This document shows positions 1-64,000 of a DNA stretch of 64,000 nt, piece after piece; positions within the stretch are counted from its first letter, which is position 1; every line of letters begins with the position of its first letter. Position numbers and translations under genes: made by a program. The notes beneath the pieces were generated by a model. It was not told the origin of the DNA. It saw only the letters and a list, made by a program, of their open reading frames with translations, and searched no databases. The stretch is from Bryoerythrophyllum caledonicum (Eukaryota; Streptophyta; Bryopsida; Pottiales; Pottiaceae). The stretch covers positions 22,497,022 to 22,561,021 of the forward strand of contig OZ020524.1 in NCBI GenBank assembly GCA_963971425.1. The letters run 5' to 3'.

Positions 1-237
1 TCACAAGGGAAATATAGACATTGGACGATTCGATATTATGCTTCATAAATTTGAATATGACCTCAAGATGAGTCATTTAAGAACACATCTTTACATTAAA
101 ACTACATTGCTCAATGGTATTTTTCCGTCGATAATAAATGAGGTTTCACTTGTGCAAAGAATATTACCTTATTTGAAAATATCAAAAAGAATTTGTTGTT
201 TATAGCATAACACAACATTCTAATTCAAGTACCACCA
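1..237. other. AT-rich stretch, no gene seen
   Basis: AT-rich sequence without a convincing reading frame or recognised repeat. It ends where similarity to the SINE-like repeat begins. Confidence 0.4.
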
Positions 238-505
238 TAGTCCGTCCAATTATGATGGAAGATCCCACGGCCTCGTTGTATGGGGACCCACAAAGCCCTT
301 GGGGGAGATGACATGTCGGTTATCTTTAATGCAATTAGTGTAGGGAAGCACTTAGTGTGGAAAAGTGTTGACCCTCGAGAGGGGAAAGTAGTTCTTTATA
401 CACTAGCCTATGTCCCGTGGCCATATGCTTAGTGAAGAGAATGAACGAACACTACATTCACGGCGGTCCCATTGGAAGACCGTAGTTCTTCTTCTTCTCC
501 TAATT
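238..505 (+). mobile_element. SINE-like element with LINE-type 3' tail
   Basis: About 265 bp that aligns along its length with the reverse complement of 44525-44765. Both contain a CCCTTGG-type block followed by GATGACATGTCGGTT, a block reading ACCCTC then AGGGGAAAGTAGTTC, and a final segment with GAATGAACGAACAC, a small hairpin and TTCTTCTTCTTC. The last 120 bases or so match the 3' end of the LINE copies at 8160-8303 and 46918-47060. No ORF is present. I infer a non-autonomous element that borrowed the LINE tail; a clear tRNA-like A/B box was not found, so it could instead be a rearranged LINE 3' fragment. Confidence 0.6.
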
Positions 506-699
506 CAAGTCCAATAGAGGAAAAAGCCGCTATATTTGGTTCCGACAAGATCTTTGCATTCCTCAATCATCACGGCAATCATGTCATTCCCTAGAAGTTG
601 GAAGGAAAACTAAATTTATATTAAAAATATTGTTTCTCTAACGCATGGGGAGGAGGAAGGCCTTTGCCAAGGCGAGAATGGAGTTTGCCCAACTTTGTT

Positions 700-1030
700 C
701 CTCTACACCCTTCAAAGGGTTGAGTCCTCGCCCTCACGTCCCCGCCCCTAACGTCCCCGCCCCTTCCCCGCCGAAATTTGGAGTTAGAATGTTTGAATGG
801 GCATAACTCACTCAAAAACAGCCCAAATTAAGCGTTTGAGGTGTGATTTGACATCTAAATTTTGCGTAAATGCCAAAAAACATATCACACGCTTGATTTG
901 GACTATTTTTGAGTGAGATATGGCCTCTCAAAGATCCTGATTCCAAAATTGGGCGGGGAGGGGCGGTGACGTCTCCGCCCCTACCATTTAGGGGCGGTGA
1001 CGTCCCCGCCCCTACTTTTTAGGGGCAGAC
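700..1030. repeat. GC-rich tandem motif flanking an imperfect fold-back
   Basis: Blocks of GGGGCGGTGACGTC followed by CCGCCCCTA occur at 700-775 and twice in tandem at 945-1030. Between them, about 790-850 and 890-935 form an imperfect inverted repeat (ACTCACTCAAAAA against TTTTTGAGTGAG). A related arrangement of similar words occurs at about 23690-23840. No coding potential is evident; the 64-codon frame here is an artefact of GC-rich repeats. Confidence 0.5.
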
Positions 1031-1149
1031 ACATCCTTGCGGATAATATATTATTTTATGTAGTCAATTATTCATTTTTTTAGTTTATATCCTACGTGGC
1101 ATCACTTTAGTTCATACGTGGCTGCCACGTCGCCTGTTTTTTACCTAGC

Positions 1150-1178
1150 GGGTAAGTCAACCCTCAGTTGACTTACCC
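1150..1178. repeat. Perfect 12-bp hairpin
   Basis: GGGTAAGTCAAC (1150-1161) and its exact reverse complement (1167-1178) are separated by a 5-base loop. It sits just beyond the 3' limit of the gag frame, where similarity to a retrotransposon stops. It could be an element terminus or a structural signal; function unknown. Confidence 0.5.
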
Positions 1179-1193
1179 GGGCGGGCGAGAGCT

Positions 1194-2282
1194 CTACCGG
1201 ACGGGCGAATCGGACGGATGGGCGTACCGGACGTCCGTCCAGTATGACAACCCTGGTCGATTACAATTGAAGTCTCCACCTCCAGCGAGCGAATACACCG
1301 GTCTTGAGTAGCTTTCGGAAGAATTATGTTGTGTGCCTTGGTTCGATTCACGCTGGATCCGGACTTCATTTACATTCACTGATGCTCCCTCCGTGTTTTT
1401 TCGAGACAATCCTTGTGGGTTATCTGGATTGAACCAACAATCGGGCTGCAAATGTCCTGCACATTTGCAGCGGGTGCAAAATTTCTTGGGCGCTTCTGGA
1501 GTGGCCGCCTTACTCGTGGTGCCTCGACCCTTGCCACTGGAGTCGTTTCTTCGGATCTTGATGCCTGTTGTTTTACCATTCAGGTCCAAACAATTCTCCT
1601 TGCATCGAAGTGCTGCATCCAGCAACTCTGTCAAAGTCCGGGCCGGATCAATGCTGGTGGTAAGCTTGATGTACTCCAAGAGTCCCGCTCTAAAGTTAGT
1701 AATCCGGAAACCCTCTCCTGGATCCGACTGCAGACATTTTATCAATGTCATGAACCGGTCGTAGTAATCCTGGACTTTTTCTCCCACCTGCTGTGCGAAG
1801 GACTTCAGTTCCCTGTACACGGCTTCATCAGTAGTCTGGCTCCGGTAGCGTTTCCGGAACGCCGCCTTGATGTCAATCCATGAGCAGTATAGGTGATTCT
1901 CCAGATATGTCTCATACCAGGCTCCAACTTTGTCTCCCAAAGTGGTCCCAAACAAGTTGATGATCACTTGTTCGTCCGTTTCTCCATTATGCCACAATGT
2001 CCTCTCGAACTGGAGTATATGAGCATCTGGATTACTCCCCTCCTTGTTCTTGGTGTACTGTAGAGGTTTCCTGTTCAGTACTACCGCCGAGGGTGCTGCG
2101 ATTCGCCAAACTGGAGCTGTTGCTGGGGGTCCAGCTAAGTAACCTAGTGGAGGATACGTCCGGATAAGTCCTGTGTAGGTGGTCTCTCCAAGCGGCAGCG
2201 GTCTGTCGTCTACCACTGGTGGATAACTGGAGCTTGGTTTTGGAGCCAAATCCGGAGGTGGGCCCATACGTACAAACTCCAA
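1194..2282 (-). CDS. Retrotransposon Gag polyprotein fragment
   Basis: A 362-codon frame of a Ty3-type capsid/nucleocapsid protein. The central part has the helical Gag pattern (LWHNGETDEQVIINLF, then WYETYLEN, then SWIDIKAAFRKRY, then YYDRFMTLIKCL). Near residue 270 is a zinc knuckle CTRCKCAGHLQPDC with C-x2-C-x4-H-x4-C spacing. Basic residues precede the knuckle (GIKIRRNDSSGKGRG), as usual for nucleic-acid binding. In intact elements Gag builds the virus-like particle that packages the RNA. The chosen Met is only the first in frame; Gag sequence very likely continues upstream in other frames (2293-3593). No pol frame follows. Confidence 0.7.
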   Translation of the reverse strand: MEFVRMGPPPDLAPKPSSSYPPVVDDRPLPLGETTYTGLIRTYPPLGYLAGPPATAPVWRIAAPSAVVLNRKPLQYTKNKEGSNPDAHILQFERTLWHNGETDEQVIINLFGTTLGDKVGAWYETYLENHLYCSWIDIKAAFRKRYRSQTTDEAVYRELKSFAQQVGEKVQDYYDRFMTLIKCLQSDPGEGFRITNFRAGLLEYIKLTTSIDPARTLTELLDAALRCKENCLDLNGKTTGIKIRRNDSSGKGRGTTSKAATPEAPKKFCTRCKCAGHLQPDCWFNPDNPQGLSRKNTEGASVNVNEVRIQRESNQGTQHNSSESYSRPVYSLAGGGDFNCNRPGLSYWTDVRYAHPSDSPVR

Positions 2283-2292
2283 AGCCCTAGAT

Positions 2293-3593
2293 CTAGGCCC
2301 TGGTGTAGCAACCTAAGGTGGGTAGACCGTAGGATACGGACCCACAAACGGCTGCTCCATATAATGCACTGGTTCTGATGCCCTTGGTAATGTTCTGGTT
2401 GGATGGACTAGACCTCCTGGACCTGCTCCCCTGCCGTCGGGTCTGGGCGTTGGCGTGGCTCCCATTTTCATGGAAGGCTGCCGATCCATGTATCCCCATT
2501 CCGCCGGGCCTGATTGTCGGGATGAGTCTCCCAACCGCTCTGTAGGGCCGGTCTCTGGGAAATGTCTCCATCTTCCCAACGGGTCTGGTTGTGGTGCTGC
2601 CGTTGATGGCTCCGCTGCACTCTACCACGCTTCCCACCACTGGAAAGTCTACTGTCGGGCCTCGTCCTTCCGCCTTCGAATGTCTGTAGCCCTCTGGTCC
2701 TCCAAGCGTCGTTGTTCGTCCTGCCATGTCTTCTCTGCTTCTTGCCGTTGGGTCTGCTCTTGCAGTAACCTCATGGCTTCCGGGAGTTCAGGTCCAGCTC
2801 TTGTCTAGTAGCCCCACTCTCTTCGGTGCGGTTGTACTGGGCCTCCTTGTGTCCTTTGGCATCTTGCCTCCTTCTCCGCCCTCTGTAGGGCCTTAAACTC
2901 ATCTAGCATGCGCCTTTGTTCAGCAATGAACTCTGGATCATGGTCGAAGAGGTCCACCTCCTTGAAGTGGACTGTTGGTGTCTTTTGTACTGGTGGTAAT
3001 CCTTGATCGCCCCTATACTGGTCTGGTCCTGGACGTCCTATCTTTGGACCATATCTCTCAAGGTATCACTGTCCCAACCTCTGGCTCATCTCATCCAAAC
3101 TAGCACGGAGATTGTCAAGAGTTTGAGCTTCATACCTTGGGGTTGGCGGTCTTTCCCATGCCCGGGGATCCATCCTCTCCTCTGGGTCTGGATCATTGAC
3201 CAACATGCTGACATTCGTCTGAACCGGCTCCTATCGGTGGTGGAGTATGCCTTCGTGGACTCCAAAGTCCCTCCAATTCATCTCTGGTGCTCCCTCTACT
3301 TCTTTGTTGTCCTACCTTGTCCGGATCGGGAGCTCTCCTAGATCTCCGAGTCCGTCTGGTCTTCTCTGGGGCAACTCGTATGCCCCTTGTGATGAATTCT
3401 TGCCAATCACCTCCATGTCTACTGGATGTCTCCGGTTCGCCGTACTCTCCTCTGAGCTTGGGTTCCAGTACCCTGTAGTGTCCTCTGCTTCTACTTTCTG
3501 CTCTTGAATCCTCGGTAGAATTCGTCTCCTCTCTTGATGTGCTTGGAATCTTGTTGCGAGCTCCATGTCCAGACCTTCATGGTCTCCCTCCAT
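2293..3593 (-). pseudogene. Disrupted N-terminal Gag/leader region of the retrotransposon
   Basis: Minus-strand frames at 3593-3312 (93 codons, charged, Glu/Arg-rich) and 2727-2293 (144 codons, Gly/Arg/Pro-rich) sit between the leader and the main gag frame. They are in different frames and separated by stops. I read them as a decayed N-terminal half of Gag, but no motif proves it. Confidence 0.35.
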
Positions 3594-4388
3594 CCTGTAG
3601 CAGGTGCTGCCACTGTATGTGATGACTTCTCTGTGGTATCACTCCAGTAGTGTGCTTCTCCAGTACTCCAGTGTGGTCCTCCAGTCAGTTACCTCCTCCG
3701 GTACTGCCTTTGTCACCTGCACCTGGTCTGGTCTTTGCCACTGTCCTGTTTCTACACCCAGATCACCTCACTCATACCAGTAGTCAGTAGTACATGCTCG
3801 TCATTCAGGTTAGGTCCTTTCTTGGTTCTAGATCATTTGTTTCGCCGTCAAATATTCTTTGCCAATATTTTCCCTGGGATAACACTGGTCCAGCCACTAC
3901 TTCCTTTTTTGTTCATTTCCCACTGGATGTCCAGATTCTGATTTCCAGCTACACCCTTTCTCCTTATCTAATTTCAAGTTTGAGTCTTAGGTCTCAATTC
4001 TGCCCTAACTGTTCTCAACTGATATAGGTTTTCGTCTCTTGTTTTTCTATCCGCCATACACATATATTGTTTTTGTTGTTTGTTCTTCCCTGTTTATGGT
4101 TTTTATGTTTTCATATTAATTTTTGTGAATGTCCAGATGTTAATACATATGTAGGGTTACATCCAGTTCATGTCTAGTTTTGTTTGGATTCCTTACTGAT
4201 ATAGCCAATAATTGTCCAGATTTTCTGTTAACGTCCAGTTATTGTCTACGTTCAGTTACTGATATTTGTTTACATCCATAGATGACAATCATCCAAACAA
4301 CATCTCCATTCCATTCAACCCAACTGCAGAATTTTTGGATTTGGAACTTACCTTAGTAACACTGGACTATCCCCCTTTTGACGTAGGA

Positions 4389-4934
4389 TCAGTCTTTTGA
4401 TCCACCTCTGGATACGTCTGTGCCGCAGTCAATCTCCTCCAGTGTATCGTCGCCCAAGCCACTGCTCCAAGGTTCCAATGCTAGTACCCGAGTGACTATA
4501 GGGGTCCGGGTATCACAAGCAGAGGTGTTGGGGGCACGACCGCTCTGTTGCTGAGGTGGAGATGCAGACACAGGATTTGCTGGTGAAAAGTCCAAAGGTA
4601 GTCTTTGGGAGTTGTGCAACTCGAGTTCCTGGACCGTAATCTTGGACGTCTCCTTGTACCGTGGGATAGGTCTGGGAAGACTTTGACTGGGGTGATATGA
4701 GTCTAAACACTCCAGATGTCGCAGGATGCCCCGCTGAAATTCTTTAAGTGTGAGATGGTCACAGCTGGAAGGGCTGTTTGGGGCCGTGTAGAAGGCTTCG
4801 TCCTCCTCAAAGCCCTGGTGGTTGCGGTTGCCCACGTAATGGTCAAAATTTGCAATGGATCGTTCCAATGGAAGCTGCGCCTCACTCTTGAACTCTGTGC
4901 TCGTCCTTGACCCCATCCACCTTGACTTGATCAA
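4389..4934 (-). CDS. Hypothetical ORF in retrotransposon leader
   Basis: A 181-codon frame between the primer-binding site and gag. The product is hydrophilic, acidic in its centre and C-terminus (DDTLEEIDCG) and Pro/Ser-rich around residue 130. No membrane segment or recognised domain. Several plant Ty3 lineages carry an extra ORF upstream of gag; that is the only basis for linking it to the element. Confidence 0.35.
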   Translation of the reverse strand: MIKSRWMGSRTSTEFKSEAQLPLERSIANFDHYVGNRNHQGFEEDEAFYTAPNSPSSCDHLTLKEFQRGILRHLECLDSYHPSQSLPRPIPRYKETSKITVQELELHNSQRLPLDFSPANPVSASPPQQQSGRAPNTSACDTRTPIVTRVLALEPWSSGLGDDTLEEIDCGTDVSRGGSKD

Positions 4935-5044
4935 TCTTGTCGGGCTGCTACAAATACTGCAGAGATGTCACCAATGTTGAAAAAACGCTGTCCATTTCTG
5001 GATTGGATTGTACTGCAAGATCTCGTCAGGATATCCGCCAGACT

Positions 5045-5345
5045 TCACTTGAGCAGGGTCTCTCCAGGATTTCGGTGGATCTTCACTGCTGTAGGGTATT
5101 TTCAGGATCTCTGGTGGGTCGTCTGCTGCAGGGTATCACTGGATCTCTGTTGGTCTTCTACTGTAGGGTCTGATCCAGGTCTCTGTGGTCTTCTACTGTA
5201 GGGTCTTCAGGATGTCTATGGATCTGCATTGTTGCAAGGTATCTTCAGGATCTCTGTGGATCTGCACTACTCCAGAGTATCTTCAGAAGTGCTAGTGGAT
5301 CTTCACTGCTGTAGGATATCTCCACGAGTTTTGTTGGACTTTACT
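5045..5345. repeat. Imperfect tandem repeat of about 45 bp
   Basis: The words GGATCT, TCTGTGGATCT, TTCACTGCTGTAGGGTAT and TCTTCAGGATCTCT recur about six times with changes. The array lies in the retrotransposon leader, between the CTGT tract and the leader ORF. Confidence 0.5.
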
Positions 5346-5496
5346 TCAACATGGTCGCAGCCGGAGTGCTGCTGATCGGTAGTGCTGCATGGTATAATGA
5401 GGATCTCTTCAAGTTGGACGGCAGTAAGGTATCACCTGGTCGCTGCTGTTCGTCACTTGAGCAGGGTAGCGCGTGGATATCTGTCGGTCGACGTCT

Positions 5497-5645
5497 GTCT
5501 GTGGCTGTCTGTCTTTCTATCTGTCTGTCTGTCTGTTTGTCTATCTGTCTATCTGTCTGTGTCGGCCGCAGCTGTCTGTCTGTATGTCTGTGTTGGCCGC
5601 AATTGTCTGTCTGTATGTCTGTGTTGGCCGAAGCTGTCTGTATGA
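5497..5645. repeat. CTGT/GTCT microsatellite with 30-odd-bp higher-order unit
   Basis: Runs of TGTCTGTCTGTCTAT grade into two to three copies of a longer unit containing GTGTTGGCCGCA and TGTCTGTCTGTATGTC. Small reading frames here (Cys/Leu/Ser-rich) are artefacts of the repeat. Confidence 0.7.
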
Positions 5646-5731
5646 TGTTGCTGCCGCTTGATCAACCACCGCCTGCTACCCTCCAGAAGGCTGCGGTCTT
5701 GCGCTGCGGGTCACAAGAGCCACCTGATTCG

Positions 5732-5751
5732 AACTTATACATGGTCGCCAA
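5732..5751 (-). other. Candidate primer-binding site of the LTR retrotransposon
   Basis: One base after the LTR end (minus strand ...TTTAACA, T) comes TGGCGACCATGTATAAG. Read from the other strand this resembles a tRNA 3' end, with a T-loop-like TTCGAAC, a stem, an acceptor strand and terminal CCA. The primer tRNA cannot be named; this is not the usual initiator-Met TGGTATCAGAGC site. Confidence 0.45.
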
Positions 5752-6713
5752 TGTTAAAGGGGAATTTCACCTCAAGGTTAAATGAACAATTGTCTCTACG
5801 CTCATTCAAAGTGCAGTTCAGGGCAATAAGACAAAAGTTCCGATCCGGACTTTTACTAAGTCTAAGACCTTAGATTCGACCTAGATCTGAATCTAGATCT
5901 GAATTCAGGGTTCGTTGGGACTTCGTTTCTGTGGTTTTTCTTACGTTTAACACACAGATCTGAAGTTTCCGCACTCAATTACAGCAAATCAGAACATACC
6001 CACAACAGATCCGGACTCGTTTCTAACTCTAACACACTAGATTTGATTAGGGTTTAGTAGATCAAACCAGATCTATACCAGATCTAGTGTATTTAGGCCA
6101 AATCTTCAATACCCACAACCCAATTGCATCCAAATACTCATCTAACAACAAGATCTACGCACACATTCACAACACTAAGGCAAACACACAATAAGTAGTA
6201 TCCAATTCATGCTTTACTTCCTCAAACCTTCACAAACCTCTTCCATACTCACTACAACTCCAGATCCTAACTCTCTAACCCGACTTCTACAATCTAACTC
6301 TAACACACCAAAAGCTCCACACACACACACCAGAGAAGAGAGAGAAGAAGAGAGAAAGAGAAGTGAGCCTCCCAACCCAAGAGGGCGGCTCTCTACCCCC
6401 TCCAAACCCTAATCTGTCCTAATGGATGAAAGATGTCCGGATGGATGACATCCAGGTCCAGACAATTTCATCCAAATTATTGACAGTTCATCCACTATCG
6501 TTCAGGACAGTTTCATCCACTGTCATTCAGGATAGTTTCATCCACTGTCTAGATTCATCCACTGTTTTACTTTCTAACCATAACTACTTAGTAACTTCAA
6601 AAAATTACTACCGGGACCTTCTAATGAGCCTAAATCTCCGGTTAACAAAAGATTACATCTTCAAAACTATGCATATCTAGAAAAGATGTCACACTTTGTC
6701 ACCAACGTTAACA
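5752..6713 (-). repeat. LTR (962 bp) of the Ty3-type element
   Basis: On the minus strand it begins TGTTAACG and ends CTTTAACA, giving the expected TG...CA termini with a short inverted repeat. It is followed at once by the primer-binding site. The interior has GA/CT-rich runs near 6330-6365. The second LTR was not found, so boundaries rest on termini and PBS position alone. Confidence 0.55.
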
Positions 6714-6969
6714 GGGTTGCTTATTGTGTTGTGACGGCGACCAAATCCATCATAATGTCACGATGTCACGACCCAATGTCATGCCGTCACTATGACAGAT
6801 CGTGACAACATGGACGAGGCTATTTTTATGTCCAGATATTCAATATTTACATTTATGTCCATAGAGACACGTCGGATAGACCAAGGAATCTCTGTGCCAC
6901 ATGTGCAGATATGTCATCAACGTCGAACAAGGGTAATTACATGTGTGGAAATTACAACATTGTCCGCAG

Positions 6970-8303
6970 TCACTACACTGCATTAAGTTTGAGCTCGTGC
7001 TAACATCGACGGCAATGAACAATTCGACAAATTAGCAAAGGAAGGTTGACTGAAAGCCTACTCAGATGCCAAACACCCCTACGAACACGCTTATGCCACC
7101 CCATACTACTTTCATAGATACGACTGGCCTTTTATGGACAAAACCCCCGACGAAGGCCTAATAAGATTCTTGGATAAATACCTCAAAAAATACAATCTAA
7201 AAAATATTTGGAAACCCTTACCGGAAAAATCTTTAATATTGATAATTGGACCGGAATTACAAACATTGACAACAAATTCTCCACCAATTTTTGGATAAAC
7301 CCCATAATCACGGACTCTCAAAAAACATGTTTAGTCAAATTCAGCATTGGACAATATATGGGAAACTCCCGTAAACAACTCTTCTTTGGCATAGAAAGAT
7401 CCCCTCCATAACATGTTCAATATGTAACACTACAGAACCGGACACATGGCTATGCATTTTACTCAAATGCCATAACCCTCATATGCATGCCCTAATTGTT
7501 AAACGCCACAACAAAGCAATGTGGGCGATTCGTAAATTAATTGTGTCATCAAACAAATCCCATTGTTTCTTCGTCAGGAATGCCCGAACCTTTAATTACA
7601 ACCCACAAGAAAATACAATTCCTCCATCGTTATTACCTTGCGCATGCGGTCTTGAAAGTTGTCATTGTAATGCAAGATTTAAACCCGACATGTTATGTGC
7701 TAGAGGGCTACCATACAAAGACTCCCCACGAGCCAACATATACCTAAATCTCATTATTCAATTTATTAAATTCAAATATTGCAAAGACAAATTCTCACCA
7801 CAAGCTATTGCAAACAAAACAAATAAATACCAATCACTCAATGATATTCAAGCACTTGGATGGAAAGTAGACCCCCTCATTGTCATCACCGTGGGTGCTA
7901 AAGCCACCACCTTTACCCCCTCAATAACAATCCTTGAAGAAACATTCAAAATTCCCATGTCCTCAATCAAGACCACCTTCATAAATATTTACACTATTTC
8001 AATCCAACATGCTATGCCTATACTCTTATACAAAAGGAAATTGGAAAAGAACCAACCCAGCCCGGACACGCCTGACCTCCCATAAAAACCTACTAAACAT
8101 TTCATCGCATTAGCCCCCTCGATGTCATTGGTTCTTTGTTCTTGATTACTTGTTACATGGTACATAGTGTCTAGCCTCAAAAGGGGGAAGTAGTTCCATA
8201 CTCCTACTGCATGTCCAATGGACATGGACTTAGTGGTGGAATGAACAGACACTTTATTCATGCCGGCCCCCATCAGAAACCGGAGTATTTCTTCTTCTGT
8301 AAC
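6970..8303 (+). mobile_element. 5'-truncated LINE copy (RNase H end, CCHC, RLE, 3' tail)
   Basis: This copy is homologous to the 3' part of the complete LINE at 46379-61049. It enters inside the RNase H domain (ANIDGNEQ near 7000), runs through the linker (STNFW.NPII.DSQ.TCL at 7280) and the CCHC/RLE module, and ends in the shared 3' UTR with TTTATTCATGCCGG and TTCTTCTTC. Its frame is broken at least three times before 7483. It is a dead-on-arrival copy of the same family, too diverged to be a very recent sibling. Confidence 0.85.
7483..8085 (+). pseudogene. RLE-domain frame of the truncated LINE
   Basis: A 200-codon open segment giving the C-terminus of the LINE polyprotein. It holds the RHN motif of the CCHC region (VKRHNKAMWAIRKLI), the stretch NARFKPDMLCARGLPYKD, IIQFIKFKYCKDKF and NKTNKYQSL. 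The full-length copy has IEFTYC where this one has IKFKYC, so a likely catalytic Glu is lost. The frame carries CAA where the full-length copy has TAA (47644). No start codon is expected. Confidence 0.75.
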
Positions 8304-8520
8304 TCCTAAAATTTACAGATATCTCCAATATTCCACATAATTCCAAGTTACATCTATTGCAACATAGTAGATGAGACAAGTAAAAGCACCTCCTTCAATA
8401 GAAAGGAACCCTATTCAAGTGGTAACTTTAAAACATCCACAATGACTACAAGTGTCATCTTTTCAAAGTATTTTGCCTAGTTGCATACACTTAGGGGTTA
8501 ATTAAGCAATTGAATAAGTT
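8304..8520. other. Short AT-rich spacer, nothing recognised
   Basis: Lies between the truncated LINE and the stop codon of the amidase terminal exon; presumably contains the amidase 3' UTR. No clear polyadenylation signal was assigned. Confidence 0.3.
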
Positions 8521-8625
8521 TTAATCAGTGCTAAGTGCTCGATCATCAGGACTAAGTCTATCAAGAGGAGGACGTTGAAGATGGTGACTTGTCATGGATT
8601 GATATGCCATTGCCAATGCTAGAAC
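8521..8625 (-). pseudogene. Terminal (11th) exon of the amidase gene
   Basis: Encodes VLALAMAYQSMTSHHLQRPP and then a short acidic tail to a TAA at 8521. A good acceptor (CTTGGTGTTTTGCAG) precedes it. Exon 10 ends in phase 0 with YQDAT at 24259, so the join reads YQDAT-VLALAMAYQ. This matches the conserved C-terminal pattern of GatA-type amidases (DEATVL..A.AYE). No other upstream exon for it exists nearer by. Confidence 0.75.
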
Positions 8626-8934
8626 CTGCAAAACACCAAGAAGATTTACAGTTACCGCAGGGTTATGAAATGCATGATTAGTGTTTATTTTGTGCCCAAA
8701 AAAACCAACAACAATCAAACAAAACAACGCAGCTTTAAGTGTCTTTGAAAACAAAAGTCTCCATTACCATGTTTCATTAGTCCTCAACCAAATCACTAGA
8801 AAGTGACCAGTGGAAAGAAGAACCTTTCCCAACAACGTGCACTAATTTGAACATATATCAATAATTTCCATTTAATACTAAATACCCGTCCTATTTTTGG
8901 TTTGACACTTACAATTTAGAGCCTCTTCCCATGT

Positions 8935-9182
8935 GATACCTAACCCGGCCAAATTCCTGTAGCTTCCTTGAATATAAATATAGAGAATACCAAATTTCAA
9001 CCCTCCCATGTCACTACCCGATATACTGTTCGAGAAATATCAGAATCAATTTGCACCTGTCAAACCCTTTATGAGACTAGAAAGTGAAAAGGTGTCCAAC
9101 CATGATATGGCGCTCACTTAGAAGAAAACTTGTTCTCATCAACTATTTCTTTTTCTTCCATCTTTTTCTTTTGGGATCTCAC
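8935..9182 (+). repeat. Fragment of the interspersed element also at 23000-23390
   Basis: Matches the reverse complement of about 23000-23210 closely, sharing words such as TGTAGCTTCCTTGAATATAA, GAGACTAGAAAGTG and ATATGGCGCTCACTTAG. It breaks off at GGGATCTCACATT, just before the sequence that begins the long-TIR element in the other copies. It lies in amidase intron 10. Confidence 0.75.
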
Positions 9183-11413
9183 ATTGTCGAGTAGCGAGAG
9201 TTTTTCTTTGGGAAATCGCAGAGATCCTAGCTGCTGCTAGAAATGGTTTGAGAACAAAGGTTGTCTCCAAATAAATCTCTAGTCTTGACCACCAAATCCT
9301 CTTGTCTTCAAGTCTTTAGTCTTCATTCTTCAGTATTCAATCTTCAAACTCCTCCCCGTTTGCCTATCATGTGGTAGCTCTAAAGGGTTAAGGGTAAGGG
9401 TAGGTGATAAGAAACCACGGCCTTGAACGGGTAAAACGGGACGGCCAAACTACGAGTTGACCGTCCGAAAGATTGGCTCCTAAACTTCAAATCCACGGTG
9501 GCCAGCAATCGCGCCTCAACGGTGGGAATAACATAAACACGACCGTGTGGGCCATTAACCCCACTTCGCCGCAACAAAGTTTACGAAGCAGAATTGATAA
9601 ACAACTAGCCTCCAAAACCGGCTGGGAATAACAAATAAAGACAACGAGCCTCCAAAGCCGGCTAGGAATAACAAAGCCACAAGCCACAACACGCAAGTTT
9701 TCTTATCTTCAAGTCTTCATGTCTTTATTCTTCAAGTCTTCAAATCTTCTTATCTTCAAGTCTTGAAGTGTTCAAAAACACAAAAGGCCTCCCAAAGTTC
9801 TTTACCACACTGGCTGCGAGCTTCAGATTGATGCCACAGATGGTTCGAGCCGCCAAATGCCAAGTGCTATAACTTTATGGAAAGCTGGTGCAATAAACTA
9901 ACACCCTCCAAAATCTCAGGTTATTCTAAACTACCTTCTAAAAGTTATGGAGGTTCAAAGTTTGTGCCTTCTTATGTCGATGGCAGCAAACCCTCTCCAA
10001 CTTCGGCGGCTATAACTTCTATACTACAATTCTAAATGAGTTGTATAATAGCTTTATAGAAAGATAATTTAATAAGCTATAATTTCTATAAATATCACTT
10101 TAAACCAATCTACTCACTAAAAGTTGTGTAAGCTCAAAACTCACGCCTGCCCACTTCCAAGACGGCAGAACTCTCCTCTATTTAGATGGCTATAACTTTT
10201 TTATAGAGCATTTAAATGAGTCGAGTGAAAGCTTCTTAGAAAGCTACTACAATAAGGTATGCTTCTCTCAAATTTTAAGTCCGAACACAAAGTATCTAAG
10301 CCGTGGTGAAGCCCGAAGTGATTGCTCCTCTATTCGGGTGGTAGCTAACTATTTTTCACTCAAACGCTCGTAACTTTTGCATAAAAACTCTAAATTAAAC
10401 AAAAACACCGCTCAAAGAAGCGCAACTTCACAAGAAGCAACTCCACAAATTTTCATAACATTCTCATGAAAAACGAGTATATACCGCTCGATCTCCCTCT
10501 CGGGAATTTCACTCACCCCTTTCGACACACCAAAAACACACACCAAGAAGAAAGGAGAGTCGCCCCCCCTTATCCTTCCACATCAGCCCATGCCTAAGCC
10601 ACATTGGCATCTAAAGCCTATTGGTTAATCTCCTACAACACTCTGAAGTCTACCAAGATAAGATAGGAAAGAAACCCCAACCATTGGGCTTTAAAAGGTG
10701 TGGTTCCAAAAGAATTCTAAGACAGTCAAACCTTTTCTTAGTTTCTTTTATTTTTCTTTCTTGCATCTTGATCTAACATAAACATAAACACATAGCAAAC
10801 TCCTACATTAACAACTAAATGGATTCTACCTTTATCTACCCGAATAAAAACTCTAGAATTTGACGGAGCACCGCAGAAACATAACTTGCTCTCCGTTCAT
10901 CGTTTAAATAGGTCAGCGGCCCTCGAAGCCAAAGACGGTGGCCCATCTCATTAGAAAAGCGACTCACCATTTGGCTTTTATTGGTATTTTCAAAACACCC
11001 TTCAAACACCATCTGACGGCCATCCGTCAATGAAGCTTCAGCCTCCAATACAATCACTAGAGCTCTCGCATCCGATTATAGATTCACAAATGTAAATTGC
11101 CGCAGACTTGGATCTGGACGTGGTTGAACACGACACTCGGACGGCCCCGCTTCATCTCGCACTCGCCGTCCTCGGGGGGTGCACCTTTCATTAAAACCAA
11201 GAATCATGTGCATGCGCAGCCTACTTTTAAAACCCCCTATATACAACTTTCTTTTTGTGAAAGGAGGTAATATACATACAATTACAACAATAAATATACA
11301 AGTGACAATATGTATACACAAAAAAAAATCCGTTCATATATAGTCATTAACATAAGTATACAAATATACTTTTGAACAAAAATCAACCCCTATAATATGT
11401 ATAACAAAATATT
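9183..11413. repeat. Unclassified repetitive DNA in amidase intron 10
   Basis: Contains CTTCAAGTCTTC-type tandem words at 9290-9350 and 9700-9770, two tandem copies of GCCTCCAAA.CCGGCT.GGAATAACAAA near 9610-9680, and three to four diverged modules of about 180 bp each containing GCTATAACTTT at 9860-10390. These resemble decayed LTR or untranslated retroelement sequence. No coding frame is convincing; the 73- and 81-codon minus frames at 10836-11321 have no recognisable motif. Confidence 0.4.
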
Positions 11414-14400
11414 CTAACTTTCATCAGCAAAGTCGTTGAAAACTTTTTCATCATCTAGATGTAACTCATAATCATTTAATTCGGCAATATATGTCATTGT
11501 AGCCAATGCAATTATTGTCTCTAAGTCTACCATCAAATGATCAGTAAGATCATATGTCCACTTGTTGTTAGTCCCTTTTTGATACCAACATAAACCAATC
11601 TCCACATTTGATGGACGGTCCATCAAGTCAATTGGATCCCTATACTCCACCCAACGATTACCAAACTTTCTCCGCATCCTATAAACCCTTCCAACAAACC
11701 AAACCTTCACTTGAGTAGATTTTTTTGGCCTCCCTCGTTTTTTCACAATTTTAGCTTCAAGTGTGTTCAAAAAACACACACCACGCTCACAACCAAGCTT
11801 TAGCAAAGTATCATGGCTTCCGGGACTAAGGAGTTTAGGCTTCATATACAATATGCCAGCCTTAATTCAAGTCAACCGATCTTTAGACAAAAAAGGATTG
11901 CCATTCAATTGACTAACAAGTGTACTTTTAAAAATTCTAGACTCCCCTACCATTACATAAGCCACACTTGACTTTACATTTGATAGAGAGGAAATTTCAG
12001 CACCTTCATGTTCATCAACAAGAACATCCAAAGTATGTCGAAGTTGACTCTCCAACTCAACATCTTCATTTATGTCATCTTCAGCCAATAACTCCTGCCC
12101 TTCAGCCTCTATGGAAGCATCCTTACATGAATTTGAATTGCCTTCTTCAACACCACAATTCCCCTTTTCACCACCTTGTGTATTAGAATCATCAATCAAT
12201 ATGTGATCATAATCACATTCATCTTCCTCCATACTTCCAAACGAATGAGCTTCAATTTTTTTTCATGTATCCATGGTTCTACCCACCAACTACCATCTCT
12301 CACAACATTGGGTTTCATACCCAATTCAGCACACATTTCTTGAGCCTCTTGAAATCCCAACTTCAAAGCTAAGACAATGAGATCATCATTTTCCACACAT
12401 GAATAATCTCCCAAATCTGCAGCTTCTAATGTTGAATTCTTCTCCAACTCATTCCATATGTGAGTTTGTTTCTTGTGAGCTCTTCCAAAACGTGGTCCAC
12501 TAGGATCAGCCTCAAACTCCGCAATGCGTGCTAATGCTCCTGCACTTTCAACAAGATCAATCCCATCATAGCTCCTCTCGTTTGAAATCATACCACCAAC
12601 TTTACTAAATTTTTTTCACAAACATCGGATCCAAGCAAGCCAAATGGAACTTCTAAGTGGTTGTACTTATCTTTGAACAACTTGATAAGCAACACAATAT
12701 AATGACACGAAATCTGCATATCTAAATAAGCTTGGCGACTAATAAAATTTGTCTTCAAAGAATAAGTGTGCGTTCCTAAATGCAACCATAGTTTCCACAA
12801 ACGAAGAAAAAATGATACTTCTGATGCAACTTTACATCTATCAAACAAAGACAAGTGAGTAGAAAGAAAGATATCTATATAGGAAGATACAACCTTTAAG
12901 TAGTATTGTGTATCCTTTGTCCTCTCCTTTCGATGTTGTGCACCTTCTCGAAGTTCCAATAAACAATTTTGCACTTTTGTGGATGCAAGGCGTTGAACGG
13001 CAGTCCAATTCTGTCGGTCCTCTCTCTTAATGTCTCCTTCCTGCAACCCATGTTGATCAACAGAAAAAGAAGCATATACAAGATAGATGTGGTTAAGGGA
13101 TGCATGTTCATTGCCTAAAATCAAATGACGTGTAGGTGAGTCCAAAGGATTTACAAGCTTCTTCCCATTGTGCACAAAATCTTGATCATGTAAACCATAA
13201 ACGTTGGAATTTGCTAACACCTGGCACTAAATAACCATCCATCCCATGGAATGGTAAATCTAATACCATCAGTTGCCCCATAATCCTCAAGCATCAGCTT
13301 TCTCCTACGAGCATCTCCATCTGATGCATGACCTATCAATGGACCAACAACATCCAATAAATGGATAGACCACAATGCCCTTACTTTTTCCCATTGATTA
13401 CGAACAAACGCAGCATCAAAACGGTTGCAAGTAAGTTGAATTAGTATCACTAACCTAGGCAATCTAAGATGCAAAGGATTCACTATCAAAACCCGGGCAT
13501 AATGAGCTCTAATGTTTATTTTAAACGCTTGCACAATATTTTCATATCCCTCAAATTCAGACCCTACATTCACAACAAAATTAGAGATGCAATGATGATT
13601 TTCAGCAACACCACAAATTCCAACCAAAGTATTATCCCTAGCTATCCATCTCACAGCCTTTTTAACAACGGTTTCATCTTTAGCCACCATAGAAGGTACC
13701 TTTCCAAGGAGGATATTTTTCATTTCCATAACAGATTTGTACACACCGGCAATGTGGCTGAAAACTTCGTCACATTCTCCAATTTTGTATTTCAATCCTT
13801 TTCGAAGTCCTCGCTTGGTGGTATCCAAAGAGGGACCAGCCATGTTAATTGATAAGAAATGATGGAGTCTAGGACCACCCCATAATTTGATGGTTTCAAA
13901 CATTGCTTTGGTCGTCTTCTTGTATCTTTTTGCCTTATCATCCTTTCCTATATTCTTGCCAATATCAGTAAGAAAGTCCCATAATGACTCCTTACCTTCA
14001 AACTTACCATGGTTATGTGCCACAATGATATTGTGACAAAAAGCTTTCACATCACCTCTACCATGATACTCAGCTGAAGATTCACGCAATGATCTGACCT
14101 TTACAGAAAGAGTTGCAACTCTAACTCTTGCTCGCCACAAATTAGACCGTAAAGACCTAGCTTCTTTTCGAGAGGATTGAGCAAGTTTAATAATTTCAAG
14201 CCTACCATAATATCCCAACCGGACACCTCTGTTGAAATTCCGTTTACCTCTTTGAGTCTTGCTCTTTTTAGAACGATAAACCCTCATTCTAAAATCATTT
14301 TCAGCAGGGATTGATGAACATTCAGAGCATCGAAGTCCAACAAAACCTTCACCTCTACTCAAAGAAACGCGAGCACAATTTACATGACGAAAAGTCCCAT

Positions 14401-15751
14401 TGATAACATATACATTGCTACCATTTTGAATCTGAGCACGAGTGAAAGGTTTAGCATACCACTTCTTTCCTTTCTTAAGGTCGTCCAAGAATGGCTTTAA
14501 ATCCATTGTCACACCATTATAGTCCCAGCTGTCATCCCACAAATCCCAACACATGGACAAAAGATGGGAATATTTGTTTGATTGCTATAAAGCATCAACC
14601 CCATCATTAGTAGAAGAGTCATCAACACTTGGAACACTTACATTCACCAAAAATGAACTTAAATCTTTTTGCCTAGGATCCTTTGATGATGAAGGTTTAA
14701 TAGGACGACCTTTAGGTTTGGGATCTCATTTAGTGGAGCAACCACTAGAGATGTGTGAAACTGCATCATGATGGGACTTTCCAATGACATGCTCACGCAG
14801 GTTAACCTCTAAAGAGCCAGTTTTTGGAAACAAATTCATCCAGTTGTTATCAGCAGTACAACGAATTTTCACTGCCCCAAGTCTAGAATAATTGCCAAGG
14901 GTGGCGTCAACAAGTTCAAATTTACTTGTAGGAAACTCAACTTCAAAGAGTTTAATTCTTTGAAGTGCTTCTTGGACCCTAGACTTATTCTCAGCCAAGG
15001 TTTCTTCACTGTCATTTTTATAATCTGTTTTTGCATGCTCTAAGTTCTTTATCAGCCCATGCCTAACTTCATAATTCTTCAAGTGTCCATCAGAATTTAT
15101 GTGTGACCGTAAATAGTTAGCACATGCATCCCACGGCTTGTTGCTACCTGATCGATGATATCTCTCTTGACATTCATGACAAAAAAGATGGAAAAATACA
15201 TTTTTTCCTTGATCCCTTGTTTCCAATTCCAAAGCATCATGTCGCCCAAGTTTCTTAATTTTCCTTCTTGTATTGAGAATCTCACGGTGCCACTTTTGAA
15301 CATCTTTAGCCAATGCCAGCTTACTGTATAAACGACTTGCATGTCCAAGTACAGCCCCATCAAGCTCTAGATTCATCACCTCAATTGAAGGTTCTTCAAT
15401 TGGTTGTTTATTCATGTTATCATTTAACCCACTTCGACAACCATCACCCTCTGAGGATGTAGAATATGCTGTCGATGACAAGAGACGCTTGTTAGTACCT
15501 CCATCTGGACTAACTATCAATCGGATATGAACAACATCCCCTCTTACTTTCATTTTCTCTTCATTTTTAGATGAAAAAACACTCCCACCAATGCTCAACA
15601 TCTAAAATTCAGATGTGGTAATTTCATCCTCTTTGATTGCCAACCTTACATCACTATAAGTGGCACCCAAAGAAGAGAAGACAAAACCCAATTGGGTATG
15701 TTCGTCATCACAATTTACAGACACAACCTTCACTTCTAACTCTTCAGCCAT
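11414..15751 (-). pseudogene. Transposase-like protein of an unassigned DNA transposon family
   Basis: One coding unit of about 1440 codons starting MAEELEVKVV at 15751. Open segments at 15601-14726 and 14560-13214 share the starting frame, followed by shifts near 13215 and 12590. The last two segments, to 11414, share one frame. In-frame stops at about 15602, 14726, the one upstream of 14560 and 11867 can each be explained as C-to-T changes of CAG or CGA codons. Features in order: two Cys/His clusters (CHECQERYH then H and H near residue 190; C...H near 300-335), a central region with GHASDGDARRRKLMLED near residue 800, PFGLLGSDVCEKN followed by KVGGM near 1040, STLVSQLNGNPFLSKDRL near 1290, and an AT-hook-like KKRGRPKK near 1340. 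I associate this motif set with large uncharacterised transposon proteins of eukaryotes but cannot name a superfamily. TIRs were not identified. It lies within amidase intron 10. Confidence 0.6.
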
Positions 15752-15755
15752 TGCT

Positions 15756-15977
15756 CTAGATGGTAGAGATGTTTAGTTTTTGTACTAGAAAGTGGAGCTC
15801 TTTGAAAGTTACCTCTTCTTGGTCTTCTTCATTCCAACGCAGTAGAGGATCTCCGTATGGCTTTACCGTTTGCACCGTTCCCTCCACAACTGAACCACTT
15901 TTGAACATAGAAAGTCCGATCATGAATGTAAGCTTACTTCTCTTCCGTTTGAGCTCAGCAAATAGAAGGAGAACCAC
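15756..15977 (-). CDS. Small ORF just upstream of the transposase-like gene
   Basis: A 73-codon frame ending 5 bases before the transposase ATG on the same strand but in another frame. The product is mixed basic and acidic with no motif. It may be a leader ORF or an upstream exon of the transposon, or chance. Confidence 0.2.
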   Translation of the reverse strand: MVLLLFAELKRKRSKLTFMIGLSMFKSGSVVEGTVQTVKPYGDPLLRWNEEDQEEVTFKELHFLVQKLNISTI

Positions 15978-15979
15978 CT

Positions 15980-16530
15980 CTACAAACAGATAACAGCAGA
16001 CAGACCCGAATTCAAGCCAAACTTTACTCAGCTCTAACTTTTTGAGTTTAGCTCCGAATTGGACATTCTAAAAACCTATCCTAAATGATTTTATGTGCTC
16101 TTGATGATGGGCTAATAAAAATTTCAGGTTAGGACCCGAGCACCGACTGCATTCACACGGCCAGCAGGCAACTCATTAATCAAGTACGGCTCACCCCTCC
16201 AATTCACCTAATTCCAATTGCTCACGCACAACATGATACATCCCAGTGGCCTTGCATACATGGCACATCATCCAATTCAATAAAAGATTAAAAAAAACCC
16301 GCATAGGCTGTCCACTGATTTTGATCTAACGTGGGGGGATTTTGGGCAGCGCTCGCGCGCCTTAATTCCTTTCCCAACAAAACATTCAATCTCGGTGGCT
16401 CAGCCACTCACTTGCAAGGACAAAGGAACAATCTTGACGAATAAAAAAACTTAGAAAATTCACATTTGGACTACCTGATCAATGTTGGCAGCCTTGCTCC
16501 AGCCTGTCTTCGCGGCCGCAGCTCAACTGT
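15980..16530. other. Non-coding spacer in amidase intron 10
   Basis: Contains a module with CTCTAACTTTTTGAGTTTAG and TTCAGGTTAGG that resembles the modules at 9860-10390 in word content, possibly the far flank of the same decayed repeat. No reading frame is supported. Confidence 0.3.
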
Positions 16531-16953
16531 TCATTGTTTTAGGTTTTGGTTTTGAAACCCTAATCTTATCCTAAACTCAGTAGCGCTTCCGCGTTGAAGT
16601 TTAAACTCGAATTTCTTTTTATCACCAAGCATGCAAGGATCTACAACAAAAGGATCAGCCTCGATCAAAGAAACATGAGAATTGAAGATCATAAAGACTC
16701 CCTGATCAGTGGCTGGGATGATCTCGCAGCTGATCCTCCAATGCTGCAGCCTGGTTTCTGGGAGTAGTTGCTGCAACCTCTCTCCGTATACGCTTGAGCA
16801 CCCAGCCATGCCATCGCCGAGGATGTAGAAACGCTTGCCCTCGTCGCGACCTGCAACTTTGGCGGCCGCGTCGCCGTCATCAGCTCCTCCAAGTTGAATG
16901 CTCCTCAGCTCTGGAACTGCTCCTCGTCGAGAAGATAGTGCACCAAGCGTCAA
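16531..16953 (-). CDS. Unrecognised ORF, 140 codons
   Basis: Begins MTLGALSSRRGAVPELRS and ends GFQNQNLKQ. The composition is balanced, unlike the CT-rich DNA beside it, and the C-terminal half (IPATDQGVFMIFNSHVSLIE, then DKKKFEFKLQ) looks protein-like. No family recognised. It could be a captured gene fragment in a transposon or chance; there is no splice or neighbour support. Confidence 0.25.
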   Translation of the reverse strand: MTLGALSSRRGAVPELRSIQLGGADDGDAAAKVAGRDEGKRFYILGDGMAGCSSVYGERLQQLLPETRLQHWRISCEIIPATDQGVFMIFNSHVSLIEADPFVVDPCMLGDKKKFEFKLQRGSATEFRIRLGFQNQNLKQ

Positions 16954-19486
16954 CGGTATAGGTCATCGCCAGCCGTCATCGCTAGTCTCCAGCCAGCCTT
17001 CGACTGCTGTCACCTTCGCACTTCCCTTGATCGCAGCCGCGCTTCTTCGCTCGCGCCGACACCTGTGCACTTCCGGCCCTCTTGCCGGATCTGATGCTCC
17101 GTCTTTTCGTCCGGGATTCTGTGATTTCCAATCGCATTGTCTCTTCCCTCGACGATCTCTGTGGCTGGTACTCTCTTCTCGCACACCACCGGTGACCCCC
17201 ACAGCCGGAGGATCGAGCTCCTAGCCCTTCACACAACCCCTCACACAGCCGGGGGCTTCCTGCTCTGCTGCACTACCTCGGGTGCCAAGAGGCACCAACA
17301 CTCTCACGTCGTGCGGTCTTCCCGGTCTATCTTCACTTCGCAGGCAGTCCTCCTTCACCTGCTCCTTCGCCTCTCATTCGCAGCACACACACTTCCTTGC
17401 TGCAGATACTCCTCCCTCCTACGATTTCATGGGGCGCTTCTTTTCTAGCTATTCTTCGTCCTCCTCCCTGCCGCTCACACTCTCAACCGGGGCTCTTCCC
17501 CTTCGCTCAACTCACACACACCCTAGGGTTCGGGGCGCTTCCCTTCCTTCCGTTCTCTGTCCTCCTCCCTCCTCCAATTTACACTCTCATAGTAAAAAAA
17601 CGCAGAGAGACAGCCGTTCCGGCAGCTCCCTCTTTCAGGATCGCAACACTCTCAAACTCTCGGGCTCTGCCCTTCGCAACAGGGTGACCATCCATACCCG
17701 CCGATACCCTCGGGGGACTAGCCTTGGCAGCCCTCCAACCCCCTCTCGCGAGAATCGGCGCCTGGCTCCTACGGCAGCCTCTGCACGCCCTAGTCCTTGT
17801 GCGCCAGTTCAGTGCGGATTCCGGGGAATATTCCCTGGAACAACCCAAAATTCCTCCGAGCTGGCTCGCGCGAAAGAAAAAAACAAAAAATAAAAAAGGA
17901 TTTAAAAAGGTAAATTTGGGCATGCCACTAAGGGCAGCCCATGATCGCCAATAATTGGTGCAAATTTTTCCATTTAAATTTGTTTAAGGTTGTCTAAATT
18001 CGTCCCAACCCACATGCCACTACTTCATGATTTTTTACTCTACCCAATTCTACCTAATATCATGTCACGATTTGTATGTGACTACTCTAATTGAACTAGT
18101 GATTGGTTGAAGGCTTTTGTTTTAAGCCTCTAATCTTCTCTTGGCTTAATTTTTCTCCTTGGCTTTATGCCTAATTGTTCTTCTCTCTCTTATGTTTTCT
18201 TTTTCTTTTTTCTAATCTTATTGATCTAGCCATAGATCAAACAAAGCTATATGACGGAGAAACAAGAGAAACGAAGAGAAACAAAGCCATACTTGAACTG
18301 TCGAAGCCAGCCTAAAACCACAGAGCCTTGGAACGCTGAGGAAGCACAATGAACGCACAGCAACGAGCGACGAGCGAGCGCTCAAGCAAGCGGGACAGCG
18401 GCGGCCGACCACAACAGAAAACAAAAACCTAAGCGAGTGCTTAGGCAAGTCGGACAGCGGCGGCCGACCACAAGATAACAAATGAGCTTAACGAATCGTC
18501 CTAAAACCCTAATACAGCCTTTTTGCCCGATATTACCCTAATGCAAGTACATTGCTAATGAAAATCATTCATCCTAGTTTCATCCAATATGAAAACTTAT
18601 CCTATGTAGTATGGTAACGCTACCATACAAGTACAACTGTTGTATACTTCTTAAAGGCCTTTCATATATGTACGTAGTTACAATATATAATATATATACC
18701 ATATGTATATATAATACGGCAAGGTTCTAATCAATATCCCTCCTGTGCACTCACGTATACTCGTACATATTTAGTACAGTACACCCCCCGAGTCGCCGTC
18801 TGGAAGTTGATGGCTGAGAAGATTGAAACGGATCCTCCGGTAATTGCGATAACGACAACTCCCACTCATCTGGGTCTTGAGAATCCATATTGCCAACTCT
18901 AAGCTATCTAAGATTTTAGCTTGGAGTAAACTATGTGAGGCAACGGAGTTATCTTCCCTTTATATCTTACAGTAACTTCTTTAAGAAGCTTACCTTCACT
19001 GAATTACTCTAATAACCATAAATAATTCTATTTTAACTAAAAGTAGCCCGCATCAAAAGATCTGGCTAAAAGACAAGGTCGTGACATTGTATAGTCCCTC
19101 AACAGTTGTATAAAGCCGCCTTGAGTCCACTAATGGTCACCAAGTTGCGGACTTGATTGGTTGTCAAGGTCCGTTGATTGTTGCCTGCCGATTCCGGGTT
19201 CGAGCTTTATCGAACTCGTAGAACGGCCTGGATAGTTGCAACTTGGTACTTGCTAGTGAAAGCAGGAAATAAGCAACCAACCGGCCACCTACGCTTTCCT
19301 GAGCTACAGTGACAAGATGTAGACTTCCAAGTTACGCTAACAAGCTCCGGTTATCCCCGCATTGAACAAAACCGTGGATTTCTCCACGACCCCAACCTTT
19401 TGTATCCTTCTCCTCATACTCTATCCAATGTCTAAGGCAACATCTTTAATATTTTCACACAATATATTAATTTACAACACGACAAC
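16954..19486. other. CT-rich then AT-rich non-coding DNA in intron 10
   Basis: 16960-17880 is strongly pyrimidine-rich on the plus strand with CCCTAGGGTT-type words, like a long 5' untranslated leader; its frames are Ser/Pro/Leu-rich shadows. At 18371-18480 a unit of about 60 bp containing GGACAGCGGCGGCCGACCAC is repeated twice. 18640-18780 is rich in ATATAT and GTAC words. No gene is supported. Confidence 0.35.
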
Positions 19487-20742
19487 GTATAAAAGGCTTG
19501 TGAGAGTCTCATGGACTTCTCTTTGTACACCATCCTGCAAAGTTCTTCATTCTCTCTCAATCTCTGTTCTCAATCATTTTTGGCTGTTGGAAGTGATTTT
19601 TTTTAATTTGATTTTTTTATTGTTTGCCACATAATATTGCACTAGAACAGATTTAAAGGGATGAGATTGAACATTAGTCATAGTATGGGTCGTGAACCAT
19701 TTAGGCTTTCAATAAGTTAGTGATGCTTTTTGGTTTAGTTCTTTTCAAAACAAAAGTATACAGTGGAGCAAGTACAAAGCCTTAGTCGGTTGTTTTATAT
19801 TTCTCTGACTTTGTCTGTCGTTGTAGATGGACATACATGCCATATCACATGAGTAAGTTAGTACTTGATTTTTGGTTCTTTCTTGTTATGTTTTTTCTTT
19901 TTGGTGGAGGAAAGTTTTGGTGGAACATGAGGATAGTATTTTTGTAAATCAGTGACTCACTCATTCTTTATAATATCATGTCCCATGAGACAGACACCCG
20001 TGTCATATTACATGACATAGATACATTTGTCATATCACATGAGTCTGAATCCTATGTTGCACCACAAGTAACTAAGTAAAAAAAACCAAATGAGCCAAAA
20101 AATATGTACTATTGAACCTGCTCTGTTAGACATGCCATTCACATGAATTGATTATGTTTTGACATATGTTGACACATATTTAGGTTTTGTATAATTACAG
20201 GGATTATTGAAGCAAACCTATTTGGGAGCATATTTATTCAAGCCCTATTTCAAGGCTGTACTTGTAAGGTAAAACATAAAGGACATTGTTTTGTATCTTA
20301 AATTTTATGTATTTTCAATCAACTTAAAAAAAAATTATGGACTTAGGATAAATTTAATCTATCTATCCATGTATGAAGGTATTTGGAGGTTATTTTTGCT
20401 ATGTCTTTATTCAACCAAGGATGGTGGCACGACGGTAACACTTCTCAGAATACTAGAAGCGAAGAAATTGAACAAATCCCCGGAAGTTCAAATTATCTAG
20501 TTTTTACATGAAAGACTCAATGTTATTTTATCTATATTATGATTGATGCTCAAGTTCATTATTTTAAGTTTTTTTCTAGAGCAGCATTATGTGAAACAAA
20601 AAAAAACCTAACTATAAAAAAAAAGTTGTACTTGCAGTGGCAAAAAATCATTGAGAACAGAAACCGAGACTTGACTGAACAACTTTGTAGGATAGTGTGC
20701 AAAGAGAAGTGCACATGCTCTAACAAGCCTTTTATGGGTGAA
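19487..20742 (+). mobile_element. Long-TIR non-autonomous DNA element, copy 1
   Basis: Begins ATAAAAGGCTTGTGA and ends with its inverted counterpart (ACAAGCCTTTTAT). The first and last 200 bases or so are imperfect inverted repeats of each other, sharing CTTCTCTTTG.ACACC.TCCT.CAAAG and TCTGTTCTCAAT. The interior has only short frames with no motif. An almost identical copy lies inverted at 21717-22971, so the pair forms a large palindrome. The long TIRs are reminiscent of Mutator-like or other long-TIR MITEs; no target duplication was confirmed. Confidence 0.65.
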
Positions 20743-20780
20743 ACCCGAAAAGAGAAAGATGGGAGAAGAAGAAAATAGTT

Positions 20781-21098
20781 GATGACAACAAGTTTCCTTT
20801 TCGGTGAGCGCCGGTCATGGTTGAATCATTTTTCACAATTAGTGGCATCTCTGACACGATATCTTTTGCTTTCAAATTCGTAAGATGGGAGTTATTTTTA
20901 TTTTGCGGGCCTGTCTAGTTGACTTGTCAAATCTGTCTAATTCTTGAATATCCATCAGAGTGTAAAGCGGGTTTGTGAATTATTTTGGTCAAAAGAGTGA
21001 TCCACCTTCATCATAGATGACGGGATAGGCCACACATGAGAACTTTTCCATACTAATTTGAAAGCAAAAGATATCGTGTCAGAGATGCCACTAATTGT
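20781..21098 (+). repeat. 318-bp segment duplicated across the gap (left copy)
   Basis: Identical to 21299-21616. It contains a 97-bp arm, a spacer of about 175 bp and part of the reverse-complement arm. It ends exactly at the first N. This is the pattern expected when two contig ends overlap but were not merged. Confidence 0.9.
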
Positions 21099-21298
21099 NN
21101 NNNNNNNNNNNNNNNNNNNNNNNNNNNNNNNNNNNNNNNNNNNNNNNNNNNNNNNNNNNNNNNNNNNNNNNNNNNNNNNNNNNNNNNNNNNNNNNNNNNN
21201 NNNNNNNNNNNNNNNNNNNNNNNNNNNNNNNNNNNNNNNNNNNNNNNNNNNNNNNNNNNNNNNNNNNNNNNNNNNNNNNNNNNNNNNNNNNNNNNNNN
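21099..21298. other. Assembly gap of 200 N
   Basis: Exactly 200 undetermined bases, a conventional placeholder length. Both sides carry the same 318-bp sequence, so the true gap may be negative. Reading frames across it are meaningless. Confidence 0.98.
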
Positions 21299-21616
21299 GA
21301 TGACAACAAGTTTCCTTTTCGGTGAGCGCCGGTCATGGTTGAATCATTTTTCACAATTAGTGGCATCTCTGACACGATATCTTTTGCTTTCAAATTCGTA
21401 AGATGGGAGTTATTTTTATTTTGCGGGCCTGTCTAGTTGACTTGTCAAATCTGTCTAATTCTTGAATATCCATCAGAGTGTAAAGCGGGTTTGTGAATTA
21501 TTTTGGTCAAAAGAGTGATCCACCTTCATCATAGATGACGGGATAGGCCACACATGAGAACTTTTCCATACTAATTTGAAAGCAAAAGATATCGTGTCAG
21601 AGATGCCACTAATTGT
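21299..21616 (+). repeat. 318-bp segment duplicated across the gap (right copy)
   Basis: Starts at the first base after the gap and is identical to 20781-21098. Downstream it runs on through the complement arm (21617-21663) into the inverted long-TIR element. Confidence 0.9.
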
Positions 21617-21716
21617 GAAAAATGATTCAACCATGACCGGCGCTCACCGAAAAGGAAACTTGTTGTCATCAACTATTTTCTTCTTCTCCCATCTTTCTCT
21701 TTTCGGGTTTCACCCA

Positions 21717-22971
21717 TAAAAGGCTTGTTAGAGCATGTGCACTTCTCTTTGCACACTATCCTACAAAGTTGTTCAGTCAAGTCTCGGTTTCTGTTCTCAA
21801 TGATTTTTTGCCACTGCAAGTACAACTTTTTTTTTATAGTTAGGTTTTTTTTTGTTTCACATAATGCTGCTCTAGAAAAAAACTTAAAATAATGAACTTG
21901 AGCATCAATCATAATATAGATAAAATAACATTGAGTCTTTCATGTAAAAACTAGATAATTTGAACTTCCGGGGATTTGTTCAATTTCTTCGCTTCTAGTA
22001 TTCTGAGAAGTGATACCGTCGTGCCACCATCCTTGGTTGAATAAAGACATAGCAAAAATAACCTCCAAATACCTTCATACATGGATAGATAGATTAAATT
22101 TATCCTAAGTCCATAATTTTTTTTTAAGTTGATTGAAAATACATAAAATTTAAGATACAAAACAATGTCCTTTATGTTTTACCTTACAAGTACAGCCTTG
22201 AAATAGGGCTTGAATAAATATGCTCCCAAATAGGTTTGCTTCAATAATCCCTGTAATTATACAAAACCTAAATATGTGTCAACATATGTCAAAACATAAT
22301 CAATTCATGTGAATGGCATGTCTAACAGAGCAGGTTCAATAGTACATATTTTTTGGCTCATTTGGTTTTTTTTACTTAGTTACTTGTGGTGCAACATAGG
22401 ATTCAGACTCATGTGATATGACAAATGTATCTATGTCATGTAATATGACACGGGTGTCTGTCTCATGGGACATGATATTATAAAGAATGAGTGAGTCACT
22501 GATTTACAAAAATACTATCCTCATGTTCCACCAAAACTTTCCTCCACCAAAAAGAAAAAACATAACAAGAAAGAACCAAAAATCAAGTACTAACTTACTC
22601 ATGTGATATGGCATGTGTGTCCATCTACAACGACAGACAAAGTCAGAGAAATATAAAACAACCGACTAAGGCTTTGTACTTGCTCCACTGTATACTTTTG
22701 TTATGAAAAGAACCAAACCAAAAAGCATCACTAACTTATTGAAAGCCTAAATGGTTCATGACCCATACTATGACTAATGTTCAATCTCATCCCTTTAAAT
22801 CTGTTCTAGTGCAATATTATGTGGCAAACAATAAAAAAATCAAATTAAAAAAATCACTTCCAACAGCCAAAAATGATTGAGAACAGAGATTGAGAGAGAA
22901 TGAAGAACTTTGCAGGATGGTGTACAAAGAGAAGTCCATCAGACTATCACAAGCCTTTTATACGTGAGACC
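21717..22971 (-). mobile_element. Long-TIR non-autonomous DNA element, copy 2 (inverted)
   Basis: Reverse complement of 19487-20742 with only a handful of differences, for example GTAACACTT against GTATCACTT near 20438/22012 and GGGTCGTG against GGGTCATG near 19688/22762. The differences argue against a trivial copy of the same reads, but a fold-back chimera or two alleles joined head to head remain possible. Confidence 0.65.
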
Positions 22972-23390
22972 CCAAAAGAAAAAGATGGAAAAAGAAAAAA
23001 TAATTGATGAGAACAAGTTTTTTCCTAAGTGAGCGCCATATCATGGTTGGACACCTTTCCACTTTCTAGTCTCATAAAGGGTTTGACAGGTACAAATTGA
23101 TTATGATATTTCTCGAACAATATATCGGATGGTGACATGGAAGGATTGAAATTTGGTACTCTCTAAATTTATATTCAAGGAAGCTACAAGAATTTGGCGA
23201 GATTGGATATCACATGGAGAACAAGCTTTAAGATGGGAGCTATTTTTATTTTACGGGCATGTGAAGTTGATTTGACAAGCCTGTCCAATTCTTGAATACC
23301 CGTGTAGATCGGGTTGGGGAATTATTTGTCATGGGAGTGACCCGCCCACATCAGAGATGACGGGACGGGCCAGACATGGGAACTTGCCCT
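22972..23390 (-). repeat. Further copy of the palindrome-centre repeat
   Basis: Continues from the right arm. 23000-23210 matches 8935-9182 in inverse orientation. 23220-23390 matches the spacer of the palindrome (20880-21050) with about 80% word identity, for example GATGGGAG.TATTTTTATTTT and ATGACGGGA.GGCCA.ACATG. Confidence 0.65.
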
Positions 23391-23929
23391 TAGCCCAAAG
23401 AATGATCGAGAGAAGTAGATGTTTAGTGTGGAGTGGCCATCATTACAACTCGTTACCCTCAAATGAATCACGAAAAAGTTCTACAAAAAGATTGGAATTT
23501 ACACCAATGGAAAGAAAAAAGTTTGTACTACAAAATGAACTAGTTTAAAGACAAACAAAATCTATTTTAAGCTTAGCACCTGAATATGAATTTAAACAAT
23601 GAGTTCTTAACAAGTATTCAACAAATTATGAACTTTTTGCCACCAAGGAATAACCATGGTATTATGTGTGGCCAACCGATACTTCCTCTCATCAGAAACT
23701 TTCTAATCACCATAACTGACTCAAAATTTGGCCGAATTGAACATATGAGGTTTTTTTTTACATCTAAATGTTTTGTAGATGTCAGAAAACACCTCAAATG
23801 TTTGATTTGGATACAATTTAAGCAAGGTATGATATTCAAAAGGTTGCTGACAAGGTACTTCGAAAGAACTCATCGAGCAGTTGATAATATTTGTGGAATT
23901 TTTTGTCCATAATTAGTTAAATCTTAAAC
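23391..23929. other. Non-coding, with fold-back-type repeat
   Basis: About 23690-23840 contains TTTACATCTAAATGTTTTGTAGATGTCAGAAAACACCTCAAA and flanking words related to the fold-back at 790-935. No gene is supported. Confidence 0.35.
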
Positions 23930-24237
23930 TCTTTCCAAAGTCACTTAAAGTTCCAACAATATACCCCTCTTTTAAATAATTTCCTCACTCTTAATAGCTA
24001 TGAGACCAATCAAAGAGCTTGGTGGTCCCTCCAGTGGTATCTAAACTTAAGTTGAACTCGTTGTAACCAAAACTCAAGCTAGAGCTCGTTGTAACAACCT
24101 ATACGAAGTAAGAAGAAGAGGTCATGTTATAACATGAATCTTAGCCACCTTATTCCTCTTTGACCTCATTGTAAAACTATTTTAAGAAAGTTTTGAGCTC
24201 TTTTCTCATTTTTCATTGCCTCACTTTACAAATAACT
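23930..24237 (-). mobile_element. MITE family M, copy 1
   Basis: On the minus strand it begins AGTTATTTGTAAAGTGAGGCA and ends near CTTTAAGTGACTTTGG. It shares internal words (ACCTCTTTTCTCA, GAGGTCATGTTATAACATG, CAAAGAGCTTGGTGG) with three other copies. It starts 22 bp inside amidase intron 10, just after the exon 10 donor. Confidence 0.6.
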
Positions 24238-24525
24238 GTAAGGGTGAGGAGAAAGTACCGTGGCATCTTGATACGGAGGTGCATATATGTCGGTGTTGAC
24301 GGTGGTCACTGCGCCCGGTGCCATTTGCAGGCGGATCTGTGAGCTCTTTGAGACCGGTGGGGATGACGATCACCGGCATGCCCACCAGATTCCCAGCACA
24401 GATCCACTCCCAGTCGGTTACATTGCCCACAAACACATCCAGCTGCATTCGCCATCAGCTCCTTCAGCTCCAACGCCAGCTTCCCACGAGCTCTTTGCGC
24501 CTGAACACAACCATCGGGAAACACT

Positions 24526-24790
24526 AGAGTTATAATTTGTAATGTCAGGCAACGATACCGTAAGTTCTGACCTCTTTTCTCATTAAAATGAGCCTTTAAT
24601 ATCTCTCGATTAATCAATCATCACCTCACAGAAGAAAAAGGTGATTGAGATTCATGGTTCAACATGACCTCTCGTTCTTGCAAGGCGGTTTTAACTTGAG
24701 TCTAGAGCCCACCAAGCTTTTCCATTGACTTGATCGAAGGATTCCAGTTATGACTCTTCCATTGATTAAGAGTGAGGAAGGAGTAGTGTT
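24526..24790 (+). mobile_element. MITE family M, copy 2
   Basis: Begins AGTTATAATTTGTAATGTCAGGCA and ends AGAGTGAGGAAGGAGTAGTG. It lies in amidase intron 9 and starts 26 bp from the exon 10 acceptor. Matches the copy at 39545-39790 over most of its length. Confidence 0.65.
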
Positions 24791-25194
24791 ATGAATAAAA
24801 ATAAGGCCAAACCTTACAACCCTAAACCCCAGTTTTAGCACACCAACAAATAGTTTCTGCAAATGAGACGCCAGATTCAGGACCGGTGTTGTGGAATCTC
24901 ACAAGGACATGAAAGTGCCATAAGGTTTAATGGCCAATAATAATAGTTAAGCATAATAGTACCTGCAGGTAATCCACGGCTGAGATGAGGCGATAGCGGC
25001 GAACCACGCATTCTGGTCTTCGTAATCTTCGTCCAGACCAGCGCGTTGCCAGTGATCGAAATGGGCCAACACGTCCACTTCCATCGTGATCTTCAAAGTG
25101 AATTGCACTGTAGACACAGAGTACTTTGATTCGAACGGCACCATCTTCACCTCCCTGCTCTCCAGAACTCTCACCACCTTCACAACACCATAAT

Positions 25195-25460
25195 AGAGTC
25201 ATTTGTAAAGTCACCTAAAGTTTCTAAAAAATACATCCTCTTTTGGCTTATAATAATACTCCTTTTTCCCCACTCTTCATAGAATGGAACAGCTTGAAGG
25301 TCTCGCAACTCAAGTTAGAAGTAGTATTAGCCGCCTTTGAGAAGGAAGAGGGAAAGGTCATTAATCTCAGTCGCGGATTTTAGTAAATGAAAGTTAGAAA
25401 AGAGGTCAAAACTCTTGGTATCTTCAGCGTGACTTTACAAATAACTCACATGACTCATGT
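25195..25460. mobile_element. MITE family M, copy 3, with intact TIRs
   Basis: Ends are GAGTCATTTGTAAAGTCACC and GTGACTTTACAAATAACTC, near-perfect 19-bp terminal inverted repeats. It fills most of amidase intron 8 (25178-25518), starting 18 bp from the exon 9 acceptor. Confidence 0.7.
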
Positions 25461-27522
25461 TATTCTAGTGCAACTCATTTTATTAAAAATAAGAGGTGCA
25501 GAATAGCACTTACTGTACCTCCATGTCTGCGTCTGGTAAATAGCCCACTCTCGGTTCGGTAACGTTCATGGCAAAAGGGTCTTTCAAATGTATGTTATTC
25601 GACGACCAGTCGTCTGGATCCTTGCCTCTGAGAATGTCTATTATAACAGCACAATCCTCAGCGGAGCGGCAGAAAGGACCAATTTTATCCTGAGAAGACG
25701 CAATGAGAAGCGGCACTACGCACTCTTATTACCATACAAGAATCTGCAAAATACTCCTGATATCAGAAGAAATAGAATCCTTGCCCATTGATTATGTACG
25801 TGTAGCAATCAAATTTGAAATGTGTTATAACCCTACCAGGCTTTCGGATAAACTCATGCTCCAGGTTCTTCCAACCATTCCGAAAGTGGGGCGCAAAGCG
25901 GTGACGCCCACACGAGCAGCTGGCATAATGATGGATCCTGACGTCTCGGTCCCAATTGCGAAGGGGACATTTCCTGCAATTATTATTTTTGGTATTTTAC
26001 ATTGACTTTGATTTATAATATACTTTCACAAACTCACAGCACATGCATCTGGTACGATTGTTTGAGGTTTTTGTTTTGGAAAGTAAGGATTAACGTTACC
26101 TGCACATGTGCTACTGGCTGGGCCAGCAGACGAGCCTGTGGGGCCTTCCAGAATGTTCCATGGATTCTTGGTCTGGCCTCCAAACCAAATATCATCATAC
26201 GGCAACGACCCTGGAGCTAGCTTCGCAATCAGGACCGCTCCTGCTTTTTTCAACCTGAAGCTTAATGAAGCGACCAGCATTATTGTTGTGTTCAGAATGG
26301 TTCCACATCTCCGCCGATATTGAGCTAAAAAATGAAGTGAAAAACACCATATATGTGTTACTATCCCAAGGGTCTTTTAATGTCTACGAGTCTATAAGTA
26401 CAAAGAGGAAGGACAAGGGCAGTGGTTCTTCTTACATTTGGTAGACCCAGGACTCCTTGTCAATGACCTGATCCTTGTAGGATTTTGAACCCCAGGTGGT
26501 TTTGTAGCCCGGGACTGCAAAAATGTCCTTCAGTCCGTAGGGTATCCCATGCAAAGGCCCTGCATCACCCACATAAAAAAACAAAAACAATGTTATTGTA
26601 AAAACCAAATTGTAAATCAATACTCCCTCAGTTTCAAAACAAGGGTCCAAAAATCACATATTTTCTCGCCTGTGCATGAAGGAAATGGAAATCCTGTATT
26701 CTTGTTCTTTGGAAACGGAAGGAGTATGAAACAAGTGCTGACCTAAGTATGTCCCTTGTGAGAGTCACTCATCAGCAGCAGAAGCTTGTTCCAGAGCAAG
26801 CTCCTCAGTGTACGTAACCACGGCTTGCAGCACGTAATCGTCCCTGAACAGAAGAAAAGCACATCAATCAGGAGAGAAAAAGGGGAAAAAGAAATGTAAA
26901 AAGAAAATGCAAGAGGCAAGCTCTGGAATAGCTTACTTCTTTAGACGACCTAAGTACAAGTTCACGAGCTCCACGGACGTCACCTGCTTGGATCTTATCA
27001 GCGATCCTAGCTCCAGAACCTGGGAGCAGAACCTAAGAATTAGCCAAATAATCTTCTTCAAAACAAAAGCATGAGATGATCCTTCAAAAAGAGGTGGGAT
27101 GCATGTGCTTACCTTCATGAAAGCGAGGTCATCGTCGCTCTCGAGGCGTTTCACGCCATCGAGAAGAGGGTACTTGAAAAGCTGCGCCGGTTTGCTGAAA
27201 TCCAGTGAGTTGAAGCTCGGATAGAACGTGAGCACCACAGGGTTGTAGAGACCGCCGTCCGCTAAGCCACCAAGTCTCAGTACGCCTGGAACCCGGGAAT
27301 GTTCCATGTCGCAATGCCCTTGGCAATTTCTTCATGCTGCAAAAGGACAGGAAATGAAGTCACCTTGCGAACCGACCTCTTTTCTCATCAAAATCTTCTT
27401 ACAGGCTAGTCTTGTACCTTGGATTCGTCTACGAACGCTGCGTCCACGAGTTTACTCGCGGCTTGCACTGCGCTCGCGTCAATGGACTCCCCTTTCGCCG
27501 CACGCGCCGGGTGGGAAGTCAT

Positions 27523-28516
27523 GATGCTCTTCTTGCTTCAGCACAAACTAACCGGAGCACATCTTTACCGTGAGGAACTGCACCTCACGCGAAAACCACA
27601 TGAAAGGATCGGATTATTATCACAAAAATCTCATTCATACATGTATCTGCGCAGGAGATGACCCAATGCAACAATTCCAAATGAAATTATTCGAGCAGAA
27701 AACTGTCTAAATTACATGACTAAGTAACCTCCTTAGGGTTTAATTAGGGTTCTGCAGGGCCGCCTCAAATCCTCTCAAATATACATCACAAATCAGGTTA
27801 TGGACATATCACTAGGTATCTGCGAAACCCGAAAATTCCATGTGCAGCTTCCAACCCTAATGACTCCACTGCATATATTGTTTCAATCCAAACAAAATGG
27901 AGCAAAGAACAGTCGTCAATCATGAGTTATATGCACCACATATTAGCTTCCTCACCAGATTGTGGGCAGATCCTTAGGGTAGCTGCGAAACCCTACAATT
28001 CCAACCCTAAAGACCCCACTGGAAAGAGGGTACCATCTGTCAAGAGCCCGCCCAACTTCAATCACATTGGCACCACTGACCACTCCAGTAGTGCCGCTGA
28101 AAGGTAGTTAGCATCTAATATCTATAATAAAGATATCCACCTTGTCCTTTGATCAAGTACAGCCTTACAGGTAGAGCCCCCTATTTAGTGGGATTCCTTA
28201 CAGATTATGAGTTTGGTGGCGCAAACCAGGAGTTTGGCCCTGAGTTTGGCAAAGCTTACTATTCAAGGACCAACAAACACCGCTAATGCCCAGTTAACTC
28301 TTAGTAGTTTGCGGATACCTCCAATGTTCGTAAAAGTCCAAAGGTTTTGCACAATCAGGAATAAAAATGGCTGCACGCACCCTCTTGGTGCAGTCAGTGG
28401 GATTTATAACAAGGGCCCATTTTTCCTGGGATTCACAAAAATGAGACGTGCTCGTCGTCAGCTTCAACCTACATGAAGTGCAAAACGTGGTACTCCAGAG
28501 CCTAATTGATGGTTTT
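27523..28516. other. Intergenic: amidase 5' region and pyruvate kinase 3' region
   Basis: Contains a diverged duplication: AGCTGCGAAACCCTACAATTCCAACCCTAA near 27980 resembles 27815-27865. The frames here have no motif. Expected contents are the amidase promoter and the pyruvate kinase 3' UTR, neither with a decisive signal. Confidence 0.35.
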
Positions 28517-30225
28517 CTACGAGTAGACGGTGTCAGGCTTGACCTCGAGGATTTTGATGATGGATGCGACGCCGATGCGGTGGAGTGCGACGATGGAGTC
28601 GCCCACGAGGCAGAGGCCGCGGTTGAGCGCGTACGCGATGGCGGTCTTGAGGATCTCTTCGGTGGACTCGGAGTCCGTGGCCTTGACGGAGCCGTCGGCC
28701 AGGAGAGGGATCAGCCCGCGGCACACCAGGCTGTGGTGTGCGGGGGCCGGCTCGCTGCACTCCCAGGTCAGACTGTCCGTGGTCATGACGGGCACCGCGA
28801 CAGAGAGGATGGGCACGTAGGGGCGGTACTTAGCCACCAGCCTCGCGGTGCTGCCGCCGCGGGTTAGCACGATGATGAGCGAAGCGCGCACTTTGTTCGC
28901 GGTTCGGACTGCGGACGACGCCAGGCTCTCCAGCGGGCTCATCGGCAAGGGTACTGACTTCATGATATCCCTGAAGATGGACCCGTAGTCGAGGGCCGCC
29001 TCCGCCTCCTGGCAGATGCGCGACATCACCGCCACCTGCAGAGAGCCACCCGCTCGTCAGGTTGAGCAACGAGGTTGATAAACGAGGTGAGGTGAGGAGT
29101 TACGTACTGCAAGTTCAGGGTAAGAGCCGTTGGCCGTCTCGCCGCTGAGCATCACGGCGTCTGTGCCATCGAGAACGGCGTTGGCGACGTCTGTGGCTTC
29201 TGCGCGAGTGGGGCGGGGCGACTTGATCATCGACTCCAGCATCTGGGTGGCCGTTACCACAGGCTTTCCCACGGCGTTGCACTTGTAGATCATCATCTTC
29301 TGCGCCAGGAAGATCTTCTCCGTGGGAATCTCCATCCCCAGGTCGCCTCGCGCCACCATCACCCCGTCCGTCTCGCGCAGGATGTCGTCGAAGTTCACGA
29401 GCCCCTCCTGATTCTCCACCTTGGAGATGATGTGGATGGAGCTCGACGCCTCGCCCAGGAGCTTCTTGATTGCGACCACGTCGGAGCCCTTCCGGACGAA
29501 GGACGCGGCGATGAAGTCAATCTTGTTGGGGACGCCCCAGTTCATGATGTCGTCGATGTCCTTCTCGGTGATGGTCGGGAGGTCGACCACCACGCCGGGC
29601 AGGTTCACATTCTTCTTCTCGCCCAGCATGGCCGTGTTCTCGCATCGGCACTTCACCATACCCCTCGCAGCGTCGCACTCCAGCACGGTCAGCGTGATGC
29701 TCCCGTCCGAACACAGGATGGTGTTCCCGGGCTCCAAGTCCACCGCCAGCTTCTTGTAGCTCATGGCGATCATGTTCTCGTCGCCCTTGTGTGTGTAGTC
29801 CGTCGTGATCCAAATTTCCTTGTTGCGCACCAGCTGGATGGGCTTCCCAGTCGCCAACTCCCCGGTTCGAATCTCAGGCCCCTGTCAGAGATCCCAACGA
29901 AGGTTTACCAAGCTCACGCGTTGGGACATCATGGACCATGGTAAGGAGATTGTCGTACCTTGGTGTCCAGGAGCACGGCGCACATGGTCTGCGTGTTGTG
30001 CATGGCCTGGCGCAGGTTGTTGAGCGAGTATTGCTGGTACTCGTGGGTTCCATGCGAGAAGTTGAACCGGGCCACGTTCATGCCGGCTCTGAGCAGCTTC
30101 TCCAGGACGGGCACTTCTCTGGACTTGGGCCCCAAAGTGCAGACGATCTTCGTCTTGGCGATCTTGCAGTGGCCATCGTCCGGTGTGTGTCCCAATATGT
30201 GCGGAATGTTTGCCTTCGTGGCCAT
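28517..30225 (-). CDS. PK: Cytosolic-type pyruvate kinase
   Basis: Three coding exons (30225-29959, 29881-29108, 29035-28517) give 519 residues in one unbroken frame, the usual size of plant cytosolic pyruvate kinase. The enzyme converts phosphoenolpyruvate and ADP to pyruvate and ATP, the last step of glycolysis. Visible motifs: [12 protein letters not shown] near residue 21, RFNFSHG near 54, the family signature [10 protein letters not shown] near 240, GDLGMEIP near 268, ATQMLESM near 300 and [10 protein letters not shown] near 335; the C-terminal domain includes [16 protein letters not shown]. The start MATKANIPH lacks a plastid transit peptide. An in-frame stretch upstream (FLLSEEEVEQSHQD) follows an acceptor-like site at about 30270, suggesting a 5' UTR intron. 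Exons are much richer in GC than the introns and flanks. Confidence 0.92.
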
Positions 30226-30389
30226 GTCTTGATGGCTCTGCTCCACTTCCTCCTCAGACAACAAAAACTGTACACAAGAGAAAAACAGAACTGGGGACAT
30301 CAAATACATGCAGATTTCTAGACAATTTCTGCTCTGAAGCTGCAACAATAGCGACCACGCTCTTGCATTTTCGTCGCAGAAATTCCTCA

Positions 30390-30860
30390 TTCGTCTCTGA
30401 AGATAGAAACTGGCCAGACGATGGAACTCTCTCGCCAAGACATCATCATTCGGAAAGCGAAACTCGACATTGCAGATGCATGCGCCTAGTCAACAAAGAG
30501 AAACAAGCTCCAAGAGAAAATATAAGCCCTTGTTTCCAAGTTCCACAGCTTCTTGAAACCGCTTTCTAAAGCTGCGACAAACCAACTCCATATCCCGCAC
30601 ACAAATTCATACAACGCCTTTCATTATTTCTGAAGATAAAGTTCAAGGTTTGAACTATCGAAATGGACTCTCGCTTACATTGACAAAACACCGTCACTCA
30701 GAAAGTTAACGTCCACTTTGCAGATGCATGCGCCCATTCAAAGTAGGGAAATAAGCACCATGAGCCCTAATTCTCCGAATTCTACAGCTTCGTCACTGCT
30801 TGAAAACGCTCAGAATCCTTCGCATTCTCGTTCAGGAACACGGAGGAGCATGGCTTGCAA
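30390..30860 (-). repeat. Diverged tandem duplication in the pyruvate kinase 5' leader
   Basis: Two units of about 235 bp share TCTGAAGATA, TGCAGATGCATGCGCC, AATAAGC and TTCTACAGCTTC words. They lie upstream of the coding start, probably in the 5' UTR intron or leader. Confidence 0.45.
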
Positions 30861-31083
30861 AAAGCCTCTGCAGCTACCAAACTCAGACACGAACTCGGAC
30901 GCAACGCTTCAACAAGCTCACCGTGGACGTCGCAAGGCACCGGAGCAGCGGAGAAATCACAGAGCGACGAAGAGGTGGGGTGCGGTACTACTGCGCTTGA
31001 AGGTGAAGCGTGCACTTCGCGGATTTCGCTCCTGGTTTCGGATCAACAGCGGTCGAGTCGGAGCAGCGAATGTTGTGGCCCAC

Positions 31084-31098
31084 AAACTTTTAAATGCT
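31084..31098 (-). promoter_or_regulatory. Weak TATA-like candidate upstream of pyruvate kinase
   Basis: Minus strand reads ATTTAAAAGTTT about 860 bp upstream of the start codon, compatible with a spliced leader. No transcript evidence; position and match are only suggestive. Confidence 0.2.
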
Positions 31099-31573
31099 GC
31101 CGTGGGTTGCGATTGTCTCCATTCGCGAGAATCCTCCGACTCTCCGTCGCGTCCCTCGGCCCGCTCCTTGAGCCGCGCGACTGAGCTTCCGTAACGGAAA
31201 AAAGTAGCTTTTCCATTCCCTTGCAAGTGATGGGACCAATGCAAGCGCAGCCCACTCCTTGTGCTCTTTTCACTTTTCCTCTCTCACATCCGAAAAGCAT
31301 GGAATCCTGGGTGACAACGGTGCCATGAATGCACAACCCCAACTTCTGAACCTGAACCAGGAGATTGAAACTGCGAGAACAACTGGAGATGCTTCTGTTA
31401 CCAACAATTGAATTCCGAAGAGCTCGTCCATGAAACACCATGACCGCAACGAAATTCTGCCTCAATCTAATCTCCCTACCAGTTTCCCAAAAACTGATCT
31501 TCATCTGTCGGGGTGAATGTGAACAATTTTCAATCGATTCTTCATCAACGTGAGAAATCGTACTATCCCCCCG

Positions 31574-32070
31574 CTAAATGATGAAAACGTAAACGGGATT
31601 CTGTTTGGTTGAGGAGGCGTTGGTGGGTTCCTTGACCTCGAGGATTTTGATGATGGACGCGACGCCGATGCGGTGCAGTGCGACGATGGAGTCGCCCACG
31701 TGGCAGAGGCCGCGGTTGAGCGCGTACGCGATGGCGGTCTTGAGGATCTCTTCGGTGGACTCGGAGTCCGTGGCCTTGGCGGAGCCGTCGGCCAGGAGAG
31801 GGATCAGCCCGCGGCACACCAGGCTGTGGTGCGCGGGGCCGGCTCGCTGCACTCCCAGGTCAGACTGTCCGTGGTCATGACGGGCACCGCGATGGAGAGG
31901 ACGGGCACGACGGGGCGGTACTTGGTCACCAGCCTCGCGGTGCTGCCGCCGCGGGTTAGCACGATGATGTGCGAAGCGCGCACTTGGATCGCGGTTCGGA
32001 CTGCGGACAACGCCAGGCTCTCAAGCGCGCTCATCGGCAAGGGCTACCGACGTCATGAACCCCTTGAAGA
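31574..32070 (-). pseudogene. Truncated copy of the last pyruvate kinase exon
   Basis: About 430 bp aligned with 28540-28965 at roughly 95% identity, starting near [10 protein letters not shown] and running to IIKILEVK. A one-base loss in the run of C after SEPAP shifts the frame. After ILEVK the sequence departs from the parent and reads 20 different residues to a TAG at 31574 instead of PDTVYS. There is no upstream catalytic domain, so it cannot make an enzyme. It lies 1.35 kb upstream of the parent start on the same strand, indicating a local duplication. Confidence 0.85.
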
Positions 32071-32472
32071 TTATTAGGTTAGCCCCCCTAAAACCGACAA
32101 GTTAAGGAATGTGCATATGCGGAGAGAGGAGATAAATATACTCTTTTTTTTTCCAGTGATAGCCAATAGAATTACAATTCCAACCCAAGTGATTTCATAT
32201 TTTTTCGATGAAAACTGAATTAGTTATGAATTTTCAAATTGTGTAGCCATGTTTAGTGGGTGGCCAGCAGAAGGTACCCCCCATAACCAACGACCAAAAG
32301 TAAGGGTCTTTGACTAATAGCAAACCTCCATTTGAAACTCAGTTGGTGGTAATGGGATGGAAGAGGGTTGGATATACCCCAATTTTATAGGCGTTAGCTA
32401 TGGGGTTTTTGTTGGTTAAGGGGAGGCTTACCTGAGTTCTTTTATTGAGTTTATTTCTCTTCTCTTACTTAA
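32071..32472. other. Spacer, nothing recognised
   Basis: AT-rich with no supported frame, bounded on the right by a TTAA-flanked element. Confidence 0.3.
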
Positions 32473-33395
32473 CCCCTAAAGGACCACGACCTAATTCGCT
32501 CTAAAATCAGTCCAAAACTGCCACTATCAAAAAGAGACATGAAAATCACATTTTAAAGTGAATTTTGGATTTTCAACTATAAGATCTTAAAATATACTTC
32601 CATATAAACATGCCATCAAATTTGGTTGCAATCCACCGCATGGATTGATAGATTTTAGTGTTTAAAGTCAAATCAATGGTTCATTTTCATCCCTGCGTTG
32701 AGTAGATCAGCTGACCTTGACTTCATTTTGTATCAAATTTTTGCATTGTACAAGGTCTAAATCTTTTACCATTGTCTTAAGCATGATGTTATTTCCCAAC
32801 ACACCAATTTCTAGAGGTAAAAAAGGGGTGTAGCATATTCAAAACAAGTGTGCAAGGAGTGGAGGTTCAAAAATTGCCATTTCACGTTTTATTTTTTTGT
32901 GAACTACATATGTATTCAAATGATAATCCAAACGGTCAATAAGAAGTTTGTCACCATATATTGTTGTTGGGAAAAAAAAAGTGAAAAATATGAAGATCTC
33001 TAGGTTTTATGTAGAAAAGATGAATTTGTTTTCCCCCGTTGCCCAACAATGTGTGAAAATGTTTGACTTGGAATAAAATGCCTTTTTACACTAAAGACAA
33101 GAATTTTTTTTGAAATTTTCTAAATAAAGAAATATTCTTTATATGTGTGAAAAATCTCAATGTCAATAGAAACTTTTGTCAAAAAATTTGGAGGTGCCCG
33201 AAGTCCCACTTTTGGCTTTAAGTGGTACTAACTTTCAAACCACAAATCCAAAAATATATATATAAATATCTCCACGAAGCTCTTATCAGATCCTATCTTG
33301 AAAAAAAAAAATTGACTTTAAAAGGATTTTTTTTCGAATTGTAGGTACATGCCCAAAATCCAAAATGACCCCGGGGACGTTTGGTCCTTTAGGGG
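32473..33395. mobile_element. TTAA-flanked non-autonomous DNA transposon, copy 1
   Basis: 923 bp bounded by TTAA on each side (32469-32472, 33396-33399) with terminal inverted repeats CCCCTAAAGGACCA and TGGTCCTTTAGGGG. The interior is AT-rich with no transposase. It is related, in opposite orientation, to 39786-40721. TTAA target duplications are typical of piggyBac and Kolobok superfamilies; which one applies cannot be settled from the termini. Confidence 0.75.
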
Positions 33396-33470
33396 TTAAA
33401 AGATTACGTGTGAAACCCTGCGAAGCCAAAATGCAGGCTAGCTGAGTATGGAAAGCGTCATGTAACAAAC

Positions 33471-33665
33471 CTTGTCAAGGTTGAGGTTGTCGCAAATTGA
33501 GCTTGCTGATAGCCATTGTCCGCACCGGCAACCTCCAAAACCTTGATAGGGGTCGTTTCTGTGACCCCTTCTGTACCTGGCCAACCCGAGCATTTGTGGA
33601 ATGAGTCCCAAGAGCGAAAGCGCTAACCAAAAGTTGACCCCATATTGTGTAATTGAATGATTGAC
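33471..33665 (-). other. Orphan exon-like segment
   Basis: 65 in-phase codons between a good acceptor (GGTCCTTGCAG) and a GT donor, containing a hydrophobic stretch (NFWLALSLLGLIPQMLGLA) and a Gly/Arg-rich tail (RYRRGHRNDPYQGFGG). The hydrophobic part is faintly like PMP3/RCI2 small membrane proteins, but the usual N-terminal half is absent. It could be a relic exon or chance. Confidence 0.2.
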
Positions 33666-34019
33666 CTGCAAGGACCAAACCAATTAAAGGCCATGGAAAA
33701 ATTTCAAGGTTAATTCAAATTTGGGAGCTATCCCAAGGAATGTGGAAACTTTCAATTCTAAAGGCCACCGTGGTGACATTGTGCTTGCTTGTGCAGGACC
33801 AGATGTTAGATTGTTATCTTTCCTAGTTGCTTTTTTAGAATATGATTTGGACCACCATCTTACAACATATTTTAATATAAAGAAATCAAGTATCGCATTC
33901 AAAGCTTGATTTAAAATTGGTATCATTATACTTTCATTTTCAACTTATGCTTTTGTAGAACTTAAAAAAGTCTAAGCTAGAGGTGGAACATTGTACAGTA
34001 GGGTGACACCCAAATTGGC

Positions 34020-34580
34020 GCCTTGTGCAATTCCAAGGATAGTGTCCATACTGCTGCCAACTTTGACATCCTCCTCAGGGCTAATTTTATTTTATTTTAC
34101 CATGGAATTTTAGACACACAATCACCTTTATGTTGAAAACATGTATACCAAATTTCAAGGCCAGGAGATTTATACAAAGAAAGATATTCAAGATTTACCA
34201 ACAAGGGGTAGTGTAAGAAAAGTTTCACGGCTGCCAACTTTGACACCACCCTCCCAAGGATTGAATTTTTTTTTCCTTTGGAATCTTTGGAGTGGAAACA
34301 TCTTTATGTTAACATAACACATGTGAAAAAATTAAAGTCCGAAAGACCCACAAAGAAAATGATATTCCAAATCTACCAACAGGTGTAGTTGTGAGAAACA
34401 AAGGGGAATATCGTTTCACAACTTCCAACTTTCACAGCCTCCCTAGGGCTGAAAATTTGTTATTTCAACATGAAATTTTTGTTACAAGATCACTATTATG
34501 TTGATAACATGTGTGAGAAAATTTCAAGGCCAAAAGATACACACAAAAATAGTTATTCAAAATCTACCAACGTGCATGTC
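34020..34580. repeat. Three diverged tandem units of about 180 bp
   Basis: The word order CTGCCAACTTTGACA..CTCC, TTTATGTTGA.AACATGT, AATTTCAAGGCC and ATATTCAA.ATCTACCAAC recurs three times, starting near 34054, 34230 and 34424. It is satellite-like, with no coding potential. Confidence 0.6.
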
Positions 34581-34945
34581 CTCCATTAGCCTCAATTTCT
34601 GCTTGTAACCTAATGGGCATAGAATGACATAATTGAAGGAGCTTTGTATAACTATCTAACTTCCACTTTCTTTCAAGAACTACCTTTAATGCATCATGTT
34701 TCTAGGACATGCCTTGTCATGTTGTACTACATCTTTTAGAATCTTCCACATGTTCTCAATTGGATTGAGATTGGGAGAGTTTATAGGCCAATCGAGCTTC
34801 TCAAGAAGGTGTGTTTGTCTCCATTCTTCACAAATTTTATTGCCATGGATGGATGCGCCATCTTCCATGAGCAGTGCGCGTAGAACTTTATCCATGAAAT
34901 GAGATAAGTTCCCTTCGTAAACCACTTCTACAAATATGAGCTATT
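34565..34945 (-). pseudogene. Tc1/mariner transposase C-terminal fragment
   Basis: The frame includes LLMEDGASIHGNKICEEW, LDWPINSPNLNPIENMW and KILKDVVQ, matching the DDE-domain C-terminal part of Tc1-like transposases (second Asp in MEDGA, then SPNLNPIENMW). After a frame change near 34690 it continues LCHSMPIRLQAEIEANGGHAR, the usual C-terminal SMP..QA.I.A.GG motif. No N-terminal DNA-binding region or first catalytic Asp is present. It is a relic. Confidence 0.8.
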
Positions 34946-35559
34946 GTCTAAAAAGATGACAATATCATTAAAAAGGTAGAATTTAGGATAGAGTGAAGAT
35001 CCTATCATAAATTCTGAACTCCACAAAGATAAGAAAAATATGAGTAAATAGGATTTAGTGTCGGAAAAAATAATCCTACCCTAAATCCTAAACTCCAAAA
35101 GATTAGAAAAATTTATCAAAATGTAGGATTTAGAATAGGATAACAAAATCCCTACTGTGAATCCTAAAATATTTCAAAAATCTCAAAAGTAAGGTTCTAG
35201 ATAGTACCTTAATAAGCCTGTGCTCCAAGAAAGTTGCACTTTTTGATGAAGTCCTGCTCCACTCCAAAAAGTTTACCTTCAATGCACTACACATCAAGGA
35301 AAAAAATAAATTGGGTTCTAAAATTTTTCTATTCCATCATGGAATTTCAACTTGAAACTTTTATGTTTGAAAACTCAGTTTGAAATTTCACTTACCAATT
35401 GACACCTCAAAACTCGCAATTTTAAGTTTATGCTAGTATTTCACCCAAAAAGCGCCAATAAATAGTCATACTACTAAAACCATAAACCCTAGACTTTACA
35501 ATGGTTAAACTTTGTTATGAATCATGGCCAAAAATAAGAATAATAAGAATAATATTAAT
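34946..35559. other. AT-rich, no gene seen
   Basis: Contains several diverged copies of GGATTTAG.ATAGGAT.A.AATCCTA words near 34980-35200, a small local repeat. No supported frame. Confidence 0.35.
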
Positions 35560-35625
35560 AAAAGTAAAAGTAAAAGTAAAAGTAAAAGTAAAAGTAAAAG
35601 TAAAAGTAAAAGTAAAAGTAAAAGT
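35560..35625 (+). repeat. Hexanucleotide microsatellite (AAAAGT)11
   Basis: Uninterrupted repeat of AAAAGT; it produces artefactual Val/Lys and Ser/Lys frames. Confidence 0.95.
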
Positions 35626-35839
35626 TTTTGCATTGCCTGTAGAACTGCACAGAGGAACAGCAACGAATTTTGGAGTTCTTTGATTTTTTATTTTTTTTAT
35701 ATTTGCAATTAAATCTACTCAATTTTGACTTGATTTGAAACTTTAATGTCTTAAAACTCGATTTGGTGATTCACTAAACAAAATTTTGTCACATTCACAA
35801 TCTTTCAAGATCACATCAACCAACTCCAACTCCAAACTT

Positions 35840-36105
35840 GTAATGACAATCTCAAAACTTGCAATTTCAATCTCCACAACTTCAACTTTGTAACTCCAAC
35901 TCCAACTCCAACTCCAACTTTGTATTCCAACCAACTCCAACTTCAACTTCAAGATCACATCAACCAACTCCAACTTTGTATTCCAACCAACTCCAACTTC
36001 AACTTCAAGATCACATCAACCAACTCCAACTCCAACTCCAACTTCAACTTCAAGATCACATCAACCAACTCCAACTCCAACTCCAACTCCAACTTCAAGA
36101 CTTTT
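35840..36105 (+). repeat. CCAACT hexamer array with higher-order unit
   Basis: Runs of CCAACT alternate with TTCAAGATCACATCAACC, which recurs at least four times including one at 35805, giving a compound minisatellite. The Gln/Leu and Asn/Ser frames across it are artefacts. Confidence 0.9.
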
Positions 36106-36507
36106 GCATTCCAAGTTTACAACTCACAATTTAAAATAGTGCAGAAAAGAGTGCAATTACCGCGTGGTAAATAGTGCAGTTACCGCATAGTAAAGCCCAC
36201 AGTTATTGCAAAGTTACCACGCTCTTGACTTTTTGACGGGGCTTATGATTTTTGTAGTATGATGAATACAACTATTAGTTTAATTATACTAATATACTTA
36301 CAAAGCTTTTATTTCATAAGCAAATCATTATATTTATTGATAAAGCTTTTGGTTTCACCAAAAAAACTTTTAATTTTGCTTGATAAAACTTGTAATTGTA
36401 CTACTCAAGCTTTTCTTTTGGTGATAGAATTTATAATTTGATGGTAATGCTTTTAGTTTTACCAATACAACTTTTAATTTTGTTAGGAAAGCTTTGAATT
36501 ATACTAG

Positions 36508-36509
<2 letters not shown>
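36106..36509. other. AT-rich, no gene seen
   Basis: Two copies of AATAGTGCAG..TTACCGC.T.GTAAA occur near 36135-36200. No supported frame. Confidence 0.3.

Positions 36510-36538
<29 letters not shown>
36510..36538. repeat. (AT)n microsatellite
   Basis: About 14 AT dinucleotides without interruption. Confidence 0.95.
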
Positions 36539-36541
<3 letters not shown>

Positions 36542-36855
36542 TAATTCATTAAAAAATACATGCTCACATACACTTTTATTCATCTCATTGGAAAATAGTC
36601 AACTCTTCTAGCCATAAGTATAAGTATACTAATGTATCATGGGAGTTGACCAATGTCTCTAATCATTTGTCGACTTTATAGCTTGTCATCATCAATCCAC
36701 ATTTAACAAATATCATCTTTTTGAATCCAATCCAATAGCCATACTTTCAAAAGTCGGAAGTAATATGCTTGTTTAATGGATCTATAATTACATATTCTAA
36801 ATTGCAAATTTCATTGATAAATCTATCTTGTTGAGTCAAATTAACATATACACTA

Positions 36856-37071
36856 CACTAAAGTTGGTATTAGTGTTAAGCACAGTAAATCACTTGTAAA
36901 TGCAATATGTTTTTACTCTTGATAAATATATTTACCAACCATGTTTACAATTATTCTCCTCTTTAAATAGTATAAATATTTATGCTCTCAATAAAAATCC
37001 ACATCAAAAGTAAAAAGTTATAGCATTTACAAGTCATTCACTGTGCTTAACACTAAATACCAACTTTAGTG
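36856..37071. mobile_element. TA-flanked MITE (Tc1/mariner type)
   Basis: 216 bp with inverted repeats of about 50 bp (CACTAAAGTTGGTAT... against ...CCAACTTTAGTG), flanked on both sides by TA (36854-36855, 37072-37073). The arms differ at a few positions (AAATCACTTG against AATGACTTG). No coding capacity. The TA target site fits mobilisation by a Tc1/mariner transposase such as the relic at 34565-34945. Confidence 0.8.
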
Positions 37072-37265
37072 TAGCAAATCCACAATGTCTTTACCATCTT
37101 TATTTTCAAAACACATTTTGAAATTATATCCTACAATACATTGGTATCAAGGTTGTCTTAGAATGACGATCTGACAAAGTTCACGGAAGGGGGCTAATTT
37201 TGCATTCGTAGAATCATGGTAGTTATGGTGACTATAGTAACCAAGTTGACAAAATATACTAATTT

Positions 37266-37353
37266 AGCCCAAATCAAGCTCATACGCAGCCCAAATCAAG
37301 CTTTTATTCAGCCCAAATAAAGCTCTTACTCAGCCCAAATCAAGCTCTTACTC
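37266..37353 (+). repeat. Four tandem copies of a 22-bp unit
   Basis: AGCCCAAATCAAGCT plus seven variable bases, repeated four times head to tail with no spacers. Confidence 0.9.
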
Positions 37354-37970
37354 AATCCATGTCAGTTCCATTCCAAGCCAACCTATTCCAGACGCATAGC
37401 CCAGGAAATATACACGGTGTTTTAAAATTTTCAACTTTTCTACTTATATTATTAGAATTATTGCATGATGGTGTCCAACACTTTTGACTTGTTACAATCT
37501 TTTCTTCTTAGAAGCCTTTGCATTACCATAAAAATCCATCTTCCCACAATCTCATCTTACATATTGCACTTAGTTGATCTAATTTCAATGTAAATAGTTC
37601 ACAAAGGATGTACATAAAATTAGATAGTTACCAAAACAACTAAAGTACACCACACGGCCCACAAAATAATTAAAATTGGAAATATTGTGCTCTATTTTGG
37701 CAAGAACACATATAAAGCTACATATTGAATATCTCTTCCAAAAGATCATTCGGTAACAATGCACAACCGTTCTTCCAAAAAAAAAAAGAAGCGCTGAATA
37801 AAAAAGAGATAATTCAGCTCTAAAGAATATACCGCATTGAGAAAGTTCCAATATACCTGAATGAGAGATGAATCTGCAAACCTCCAGATTTGTGAGCAAT
37901 ATGCTTGTCGTGTCATATCTACAAGAACTAGTATACAAATTAAAGTGCGGAATTTACCACAAAAAAGCAG
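37354..37970. other. 3' flank of the sterol glucosyltransferase gene
   Basis: AT-rich and presumably contains the 3' UTR and terminator of the gene on the minus strand. The minus frame at 37585-37938 is hydrophobic without a motif and is probably chance. Confidence 0.35.
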
Positions 37971-40900
37971 TCACTTATCCGAGTTGTTCTTGTGACAAGT
38001 CCAAAAAGAGGTGCAGAAGTTGCTGAAGCGCTCCCCTTTCGTCTCTCGAGGCGGAGATGGCGGTGGCGTCTCATGCATTATCTCCGGTATCCGCTTCCTG
38101 AGGTGCTTGTGAAACGCATCACATGCACCTCGCACCCCATCCTCACCCTCCATCGCCTTGGAAATCTCCACAGCTTTCTCCTTCACCTGAAGTAACATAG
38201 AGCCGTCCTTTCAATTTAGCGGGAAGTGTTTTAGTATAAGATCGGAAAATTTGAAGAAAAACAGAACTGAACACACCCCAGGTTTTAACATGAAGTTGAT
38301 GGCGTCAACGAGCTTGTGGACAGAGAACTGATCGACCGGAATTGGTTCTGGACCCACGCCCCTTCCGTGAATGCGGCTCCCCCAGAAAGGCTGATCGCCA
38401 AAGAAGGGCACCACTGTTGTTGGACACTGGAAAAACACAAATCCACGATGATGAAAATCAGTTTGCAAACCACCTTTTTACGTGGAAGTATCAAACAGCC
38501 AATAATGCGGAATTGAACAAACCGGATTTTCCTATGTGAAAACACGTGTGTGTCAAAGTGTAGGCATATTAAGATCAGGAGTAACAGAAAATAGAGCTCA
38601 AATGTAACCACATTCATGAGAGATACAACACATTACCGCAGCCTTGAGACCTGCTGCAACAGTTCCTGCACCACCATGATGAACCTGCCCCAAAATGGCA
38701 CAGAAAAAAGAGCATCACCATGAGACAACATATGTAAACTAATGGACTTCTCATTCCAACAATGTCCACTGGTACGTATGAAAATGCTTCAACAAAAGTA
38801 GAGCCTTCATTAGATGAGATTAGTGCTGAAATCTGAGAAAAATATTTGGCATAAAAGTGATCACGGAAAGTCGACTTATCTCTCAACCTACAATAACTTC
38901 GTTTCAATATCAATAAGCATATGATGAGTTAGATGTAAACGCACCACAGCTGCACAACGAGGGAAAAGCCAATCATGAGGACAATCTTGCACAAGGTACA
39001 CGAAGTCTAGATTCTCCGCCACTGCAAAAGCAATACGAAAATGTTTCAGAATCTGCCAACATTTTTCTTCCTGATGGAACAATCTGTAGAGCAGAGAAGG
39101 ACTGCCATCTTCATCTTGAAGAACAGATATTTGATGAAAAGATCAATCAAAAACAAAACCCTGAACACAACGTATCGACAAGACATGGACGTACGCTTGC
39201 CCAGCCCGCCCCATCCTTGATTGATGACTCCACGCTGCTTGGTTTCCTTCAACGATTCTATGATGGTCTTTGTCATACCCTCTGGATCGCCCACTGGCTG
39301 GAAGAGCCAAAGCAAAGATTGGTGAATATAAGTTTACAGCTAATGAAATGAACAGAGAATTGAAGGTAGAATGTTCAGAACTTACAAGGCTACCAAAGCC
39401 AACATAAATTGGTGCCGGTCCTGTTTCCAGAAACTTCTCCAAGTCTTTAGGAGGTTTGTACTCCGCGGCTTGTTGCAAGAAGCAGAATCCCACAACGTCA
39501 ACGAGAGGGCCCCAATCTGCAGCCAATGTAGCACCACATCAATAGAGTTATTTGTAATGTGAGGCAAAGATACCAACAATTTAACCTCTTTTCTCAATAT
39601 TGATTACTAAAATCAGCCCTGAATAGCTCTCAATATCGATAATTAGCTCAAGGAGATGATGGTACAACATGACCTCACTTTCCTTCTCAAAGGAAGGCTA
39701 AAGCTACTTCTAACTTGAGTTTAGAGACCACCAAGCTCTTCCATTGATGTAATAGCTACTTAGAGTGAGGAAAGAGTAGTGTTAACCCCTAAATTACCAA
39801 GAGTCCCCTCGGGGGACTCTTGAAGGTTCGGGCAGGTTCCTACTATGTCAATTCATAACACTATTTTTTGAAAATTTTGTTGTGGATGGACATTACTAAA
39901 AGCTCTCTATGAGTCCATTTATTTCCCTAAATATGACATTTTATGAAAAAAGTTATAGGGTTTTGAAGTTCAAATGGGGAAAGCGGGCGCATTGAGCAAC
40001 TCCAAAAACTTTTGCTAGAACACTCTATTGAATGCAGGATTTTCACTACAAGCAAATCATATTATTTCCTTTCATATTGTCATAAAAAATATCATGTCTT
40101 TAGTGAAAAAGTAGCATACTAATCCAAGTCAAACAATTTCACACATTGTCAGGCAAGGTACCAAAAAATCTTCTTTCTTTCCACATAAAACTTAGAGATT
40201 TTCATATTTTTTACTTTTTATTTTCTCCACGGCATTATGTGGTGTAAACTTTTTCATTGACCAATCAGGTTCTCATTCTAAAACATATTAAGTTCACAAA
40301 AAAGTAAAGCGTGAATTGATAATTTTTGAACCACCTCTCCTTGCACAATTATTTTAAATATGCTACATTCTTTTTACCTCTAAAAATTGATGTACAAAGA
40401 ACTAATATCATGTTGAACATGATGGTAATGAATTTAGACCTTGTGTAGTGCAAAAATTGGACACCAAGTGAAGTCAAAGTCTGCTGATCCACTAAACGCA
40501 TGGAAGAAAATGAACCCTTTTCTATACTTCAAACACTATAATCTTTCAATCCGTGCGGTCAAAGTTGATAAAATTTTGTGAGTATGTTACCTAATAAGTC
40601 TTAATTGAGATCCTATGGTTAAAAACAGAAATAAAAGTTTTGGTTTTCTTCCTTACTCATTGCACTGAAACAAGCCGTTGTGAAGTGTTTTTAGTTTGAA
40701 AATGGCTTGGTAATTTAGGGGTTAAAATAGACAGAGCGTTAGTTTCGAGGAATAGAGCTTACCATCAGGTTTTGGTACCAGTTGTGGACTCCACAAATAA
40801 CCTGTAGGTAAGTCCGTCAATGAGCCTTGGGAGCTCAAATAAGGAATCTGTCGGAGCTTCAGCTTCTTTTTGCGAAAGTCGTTGATGATGCTTCTTATGC

Positions 40901-43010
40901 CTAACCAGATCATTTTGTCCACCACTTGATACGACAACTGAAACACGCTCAAGAGAACATGATCATTCACTGAATTGTAAAAACTCCAATCTAGGAAAAG
41001 CAGTCATGGAACTTAATCCAAAATCTAGGTGAAAAACGCTTACTTTGAACGCAGCTTGTTTGTTGATATGTGAAAGAGGGTGTGGAAATGCGGAGGTTGG
41101 TCTGTTTCAGCTCACGAACATATCATATAAGAGTTCAAAAGGGTAGTAGCAAGCAATAGCAAAGAAAACCATCCTGTCCAAGGGCAATAGTCTACTACAT
41201 ACTACTCATACTCATGTTGGAGAAACAGTTTTAAGTGGACATGGATTCAAATATCTACATCCCAAGACTTGATACTAGAAAAGAGTCGAGAGGCCATACG
41301 TCCACGGCATCGTAAAAAATATGTGCAAAGGAATTTTGAGATACTCCGCAACATGCACATGACCTGTACGCCAAAGCAAACAGTAAGCGCCCATCTACTA
41401 AAAAAAGTACTACAAATGCGAACGAATACTATCCTGCTTGGATTGAAGCATACCATAAGCTGGAGGATTGGCAATGATGACTTGAGCTTTGAAAGGAACA
41501 CCAGTATCCATATCTGGCTCAATGCACGGTGCTAACAAGGAATTCACGATTGCTTTGATCTGCTTCCTCTGAATCTTGACCTCCTTGGGTCCTGTGGACA
41601 GAAAACCTTTGTTCTTCACCATATCTGGAACCAAGAAACTCTCTTAAACATATGCAAACTGAAACCAAGGAAGGAACAAAGCAGAATTTGAGGTGAGCAA
41701 GGACGTACATTCTGCGAGAACCTTTGGATCACCCCCGAGAGGGTAAAACTCCAAACCTGCTTTTTTCACGAAATCTTTAAAGTTCGCATGCGAAGCCAGC
41801 CTCACTCGGTGACCATACTCCTGTCAACATACCACCTGAACATGAAATACAAGTCCATACAACATGTATACACCATCAAAGGCATCGAGAGCCGACCTGC
41901 ATTCTCTTCCCTATGGCGAGGAATGGCTGCACATCACCTCGAGTGCCCACAATGAGCATCACCACCTTCAGAGGAGGAATTTGCTGCCAGTTCTCATCGT
42001 CCTCACTCTCCAGGTTCTCATCTTCCGGGGCCCAAGGCGCTTCAGGTCCAAACACTTTCTCAGCGATGCCAGGAGTCCCTCCAAAATCAAAGTCCACCCT
42101 CCCATCTTTCTGTATCCTCGTCAATTTCTTTATGAGTTTTTTCTGCCAAGCACAAACAGAGCATGTGAGAGGCGAACAACAAAGAAAGTTAGAGTCAGCC
42201 CCGTTACAAATAAAATATCCAGATCATTGTAGAAAACACGCTACCTTTTTCCTGTCCGAGAATCTGTCAGCGACGTTGCGAATGTCAGCGTTCTCGTCGT
42301 TGTTCCTTTCTCGCCTGGCAGCATTGTCGGCGACAGGACGACGATGAGCAGCGTCCAGAGATGACATGCTTGTCAAGGACTTCGTTTTACCGAGGTGGCT
42401 TTCTGCAATCACAAAACCACATGTAATTCGTGGTAGAAACTCTTTCTTCACAGAAAAGAGTAGTGAAAAGAAGGGATTGAGACTTTGCATGACTTGACTA
42501 CTCTCACCTACTGAGAAATCGTTTCCTGGTCCATTGTACGCGTTGTCAACATCATGTCTGAGTCCATCCAAGGAGATGTCTTCAATCTTCTCAAACGCTT
42601 GCTCCTCAGTGTTCTCACTGATGGTGGTGGCCACCACAGACGGCATCCACACCGGCAAGGACTGGGTGTTCTGCAGCCGGTGCTTTTGGTCGATTTCATC
42701 AATAACGTCTTGGACAATCACGGAATTCCCATTCGCTTTGTCGTCGTATCTGGCTCTTGGCAGGCTCGCGGAATGGGCGTCACCGGAGTTCTTGGCCGCC
42801 AGAGACTTCAAACTCGGGGGCCACTTCGTCTTCGGATCATCGCTTCCCAAATCTTTCCTGCTTTACCCCAAGGTTTTGTCAGATAACAAGTAATTTCCAG
42901 GGTTTCAGACACAATGAGATGGTGGCAGCGAACCTAAAATCTCCCGTTTGCAAATCCGAATGATGATCGCCCATGAGGCCATTGCCGTCTGCGACTTGAG
43001 CTCCAGCCAT
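37971..43010 (-). CDS. UGT80: Sterol 3-beta-glucosyltransferase (UGT80 type)
   Basis: Fifteen exons with GT/AG borders and consistent phases give 711 residues: 43010-42934, 42857-42508, 42402-42245, 42142-41897, 41820-41709, 41624-41454, 41363-41300, 41101-41044, 40937-40763, 39516-39386, 39297-39195, 39021-38945, 38684-38637, 38426-38277, 38186-37971. The enzyme transfers glucose from UDP-glucose to the 3-OH of membrane sterols. Family motifs: VGTRGDVQPFLAIGKRMQ near residue 255, EYGHRVRLASHANF just after, YMVKNKGFL, LHIFFTMPWTP, APIYVGFGSL, and the sugar-nucleotide site with VHHGGAGTVAAGLKAA near 575 and PFFGDQPFWG. The N-terminal 200 residues are hydrophilic and variable, as in the family. 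No transit peptide or membrane span. Intron 9 (39517-40762) carries two transposons. No disabling mutation was seen. Confidence 0.93.
39545..39785 (+). mobile_element. MITE family M, copy 4 (in UGT80 intron 9)
   Basis: Begins GAGTTATTTGTAATGTGAGGCA 29 bp from the exon 10 acceptor, and ends GAGTGAGGAAAGAGTAGTG. It closely matches 24526-24790 in the amidase gene, and its far end abuts the TTAA element. Confidence 0.65.
39786..40721. mobile_element. TTAA-flanked non-autonomous DNA transposon, copy 2 (in UGT80 intron 9)
   Basis: 936 bp between TTAA at 39782-39785 and 40722-40725, with inverted termini CCCCTAAATTACCAAG and CTTGGTAATTTAGGGG. The interior is similar to 32473-33395 in opposite orientation (TAAAACTTAGAGATTTTCATA against its complement near 33000). 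A second, nested inverted pair, GAGTCCCCTCGGGGGACTC, lies just inside the left end. No ORF. Confidence 0.75.
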
Positions 43011-44524
43011 CGCTACCTCACATAAGCTGCCCTGCTGATGAAAGAAGGTCTAACCTCAAGAGGTTAGACAATGAAACCATAACAAAATCGAACAATTCTT
43101 TAAATCCTTCCTTTAAACCCCTTCTGTAAACTCCAAGCAAAAGTGGAGCAAAATTCCAAACCCACCCACTTCCCCAAAAACCCTCAAATGGAGACGCCAC
43201 CATTGAGCGCAAATTCGTTCAAGGACCAACCTCGAGAAGATTCAGCAAATTGCGTAGAGAAAAACAGAAAACAAAGCAACCCAGCTCACATGAGAAGAAT
43301 TCTTCCCAATCAGATCACCATCATCTGAGGCTCTAACCGACCTCGACTCCAATCAACAGCACATTGTAATTACTCCGCTGAGTGTACTCACGCTCATCAC
43401 CGATTGGAGGTGTAATCGGTCCCCTTAAAACAGAGTGAGAGTTTGCATGCAAGGGTGGCAAGTGTCACTCCGACCAAACTTCAAACCATGGAGTCGCCTT
43501 GTGAAGACGTGAGTTCAACGATCCATCATCTGGCCCGGCGATTTCTCTCCGAAGTGACATCCATTGCAACACGAATCCTCAGAATTCACACAAACACTCC
43601 TCACAACTCATCAAAACAAAAAATCTTTCTTTTACCTGGCACAGGCCGTGTTCACGTGTCTGCAACGCTTTTTCCTGTCCCGTGCACGGGATGAGCGCCG
43701 TACCCGGTTGATACTGACCTCACTACCCGCACATACCCGGGCGGTTCCTTCCCATTATTATCATCATGACATGGTATCACACAGATATCAATCGAGAAGT
43801 GCACATTGTAAACATTGTAAACTACCATACTGGTCCCTTTTGCACCTACTTGTCAAAGTAATTATTTCCAAATCGGTTCGGACAGAATGGATATCACCTA
43901 GATGTTACATGGGTCATTACATAGGTATCAGTTAGACAAATCTCTCGTATTTTCCAAGAAAAGTTGACATTGTTCATTGTGAGTCATTTATGTACGAAAT
44001 TGACCCGCTTGTAGGGTAATGTAGGATTTCTGAGGGAGTAAATGTAGTAAATGTCTTGTACAACATGAGCGCCTCGATATCAACTGGGTATTGGAGGTTA
44101 TGAGACTAGTATCACGTAGATATCAGTTTCAGAAGTCCACATTCTAGTACGGTATCTTGCTATCCACAGGTAAACAAGGTAATTCCTGGATTGTGAACTT
44201 GGCCTCGTGAGAAATGCCAACCGGAATTTTGGGCAAGTTTTTTCCCCAGGAATGAAATGCAAGTCCTTGGTAGCATTGCTGCATGCACTCGCGTCTGCCA
44301 CGAGGCGCAATTGGTGAAGGGGCATTATTTTGCTAGGCTGGCGTTGGGATTAGAATATTACGGTGGTACCAGGCTGGGCTGATTACCGAACTCTAGGATT
44401 AATTCTGAGATGATGGGTGCCGATCGTGTTTTGGGGCTCAAGAGAGACACGTGGCGTTCTGATTTGGTGCCACCTGGCCATAATTAAGAGTCTATTCCAG
44501 AATATTTATGAAGAGAGGAAGAAG
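43011..44524. other. UGT80 upstream region, no other gene seen
   Basis: On the minus strand, CTGTTTTAAGGGG and CTCCAATCGG near 43405-43430 are a possible TATA/CCAAT pair, but the match is weak. The rest to 44524 has no supported frame and no recognised repeat. Confidence 0.3.
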
Positions 44525-44765
44525 AACTATGGCTGGCATGAATATCGTGTTTGTTCATTCTCTTCACTAAGCCAATGGCCATGGGACATAGGTTAGTGTA
44601 TTAGAACTACTTCCCCTTTTGAGGGTAAACACTTTTCTACACTCTGTACTTCCTTACACAAAGTGCCTTAGAGACAACCGACATGTCATCCCTCCAAGGG
44701 CTTTTTGGGTACCCATATAACAAGGTCTCAAGACCTCCCACCATAGTTGGAGACCTATGCAAATA
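44525..44765 (-). mobile_element. SINE-like element with LINE-type 3' tail, second copy
   Basis: Reverse complement aligns with 238-505 throughout: AAAAAGCCCTTGG, GATGACATGTCGGTTGTCTC, TACCCTCAAAAGGGGAAGTA and GTGAAGAGAATGAACAAACAC. It ends in GTTCTTCTTCC. The terminal hairpin is partly deleted. Confidence 0.7.
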
Positions 44766-44850
44766 TAGTGTTTATTCGTTCCCTCCACATGACTCTTGTC
44801 CAGGGAGCATATGTTAGTGAAATAGAACTATTGCCCCCTTTGTAAAGTTC
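44766..44850 (-). mobile_element. Fragment of a further LINE/SINE 3' tail
   Basis: On the minus strand, CAAAGGGGGCAATAGTTC, then ACTAACATATG and GAACGAATAAACAC repeat the tail pattern of the adjacent copy in the same orientation, in a shortened form. Probably an independent truncated insertion or a tandem tail. Confidence 0.5.
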
Positions 44851-44928
44851 TAAACTAACCTAAAATGACGTAAACTCAAAATCATGTAAATCTGATTTAC
44901 TAAATCTCATTTTACTCAAAATCACGTA

Positions 44929-44970
44929 AATCTAACTTAAAATCGTATAACATTTATTTTAAGTTAGATT
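44929..44970. repeat. Perfect 15-bp hairpin
   Basis: AATCTAACTTAAAAT (44929-44943) and its exact complement (44956-44970) surround a 12-base loop. Confidence 0.7.
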
Positions 44971-46366
44971 GTGACACCAAGTTAGAAACTTGTGTTGGTT
45001 GATTAGGGCGTTATATCACATGCATCTAATTTAGACTTAAATTCTATTGAGCTTATTTGGATATGCTGCAATATGTAGTGATTCGGTACTATCGATGAAG
45101 TTTAGAGGTAGAAAATAGTTATACTAACCAACGATTCCATCTTGTAACAAGAATATGGTGTTTCAAGATAACAATTTTGGATATTTCTACTAAAAATTTC
45201 TATACACATAATTCATTCATTAATTATTATTTTCTTTTTATTTTATAAACGTTTTCATACACTAAAGTAATCTTGAATGCAGAAAGATGACTACCTATTA
45301 TCACCTCCTACTTTATAGTCTATGATTGTGATTCAGACCATATAGAACGAGCGACTTGGCTTGGAAGAAGTGTGGGAAAACTATCAATGAACTTATAAAA
45401 TACTTGATTTCAAGGGTACTAAGTTATAGGAGAGCATTGACTTACATTAGACATGGCCCAAGAATAAGAATTTTCATTCTTATATTCTTATCATCGGTGT
45501 AAAATAACAACATGAAATTTAATCATGCTCTAATTTTTCCATATATAAATCTTGCCTTCCATCTCACCTTTTATCACCCTCTCTTTTTTGTTTGGAAAGG
45601 ACATTCATGATTATTCTATTATTATGATTGTCTTGTCAGTATCCAAAATTTCTACTATCACATGTCTTTGTTGAGAAGATGATAAAAATTTTTTAAACAA
45701 TTGATTAAAATAGTAATATTTGTGATCTGCTTCAATATCACGAATATGTGGATATGCTCTGAATATAGGGTTTTGTGATATAATAGAAAATGACATAAAA
45801 GAGTTTACAACGTACTATCGGATTACCCTTAAAGGTTTTTATTACCCTCGCATAAACTGAAAATCAAATTGTGAATTAGAATACAAGATCAATTTTATTT
45901 TCAAAAACCATTAAAGCTATAGTAGATGTGTACAATGCCCTAAATATTATCTGATCTTACCACATAGAGACCATGAAGCTCATTGATCTTTAAAACTCCT
46001 TAATTGTTTCTAACACATCAAAATTGCCTATTTGAATGTATTTTGCTAAACCAATACTTATAATTTTGTTTCAAATTCCAAAAATTTCATAAATGTTGAC
46101 TACCATTTTTTCCAAATGTACACTCATTCCTAGAACTTTTAATGCAGTAAGTAATAATTGTTGTTAACCTTAATCTTTCCTAACTTGAAGCGTTGCTAAT
46201 GTATAACCTTTGCTAAATTTAATCCCCATTAAATTTTTACCACCTCCATCCACTAGCACCATATTTAGCTATAACTTATTTGAGGAATGAGTGTATGTCC
46301 AATAATTTATATTTCTACAAAGCTCCTACTTCCTTGCATTCTCATGAAAAAAAATTGAAAATTGAA
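44971..46366. other. AT-rich DNA, no gene seen; LINE insertion site
   Basis: No supported frame or recognised repeat. It is the left flank of the LINE target site; continuity with sequence right of 61061 is expected for the pre-insertion allele. Confidence 0.4.
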
Positions 46367-46378
46367 AATATAAATTGC
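46367..46378. other. LINE target-site duplication, left copy
   Basis: AATATAAATTGC, identical to 61050-61061, placed exactly at the outer end of the GAA tract. Confidence 0.85.
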
Positions 46379-46380
46379 AA

Positions 46381-46917
46381 GAAGAAGAAGAAGAAGAAGA
46401 AGAAGAAGAAGAAGAAGAAGAAGAAGAAGAAGAAGAAGAAGAAGAAGAAGAAGAAGAAGAAGAAGAAGAAGAAGAAGAAGAAGAAGAAGAAGAAGAAGAA
46501 GAAGAAGAAGAAGAAGAAGAAGAAGAAGAAGAAGAAGAAGAAGAAGAAGAAGAAGAAGAAGAAGAAGAAGAAGAAGAAGAAGAAGAAGAAGAAGAAGAAG
46601 AAGAAGAAGAAGAAGAAGAAGAAGAAGAAGAAGAAGAAGAAGAAGAAGAAGAAGAAGAAGAAGAAGAAGAAGAAGAAGAAGAAGAAGAAGAAGAAGAAGA
46701 AGAAGAAGAAGAAGAAGAAGAAGAAGAAGAAGAAGAAGAAGAAGAAGAAGAAGAAGAAGAAGAAGAAGAAGAAGAAGAAGAAGAAGAAGAAGAAGAAGAA
46801 GAAGAAGAAGAAGAAGAAGAAGAAGAAGAAGAAGAAGAAGAAGAAGAAGAAGAAGAAGAAGAAGAAGAAGAAGAAGAAGAAGAAGAAGAAGAAGAAGAAG
46901 AAGAAGAAGAAGAAGAA
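46381..46917. repeat. (GAA)179 / (TTC)179 microsatellite, LINE 3' tail
   Basis: 537 bp with no interruption seen. On the element strand it is a TTC tract directly after the 3' hairpin, replacing the usual poly(A). Other copies of the tail end in two to five TTC units (about 480-495, 8290-8298, 54752-54765), so this tract has expanded greatly. The poly-Glu, -Lys, -Ser and -Phe frames of over 200 codons across it are artefacts. Confidence 0.97.
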
Positions 46918-47163
46918 CGCCAGCTCCCGAAGGGAACCGGCGTGAATAAAGTGTCTGTTCGTTCCATTGCTAAGACCATGCCCACCGGACAAGGAATCAG
47001 CGAACTGGAACTACTTCCCCCTTTTGAGGGTAGACACTATGTAACGAGTAGCCAGAAACCAACCAACAAGGACCAACCACGACCAAACTAACTAAACTAA
47101 CTAAACAACAAAAAACAAAACCAAACAGGCAGCCAATCAGAAAGAGACAGAGTGGCGAAGTTC
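46918..47163 (-). other. LINE 3' UTR with conserved tail and hairpin
   Basis: Element strand: TACCCTCAAAAGGGGGAAGT near 47010-47030, GGAACGAACAGACACTTTAT, then CGCCGGTTCCC-TTC-GGGAGCTGGCG (46918-46942), an 11-bp stem allowing two G-T pairs. These blocks recur in the truncated LINE and in the SINE-like repeats. By analogy with stringent LINEs it is the likely recognition site of the element's reverse transcriptase. Confidence 0.7.
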
Positions 47164-47860
47164 CTAAGGGGGGTCTTGCCTATCAGGGAGGACTTGGTTG
47201 TTTTTGACTTTGCGTTTATGCAGTAAAATAGACATGTCATGTTGAATAGCGATGGTGTTGATATTTTTAAAGGTAGTTTTAATTGTATCAATGGGTATCT
47301 TGAAGGTATCTTCGAGAGTTTTCATAGATGGGATAAAGGTGGTGGCACGAGCGCCGGATGTGATAACAATAAGGGGGTCCACATTCCAGCCGAGGGCAAT
47401 GATGTCGTCTATGAGGGGTTGGTATTTATCTATTTTGTTTTGTATTGTTTCCGGGGAGAATCTATCGTTGCAATATGTAAATTCGATGAATTGAATGGTG
47501 TAGTCTTGGTTGATGTTCTCGGGTGGTGGGTCGTTGTATGGTAAACCTTTGACACAAAGAATGTCCGGTTTGAGCCTAGCGTTGCAATGACATCTTTGGG
47601 TCATACATGAGCATGGAAGTAGCCATGGGGGGACCGTGTTTTCTTATGGATTGCTATTAAAAGTGCCGGCGTTCATAAGTATGAAACATCTCGATTTATT
47701 GTAGGAGGTGATTAGTTTTCGGACTTCCCATACCGCTTTGTTATGTCTTTTAACAATTAGGGAGTGTATGTGGTGGTTTTGGCATTTGAGTAGCACATGA
47801 AGCCATGTGTCGGGGTCCGTTGAGGGGCATATGGGGCATGTTATGGATGGGAATCTTTCT
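47164..47860 (-). pseudogene. CCHC plus restriction-like endonuclease (RLE) module of the LINE
   Basis: A zinc-knuckle-like segment (CPICPSTDPDTWLHVLLKC followed by VKRHNKAVWEVRKLI) has the C-x2-C...H...C...RHN arrangement that precedes the RLE nuclease in R2-type LINEs. After it come NARLKPDILCVKGLPY, IQFIEFTYCNDRF and NKIDKYQPL, corresponding to the KPD...E/D...K..KY core of PD-(D/E)xK-like RLE domains. The frame is shared with RNase H. One TAA at 47644 interrupts it, where the other LINE copy has CAA. The domain would nick target DNA. Assignment is by motif and position, without alignment. Confidence 0.7.
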
Positions 47861-48189
47861 ATTCCAAAGAAGAGTTGTTTGCGAGCGTTTCCCATGTACT
47901 GACCCGTACGGAATTTGATGAGGCACGTTATTTGTGAGTCTGAGATGATGGGGTTTTTCCAAAAGTTTGTAGAGAGTTCATTGTCTATGTCGTTATTGTT
48001 AGTCCATTTTTCTATGTTAGGAATATTTTCTGAGATTGTATCCAGGTTGTTGTAGAGGTCTTGTTTTTTGAGATGTTTGCCCAGAAATCTAATTGGGCCT
48101 TTGTCGGGGGTATCTTCTTTGGAAGGCCAATCTTCTTTTTGAAAGTAGTATGGGGTGGCATGAGCATGTTTGTGAGGGTCTTTGGCATT

Positions 48190-48660
48190 TTTGTGTGTTT
48201 TTTCTCGGCCTTCTTTTGCAAGTTTGTCTGCTTGTTCGTTGCCATCAATGTTGGCATGGGCTCTGACTTTGTGAAGGGTTGTGATTTGTGTACGTTTTTG
48301 TAACATTTGTACCATTGATGTTAGTATGGTTTGGTCGGGGTGACTGTTGTGAAGGGTTGGGTGTGTTATTTGAGTGTTTAGTAGGTAGAGCGCATTTATA
48401 CAATCGGTGAATATATGTGCAGGTTCATTTTTGTATTTTGTTGTGATGATTTGTAGTGTTTTGTGAATGGCCATGAGTTCTGCTCTGAGGATATTTTGTA
48501 GTCCATGGAGTCTTTTGGCTAGTTTAATTTCTTTGATAGAATTATATATGCCATAGCCAGCTTTTTCTCTTCGCCAAGAGCCCGGGCTAATTTGTTCCGG
48601 TGGTTTAAAGGAGCTGTCGGTGTAATAACTGTATGCCGGGTTAAATTTTGGTGTGGTATG
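48190..48660 (-). pseudogene. RNase H domain of the LINE
   Basis: Four acidic motifs appear in the expected order: YSYYTDSSF, ILRAELMAIHKTL, AHIFTDCINALYLL and VRAHANIDGNEQADKLAKEG. RNase H would degrade the RNA strand after first-strand synthesis. It shares a frame with the downstream RLE module; upstream the frame changes in a run of A near 48910. Confidence 0.85.
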
Positions 48661-48889
48661 AGTTGGGTAGTCTGGGAGAGGGGGAGGTATGACAGAGTAG
48701 TTTAATGTGTTGTTGTCATAGTTTAATTTTGACCATTTTTTACTTTTGTTTACGGGGGTTTGTATGGGTGTTGGTGGGGCCGGTTTTGTGTATGGTCGTT
48801 GTATGGCTAGATTGTCTGTTATGGAGGTAAGTTCCGCAAGTTGTTCTAGGGAGCCCAGGTTTTGATTTTGATGATGGACGCATAGTATT

Positions 48890-50100
48890 TGTAATGTAGA
48901 TGGCTCTATTCGGGGTTTTTTTTAGCTCAGGTGGGATATTAGGTTCTTCGTATGGTATTGTGTCTGCTTCGAATAATGCAATGATGTGGGAATCTGGGAA
49001 TGAATTTGAATGTTGGTTGTTGTTTTGGTACCACTTGTTGTTCGGTGTGACGATGATTGTTTTTGTGTTATTTGGATCGTGTTTGGCGGCAAGTCTAGCC
49101 CAATGTATGGCTTGTTCTATGTCTTTCTCGTTGTGGGGGTGAGCTATTCCATTTCCGATCCATTTGTGTTCAAAGGCCTTGCCTAGGGATCCAAATATTT
49201 TGTCTCTTTCGTACGGTGAGTAGAATTTATTTAGTTTGGTAGGACATGTGATCGGGGAGGAAAAGTATGAGTGTTCGATGTTAAAGGATGATATTAGTGA
49301 GTCTAAAATGGGGGTGGGTATTGTGTATTGCGCATTTTTGAGGGGGTCAGTTTTTGGTATTCGATATTTATATCTTTGGTAAAGCCATATTATTTCGGTT
49401 TCAAAGGGTTGGGTTGTTGGTTCAATGTTTGTAGGGGTTTGTAATTTTGTATGATATTGGTTCCATAACCATTGGAGCCGGATAATGGGTATGGTGTGTA
49501 AATGTCGGCCGTTTTCTTCGTATAGATGTGCTTGATTGTTATCTATTTGAATTGTGTTTGAGGATGTAAGGATATCATTTTCGGGGTTGCATTCTGTTGT
49601 GTAGATGTTTAAGAGTGGGATAATTATGGGTGGCGTTATGGACCTTGAATCTGAGGATTGTTCTTGTGGATGGTGGGCAAGGATGATATCTGAGTATATT
49701 TTGTTTTGGATCTTTTGGTAGTATTGTTTTAATTTTTCAGTGTTATGTGTGGAGGTATTGGTGTCATGCCATAGAAAAAGGTCTCTTTGGGGGAGCCATT
49801 TATTGTATGTATTATCATTGTGTTGCCATTGGCATAGATATTTTGTGTAGGTATTTTGTATGTTATTTGTGTCTGTGTGTTGGATATGTTTATGGTTTAT
49901 GATATTATTAATGGGGTATGTAGTAGGGTTTTTGGGGATGTATGTTGGGGGGCGGGGGTGATATGTATGTGGAGGGTTAGGGGGATTGGTTGGTGTGGGA
50001 ATATTTCTTGGGATGATGTTATTGTTGAGGGTGATGAATGGATCTTTAAGTGTTATGAGAGTATGGGTGTATGTTGCAAGGAGTATGACATATAGTGGGG
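48890..50100 (-). pseudogene. Unrecognised region between RT and RNase H
   Basis: An open frame of about 400 codons begins near 50070 (after a TAA in the RT frame) and runs to about 48915. Its C-terminal part is the most protein-like: KAFEHKWIGNGIAH, DIEQAIHWARLAAKHDP, KTIIVTPNNKWYQN and HIIALFEADTIPYEEP. It then continues in another frame as LQILCVHHQNQNLGSLEQL after an A8/C4 run. I do not recognise a domain. The position matches accessory domains reported in Dualen-type elements, but an OTU-protease signature was not seen. Confidence 0.5.
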
Positions 50101-50149
50101 CATGTTATGTGGCAAAATAGTTGTTTAGCAACACTTAGGGCACTCTTTA

Positions 50150-52040
50150 TTAGTTTAGATGGGGTGAAGTGGTAGGTTTTGAAGTCCTCATTGTTCATGA
50201 TGTGTGTACCGTTAGGTAAGGTAATTTGGTTTAGTTCAAAAATATTTTTTGAGAGGAGTTTTTGTAGAAGCTTTTGGGAGAGTTGGGCATTGAGTGTGTT
50301 ATGATTTAATGTTTCTTGGCGCCATAGTATTTCTAGTGTTGTAGGATTAGTGAGGAAGTTCGGGAGCGTACTTTTAAGGTGGGCTTTAGCTATATGTTTT
50401 AATAAGAAGAATGTTCGTGTTATTGGTGATCTTATGCAGTCATTTTTTTTAATTCTCGGTATGTTTTCAGCGCCACCATATTGGGCAAGGACATAGTGAG
50501 TTAATCCATTATATATTTTCCCAAGTCTTCCTTTATCGTTTAGAGCATTTTACAGTTGTTCGCCTATACATCGGAGATATGCATTTTTGAGGGAGAAAGC
50601 TTCAAGTCCAAATAGGTTATGTGGTAGTTGGGTTATTGCGTTTGACATACATTTTGGTAATCCACATATGGTTTTTTGTATGGCTATTATTTTTTTATCA
50701 AGTTTTTTGATAGCTGGCATAGAGTATGGTACACCGTAGAAACTGTATGCCACACCTGGGCGTAGTACGGTATCAACCATTTTTATTTTTTGTTTCATGG
50801 TGGCTGGGCATGTTGTAAGTTCTTTGCATTGTTTGATGAGTTTTGTCGTTGTGGTGTGGATTTGGATTTTCCATTTTAGTGAGGGAACAAGGTTTGTGCC
50901 TAAGTATATGTATGGTTCATTTTGGTGTAGTATGGGGATCGGTTGATTGCGGCAATTGATGTTCGAGGCTTGCATTAGGGCTTTGAAAGTGGTAGGATTC
51001 AATTTAGATTTGTTTGGGCAACCGGTAGCGGCACATTTTGGGACACCTACGTCCATACCAGCCCATTTACAATATCTATGAATTTTGTTTAGTTGTATTT
51101 GGATTGATTTGATTTTGTTAGTTATGGTGGCTAGGTCATCCGCGTATGCGGCAGAGTTTATTATGACCTGTGATGTGCCAAAAGTGTATCCGTACTTTCT
51201 TCTTTCTAGCCGTCTGAGTAGTGGTTCTAGAAATATAATGAATAGGTATGGGCTGAGGGTATCCCCTTGTATAGTTCCTCTTTGAATGGGTATAGGTTTT
51301 GTTTTCCCAAAGTGTTCACCAGTATAACATGTAGATGATTTAGAATAGATGTTTCCAACAAGTGTAGTTGCATCTTTTGGGTAACCAAGGTCCATCATTA
51401 TTGCTAAAAGTCGGGCATGGTCAATTGAGCCAAAGGCATTTTTGAAGTCCACGTATAGTATGTATATATCTTGGATAGTAAACTTTGCGTCTTCTAGTGC
51501 GGCAATTATAGTTTGTATTTGTCGTGCGGTACTTCTCTCTGCTCTAAATCCTTCTTGACTATCATGTAGGATTTTGAATTTTTCGCCGTGTGAGGATAGT
51601 ATGGAGGTGAGTGTACTGGTAAAGAGTTTGTATATTGTGTTAGCTAGTGCAATTGGTCTATGGTTGGGTAGTATGGACGGGTCGCCTTTTTTGTATAGTA
51701 GAATTGTTGTACTTAATTTCCATGAGTTTGGTATCTGTTTTTGTTTATAGGAGTGGGAGAAGAACAAAAATAATAGCTTGTGAAATCTTGGAGGCATGTT
51801 TTTTAGTATTGAGTTTGGTATGCGGTCTGGGCCTGGGGCTTTATTGTTTCCAAGATTTTGAAGGCATGTGTCGTATGTGGCTCTGTTGAGGTATTTATGA
51901 AGTGGAATTTCTGGTTCGCCTCGTTTGTCAAGGGTATATCCGTCCAGGTCATGCCAAGGGTATTGGCGTATTGCACATGTGCATTCTATTGTATGTTGTG
52001 GCTGGTAATTACATGTTAGTACTGTTGGTCTATTGGTTTT
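50150..52040 (-). pseudogene. Reverse transcriptase domain of the LINE
   Basis: The frame is in phase with the upstream endonuclease and contains the LINE RT motifs in order: NNKAPGPDRIPNSIL, WKLSTTILLYKKGDP with NHRPIALANTIYKLF, QEGFRAERSTARQIQ, LYVDFKNAFGSIDHARLL, RGTIQGDTLSPYLFIIFLEP, and the catalytic SAAYADDLATI near 51150. The thumb region continues past a TAA at 50550. TAA stops at 52044 and 50550 (CAA in any intact copy, by inference) interrupt it. Confidence 0.92.
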
Positions 52041-52689
52041 TGTTTATTGGTTAAATATTTCATTCGCAATGTCTTCGGGGCTAGTTAGAATATTATTATA
52101 TTGATCTTTGATACAATCCATTGGTGGGGATTCAAGGTTTTTAAAGACTTTTTTGTTAATTTTTTTGGGGCTGATTTCATATAGTTGTCTGTATTTTGAG
52201 ATGGCTTTTTTAATGTTTTCTTTTGTGTATTTTGTGATTATTTTCCGGGCTTGTATGTTGGCATTTTTTGCAATTATCGCGATATCATTTATCCATGTAT
52301 CGTGGGGAAGGTCCGGAGGCGGCGGGGTAGGAATTTGGATGTGTTGTATAGTTAGTAGTTCGTTGTGTATGGGGTGGTTATGCCATTGAGGGTTGTTTTT
52401 TACAATTCTAATGGTTTTACATATGGTATGGTATGTGGTTAAGTGTTGTTTCCAAGTTTTAGAAAGTTTGCGGGGTAGATATCCGCCTTGTTGAGAGGTT
52501 CTGTTTGTCATTTGGGGTATTGGGTGTGCTCTACAAGTTTGTTCTAGTGTATCAGAGATTTTATTGATAAGTTTGTCTAGAGAGTGGCATGCTTCTTGCC
52601 ATTGAGCTTGTGTTAATTGGTTATTGTTTTCAAGAATGTTTATGAGGGAGTCTATTTGTACGGAGTTTTCTTCGAAGAATTTTGTGTTG

Positions 52690-53967
52690 AATTTTTCTAT
52701 GTTGGTTTTTGGGATGGGGTTGAGTATGAGTATAGTGTCTTTGTTTGGGATTGTAGGAGTTCTACTAATAAGTGTGTTATTTGGGATGTGCAGTTGTACG
52801 GGTGAGTGGTCCGAATTGAGAATAGTATCTTTGTTTGTTGTGGCGGTGTATTGTGTGTTGCTGTTTGTATTTATATAGAAACCATCTATTAGACTCCAAT
52901 CATTATAATTGTAGCCACCTTGTCTAGAGAATTGTGTATCGGTATTGATGTAAGTGAGGTTTAAGTTTTCTGTGAAGCGGCGCCATTGGTAATCAATGTT
53001 TTGAGGGGGGTTGTGGTGGTTTCCATTTTGGCGGCCAATTAGCGCTATGTCTCTATTGAAGTCTCCACATAATAGGTATGTATGATTGGGATGATTATTA
53101 ATATGGTTTGTAATAGTGTTTTGTATATCTAAGAGAAATCTAGTATCTTCGGGATGGGATGGCATATACATGTGAAAGATTAACCACGGTTGTAGTGGGT
53201 GATTAGTGATTTTAATTATTTGAATGTATGGTGATATGTGCATTGGGGTAGGGATTTTGTTGATGTTGCCGGGGAATGTATATTTTTTGTGTATTAATGT
53301 AAGGAGGCCACCGCGGCCCGGTGTGTATGGTCTCCTTTGATGCATGCATCTTGTAAGTGCATGTGTATTGTTAAAGATGAGTTTATAGTCTTGAAATATA
53401 TTTTGTATATATTTTATAGATTTTGTGGCGGTTAGTTTTGTTTCTTGTATAACTATAAGAGCCGGTGGTGTATCTGCGTTTGCGACTAGAGTTTGTAAGC
53501 TAGGAAGGGCAGTGTTTAGTGAGGAGGCATTCCATGTGATTATGTATGTATTTTCTTGGTTTGGTCTAATGTTTTGATTTTGATTTTGAGGAGGGATGTA
53601 GGGAAGAGGTGGGGGTGGGTGGGTGTATTCTGGTATAGGGTCTAGACATTTTAGTGATTCACTTATGAGGTTGTTAGGGAGGTAAGGGAATTTTAGTTTT
53701 ATTATATCATTTGTGGGTGGTATGTCTTGACTATGTAAGAAGTCGTATAGTCTTTTATGTATTGAGTTCTCATGGTTTATAATATTTTGGTTGTCTACTA
53801 GGAATTCAGTATAGGGGTGTGGAGTGTAAATGTGTCGTTCTGGTGGGTTTTGTAAGGTTAGTAAGGTTTGTAGGAGTGTATTAGTCCATGTAATTGTGTT
53901 CCAATTTTGTGGATTTAGAAGTTGGTTACATTCATCTATGTTTGGATGAGTAGTGATTATTAGTTTC
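52690..53967 (-). pseudogene. APE-type endonuclease domain of the LINE
   Basis: Open from 53967 with no stop to 52044. The apurinic-like endonuclease motifs are all present: YIITWNASSL near 53545, IVIQETKLT near 53450, LCGDFNRDIAL near 53065, NDWSLIDGFY near 52890, and NSDHSPVQLH near 52810. This nuclease nicks target DNA for target-primed reverse transcription. The preceding 130 residues are Pro/Asn-rich. The region is joined to the 2A-bearing frame only by an overlap of a few bases near 53960-53969. Confidence 0.9.
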
Positions 53968-54691
53968 TATTAAATGTGGGGTGGTGGATGCATATGTATT
54001 GGGCAATGTTTGGGTGGGAAGTGTTGTATATGTGGTGTAATGTATGTGTGTTTTTTAGAAATGGTGCGAAGGGTTTTGCAATGTGTTCATATTCTGGTTG
54101 GAGTTTTATGGTATTAGGTATAAAGTAGATTTTGGCATTTTTTTTATGTGATGTAGGATGTCTTTTTAGTATATTGGGCATGGGTCCCGGGTTGGTTTCA
54201 ATGTCTCCTCCTAGAAGTAGTAGAAGTTTGTGGTATATATGTTTAGTGGTGTATTTTAAAGGCTTTGTTGTGTTATTAATGACTTGTTGGTTTGGGGGTA
54301 GGTGGATGTTTGTATTTTGTGTGTGAGTTGTGGGTTTATTTATTTTTATAGTAGGTGTATTTGTTTTCGTCTGTAGTTTATTTTTTGTCCATGTGTTTTT
54401 TGTGGTTGTTTTTGTTTTAGAAGTGTATGGATGTATGTATGATTGGTTGTATTTTATCTTGGTTGTTTTTGTCCATGTGCATATGTAATTATTATGTTTA
54501 AGACTATTTGTATGTGGGTTTATGTTGGTTTTTAAAGTGGCTTTTAAGTCCTTTTTTTCATATGCGGTGTTATTATATACTTTGTGGTTTGTACAATTGT
54601 TTGTTTTGGTGTTTGTATTAGTATTTGGTATGAAATAAGTTTTGGCATTCTTTTTGTGCAAAACGGGGTGTCTTTTTAATATGTTCGGCAT
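53960..54691 (-). CDS. 2A-containing N-terminal segment of LINE ORF2
   Basis: A 243-codon frame, Asn/Thr/Lys-rich, with the 2A core at residues 160-170 or so. Before it is a hydrophobic run (IYHKLLLLLGG), typical of active 2A upstream context. After it comes MPNILKRHPTSHKKNAKIYF, an echo of the segment's own start (MPNILKRHPVLHKKNAKTYF), showing that the unit is a tandem duplication of about 600 bp. The true initiation codon is probably upstream of the nested insertion at 54692. Confidence 0.6.
   Translation of the reverse strand: MPNILKRHPVLHKKNAKTYFIPNTNTNTKTNNCTNHKVYNNTAYEKKDLKATLKTNINPHTNSLKHNNYICTWTKTTKIKYNQSYIHPYTSKTKTTTKNTWTKNKLQTKTNTPTIKINKPTTHTQNTNIHLPPNQQVINNTTKPLKYTTKHIYHKLLLLLGGDIETNPGPMPNILKRHPTSHKKNAKIYFIPNTIKLQPEYEHIAKPFAPFLKNTHTLHHIYNTSHPNIAQYICIHHPTFNRN
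54182..54208 (-). other. 2A-type ribosome-skipping motif GDIETNPGP
   Basis: Reads GDIETNPGP followed by Met, a perfect match to the D-V/I-E-x-N-P-G-P consensus, preceded by LLLLLG. In other LINEs and in viruses such a motif makes the ribosome skip the Gly-Pro bond, releasing two proteins from one frame. Here it would separate an N-terminal peptide from the endonuclease/RT polyprotein. Confidence 0.85.
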
Positions 54692-54765
54692 TTGGTCTTA
54701 GTAGTGGAACGAACAGACACTTTATTCACGCCGGCTCCTTCGGAGACCGACGTTCTTCTTCTTCT
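54692..54765 (+). mobile_element. 74-bp LINE/SINE tail insertion nested in the LINE
   Basis: Carries the shared tail (GGTCTTAGTAGTGGAACGAA, CAGACACTTTATTCACGCC, hairpin, TTCTTCTTCTTCT) in opposite orientation to the host LINE. It is flanked by a 10-bp duplication TGTTCGGCAT (54682-54691, 54766-54775). It interrupts the upstream 2A unit. Confidence 0.9.
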
Positions 54766-54775
54766 TGTTCGGCAT

Positions 54776-54802
54776 GGGTCTTGGGTTAGTCTCCATGCCT
54801 CC
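54776..54802 (-). other. Degenerate upstream 2A copy (GGMETNPRP)
   Basis: The homologous position of the upstream repeat unit reads LLILIGGGMETNPRP then MPN. The essential Asp and the Gly of NPGP are replaced, so skipping is not expected. A single G-to-A change accounts for the G-to-R substitution. Confidence 0.75.
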
Positions 54803-54889
54803 TCCAATTAATATTAGTAGTTTGTAGTAGATGGGTTTTTTGTTTTGTTTTAGAATTTTTTGTTTTTGAGTGTGGCTTTGGTATTTGTG

Positions 54890-57544
54890 TTATTTTGATT
54901 GTATGTGTTTGTCTTTGTATGTGTGTATGTATATGTATGTGTTTCGTTGATGGTGTGTGGTTGTCTTTGTGTGTGTGTATGTAGTTTTATGTGGTATTAT
55001 ATTAGTATTCTTTTGTATGATTGTATTAGTGTATGTCACGGTTTTTGTCTTGGTATTTGTATCAGTATCTTTGTTAGTATTTGTGTTAATATTCTTATGA
55101 GTACACGTACCAATATTTGTATTGGTATTTGCATTTGTATAAGTATAAGTATTTATATCAGTATACGTACCAGTATTTGTATCAGTATATTTATAATTAT
55201 ACTCATCGGTGTATGTATCAGTATAAGTATCAGTATACGTATCAGTATAAGTATCAGTATATGTACCCGTATATTGAAATAATGAGTATTCTAAAAGATT
55301 TATTTCTAAACATATTTTGTCTAAAACTATGATTTCTAAAAACAGATTGATATATATTTCAATCAGATTCGTATATATTCTTACTTTTATTAGAATTTCT
55401 ATTTTTAGTAAGTCTATTTTTTGCACCTTCGGCGCCCCCCCGGCCTGCGAGACATGACTCCCACCTCCAATTTTAGTAATTATACATACTCTCAACAAAT
55501 TTCTACTATTCAATCGCAAACTTTCCTCATCTTTATATATAACAATTTTAATATCACTATTAACTTTCCATTTATCCCTGTAGTTTATATTCCAATATCT
55601 ATTTTTAGTCTGTACTGTTATATTATTACTATCTTCTCTATTTATTTTTACTCTGAGATTCTTGTTTCTCATTACAAGTTTAGTTAATTTTCCATCCGTT
55701 ATTTTTGGATTTCTTAGGACGCTTAATCTATTTTTAGTACTGCTGTTTATAGCTATAGTCTTCCTATTTGTATTTTTATTATATCTCATTCGCATTACTA
55801 TTTTGGTGCATTTTTCATCCGTTATTTTTGAATTTCTTAGGAAGCATATTCTGTTTTTAGTACTTCTGTTTATAGCTATGCTCTTCATATTTGTATTCTT
55901 ATTATAATTAATTCCCATTCCTAATTTGGTGAACTTTCCATCCCATATTTTTGAATTTCTTAGGAAGCATAATCTATTTTTACTCCTACTGTTTATAGCT
56001 ATGTTCTTCATATTTGTATTCTTATTATAATTAATTCCCATTAATAATTTGGTGCATTTTTCATCCCTTATTTTTGAATTTCTTAGGAAGTGTATTCTAT
56101 TTTTAGTACTGTTGTTTATAGCTATGTTCTTCATATTTGTATTCTTATTATAATTAATTCCCATTCCTAATTTGGTGAATTTTCCATCTCTTATTTTTGA
56201 ATTCCTTAGAAAGCATATTCTATTTTTAGTACTGCTGTTTATAGCTATAGTCTTCATATTTGTATTCTTATTATATTTGATCTCCATTACTAATTTGGTT
56301 AATTTACCATCCCTCCTTTTTGAATTCTTTAAGAAGTACATACTATTTTTAGTACAACTGTTTATATCTATGTTCCTATTATTTGTATTCTTATGATCAT
56401 TAATTCTCATTACTAATTTTGTTAATTTTCCATCCCTGATTTTTGATTTCCTTAGGAAGCCTATTCTATTTTTAGTTCTGTTCTTTGTTGCTATGTTCTT
56501 ATTATTTGAATTTTTATGATAATTATTTCTCGTTACTATTTTGGTTAATTTTCCATCCCTTAATTTGGAATTTCTTAGGGAGCATATTCCCTTTTTAGTA
56601 CTACTGTTTATTGTTATGTTCATATTATTTCTTTTCTTATGATAATGGTTTTCTACTTTACCCTTTATTTTCTTCTTACATATCCTCTCCATTTTTGTTA
56701 TTTTATTTTTAATATTACTTGCTCTAATTAAAACCTTTGAAATTTTATAAATATCTATCTTCTTCTTATTTAATTTATTATATCTCTTCTTACTCTCCTT
56801 GATTTTCCTATTTTTAGCCATTTTATTATTCCTTGTCTTTTGATGGTTTTTAGGTTTAGAATCCCTTCTACCCTTATGTATCTTTATTACAAAAAATTTA
56901 TGATTGTTTTCATTTATATTGTTTCCTATTTTGTTATATGTAGTTATGATACTTATTTTCTCCTTCCTTCTATTATTTATTTTAATTCCATCTTTTCTCT
57001 TAATCCTTTTATTTTTTATTTTGGTTTTGATACTTTTCTTTTTGGAATTTTTACTTAGTTTGTGTGAGAAGTAGTATATTATTATTATCATTTTTTCTAT
57101 TTTGTGTATTGATTTTTGCGGTGGTTGATAAGTTGTTGTTTGAGTATTTATACTTATATCTGTATCCGTGTCCATATCCTTACTTGTATTTGTATTAGTA
57201 TTTTTTCGCGTACATATGTTTATGCTTGTATTCGTATCTGTACTTGTAGATGTATTCGTCTCTGTATTCTTATCTGTATTAGTATATGTCTCCGTATCTG
57301 CATATTTATCTGTATTCGTATGTGTACATGTCGCTGTATCTGTATACTTGTTCGTATATGTACATATGTTCCAATGTGTATATACGTATATTTTTTTGTA
57401 TTTAGTCGTGAAGGAAATACAGTATGTGTAGGGAAAATCAGCTATGTAGTCTATACTAGTATTGTATGAAGAGTCTAGACTGTATTGAATAGTATAATAT
57501 ACTAGGGGGTATGTATGAATTACTATGTGGTCTTTGAAGGTCAC
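54890..57544 (-). CDS. Lys/Asn-rich repeat ORF of the LINE, 884 codons
   Basis: Unbroken frame between ORF1 and the 2A segment. Its organisation is: an N-terminal Tyr/Ile-rich part, Thr/Asp/Asn-rich hexamer-encoded repeats (TDTNTS type), a strongly basic region (KKKIDIYKISKVLIR, MERICKKKIKGK), eight tandem 41-residue units each like FLRNSKIRDGKFTKLGMGIN plus YNKNTNMKNIAINSSTKNRI, then TYTD repeats. No known domain. The net charge is very basic, which would suit nucleic-acid binding. All eight 123-bp units stay open, hinting at coding constraint, but low-complexity AT-rich DNA can also stay open by chance. Confidence 0.5.
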   Translation of the reverse strand: MTFKDHIVIHTYPLVYYTIQYSLDSSYNTSIDYIADFPYTYCISFTTKYKKIYVYTHWNICTYTNKYTDTATCTHTNTDKYADTETYTNTDKNTETNTSTSTDTNTSINICTRKNTNTNTSKDMDTDTDISINTQTTTYQPPQKSIHKIEKMIIIIYYFSHKLSKNSKKKSIKTKIKNKRIKRKDGIKINNRRKEKISIITTYNKIGNNINENNHKFFVIKIHKGRRDSKPKNHQKTRNNKMAKNRKIKESKKRYNKLNKKKIDIYKISKVLIRASNIKNKITKMERICKKKIKGKVENHYHKKRNNMNITINSSTKKGICSLRNSKLRDGKLTKIVTRNNYHKNSNNKNIATKNRTKNRIGFLRKSKIRDGKLTKLVMRINDHKNTNNRNIDINSCTKNSMYFLKNSKRRDGKLTKLVMEIKYNKNTNMKTIAINSSTKNRICFLRNSKIRDGKFTKLGMGINYNKNTNMKNIAINNSTKNRIHFLRNSKIRDEKCTKLLMGINYNKNTNMKNIAINSRSKNRLCFLRNSKIWDGKFTKLGMGINYNKNTNMKSIAINRSTKNRICFLRNSKITDEKCTKIVMRMRYNKNTNRKTIAINSSTKNRLSVLRNPKITDGKLTKLVMRNKNLRVKINREDSNNITVQTKNRYWNINYRDKWKVNSDIKIVIYKDEESLRLNSRNLLRVCIITKIGGGSHVSQAGGAPKVQKIDLLKIEILIKVRIYTNLIEIYINLFLEIIVLDKICLEINLLEYSLFQYTGTYTDTYTDTYTDTYTDTYTDEYNYKYTDTNTGTYTDINTYTYTNANTNTNIGTCTHKNINTNTNKDTDTNTKTKTVTYTNTIIQKNTNIIPHKTTYTHTKTTTHHQRNTYIYIHTYKDKHIQSK
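55195..55275 (-). repeat. 12-bp tandem repeat encoding TYTD units
   Basis: Plus strand GTATCAGTATAC/AGTATCAGTATAA alternates about six times. A related GTATNN hexamer array lies at 57150-57370 near the other end of the same ORF. Confidence 0.8.
55700..56690 (-). repeat. Eight tandem 123-bp units
   Basis: Each plus-strand unit contains TTTCTTAGGAAG..TATTCT.TTTTTAGTACT and CTATG.TCTTCATATTTGTATTCTTAT. Divergence is higher at the outer units than in the centre, as expected for array growth by unequal exchange or slippage. Confidence 0.85.
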
Positions 57545-57636
57545 ATTTTTTGCTCGAGTCTTGGTTTGTAGACTATGCCCACAAAGGCTCTCATACGAAT
57601 GAGGTCTATCTATTAGTGTCTTGAGGTCTTTGAACT

Positions 57637-59286
57637 CTACGAGTTTGGTTGTGTGTTTTCTAGTCTAGGCTTCTTCATGCGACTATTGACGTCCTTCAAC
57701 GATGTGAGGACAAGGGACAAATTCTCTTCAAGGTTTAACAATTTCTCTGCCAGTTCCTCATGTCTCTGGTCAACATAGTCCCTGGTTTCTTGATGTAGCT
57801 TCTTGTTGCTTTCTTCCATTGCTTTCTCCACTATGTCTACGATATCCTCCTTGGAGATGTTGTTGGATGGTCCCTCTTGCATTTTGAAAGTTTCCACCGT
57901 ATTGACAATTGCGGTGTTGATATCTCCAAAGCCAAAAGACTTTATCAATTCCTCGGATGGGGGTTCAACTCCATTCAAGCTTCTGCGATGAGGGGCATAT
58001 TCCACATAGTTTCCTCCCATCATAATAGTCTTTCCCACAAATTGTTTATAAACAATTGGGTTTGTGCAGTGTACATTTACACTCCCATTGTGGCGATTGT
58101 TAACTTCCTTGTGAAACCAAATGGAGTTCACATTGGTAGCACCCATAGCCTTGTGAATTCCACCACTAACTTCCAAGGTACTCATTCGAAGGGGAAGTGG
58201 GGAGAGAGTAAGTGTCAATGCATCTTTTTTGGCCTTAGACTCCTGTGTGGTGCCCCCATTCGGTTTGGTTTGCTTGGCTTGTATGATTTCCTGTTGCGTG
58301 GTGACCTAGTGTAGTTGAATTTTAGCCGCCTGTTGTGGTGTGGTAGCCATAATAAATGCATGAGAATCCTCTTTGTACTTGTGCACCGCAGTGACCTCAA
58401 ATTCTTGTCCTCGCTTGAAGCTGTTCAATACTATGTCTTTGAAAAGGGCGTGCGCCGATGTCCCTATCAATGTATCACTCTTGATTTTCACCGATAGATT
58501 GGTGTTGCGTGAGATGTTGTGGCACGTCTTGCATACTTTGCCAATAGTGTCTTGCCCATCAATATTGAGAATAAAGTATCTCAAGCCCTTAAGTAGCATG
58601 ATTCCGTCCATTTCGGGTTTGAGTAAATGAAGTTTAATAATGCCAACCCATACACCTTTCTTGCCCCCTTGTTTGAGACTAAGGCAGTGTATTGCTATAG
58701 GCTCTATCAAGTCCGTTCCAAGTGGTATGTTCATTATTTCTAACCTTCTAGATACCAAATCCTTCACGTCATCATGCATGAGGGGGGAGGAGGGAAGTTC
58801 AAAATATATAGCAATTTGGAAGTCGTGAGACATACCTGTATCATTGTTGATGTTGACGTCAAATGGGAGTTGAGTGATATTATAGTGTTGACCCACCGTT
58901 CCTCTCCTTGACATCGGATAAAGCTCCTGTGGTGTATAAGGAAATGACATTTTTGCCTTGCTAGCCTCTTCTGCTTCATCCGCCTTGAAGCCTCTTGCAA
59001 TCAATCCTTCCACCGATTCCCCACTATAGCGCTCCTTACTGCCCTCCTCCATAGCGAGGGTGTCCATGGCTTGGAACCCTAACCAAAATTTGAAGTTAGA
59101 GAGAACTGGAGTTGAGATAGAAGGCATACCTTCACCATTTGGAGAGCATCTCATCTTCTTGTTACTGTTGATGTCTTCCCCCGATGTTATGGCCATGCTC
59201 TCCTTGTGTGCCACCTCCTTCTCCGTTGGGGTTTCTATGTCCATATTATCTCCAAGTTCCAGGTTTCGTCTGGCGTTCCCTGTCAT
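57637..59286 (-). pseudogene. LINE ORF1
   Basis: From MTGNARRNLELG at 59286 the frame runs about 550 codons to 57637 with a single TAG at 58306 (QLH*VTTQQE). The same frame stays open upstream to 60654 with Arg/Ser-rich low-complexity sequence that may be leader. The centre (DFQIAIYFELPSS, GVWVGIIKLHLLKPEMDG, LRYFILNIDG, KVCKTCHNI) looks like a compact RNA-binding-type fold, and the C-terminus (DIVEKAMEESNKKLHQETR onward) is a predicted coiled coil of about 60 residues. That order resembles ORF1 proteins of other LINEs, which bind RNA and trimerise. No exact domain was identified. Confidence 0.6.
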
Positions 59287-60654
59287 GATGATGGAACTGG
59301 AGCAATAGGGCTGGTTAGAGAAACTTACCTGAGTATTTGGTGGGGCTGGTGAGTCGAGGTTGTGGTTTGGTGATGAAGGTGAGTTGCGTATATCTTCTCT
59401 CCTGGTTGTTGTGGCGAGTCTGGTGCTCTCTCTTACTACTCCTCTCTTCTGTTGACTTCTTCTTGTTGAGGTTGTTGGCTGTTGTTTTTTGTTGCATTTT
59501 GAGCTGATTTTTCCTGTATCACCCCACACTTTGTTCTTCCCCCACTTCACCCAATCCATACCATTTTCAAGAGGTAGAGAACTTACCTTGAATGTCAGTA
59601 GAGATAGCTGTCGAGGTTGGGATAGACCTTGTGAGGAGTCACTTGCAGTTTGGAGATGACCTTGTGAGGGATCACCTGTTGTTCGCAGCTCGACTCTTCT
59701 TTTTCGAGATCGCTGGGTTTTTGCCTTCACGTCACTTTTTTGGCAAGGTCGGAGGTTGAGAGAACTGGAGCTGCTCCGATTTAACTTCGAGTGATGACTT
59801 GGATTTTCTCCACACTTTCTGCTTCCGCTCGCTCGTCTTGGGCCCTTCTGCCCTTCTTCGACTGTGCTTGCTCCCTTTGCTCCACTGTGATGGCACCTTG
59901 AACTGTGGTGAGCTTCGGTGCTTGGAGTTGGCCGGCTCTGGGTTCGTGGAGTGAGCGGTGCAACAGCTGTGAGTCGTTCTCTAATGATGATTCTTCGGTG
60001 TTGATGATTGGAGCTCTGAGGGTATGGTTTCGGAATAGCTGAGAATTGGCGACGGGGAGCAATTCGCTGTTGGTGATGGAGCGGCACCGGGTTGAAGTTT
60101 CGGCAGTTGTTGGCTTTCTGCTCGAGTGTGGGTGGTGGTCGGCACCTGTAGGCGGGGCGATCTCGACAAAAGTGTCGGTGTTGTTCTCCTTCGGTCCCAA
60201 GGAGGGGCTGCGCTTCTTTGTACTTGTTTCGGCACTTTTTCTTTCGTTTATTTCTAGGTTGCCTTCGATGCTGGAACTCAGTTGAGTTGCTGCCAGAGAG
60301 GGGTGCTCGTTTTTTCTTTGGTATGGTGCTCGTGTCGAGATACCTTGCCTGAAACTGCGTGCACAACTTTTGAGCGTCGTATCTATATGCGTTAGCCCTG
60401 CTGAAAATTCGCCAGCGCTTCCGCGTGCAAAGTACTCTACCAAAAACTTTGAATCTATTCCTATTTAGCTGGTGACTAAAGTGTGCGTTGTGCTGGATCG
60501 ATGGCCATGTGAGTGTGTATACTATTGTGGGTGTGGAGCCTGTGAGAGACGTGCATGCAAAAACTGATGGAGGGTTAGAGATAGCCTGGATCGATGTGCA
60601 GGTGCTGCAGAGCAGCAAAGCTTGTGCCTGAACTCTTGTAATTGTCGGTAGCAT

Positions 60655-61049
60655 CGACCTGGCTCGAGGAGAAACAGTGACTGCTAGCGAGGGGATGGAT
60701 CCGTTCCGTACCGCTTGGATATGGGCGGTAGTCTAGCGCAGTAGTTCCATGCGATCGCAGATCTGACCCCCAACACCTGTGTCCCACGCTTCAGAGCTAC
60801 CACGAGCAGATCCGGTACTGAAACTCTGCCGAACTACACCATTCCACTGACCAAGCGGAGCCCTCGCCAACACTCTCCCTTCCATGCATCCCTCACTTCT
60901 GTCGAAGATTTGTGTGTACAGGGGCTTCTTCGGCGAGTCTAGCTACCTCTCTCCGACTGCAACACAGTTCTCTGCGACTAAGTCATTGTTCTCCTCTCAC
61001 CAGGATTTACGGAGCGCCTAACTGCTCATTCTTTGAAAAAAAACCCTTT
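60655..61049 (-). promoter_or_regulatory. LINE 5' leader, probable internal promoter region
   Basis: GC-rich segment that begins on the element strand after GGGTTTTTTTTC at the target-site duplication. LINEs transcribe from internal 5' promoters, but no specific motif was identified here. Confidence 0.4.
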
Positions 61050-61061
61050 AATATAAATTGC
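61050..61061. other. LINE target-site duplication, right copy
   Basis: AATATAAATTGC, identical to 46367-46378. Confidence 0.85.
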
Positions 61062-61910
61062 ACTTGTTAGTTGCATTAGCTTCATATGATTGGCGTAGCC
61101 TATTTCTTTTTGATATTTTTGGAACACCCCCAATTTATCCTAGAATATTCTACTACATATTCTAGGAACTACATCTATGCTAATACTTTCCCCAAAACGC
61201 ATTCCAAGTTCTTCTTAACAGAGTATGCCCTACATGATGATGACTATGCACAAGGGTAGCTCCGGTAGATCAATCTAAATCATTCATGTTGATTAGTTAT
61301 TGTAGATCATTATTTGTCCTATTGAATTGTAAATTTTTTAATGCAATTCTATGGACCTCTTGGTTAAATTAGTTGTTCAACTTCAGTATAAGTACACTAA
61401 GGTACGCCACTTTTGATGTCACAATATCACACTTTTGGAACAATTTTATTTTAAAAGTACAAAAATGAGGAGAATTATATGCATGAATTTGGTGAAACAA
61501 CTGACATTACTAACGGATCCTATTGTCCAAGGGCAATTTGTCCTTTGTAATCAATATTTAGTTTCCTTGATCAAAATCACTAAAAACGGATAATTCAAAA
61601 AAAAATTGAAAATAGGTTTTTTACACTTTTGTTGGTTGATAGAGGAAGCTAGCAAGATTCTTTAGGTGGGCCAAATTTTCAAATAATTAGTTTGTTTTTT
61701 AAATAACTTCATATTTAAAATTATAAATTATTATTGTCACAATGTACCTTCTCTCAAGTTTAGCGTTCCACAAATTTCCTTGAGGAAGGGATTAAGTAAC
61801 AAAAAAATTAGGCCCACATGTAAAATCAAATTAACTTTCTCCACCAACCAACTAAAATGTTAATTTTTTTAATTGATTGAATTGCCCATTTTGCCCCAAA
61901 ATGAGTAACT
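61062..61910. other. AT-rich DNA, no gene seen
   Basis: No supported frame or recognised repeat. Confidence 0.35.
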
Positions 61911-62390
61911 TTAGCATACTTAAACCCGCCTACAACTGATTTAGTGGACTATGTTCATACCATGATCAACCAAGGACTTACTTTTGGAAAGGTCGTTGAA
62001 GCTCTAAACACCAAGGATCCTAGACAATTTAAAAGAATCATGACAAAGGTTTTGTGTCACAAATTCAAGGTCTATGGTAGCTTCATTGTGGAAGAATTGT
62101 CTCATAGAATACAAGCTACTATACCTATTGGTAAGCATGGAGCATACTAGGATATTTTGCACATCAAAGCAGCTCTTATGTGGTTGAATGTGAGGGCTTC
62201 CCGGCAAAAGATTGCAAGGTCAATGCATATATTATCATGTTTCATCAAACATGTTGAAATTGTAAATGATTTGGTTTTTCTATACCCAATGGAATTCGGT
62301 ATAGTAATTTATTACTTTGATTCTTCTGTTAAAGACTCACTCTTAGATGCCGTTGAGGGTAGTGCCATTAGCAACGATGCTATCTTGTGA
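61911..62390 (+). pseudogene. Hypothetical protein fragment with one in-frame stop
   Basis: An open stretch of about 160 codons (VTLAYLNPPTTDLVDYVHTM..., then ALNTKDPRQFKRIMTKVL) interrupted only by a TAG at 62148 (GKHGAY*DILHIKAAL). Composition is normal for a protein and unlike the flanking AT-rich DNA. It is not recognised; it may be a piece of a transposon protein or a relic gene. Confidence 0.3.
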
Positions 62391-64000
62391 GCGGTGGGCG
62401 ATGAGCAATTTTTTTTTGAAAACGGGAAAAAAACGTAATTCTTTTTGTTTAAAAATTTGATTTTGAAGAAAGTTAATGGTATAACTGTAAAAATTTGCAC
62501 AAAATGTTTTTTTCTAAATTTAAAAAGTACCCTACAGCCAAAGATACATTGACAGGTTTTTTTAATTTCCCTTTCTTCACATGTCCACAAATTGTAATGT
62601 ACGGTTTTATTTATTTTCTCTGAAAGGTTACATTTATAAGGGCCCCATCTACACGAAATGAAAAATTTTAAATCTTAGAATGAAAATGATGTGCTAAAGT
62701 AGTGGATGTGGAGTAAGATAATTTATTTGTCAAAGCAACATGACAACATGTTTTTACTAATATGTCAAGTTGAGCACGTTTTTTTGCCCAATATTCATTT
62801 AGATTAGGCAATATAGAAATAAAAATTTTAAAATAAACTTAGCCATATTGAATAGTGTTTACACTTCATAGAATCATATTGAGTGATTTTTATGTACAAC
62901 GGTTGTGTTGAACCGAAATATTTATCTTGCTCACCATTAAAAGGCTTTCTTGATTGTGGCTATTGTGTATATAAGGGTTTCCATTGGGCACTTCTAACCT
63001 TTAATTTTCAAGAAAACTACGCAAGGTTGAACTTTATTGTTTTACACTATAATAGAGAAAAGTGAGCAACACTGCCTTGAATACAATTCAACCCTATTTG
63101 CACCACCATAACCCTCGAACAACAAATCCTACGATCATGGCATTGGTCCCAATTTCATTCTAATGTGTTCTCTAACTTTTTATTAAATACAAGTGGGATT
63201 ATTCAATATCATTTTTTAGAAATGAAATCACCTGTCTTTTACATGTCACTAAATGTCACATTTTTTGTAATTGGAAGATATTGTGTTTTTTTGAGGAAAA
63301 AAGTTTAGAAAATTCATATCAAATACAAATAATGATTAAAAATTCTTTAAAAATATTCCATAAAAGGTATACATCACAGTGCCAAAACTTGTGTAAATGA
63401 AACTAAAGTAAGAGTATCTGTTAATCGTGGTTATAGGCCAGAAGTTCTATTTGCAATAACTTATTCAGCTTTATGTACATTTTAAATTTTCAAATTGGAA
63501 TGGAAACTAGACTTTATAAGCTTCATTTCAATAGTGGACTCAGTTTCAAAATATATTATTTTAATGGCTTGAATTTGGATTTAGAGCAAAAGCTAGAAGT
63601 CTATACAATTCACTTAGAAATTGCTCCTATCACAAATATTTTCTTCTTTGGACAAAACATGATTGAGGCAAGTTTCATCAACTCTAATGCTTAAACATTC
63701 AATGAACTCTTCAAGAAGAATTGGATGAAAAGCAATTGTTTACATTGATCATCATCCTCAATGCCATCCGAGAAGACACTTTCTGGGATATGAACGGTGG
63801 AGATTTTCCCACCTCCGACATGGTCCCCACAACAATCAAGCACTCCTATTACACTTAAGGCCGCTTCACACCAAGACCAAGGTCGAGAGGCCGTTGAATT
63901 TTACCAATGAGAGTGCCATAATGGCCAAAGTTTGGCCTCTCGGCCTTCACACCAAAGGCCGAAGTTCAAATGCCATCGCCCTCCATTGAGCCTACATGGC
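62391..64000. other. AT-rich then mixed DNA, no gene established
   Basis: A short frame at about 63714-63858 (LIIILNAIREDTFWDMNGG, ending in TAA) looks exon-like but has no partner. 63865-63975 contains CGAGAGGCCG and GGCCTCTCGG in inverted arrangement plus repeated TTCACACCAA words, perhaps the edge of a repeat continuing beyond the window. Confidence 0.3.

Follow-up and report, generated by a model that had tools for sequence, protein, structure and literature searches.

The Dualen/RandI retrotransposons of Chlamydomonas and other green algae combine APE and RLE endonucleases in one element with a reverse transcriptase (RT), an RNase H and a non-A microsatellite 3' tail. Both endonucleases are documented in Dualen/RandI elements (PMC3636483), and non-A repeats in 8 of 8 RandI families (Table 3 of PMC3747384). 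No account of Dualen/RandI in land plants was found in the literature searched. Protein P0002 (QJQ45_029710) of the green alga Haematococcus lacustris resembles the element studied here in carrying, in the same order, a 2A-like motif (DVEANPGP), APE, RT, RNase H and the motifs CPxC..H..C, RHN, RPD and VEIK. R2 elements are not known to carry APE or RNase H and are rDNA-specific.

We identified one non-LTR retrotransposon on the minus strand (positions 46380-61049) of the window, the whole 64,000-nucleotide stretch of Bryoerythrophyllum caledonicum DNA analysed, with APE, RT, RNase H and a C-terminal RLE. We interpret it as a Dualen/RandI-type element in a moss, autonomous and active in the recent past (probability about 0.88). 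Plastid genes indicate a moss host. The element is a land-plant relative of a rare dual-endonuclease type known mainly from green algae, and it is a variant of Dualen rather than a plain copy because of its PCIF1-like domain, 2A motif, ORF1 exchange and apparent absence of the cysteine protease. A preliminary description had placed APE, RT, RNase H and RLE motifs on one strand, and all were located on the minus strand; its 14.7-kb body matches the 14,670 bp counted between the two duplications, and its exact 12-bp target-site duplication measures 13 bp. Its proposal of a Dualen/RandI relative in a plant, with a length well above that of usual LINEs, is supported by the domain, RLE-homology and copy data. 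Beyond that description, the element has the PCIF1-like domain, the 2A motif, an ORF2 of about 3,500 codons with repeats, a UUCG hairpin with a (TTC)n tail, and three ORF1 types. The features are as follows.

46367..46379, target-site duplication, 3' side, AATATAAATTGCA, identical to 61050-61062 (13 bp exact)
46380..46917, minus strand, 3' tail, (TTC)n of about 180 units, about 537-539 bp ((AAG)n/(TTC)n)
46918..46942, minus strand, 3' terminal RNA hairpin with TTCG (UUCG) loop; two G-U pairs in the window copy
47167..47870, minus strand, C-terminal RLE: CPIC..H..C zinc finger 47838, RHN 47751, KPD 47571, IEF 47490, K..KY 47439-47413; one stop at 47646-47644 in this copy
48205..48640, minus strand, RNase H domain: YYTDSSF 48627-48607, FTDC 48411-48385
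49031..49441, minus strand, PCIF1-like domain (PF12237) between RT and RNase H; AHPHN at the place of the catalytic NPPF, 49150-49127
50553..51797, minus strand, reverse transcriptase core; YADD at 51152-51132
52797..53540, minus strand, APE endonuclease: WNASS 53537-53514, QET 53453-53436, GDFN 53069-53049, SDH 52820-52797
54182..54211, minus strand, intact 2A motif GGDIETNPGP
54692..54766, plus strand, nested 75-bp antisense insert of a related 3' end, with 9-bp repeats GTTCGGCAT at 54683-54691 and 54767-54775
54776..54796, minus strand, upstream 2A-like copy with NPRP replacing NPGP
54893..57664, minus strand, ORF2 N-terminal part, 924 codons open; eight 41-residue (123-bp) repeats at 55666-56646
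57640..60732, minus strand, ORF1, one stop in the window copy; final 25 nt overlap ORF2 in the -1 frame
60733..61049, minus strand, 5' leader; bases just after the duplication vary among four copies of this type
61050..61062, target-site duplication, 5' side, AATATAAATTGCA

Enzymatic domains and phylogenetic placement

Profile searches of the window frames with Pfam curated cut-offs bear out the APE of the preliminary description, with Exo_endo_phos at 1.2e-6 (28.9 versus a cut-off of 24.5 bits; 4.5e-7 in the sister copy L025) and Exo_endo_phos_2 just under its cut-off. RVT_1 (3.6e-28) and RNase_H (8e-13; 1.3e-12 in L025) are also above their cut-offs. The APE lies upstream of RT and RNase H and an RLE with a zinc finger lies downstream of RT, as in Dualen/RandI, with a different position for the catalytic lysine; the non-A simple-repeat 3' tail of that group is present as (TTC)n. 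The moss element differs from Dualen/RandI in its land-plant host, PCIF1-like domain, length of 14-15 kb and ORF1 exchange and, over the final 2,443 residues of the L025 frame, in its lack of a cysteine protease. R2-group elements carry an RLE only, whereas an APE is present here, and plant L1 elements have poly(A) and an APE only, whereas this element has a (TTC)n tail and an RLE.

The RT is 39% identical to the Haematococcus RT, and its best matches among solved structures are R2 proteins. In an unrooted tree of seven taxa, built without a curated Dualen, it groups with the RT of the Haematococcus dual-endonuclease protein (SH-aLRT/bootstrap 96.8/97). Placement inside an APE-only clade, which the preliminary description had named as contrary evidence, was not seen in this tree with its two APE-only RTs. 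One of these falls with R2 (94.9/97), and the deep order of the tree is therefore untrustworthy. The likeness to R2 (9nl2, 9dou, 8gh6) lies in the RT score and, as a weak match, in the RHN module after the zinc finger.

Reading frames, copies and ends

ORF1 measures 1,031-1,037 codons stop to stop in copies L017 and L025, and Pfam returned no match for three ORF1 frames, that of L017 included. ORF1 is exchanged between elements that share an ORF2: three ORF1 types, 35-38% apart, are joined to one ORF2 of 97-98% identity. The whole ORF2 has about 3,500 codons and a Lys/Asn-rich N-terminus containing the 41-residue repeats; its frame has no ATG in the initial 348-489 nt. Inspection of the ORF1-ORF2 overlap by eye revealed no classical X XXY YYZ slippery site (the overlap table omits L013, as its frames show no -1 pattern). 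In the window copy, ORF2 is broken by stops at 52046-52044, 50552-50550 and 47646-47644 and by frame changes near 54.0, 50.1 and 48.9 kb, and each of the 11 copies inspected has at least one break in ORF1 or ORF2. The D-x-E-x-NPGP 2A motif was found in 9 of 11 copies (L009 is without the region and in L013 it was not found), and the upstream copy reads NPRP in 8 of 8 copies where visible.

Across the genome there are 547 matching 3' ends, 306 2A sites, 872 RT segments and 9 five-prime ends of the window copy's type; reversed-pattern controls for all four gave 0 matches. The agreement is beyond chance as judged by these controls, by collinearity and by shuffles. Direct-repeat duplications of 11-15 bp flank 8 of 11 copies (that of L011, beyond the offset limit of the automated search, was read by eye and then confirmed). 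L009 was excluded when conserved stretches were chosen and L027, interrupted by a second family, from the ORF2 alignment; alignment A7 comprised 30 matches. In the nine other copies whose 3' end could be read, the tail ranges from 2 units to 288 nt. A tblastn search against phages gave no match, and none of 110 matches in a pattern scan of viral contigs was confirmed. The flanks of located insertions appear to be ordinary sequence, as judged by eye; an insertion preference for microsatellites was considered and rejected on the basis of these flanks.

Competing explanations, the RLE and the PCIF1-like domain

The small nested insert at 54692-54766 and the broken frames of the window copy could suggest a composite, in which insertion of an RLE element within or beside an APE element produces an apparent 14.7-kb LINE. 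We reject this reading as having next to no chance of being correct. In L025, a single 2,721-codon frame spans 2A, APE, RT, PCIF1-like domain, RNase H and RLE, and collinear 7.8-kb matches occur in 8 of 10 fetched copies (the exceptions are the truncated L009 and the interrupted L027). On contigs C1-C4, with pairing restricted to the exact matches listed, 24 of 74 exact 3' ends have an exact 2A site in collinear position at 7.1-7.3 kb, compared with 0.03 expected. Seven of 11 copies span 13.8-15.4 kb between their own direct repeats. The 3' third is thus not a separate inserted element, the possibility that the preliminary description had raised against itself, given the one frame and the pairing. 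It is also very improbable that the element is a LINE with APE alone (L1- or I-like) and that the likeness of its C-terminal zinc knuckle to an RLE is fortuitous. The RLE assigned earlier to the C-terminus found no Pfam counterpart, as no family covers it in the window frames, and the likeness to R2 is weak or absent: the RLE profile matches solved R2 8gh6 at E 1.4, over the zinc finger-RHN part only and below an unrelated synthase at 0.42, and phmmer with the Haematococcus RLE alone found no R2. However, the assignment stands on homology to the Haematococcus C-terminus, with an hhalign P of 1.6e-6 over 176 columns with RNase H excluded, and the Haematococcus C-terminal piece scores 21.1 bits and the whole protein 16.2, with no score above 6.0 among 2,000 shuffles. 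Chance likeness is rejected on these grounds, and the RT falls outside the two APE-only RTs used.

A different concern is that the element is dual by descent only, its RLE being no longer a nuclease and retained for DNA binding, with all cuts left to APE. The Lys of PD-(D/E)xK is T in 62 of 63 moss-type RLEs among the matches listed, and RLE catalysis is not certain because E-x-K reads E-x-T although the Haematococcus RLE keeps K. Against this loss, all 63 aligned RLEs share H, N, E and a helix K, 58 of them keep P and 56 keep D (all among the matches listed; alignment A2 took 61 of 68 matches covering the RLE, drawn from 120 of 296 matches listed). In R2-type RLEs, too, the lysine is displaced to the next helix (K..KY), and the RLE clade of the moss element has this motif. 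In the comparison of two families, the RLE is constrained as much as the RT (dN/dS 0.094 for the RLE core, 0.096 for RT and 0.044 for RNase H, with dS near saturation). Loss of activity seems unlikely to us, if worth serious weight. We regard as quite improbable a further reading, that the middle domain is an element-specific fold resembling PCIF1 without kinship. At the place that we read as equivalent to NPPF, N occurs in 0 of 47 sequences and the motif of active PCIF1 is absent (alignment A6 used 45 of 119 domain matches), and the match to solved PCIF1 covers about 80 residues at E 0.0027. Kinship is favored by PF12237 at 43.7 bits in the window's own frame, above the cut-off of 31.1, by its presence above cut-off in 7 of 7 proteins or pieces (chosen relatives, several pre-labelled), and by a search of 177,635 PDB sequences at E<=10 in which the profile matched two entries only, 6irx and 6irv, both PCIF1.

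The moss domain resembles the cap m6Am methyltransferase PCIF1/CAPAM in PF12237 and in these sole solved matches, and differs in having AHPHN instead of NPPF. Disruption of the NPPF motif lowers the activity of PCIF1 (PMC6318281). In the literature searched by titles, abstract openings and text match, no report joined PCIF1 with a non-LTR retrotransposon. Haematococcus P0002 shows a weak PCIF1-like trace at the matching place (P 4.4e-4) and differs in its Josephin-like protease, sub-threshold PHD finger and canonical E-x-K. A cysteine protease was reportedly part of the element in the original Dualen description. Over the final 2,443 residues of the L025 ORF, a stretch that begins ahead of the intact 2A, Pfam detected none, and it did find the Josephin domain in P0002.

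Proposed mechanism and significance

We suggest that ORF2 may be translated after ORF1 by frameshifting or reinitiation at the -1 overlap, and that the ribosome probably releases the ORF2 N-terminal part at the 2A peptide. The enzyme downstream of 2A would comprise APE, RT, PCIF1-like domain, RNase H, zinc finger and RLE. Its RT probably recognizes the 3' UUCG hairpin, and the (UUC)n tail is probably where it begins target-primed reverse transcription; slippage there would give tails from two units to 537 nt. In what we consider the likeliest division of labor, APE would make the first-strand nick that primes cDNA, and the R2-like RLE, directed by the zinc finger, would cut the second strand or a branched intermediate; such cuts would leave the 11-15-bp duplications. 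More tentatively, and with considerable doubt about the combination, these nucleases may work on different strands in a land-plant branch of dual-endonuclease LINEs in which a PCIF1-related domain, captured or inherited from an algal ancestor, has been repurposed from cap methylation to binding the element's own capped RNA, and whose evolution proceeds by the exchange of entire 5' ORF1 modules on a common ORF2.

Dual-endonuclease elements have served as an argument that APE replaced RLE in LINE evolution (PMC4640811). A recently active, high-copy land-plant family with a constrained RLE makes the cooperation of two endonucleases in one insertion testable. The exchange of ORF1 demonstrates LINE modularity at high divergence, and the PCIF1-like domain would connect a LINE enzyme with cap biology.

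The element and its copies

A single retroelement occupies the minus strand at 61049-46380 of the window and is flanked by identical 13-bp repeats. The preliminary description had proposed an exact 12-bp target-site duplication; the exact repeat stands, and its length is corrected to 13 bp (AATATAAATTGCA). The APE, RT, RNase H and RLE-type motifs that it had placed together on one strand within one duplication were all located, at 53537-47413, and its identification of an APE is supported by an Exo_endo_phos match above the Pfam cut-off in the window's own frame. RVT_1, PCIF1_WW and RNase_H also exceeded their cut-offs in frames of the window copy.

Features of the window copy
46367-46379 and 61050-61062: target-site duplication AATATAAATTGCA, identical, 13 bp
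60732-57640, minus strand: ORF1, with one stop in the window copy
57664-54893, minus strand: Lys/Asn-rich long frame with 123-bp (41-residue) tandem repeats
54211-54182, minus strand: 2A motif GGDIETNPGP
53537-52797, minus strand: APE motifs
51152, minus strand: YADD of the RT
49441-49031, minus strand: PCIF1-like domain (Pfam PCIF1_WW), between RT and RNase H
from 48627, minus strand: RNase H
47838-47413, minus strand: C-terminal CPIC/H/C, RHN, KPD, IEF and K..KY motifs
3' end of the element, minus strand: (TTC)n tail, ~539 bp

We compared the window copy, whose frames are broken, with ten additional, less broken copies from the same 437-Mb genome assembly. In copy L025, one natural frame of 2,721 codons carries 2A, APE, RT, the PCIF1-like domain, RNase H and RLE, and in copy L021, 2,985 codons are open from the ORF1 overlap into the PCIF1-like domain; coordinates of these two copies give an ORF2 of ~3,500 codons from overlap to final stop. 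ORF1 has 1,031 codons in L017 and 1,037 in L025, and none of the three ORF1 frames scanned matched a Pfam family. In seven copies the end of ORF1 overlaps the ORF2 frame by 25, 10 or 16 nt, in the -1 frame every time, and this overlap (window 57640-57664) is kept across three diverged ORF1 types; L013 deviates, as its ORF1 frame continues for 1,481 codons. No ATG occurs within the first 348-489 nt of the ORF2 frame in the seven copies, and no classical slippery heptamer was seen in the overlap.

An intact 2A motif (NPGP) is present in nine of the 11 copies; L009 is without the region, and none was found in L013. An upstream 2A-like copy (window 54776-54796), seen in eight copies, reads NPRP in all eight, and the second copy reads NPGP. 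At 54692-54766, inside ORF2, lies an antisense 75-bp 3'-end fragment that 9-bp repeats mark as a retrotransposed copy of very small size; it was not seen in the other copies matching across that place. The 3' end is predicted, by eye, to fold as a UUCG-loop hairpin adjoining the tail, in which the two bases changed in the window copy form G-U pairs.

Direct repeats 11-15 bp long bound the insertion in eight of the 11 copies, window included; none was found at L009 or L023, and L027 could not be assessed. For the seven repeats from the automated search, the observed length was reached in 0-3 of 200 shuffled controls. In seven of the 11 copies, 13,807-15,446 bp separate the repeats, in agreement with the earlier reading that the element far exceeds typical LINE length. 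Its usual size is 14-15 kb, despite the unlike 5' parts of L013 and L021, which are alike from the last 1.5 kb of ORF1 onward and give no blastn match to each other in the first 3 kb. L015, truncated at its 5' end, measures 10,225 bp. In the four copies of the window's ORF1 type a short, differing sequence separates the duplication from the common 5' start, and in type B (L019, L027) the common sequence starts 34 bp inside the repeat.

A first genome search with 601 bp of RT found 40 places at 97-100%. Whole-genome pattern counts (<=2 mismatches; reversed control 0 for each pattern) gave 872 RT segments, 547 3' ends, 306 2A sites and nine 5' ends of the window's type. Contigs C1-C4 of the assembly have 74 listed exact 3' ends, 24 of them with an exact 2A site 7.12-7.31 kb away on the same strand (0.03 expected). 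Plastid psaA and psaB of this assembly scored highest against the structures 7ksq, 6l35 and 8htu (psaB 1695.1 bits; next match 1661.8), and 6l35 is linked to the moss Physcomitrella (PMC7884438). The host is most likely a moss. Elsewhere in the window, at 28517-30489 on the minus strand, frames resemble, by eye, a plant-type pyruvate kinase gene.

Exchange of ORF1

By their ORF1, eight copies sort into three types: the window copy with L011, L017 and L025; type B; and type C (L013, L021). DNA identity across the final 1.1 kb of ORF1 (a 1.27-kb stretch for L013) is 92.6-98.5% within types and 61.7-64.7% between them. The three ORF1 modules (window 57640-60732) are 35-38% apart and sit on a nearly identical ORF2: a 7.9-kb alignment of ORF2 from seven of these copies (L027 not included) shows 97.3-98.5% identity, without grouping by ORF1 type. 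At 2.6-3.0 kb on the upstream side of the intact 2A, identity to L017 climbs abruptly in types B and C, from ~0.5-0.6 to 0.86-0.94 across one or two 200-nt windows. In type C it then lies at 0.76-0.94 as far as ~0.6 kb upstream of 2A, so that the picture there is more complex than a single clean switch. Our reading of the exchange is that element RNAs recombined or that templates were switched between them.

The C-terminal endonuclease and the reverse transcriptase

A protein of the green alga Haematococcus lacustris with APE, RT, RNase H and RLE was the strongest of three matches in the full-length search and the sole one with a comparable match beyond the RT; its RT, RNase H, CPxC..H..C, RHN, PD and E modules are collinear with those of the moss-type element. 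With RNase H excluded, a profile of 32 moss-type sequences matched the Haematococcus C-terminus over 176 columns (P 1.6e-6; 21.1 bits, 16.2 on the whole protein; maximum of 2,000 shuffles, 6.0), which upholds the RLE proposed earlier. Against solved structures the RLE profile found R2Bm weakly (E 1.4, zinc finger-RHN part), behind an unrelated match (0.42), and the Haematococcus C-terminal piece as lone query did not find R2. The H, N, E and helix K are invariant in all 63 aligned moss-type RLEs; 58 of these retain the P and 56 the D, and the E-x-K position is T in 62.

A second, related family interrupts L027 on the opposite strand (71% DNA identity). A single frame of 1,311 codons encodes its PCIF1-like domain, RNase H and RLE; the helix of its 3' hairpin is kept, by eye, with C-G pairs and one mismatch. 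Between the families, amino-acid identity and dN/dS are 82.7% and 0.094 for the RLE core, 84.7% and 0.044 for RNase H, and 76.4% and 0.096 for RT, ratios that are rough because dS is near saturation; the APE is 67% identical over 185 codons, with dN/dS not computable. By these ratios the RLE is constrained about as strongly as the RT. At 6846-8400, plus strand, lies a 5'-truncated relative from the same group (protein identity 48-65%) with remains of its own RNase H-RLE, a short TTC tail and a 3' end resembling the second family's.

An RT tree of seven sequences, with no curated Dualen among them, grouped both moss families with Haematococcus (96.8/97) and separated them from the RTs of two R2 and two APE-only elements. 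In it one APE-only RT joined the R2s (94.9/97); we take this as long-branch noise, and the tree therefore cannot settle deep order. For the RT against solved structures, R2 proteins ranked first (102.5 bits), followed by an RT entry (64.4) and LINE-1 ORF2-named entries (62.9).

Distribution and the PCIF1-like domain

In the passages concerned, Dualen/RandI is reported for green algae only (PMC4438587), in Chlamydomonas relatives (PMC8226300) and, by repeat annotation, in cryptophytes (PMC12747079); the passages searched contained no report from land plants. The RNase H-RLE profile matched 296 proteins at E<=1e-5 (120 of them listed) and that of the PCIF1-like domain 119, and related elements are therefore common in sequenced material. 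One protein filed under an archaeal metagenome-assembled genome (Candidatus Nitrosocosmicus) has a PCIF1-like and RNase H pair like the moss element's, and is probably eukaryotic DNA within that assembly.

PCIF1_WW (PF12237) scored 43.7 bits in the window's own frame (cut-off 31.1), and was also above cut-off in L025 and seven chosen relatives or pieces. With a 47-sequence profile, the sole PDB matches at E<=10 were both PCIF1 (6irx, 0.0027; 6irv, 0.38); a smaller 7-sequence profile of the domain matched RNase H alone. PCIF1 is described as a cap-adjacent adenosine N6-methyltransferase whose activity drops when NPPF is disrupted (PMC6318281, in the passage on this motif). At what we read as the equivalent place, the moss element instead has A-H-P-H-N, and the first position is H in 45 of 47 sequences and N in none; three NPPY matches in relatives all lie well outside this motif. 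We take the domain to be a methyltransferase fold that has been repurposed or is inactive. At the same position the Haematococcus protein, in which Pfam did not match a PCIF1 domain, carries a faint PCIF1-like trace (P 4.4e-4; 12.6 bits against a maximum of 9.5 in 2,000 shuffles), and the domain may thus be older than the moss lineage.
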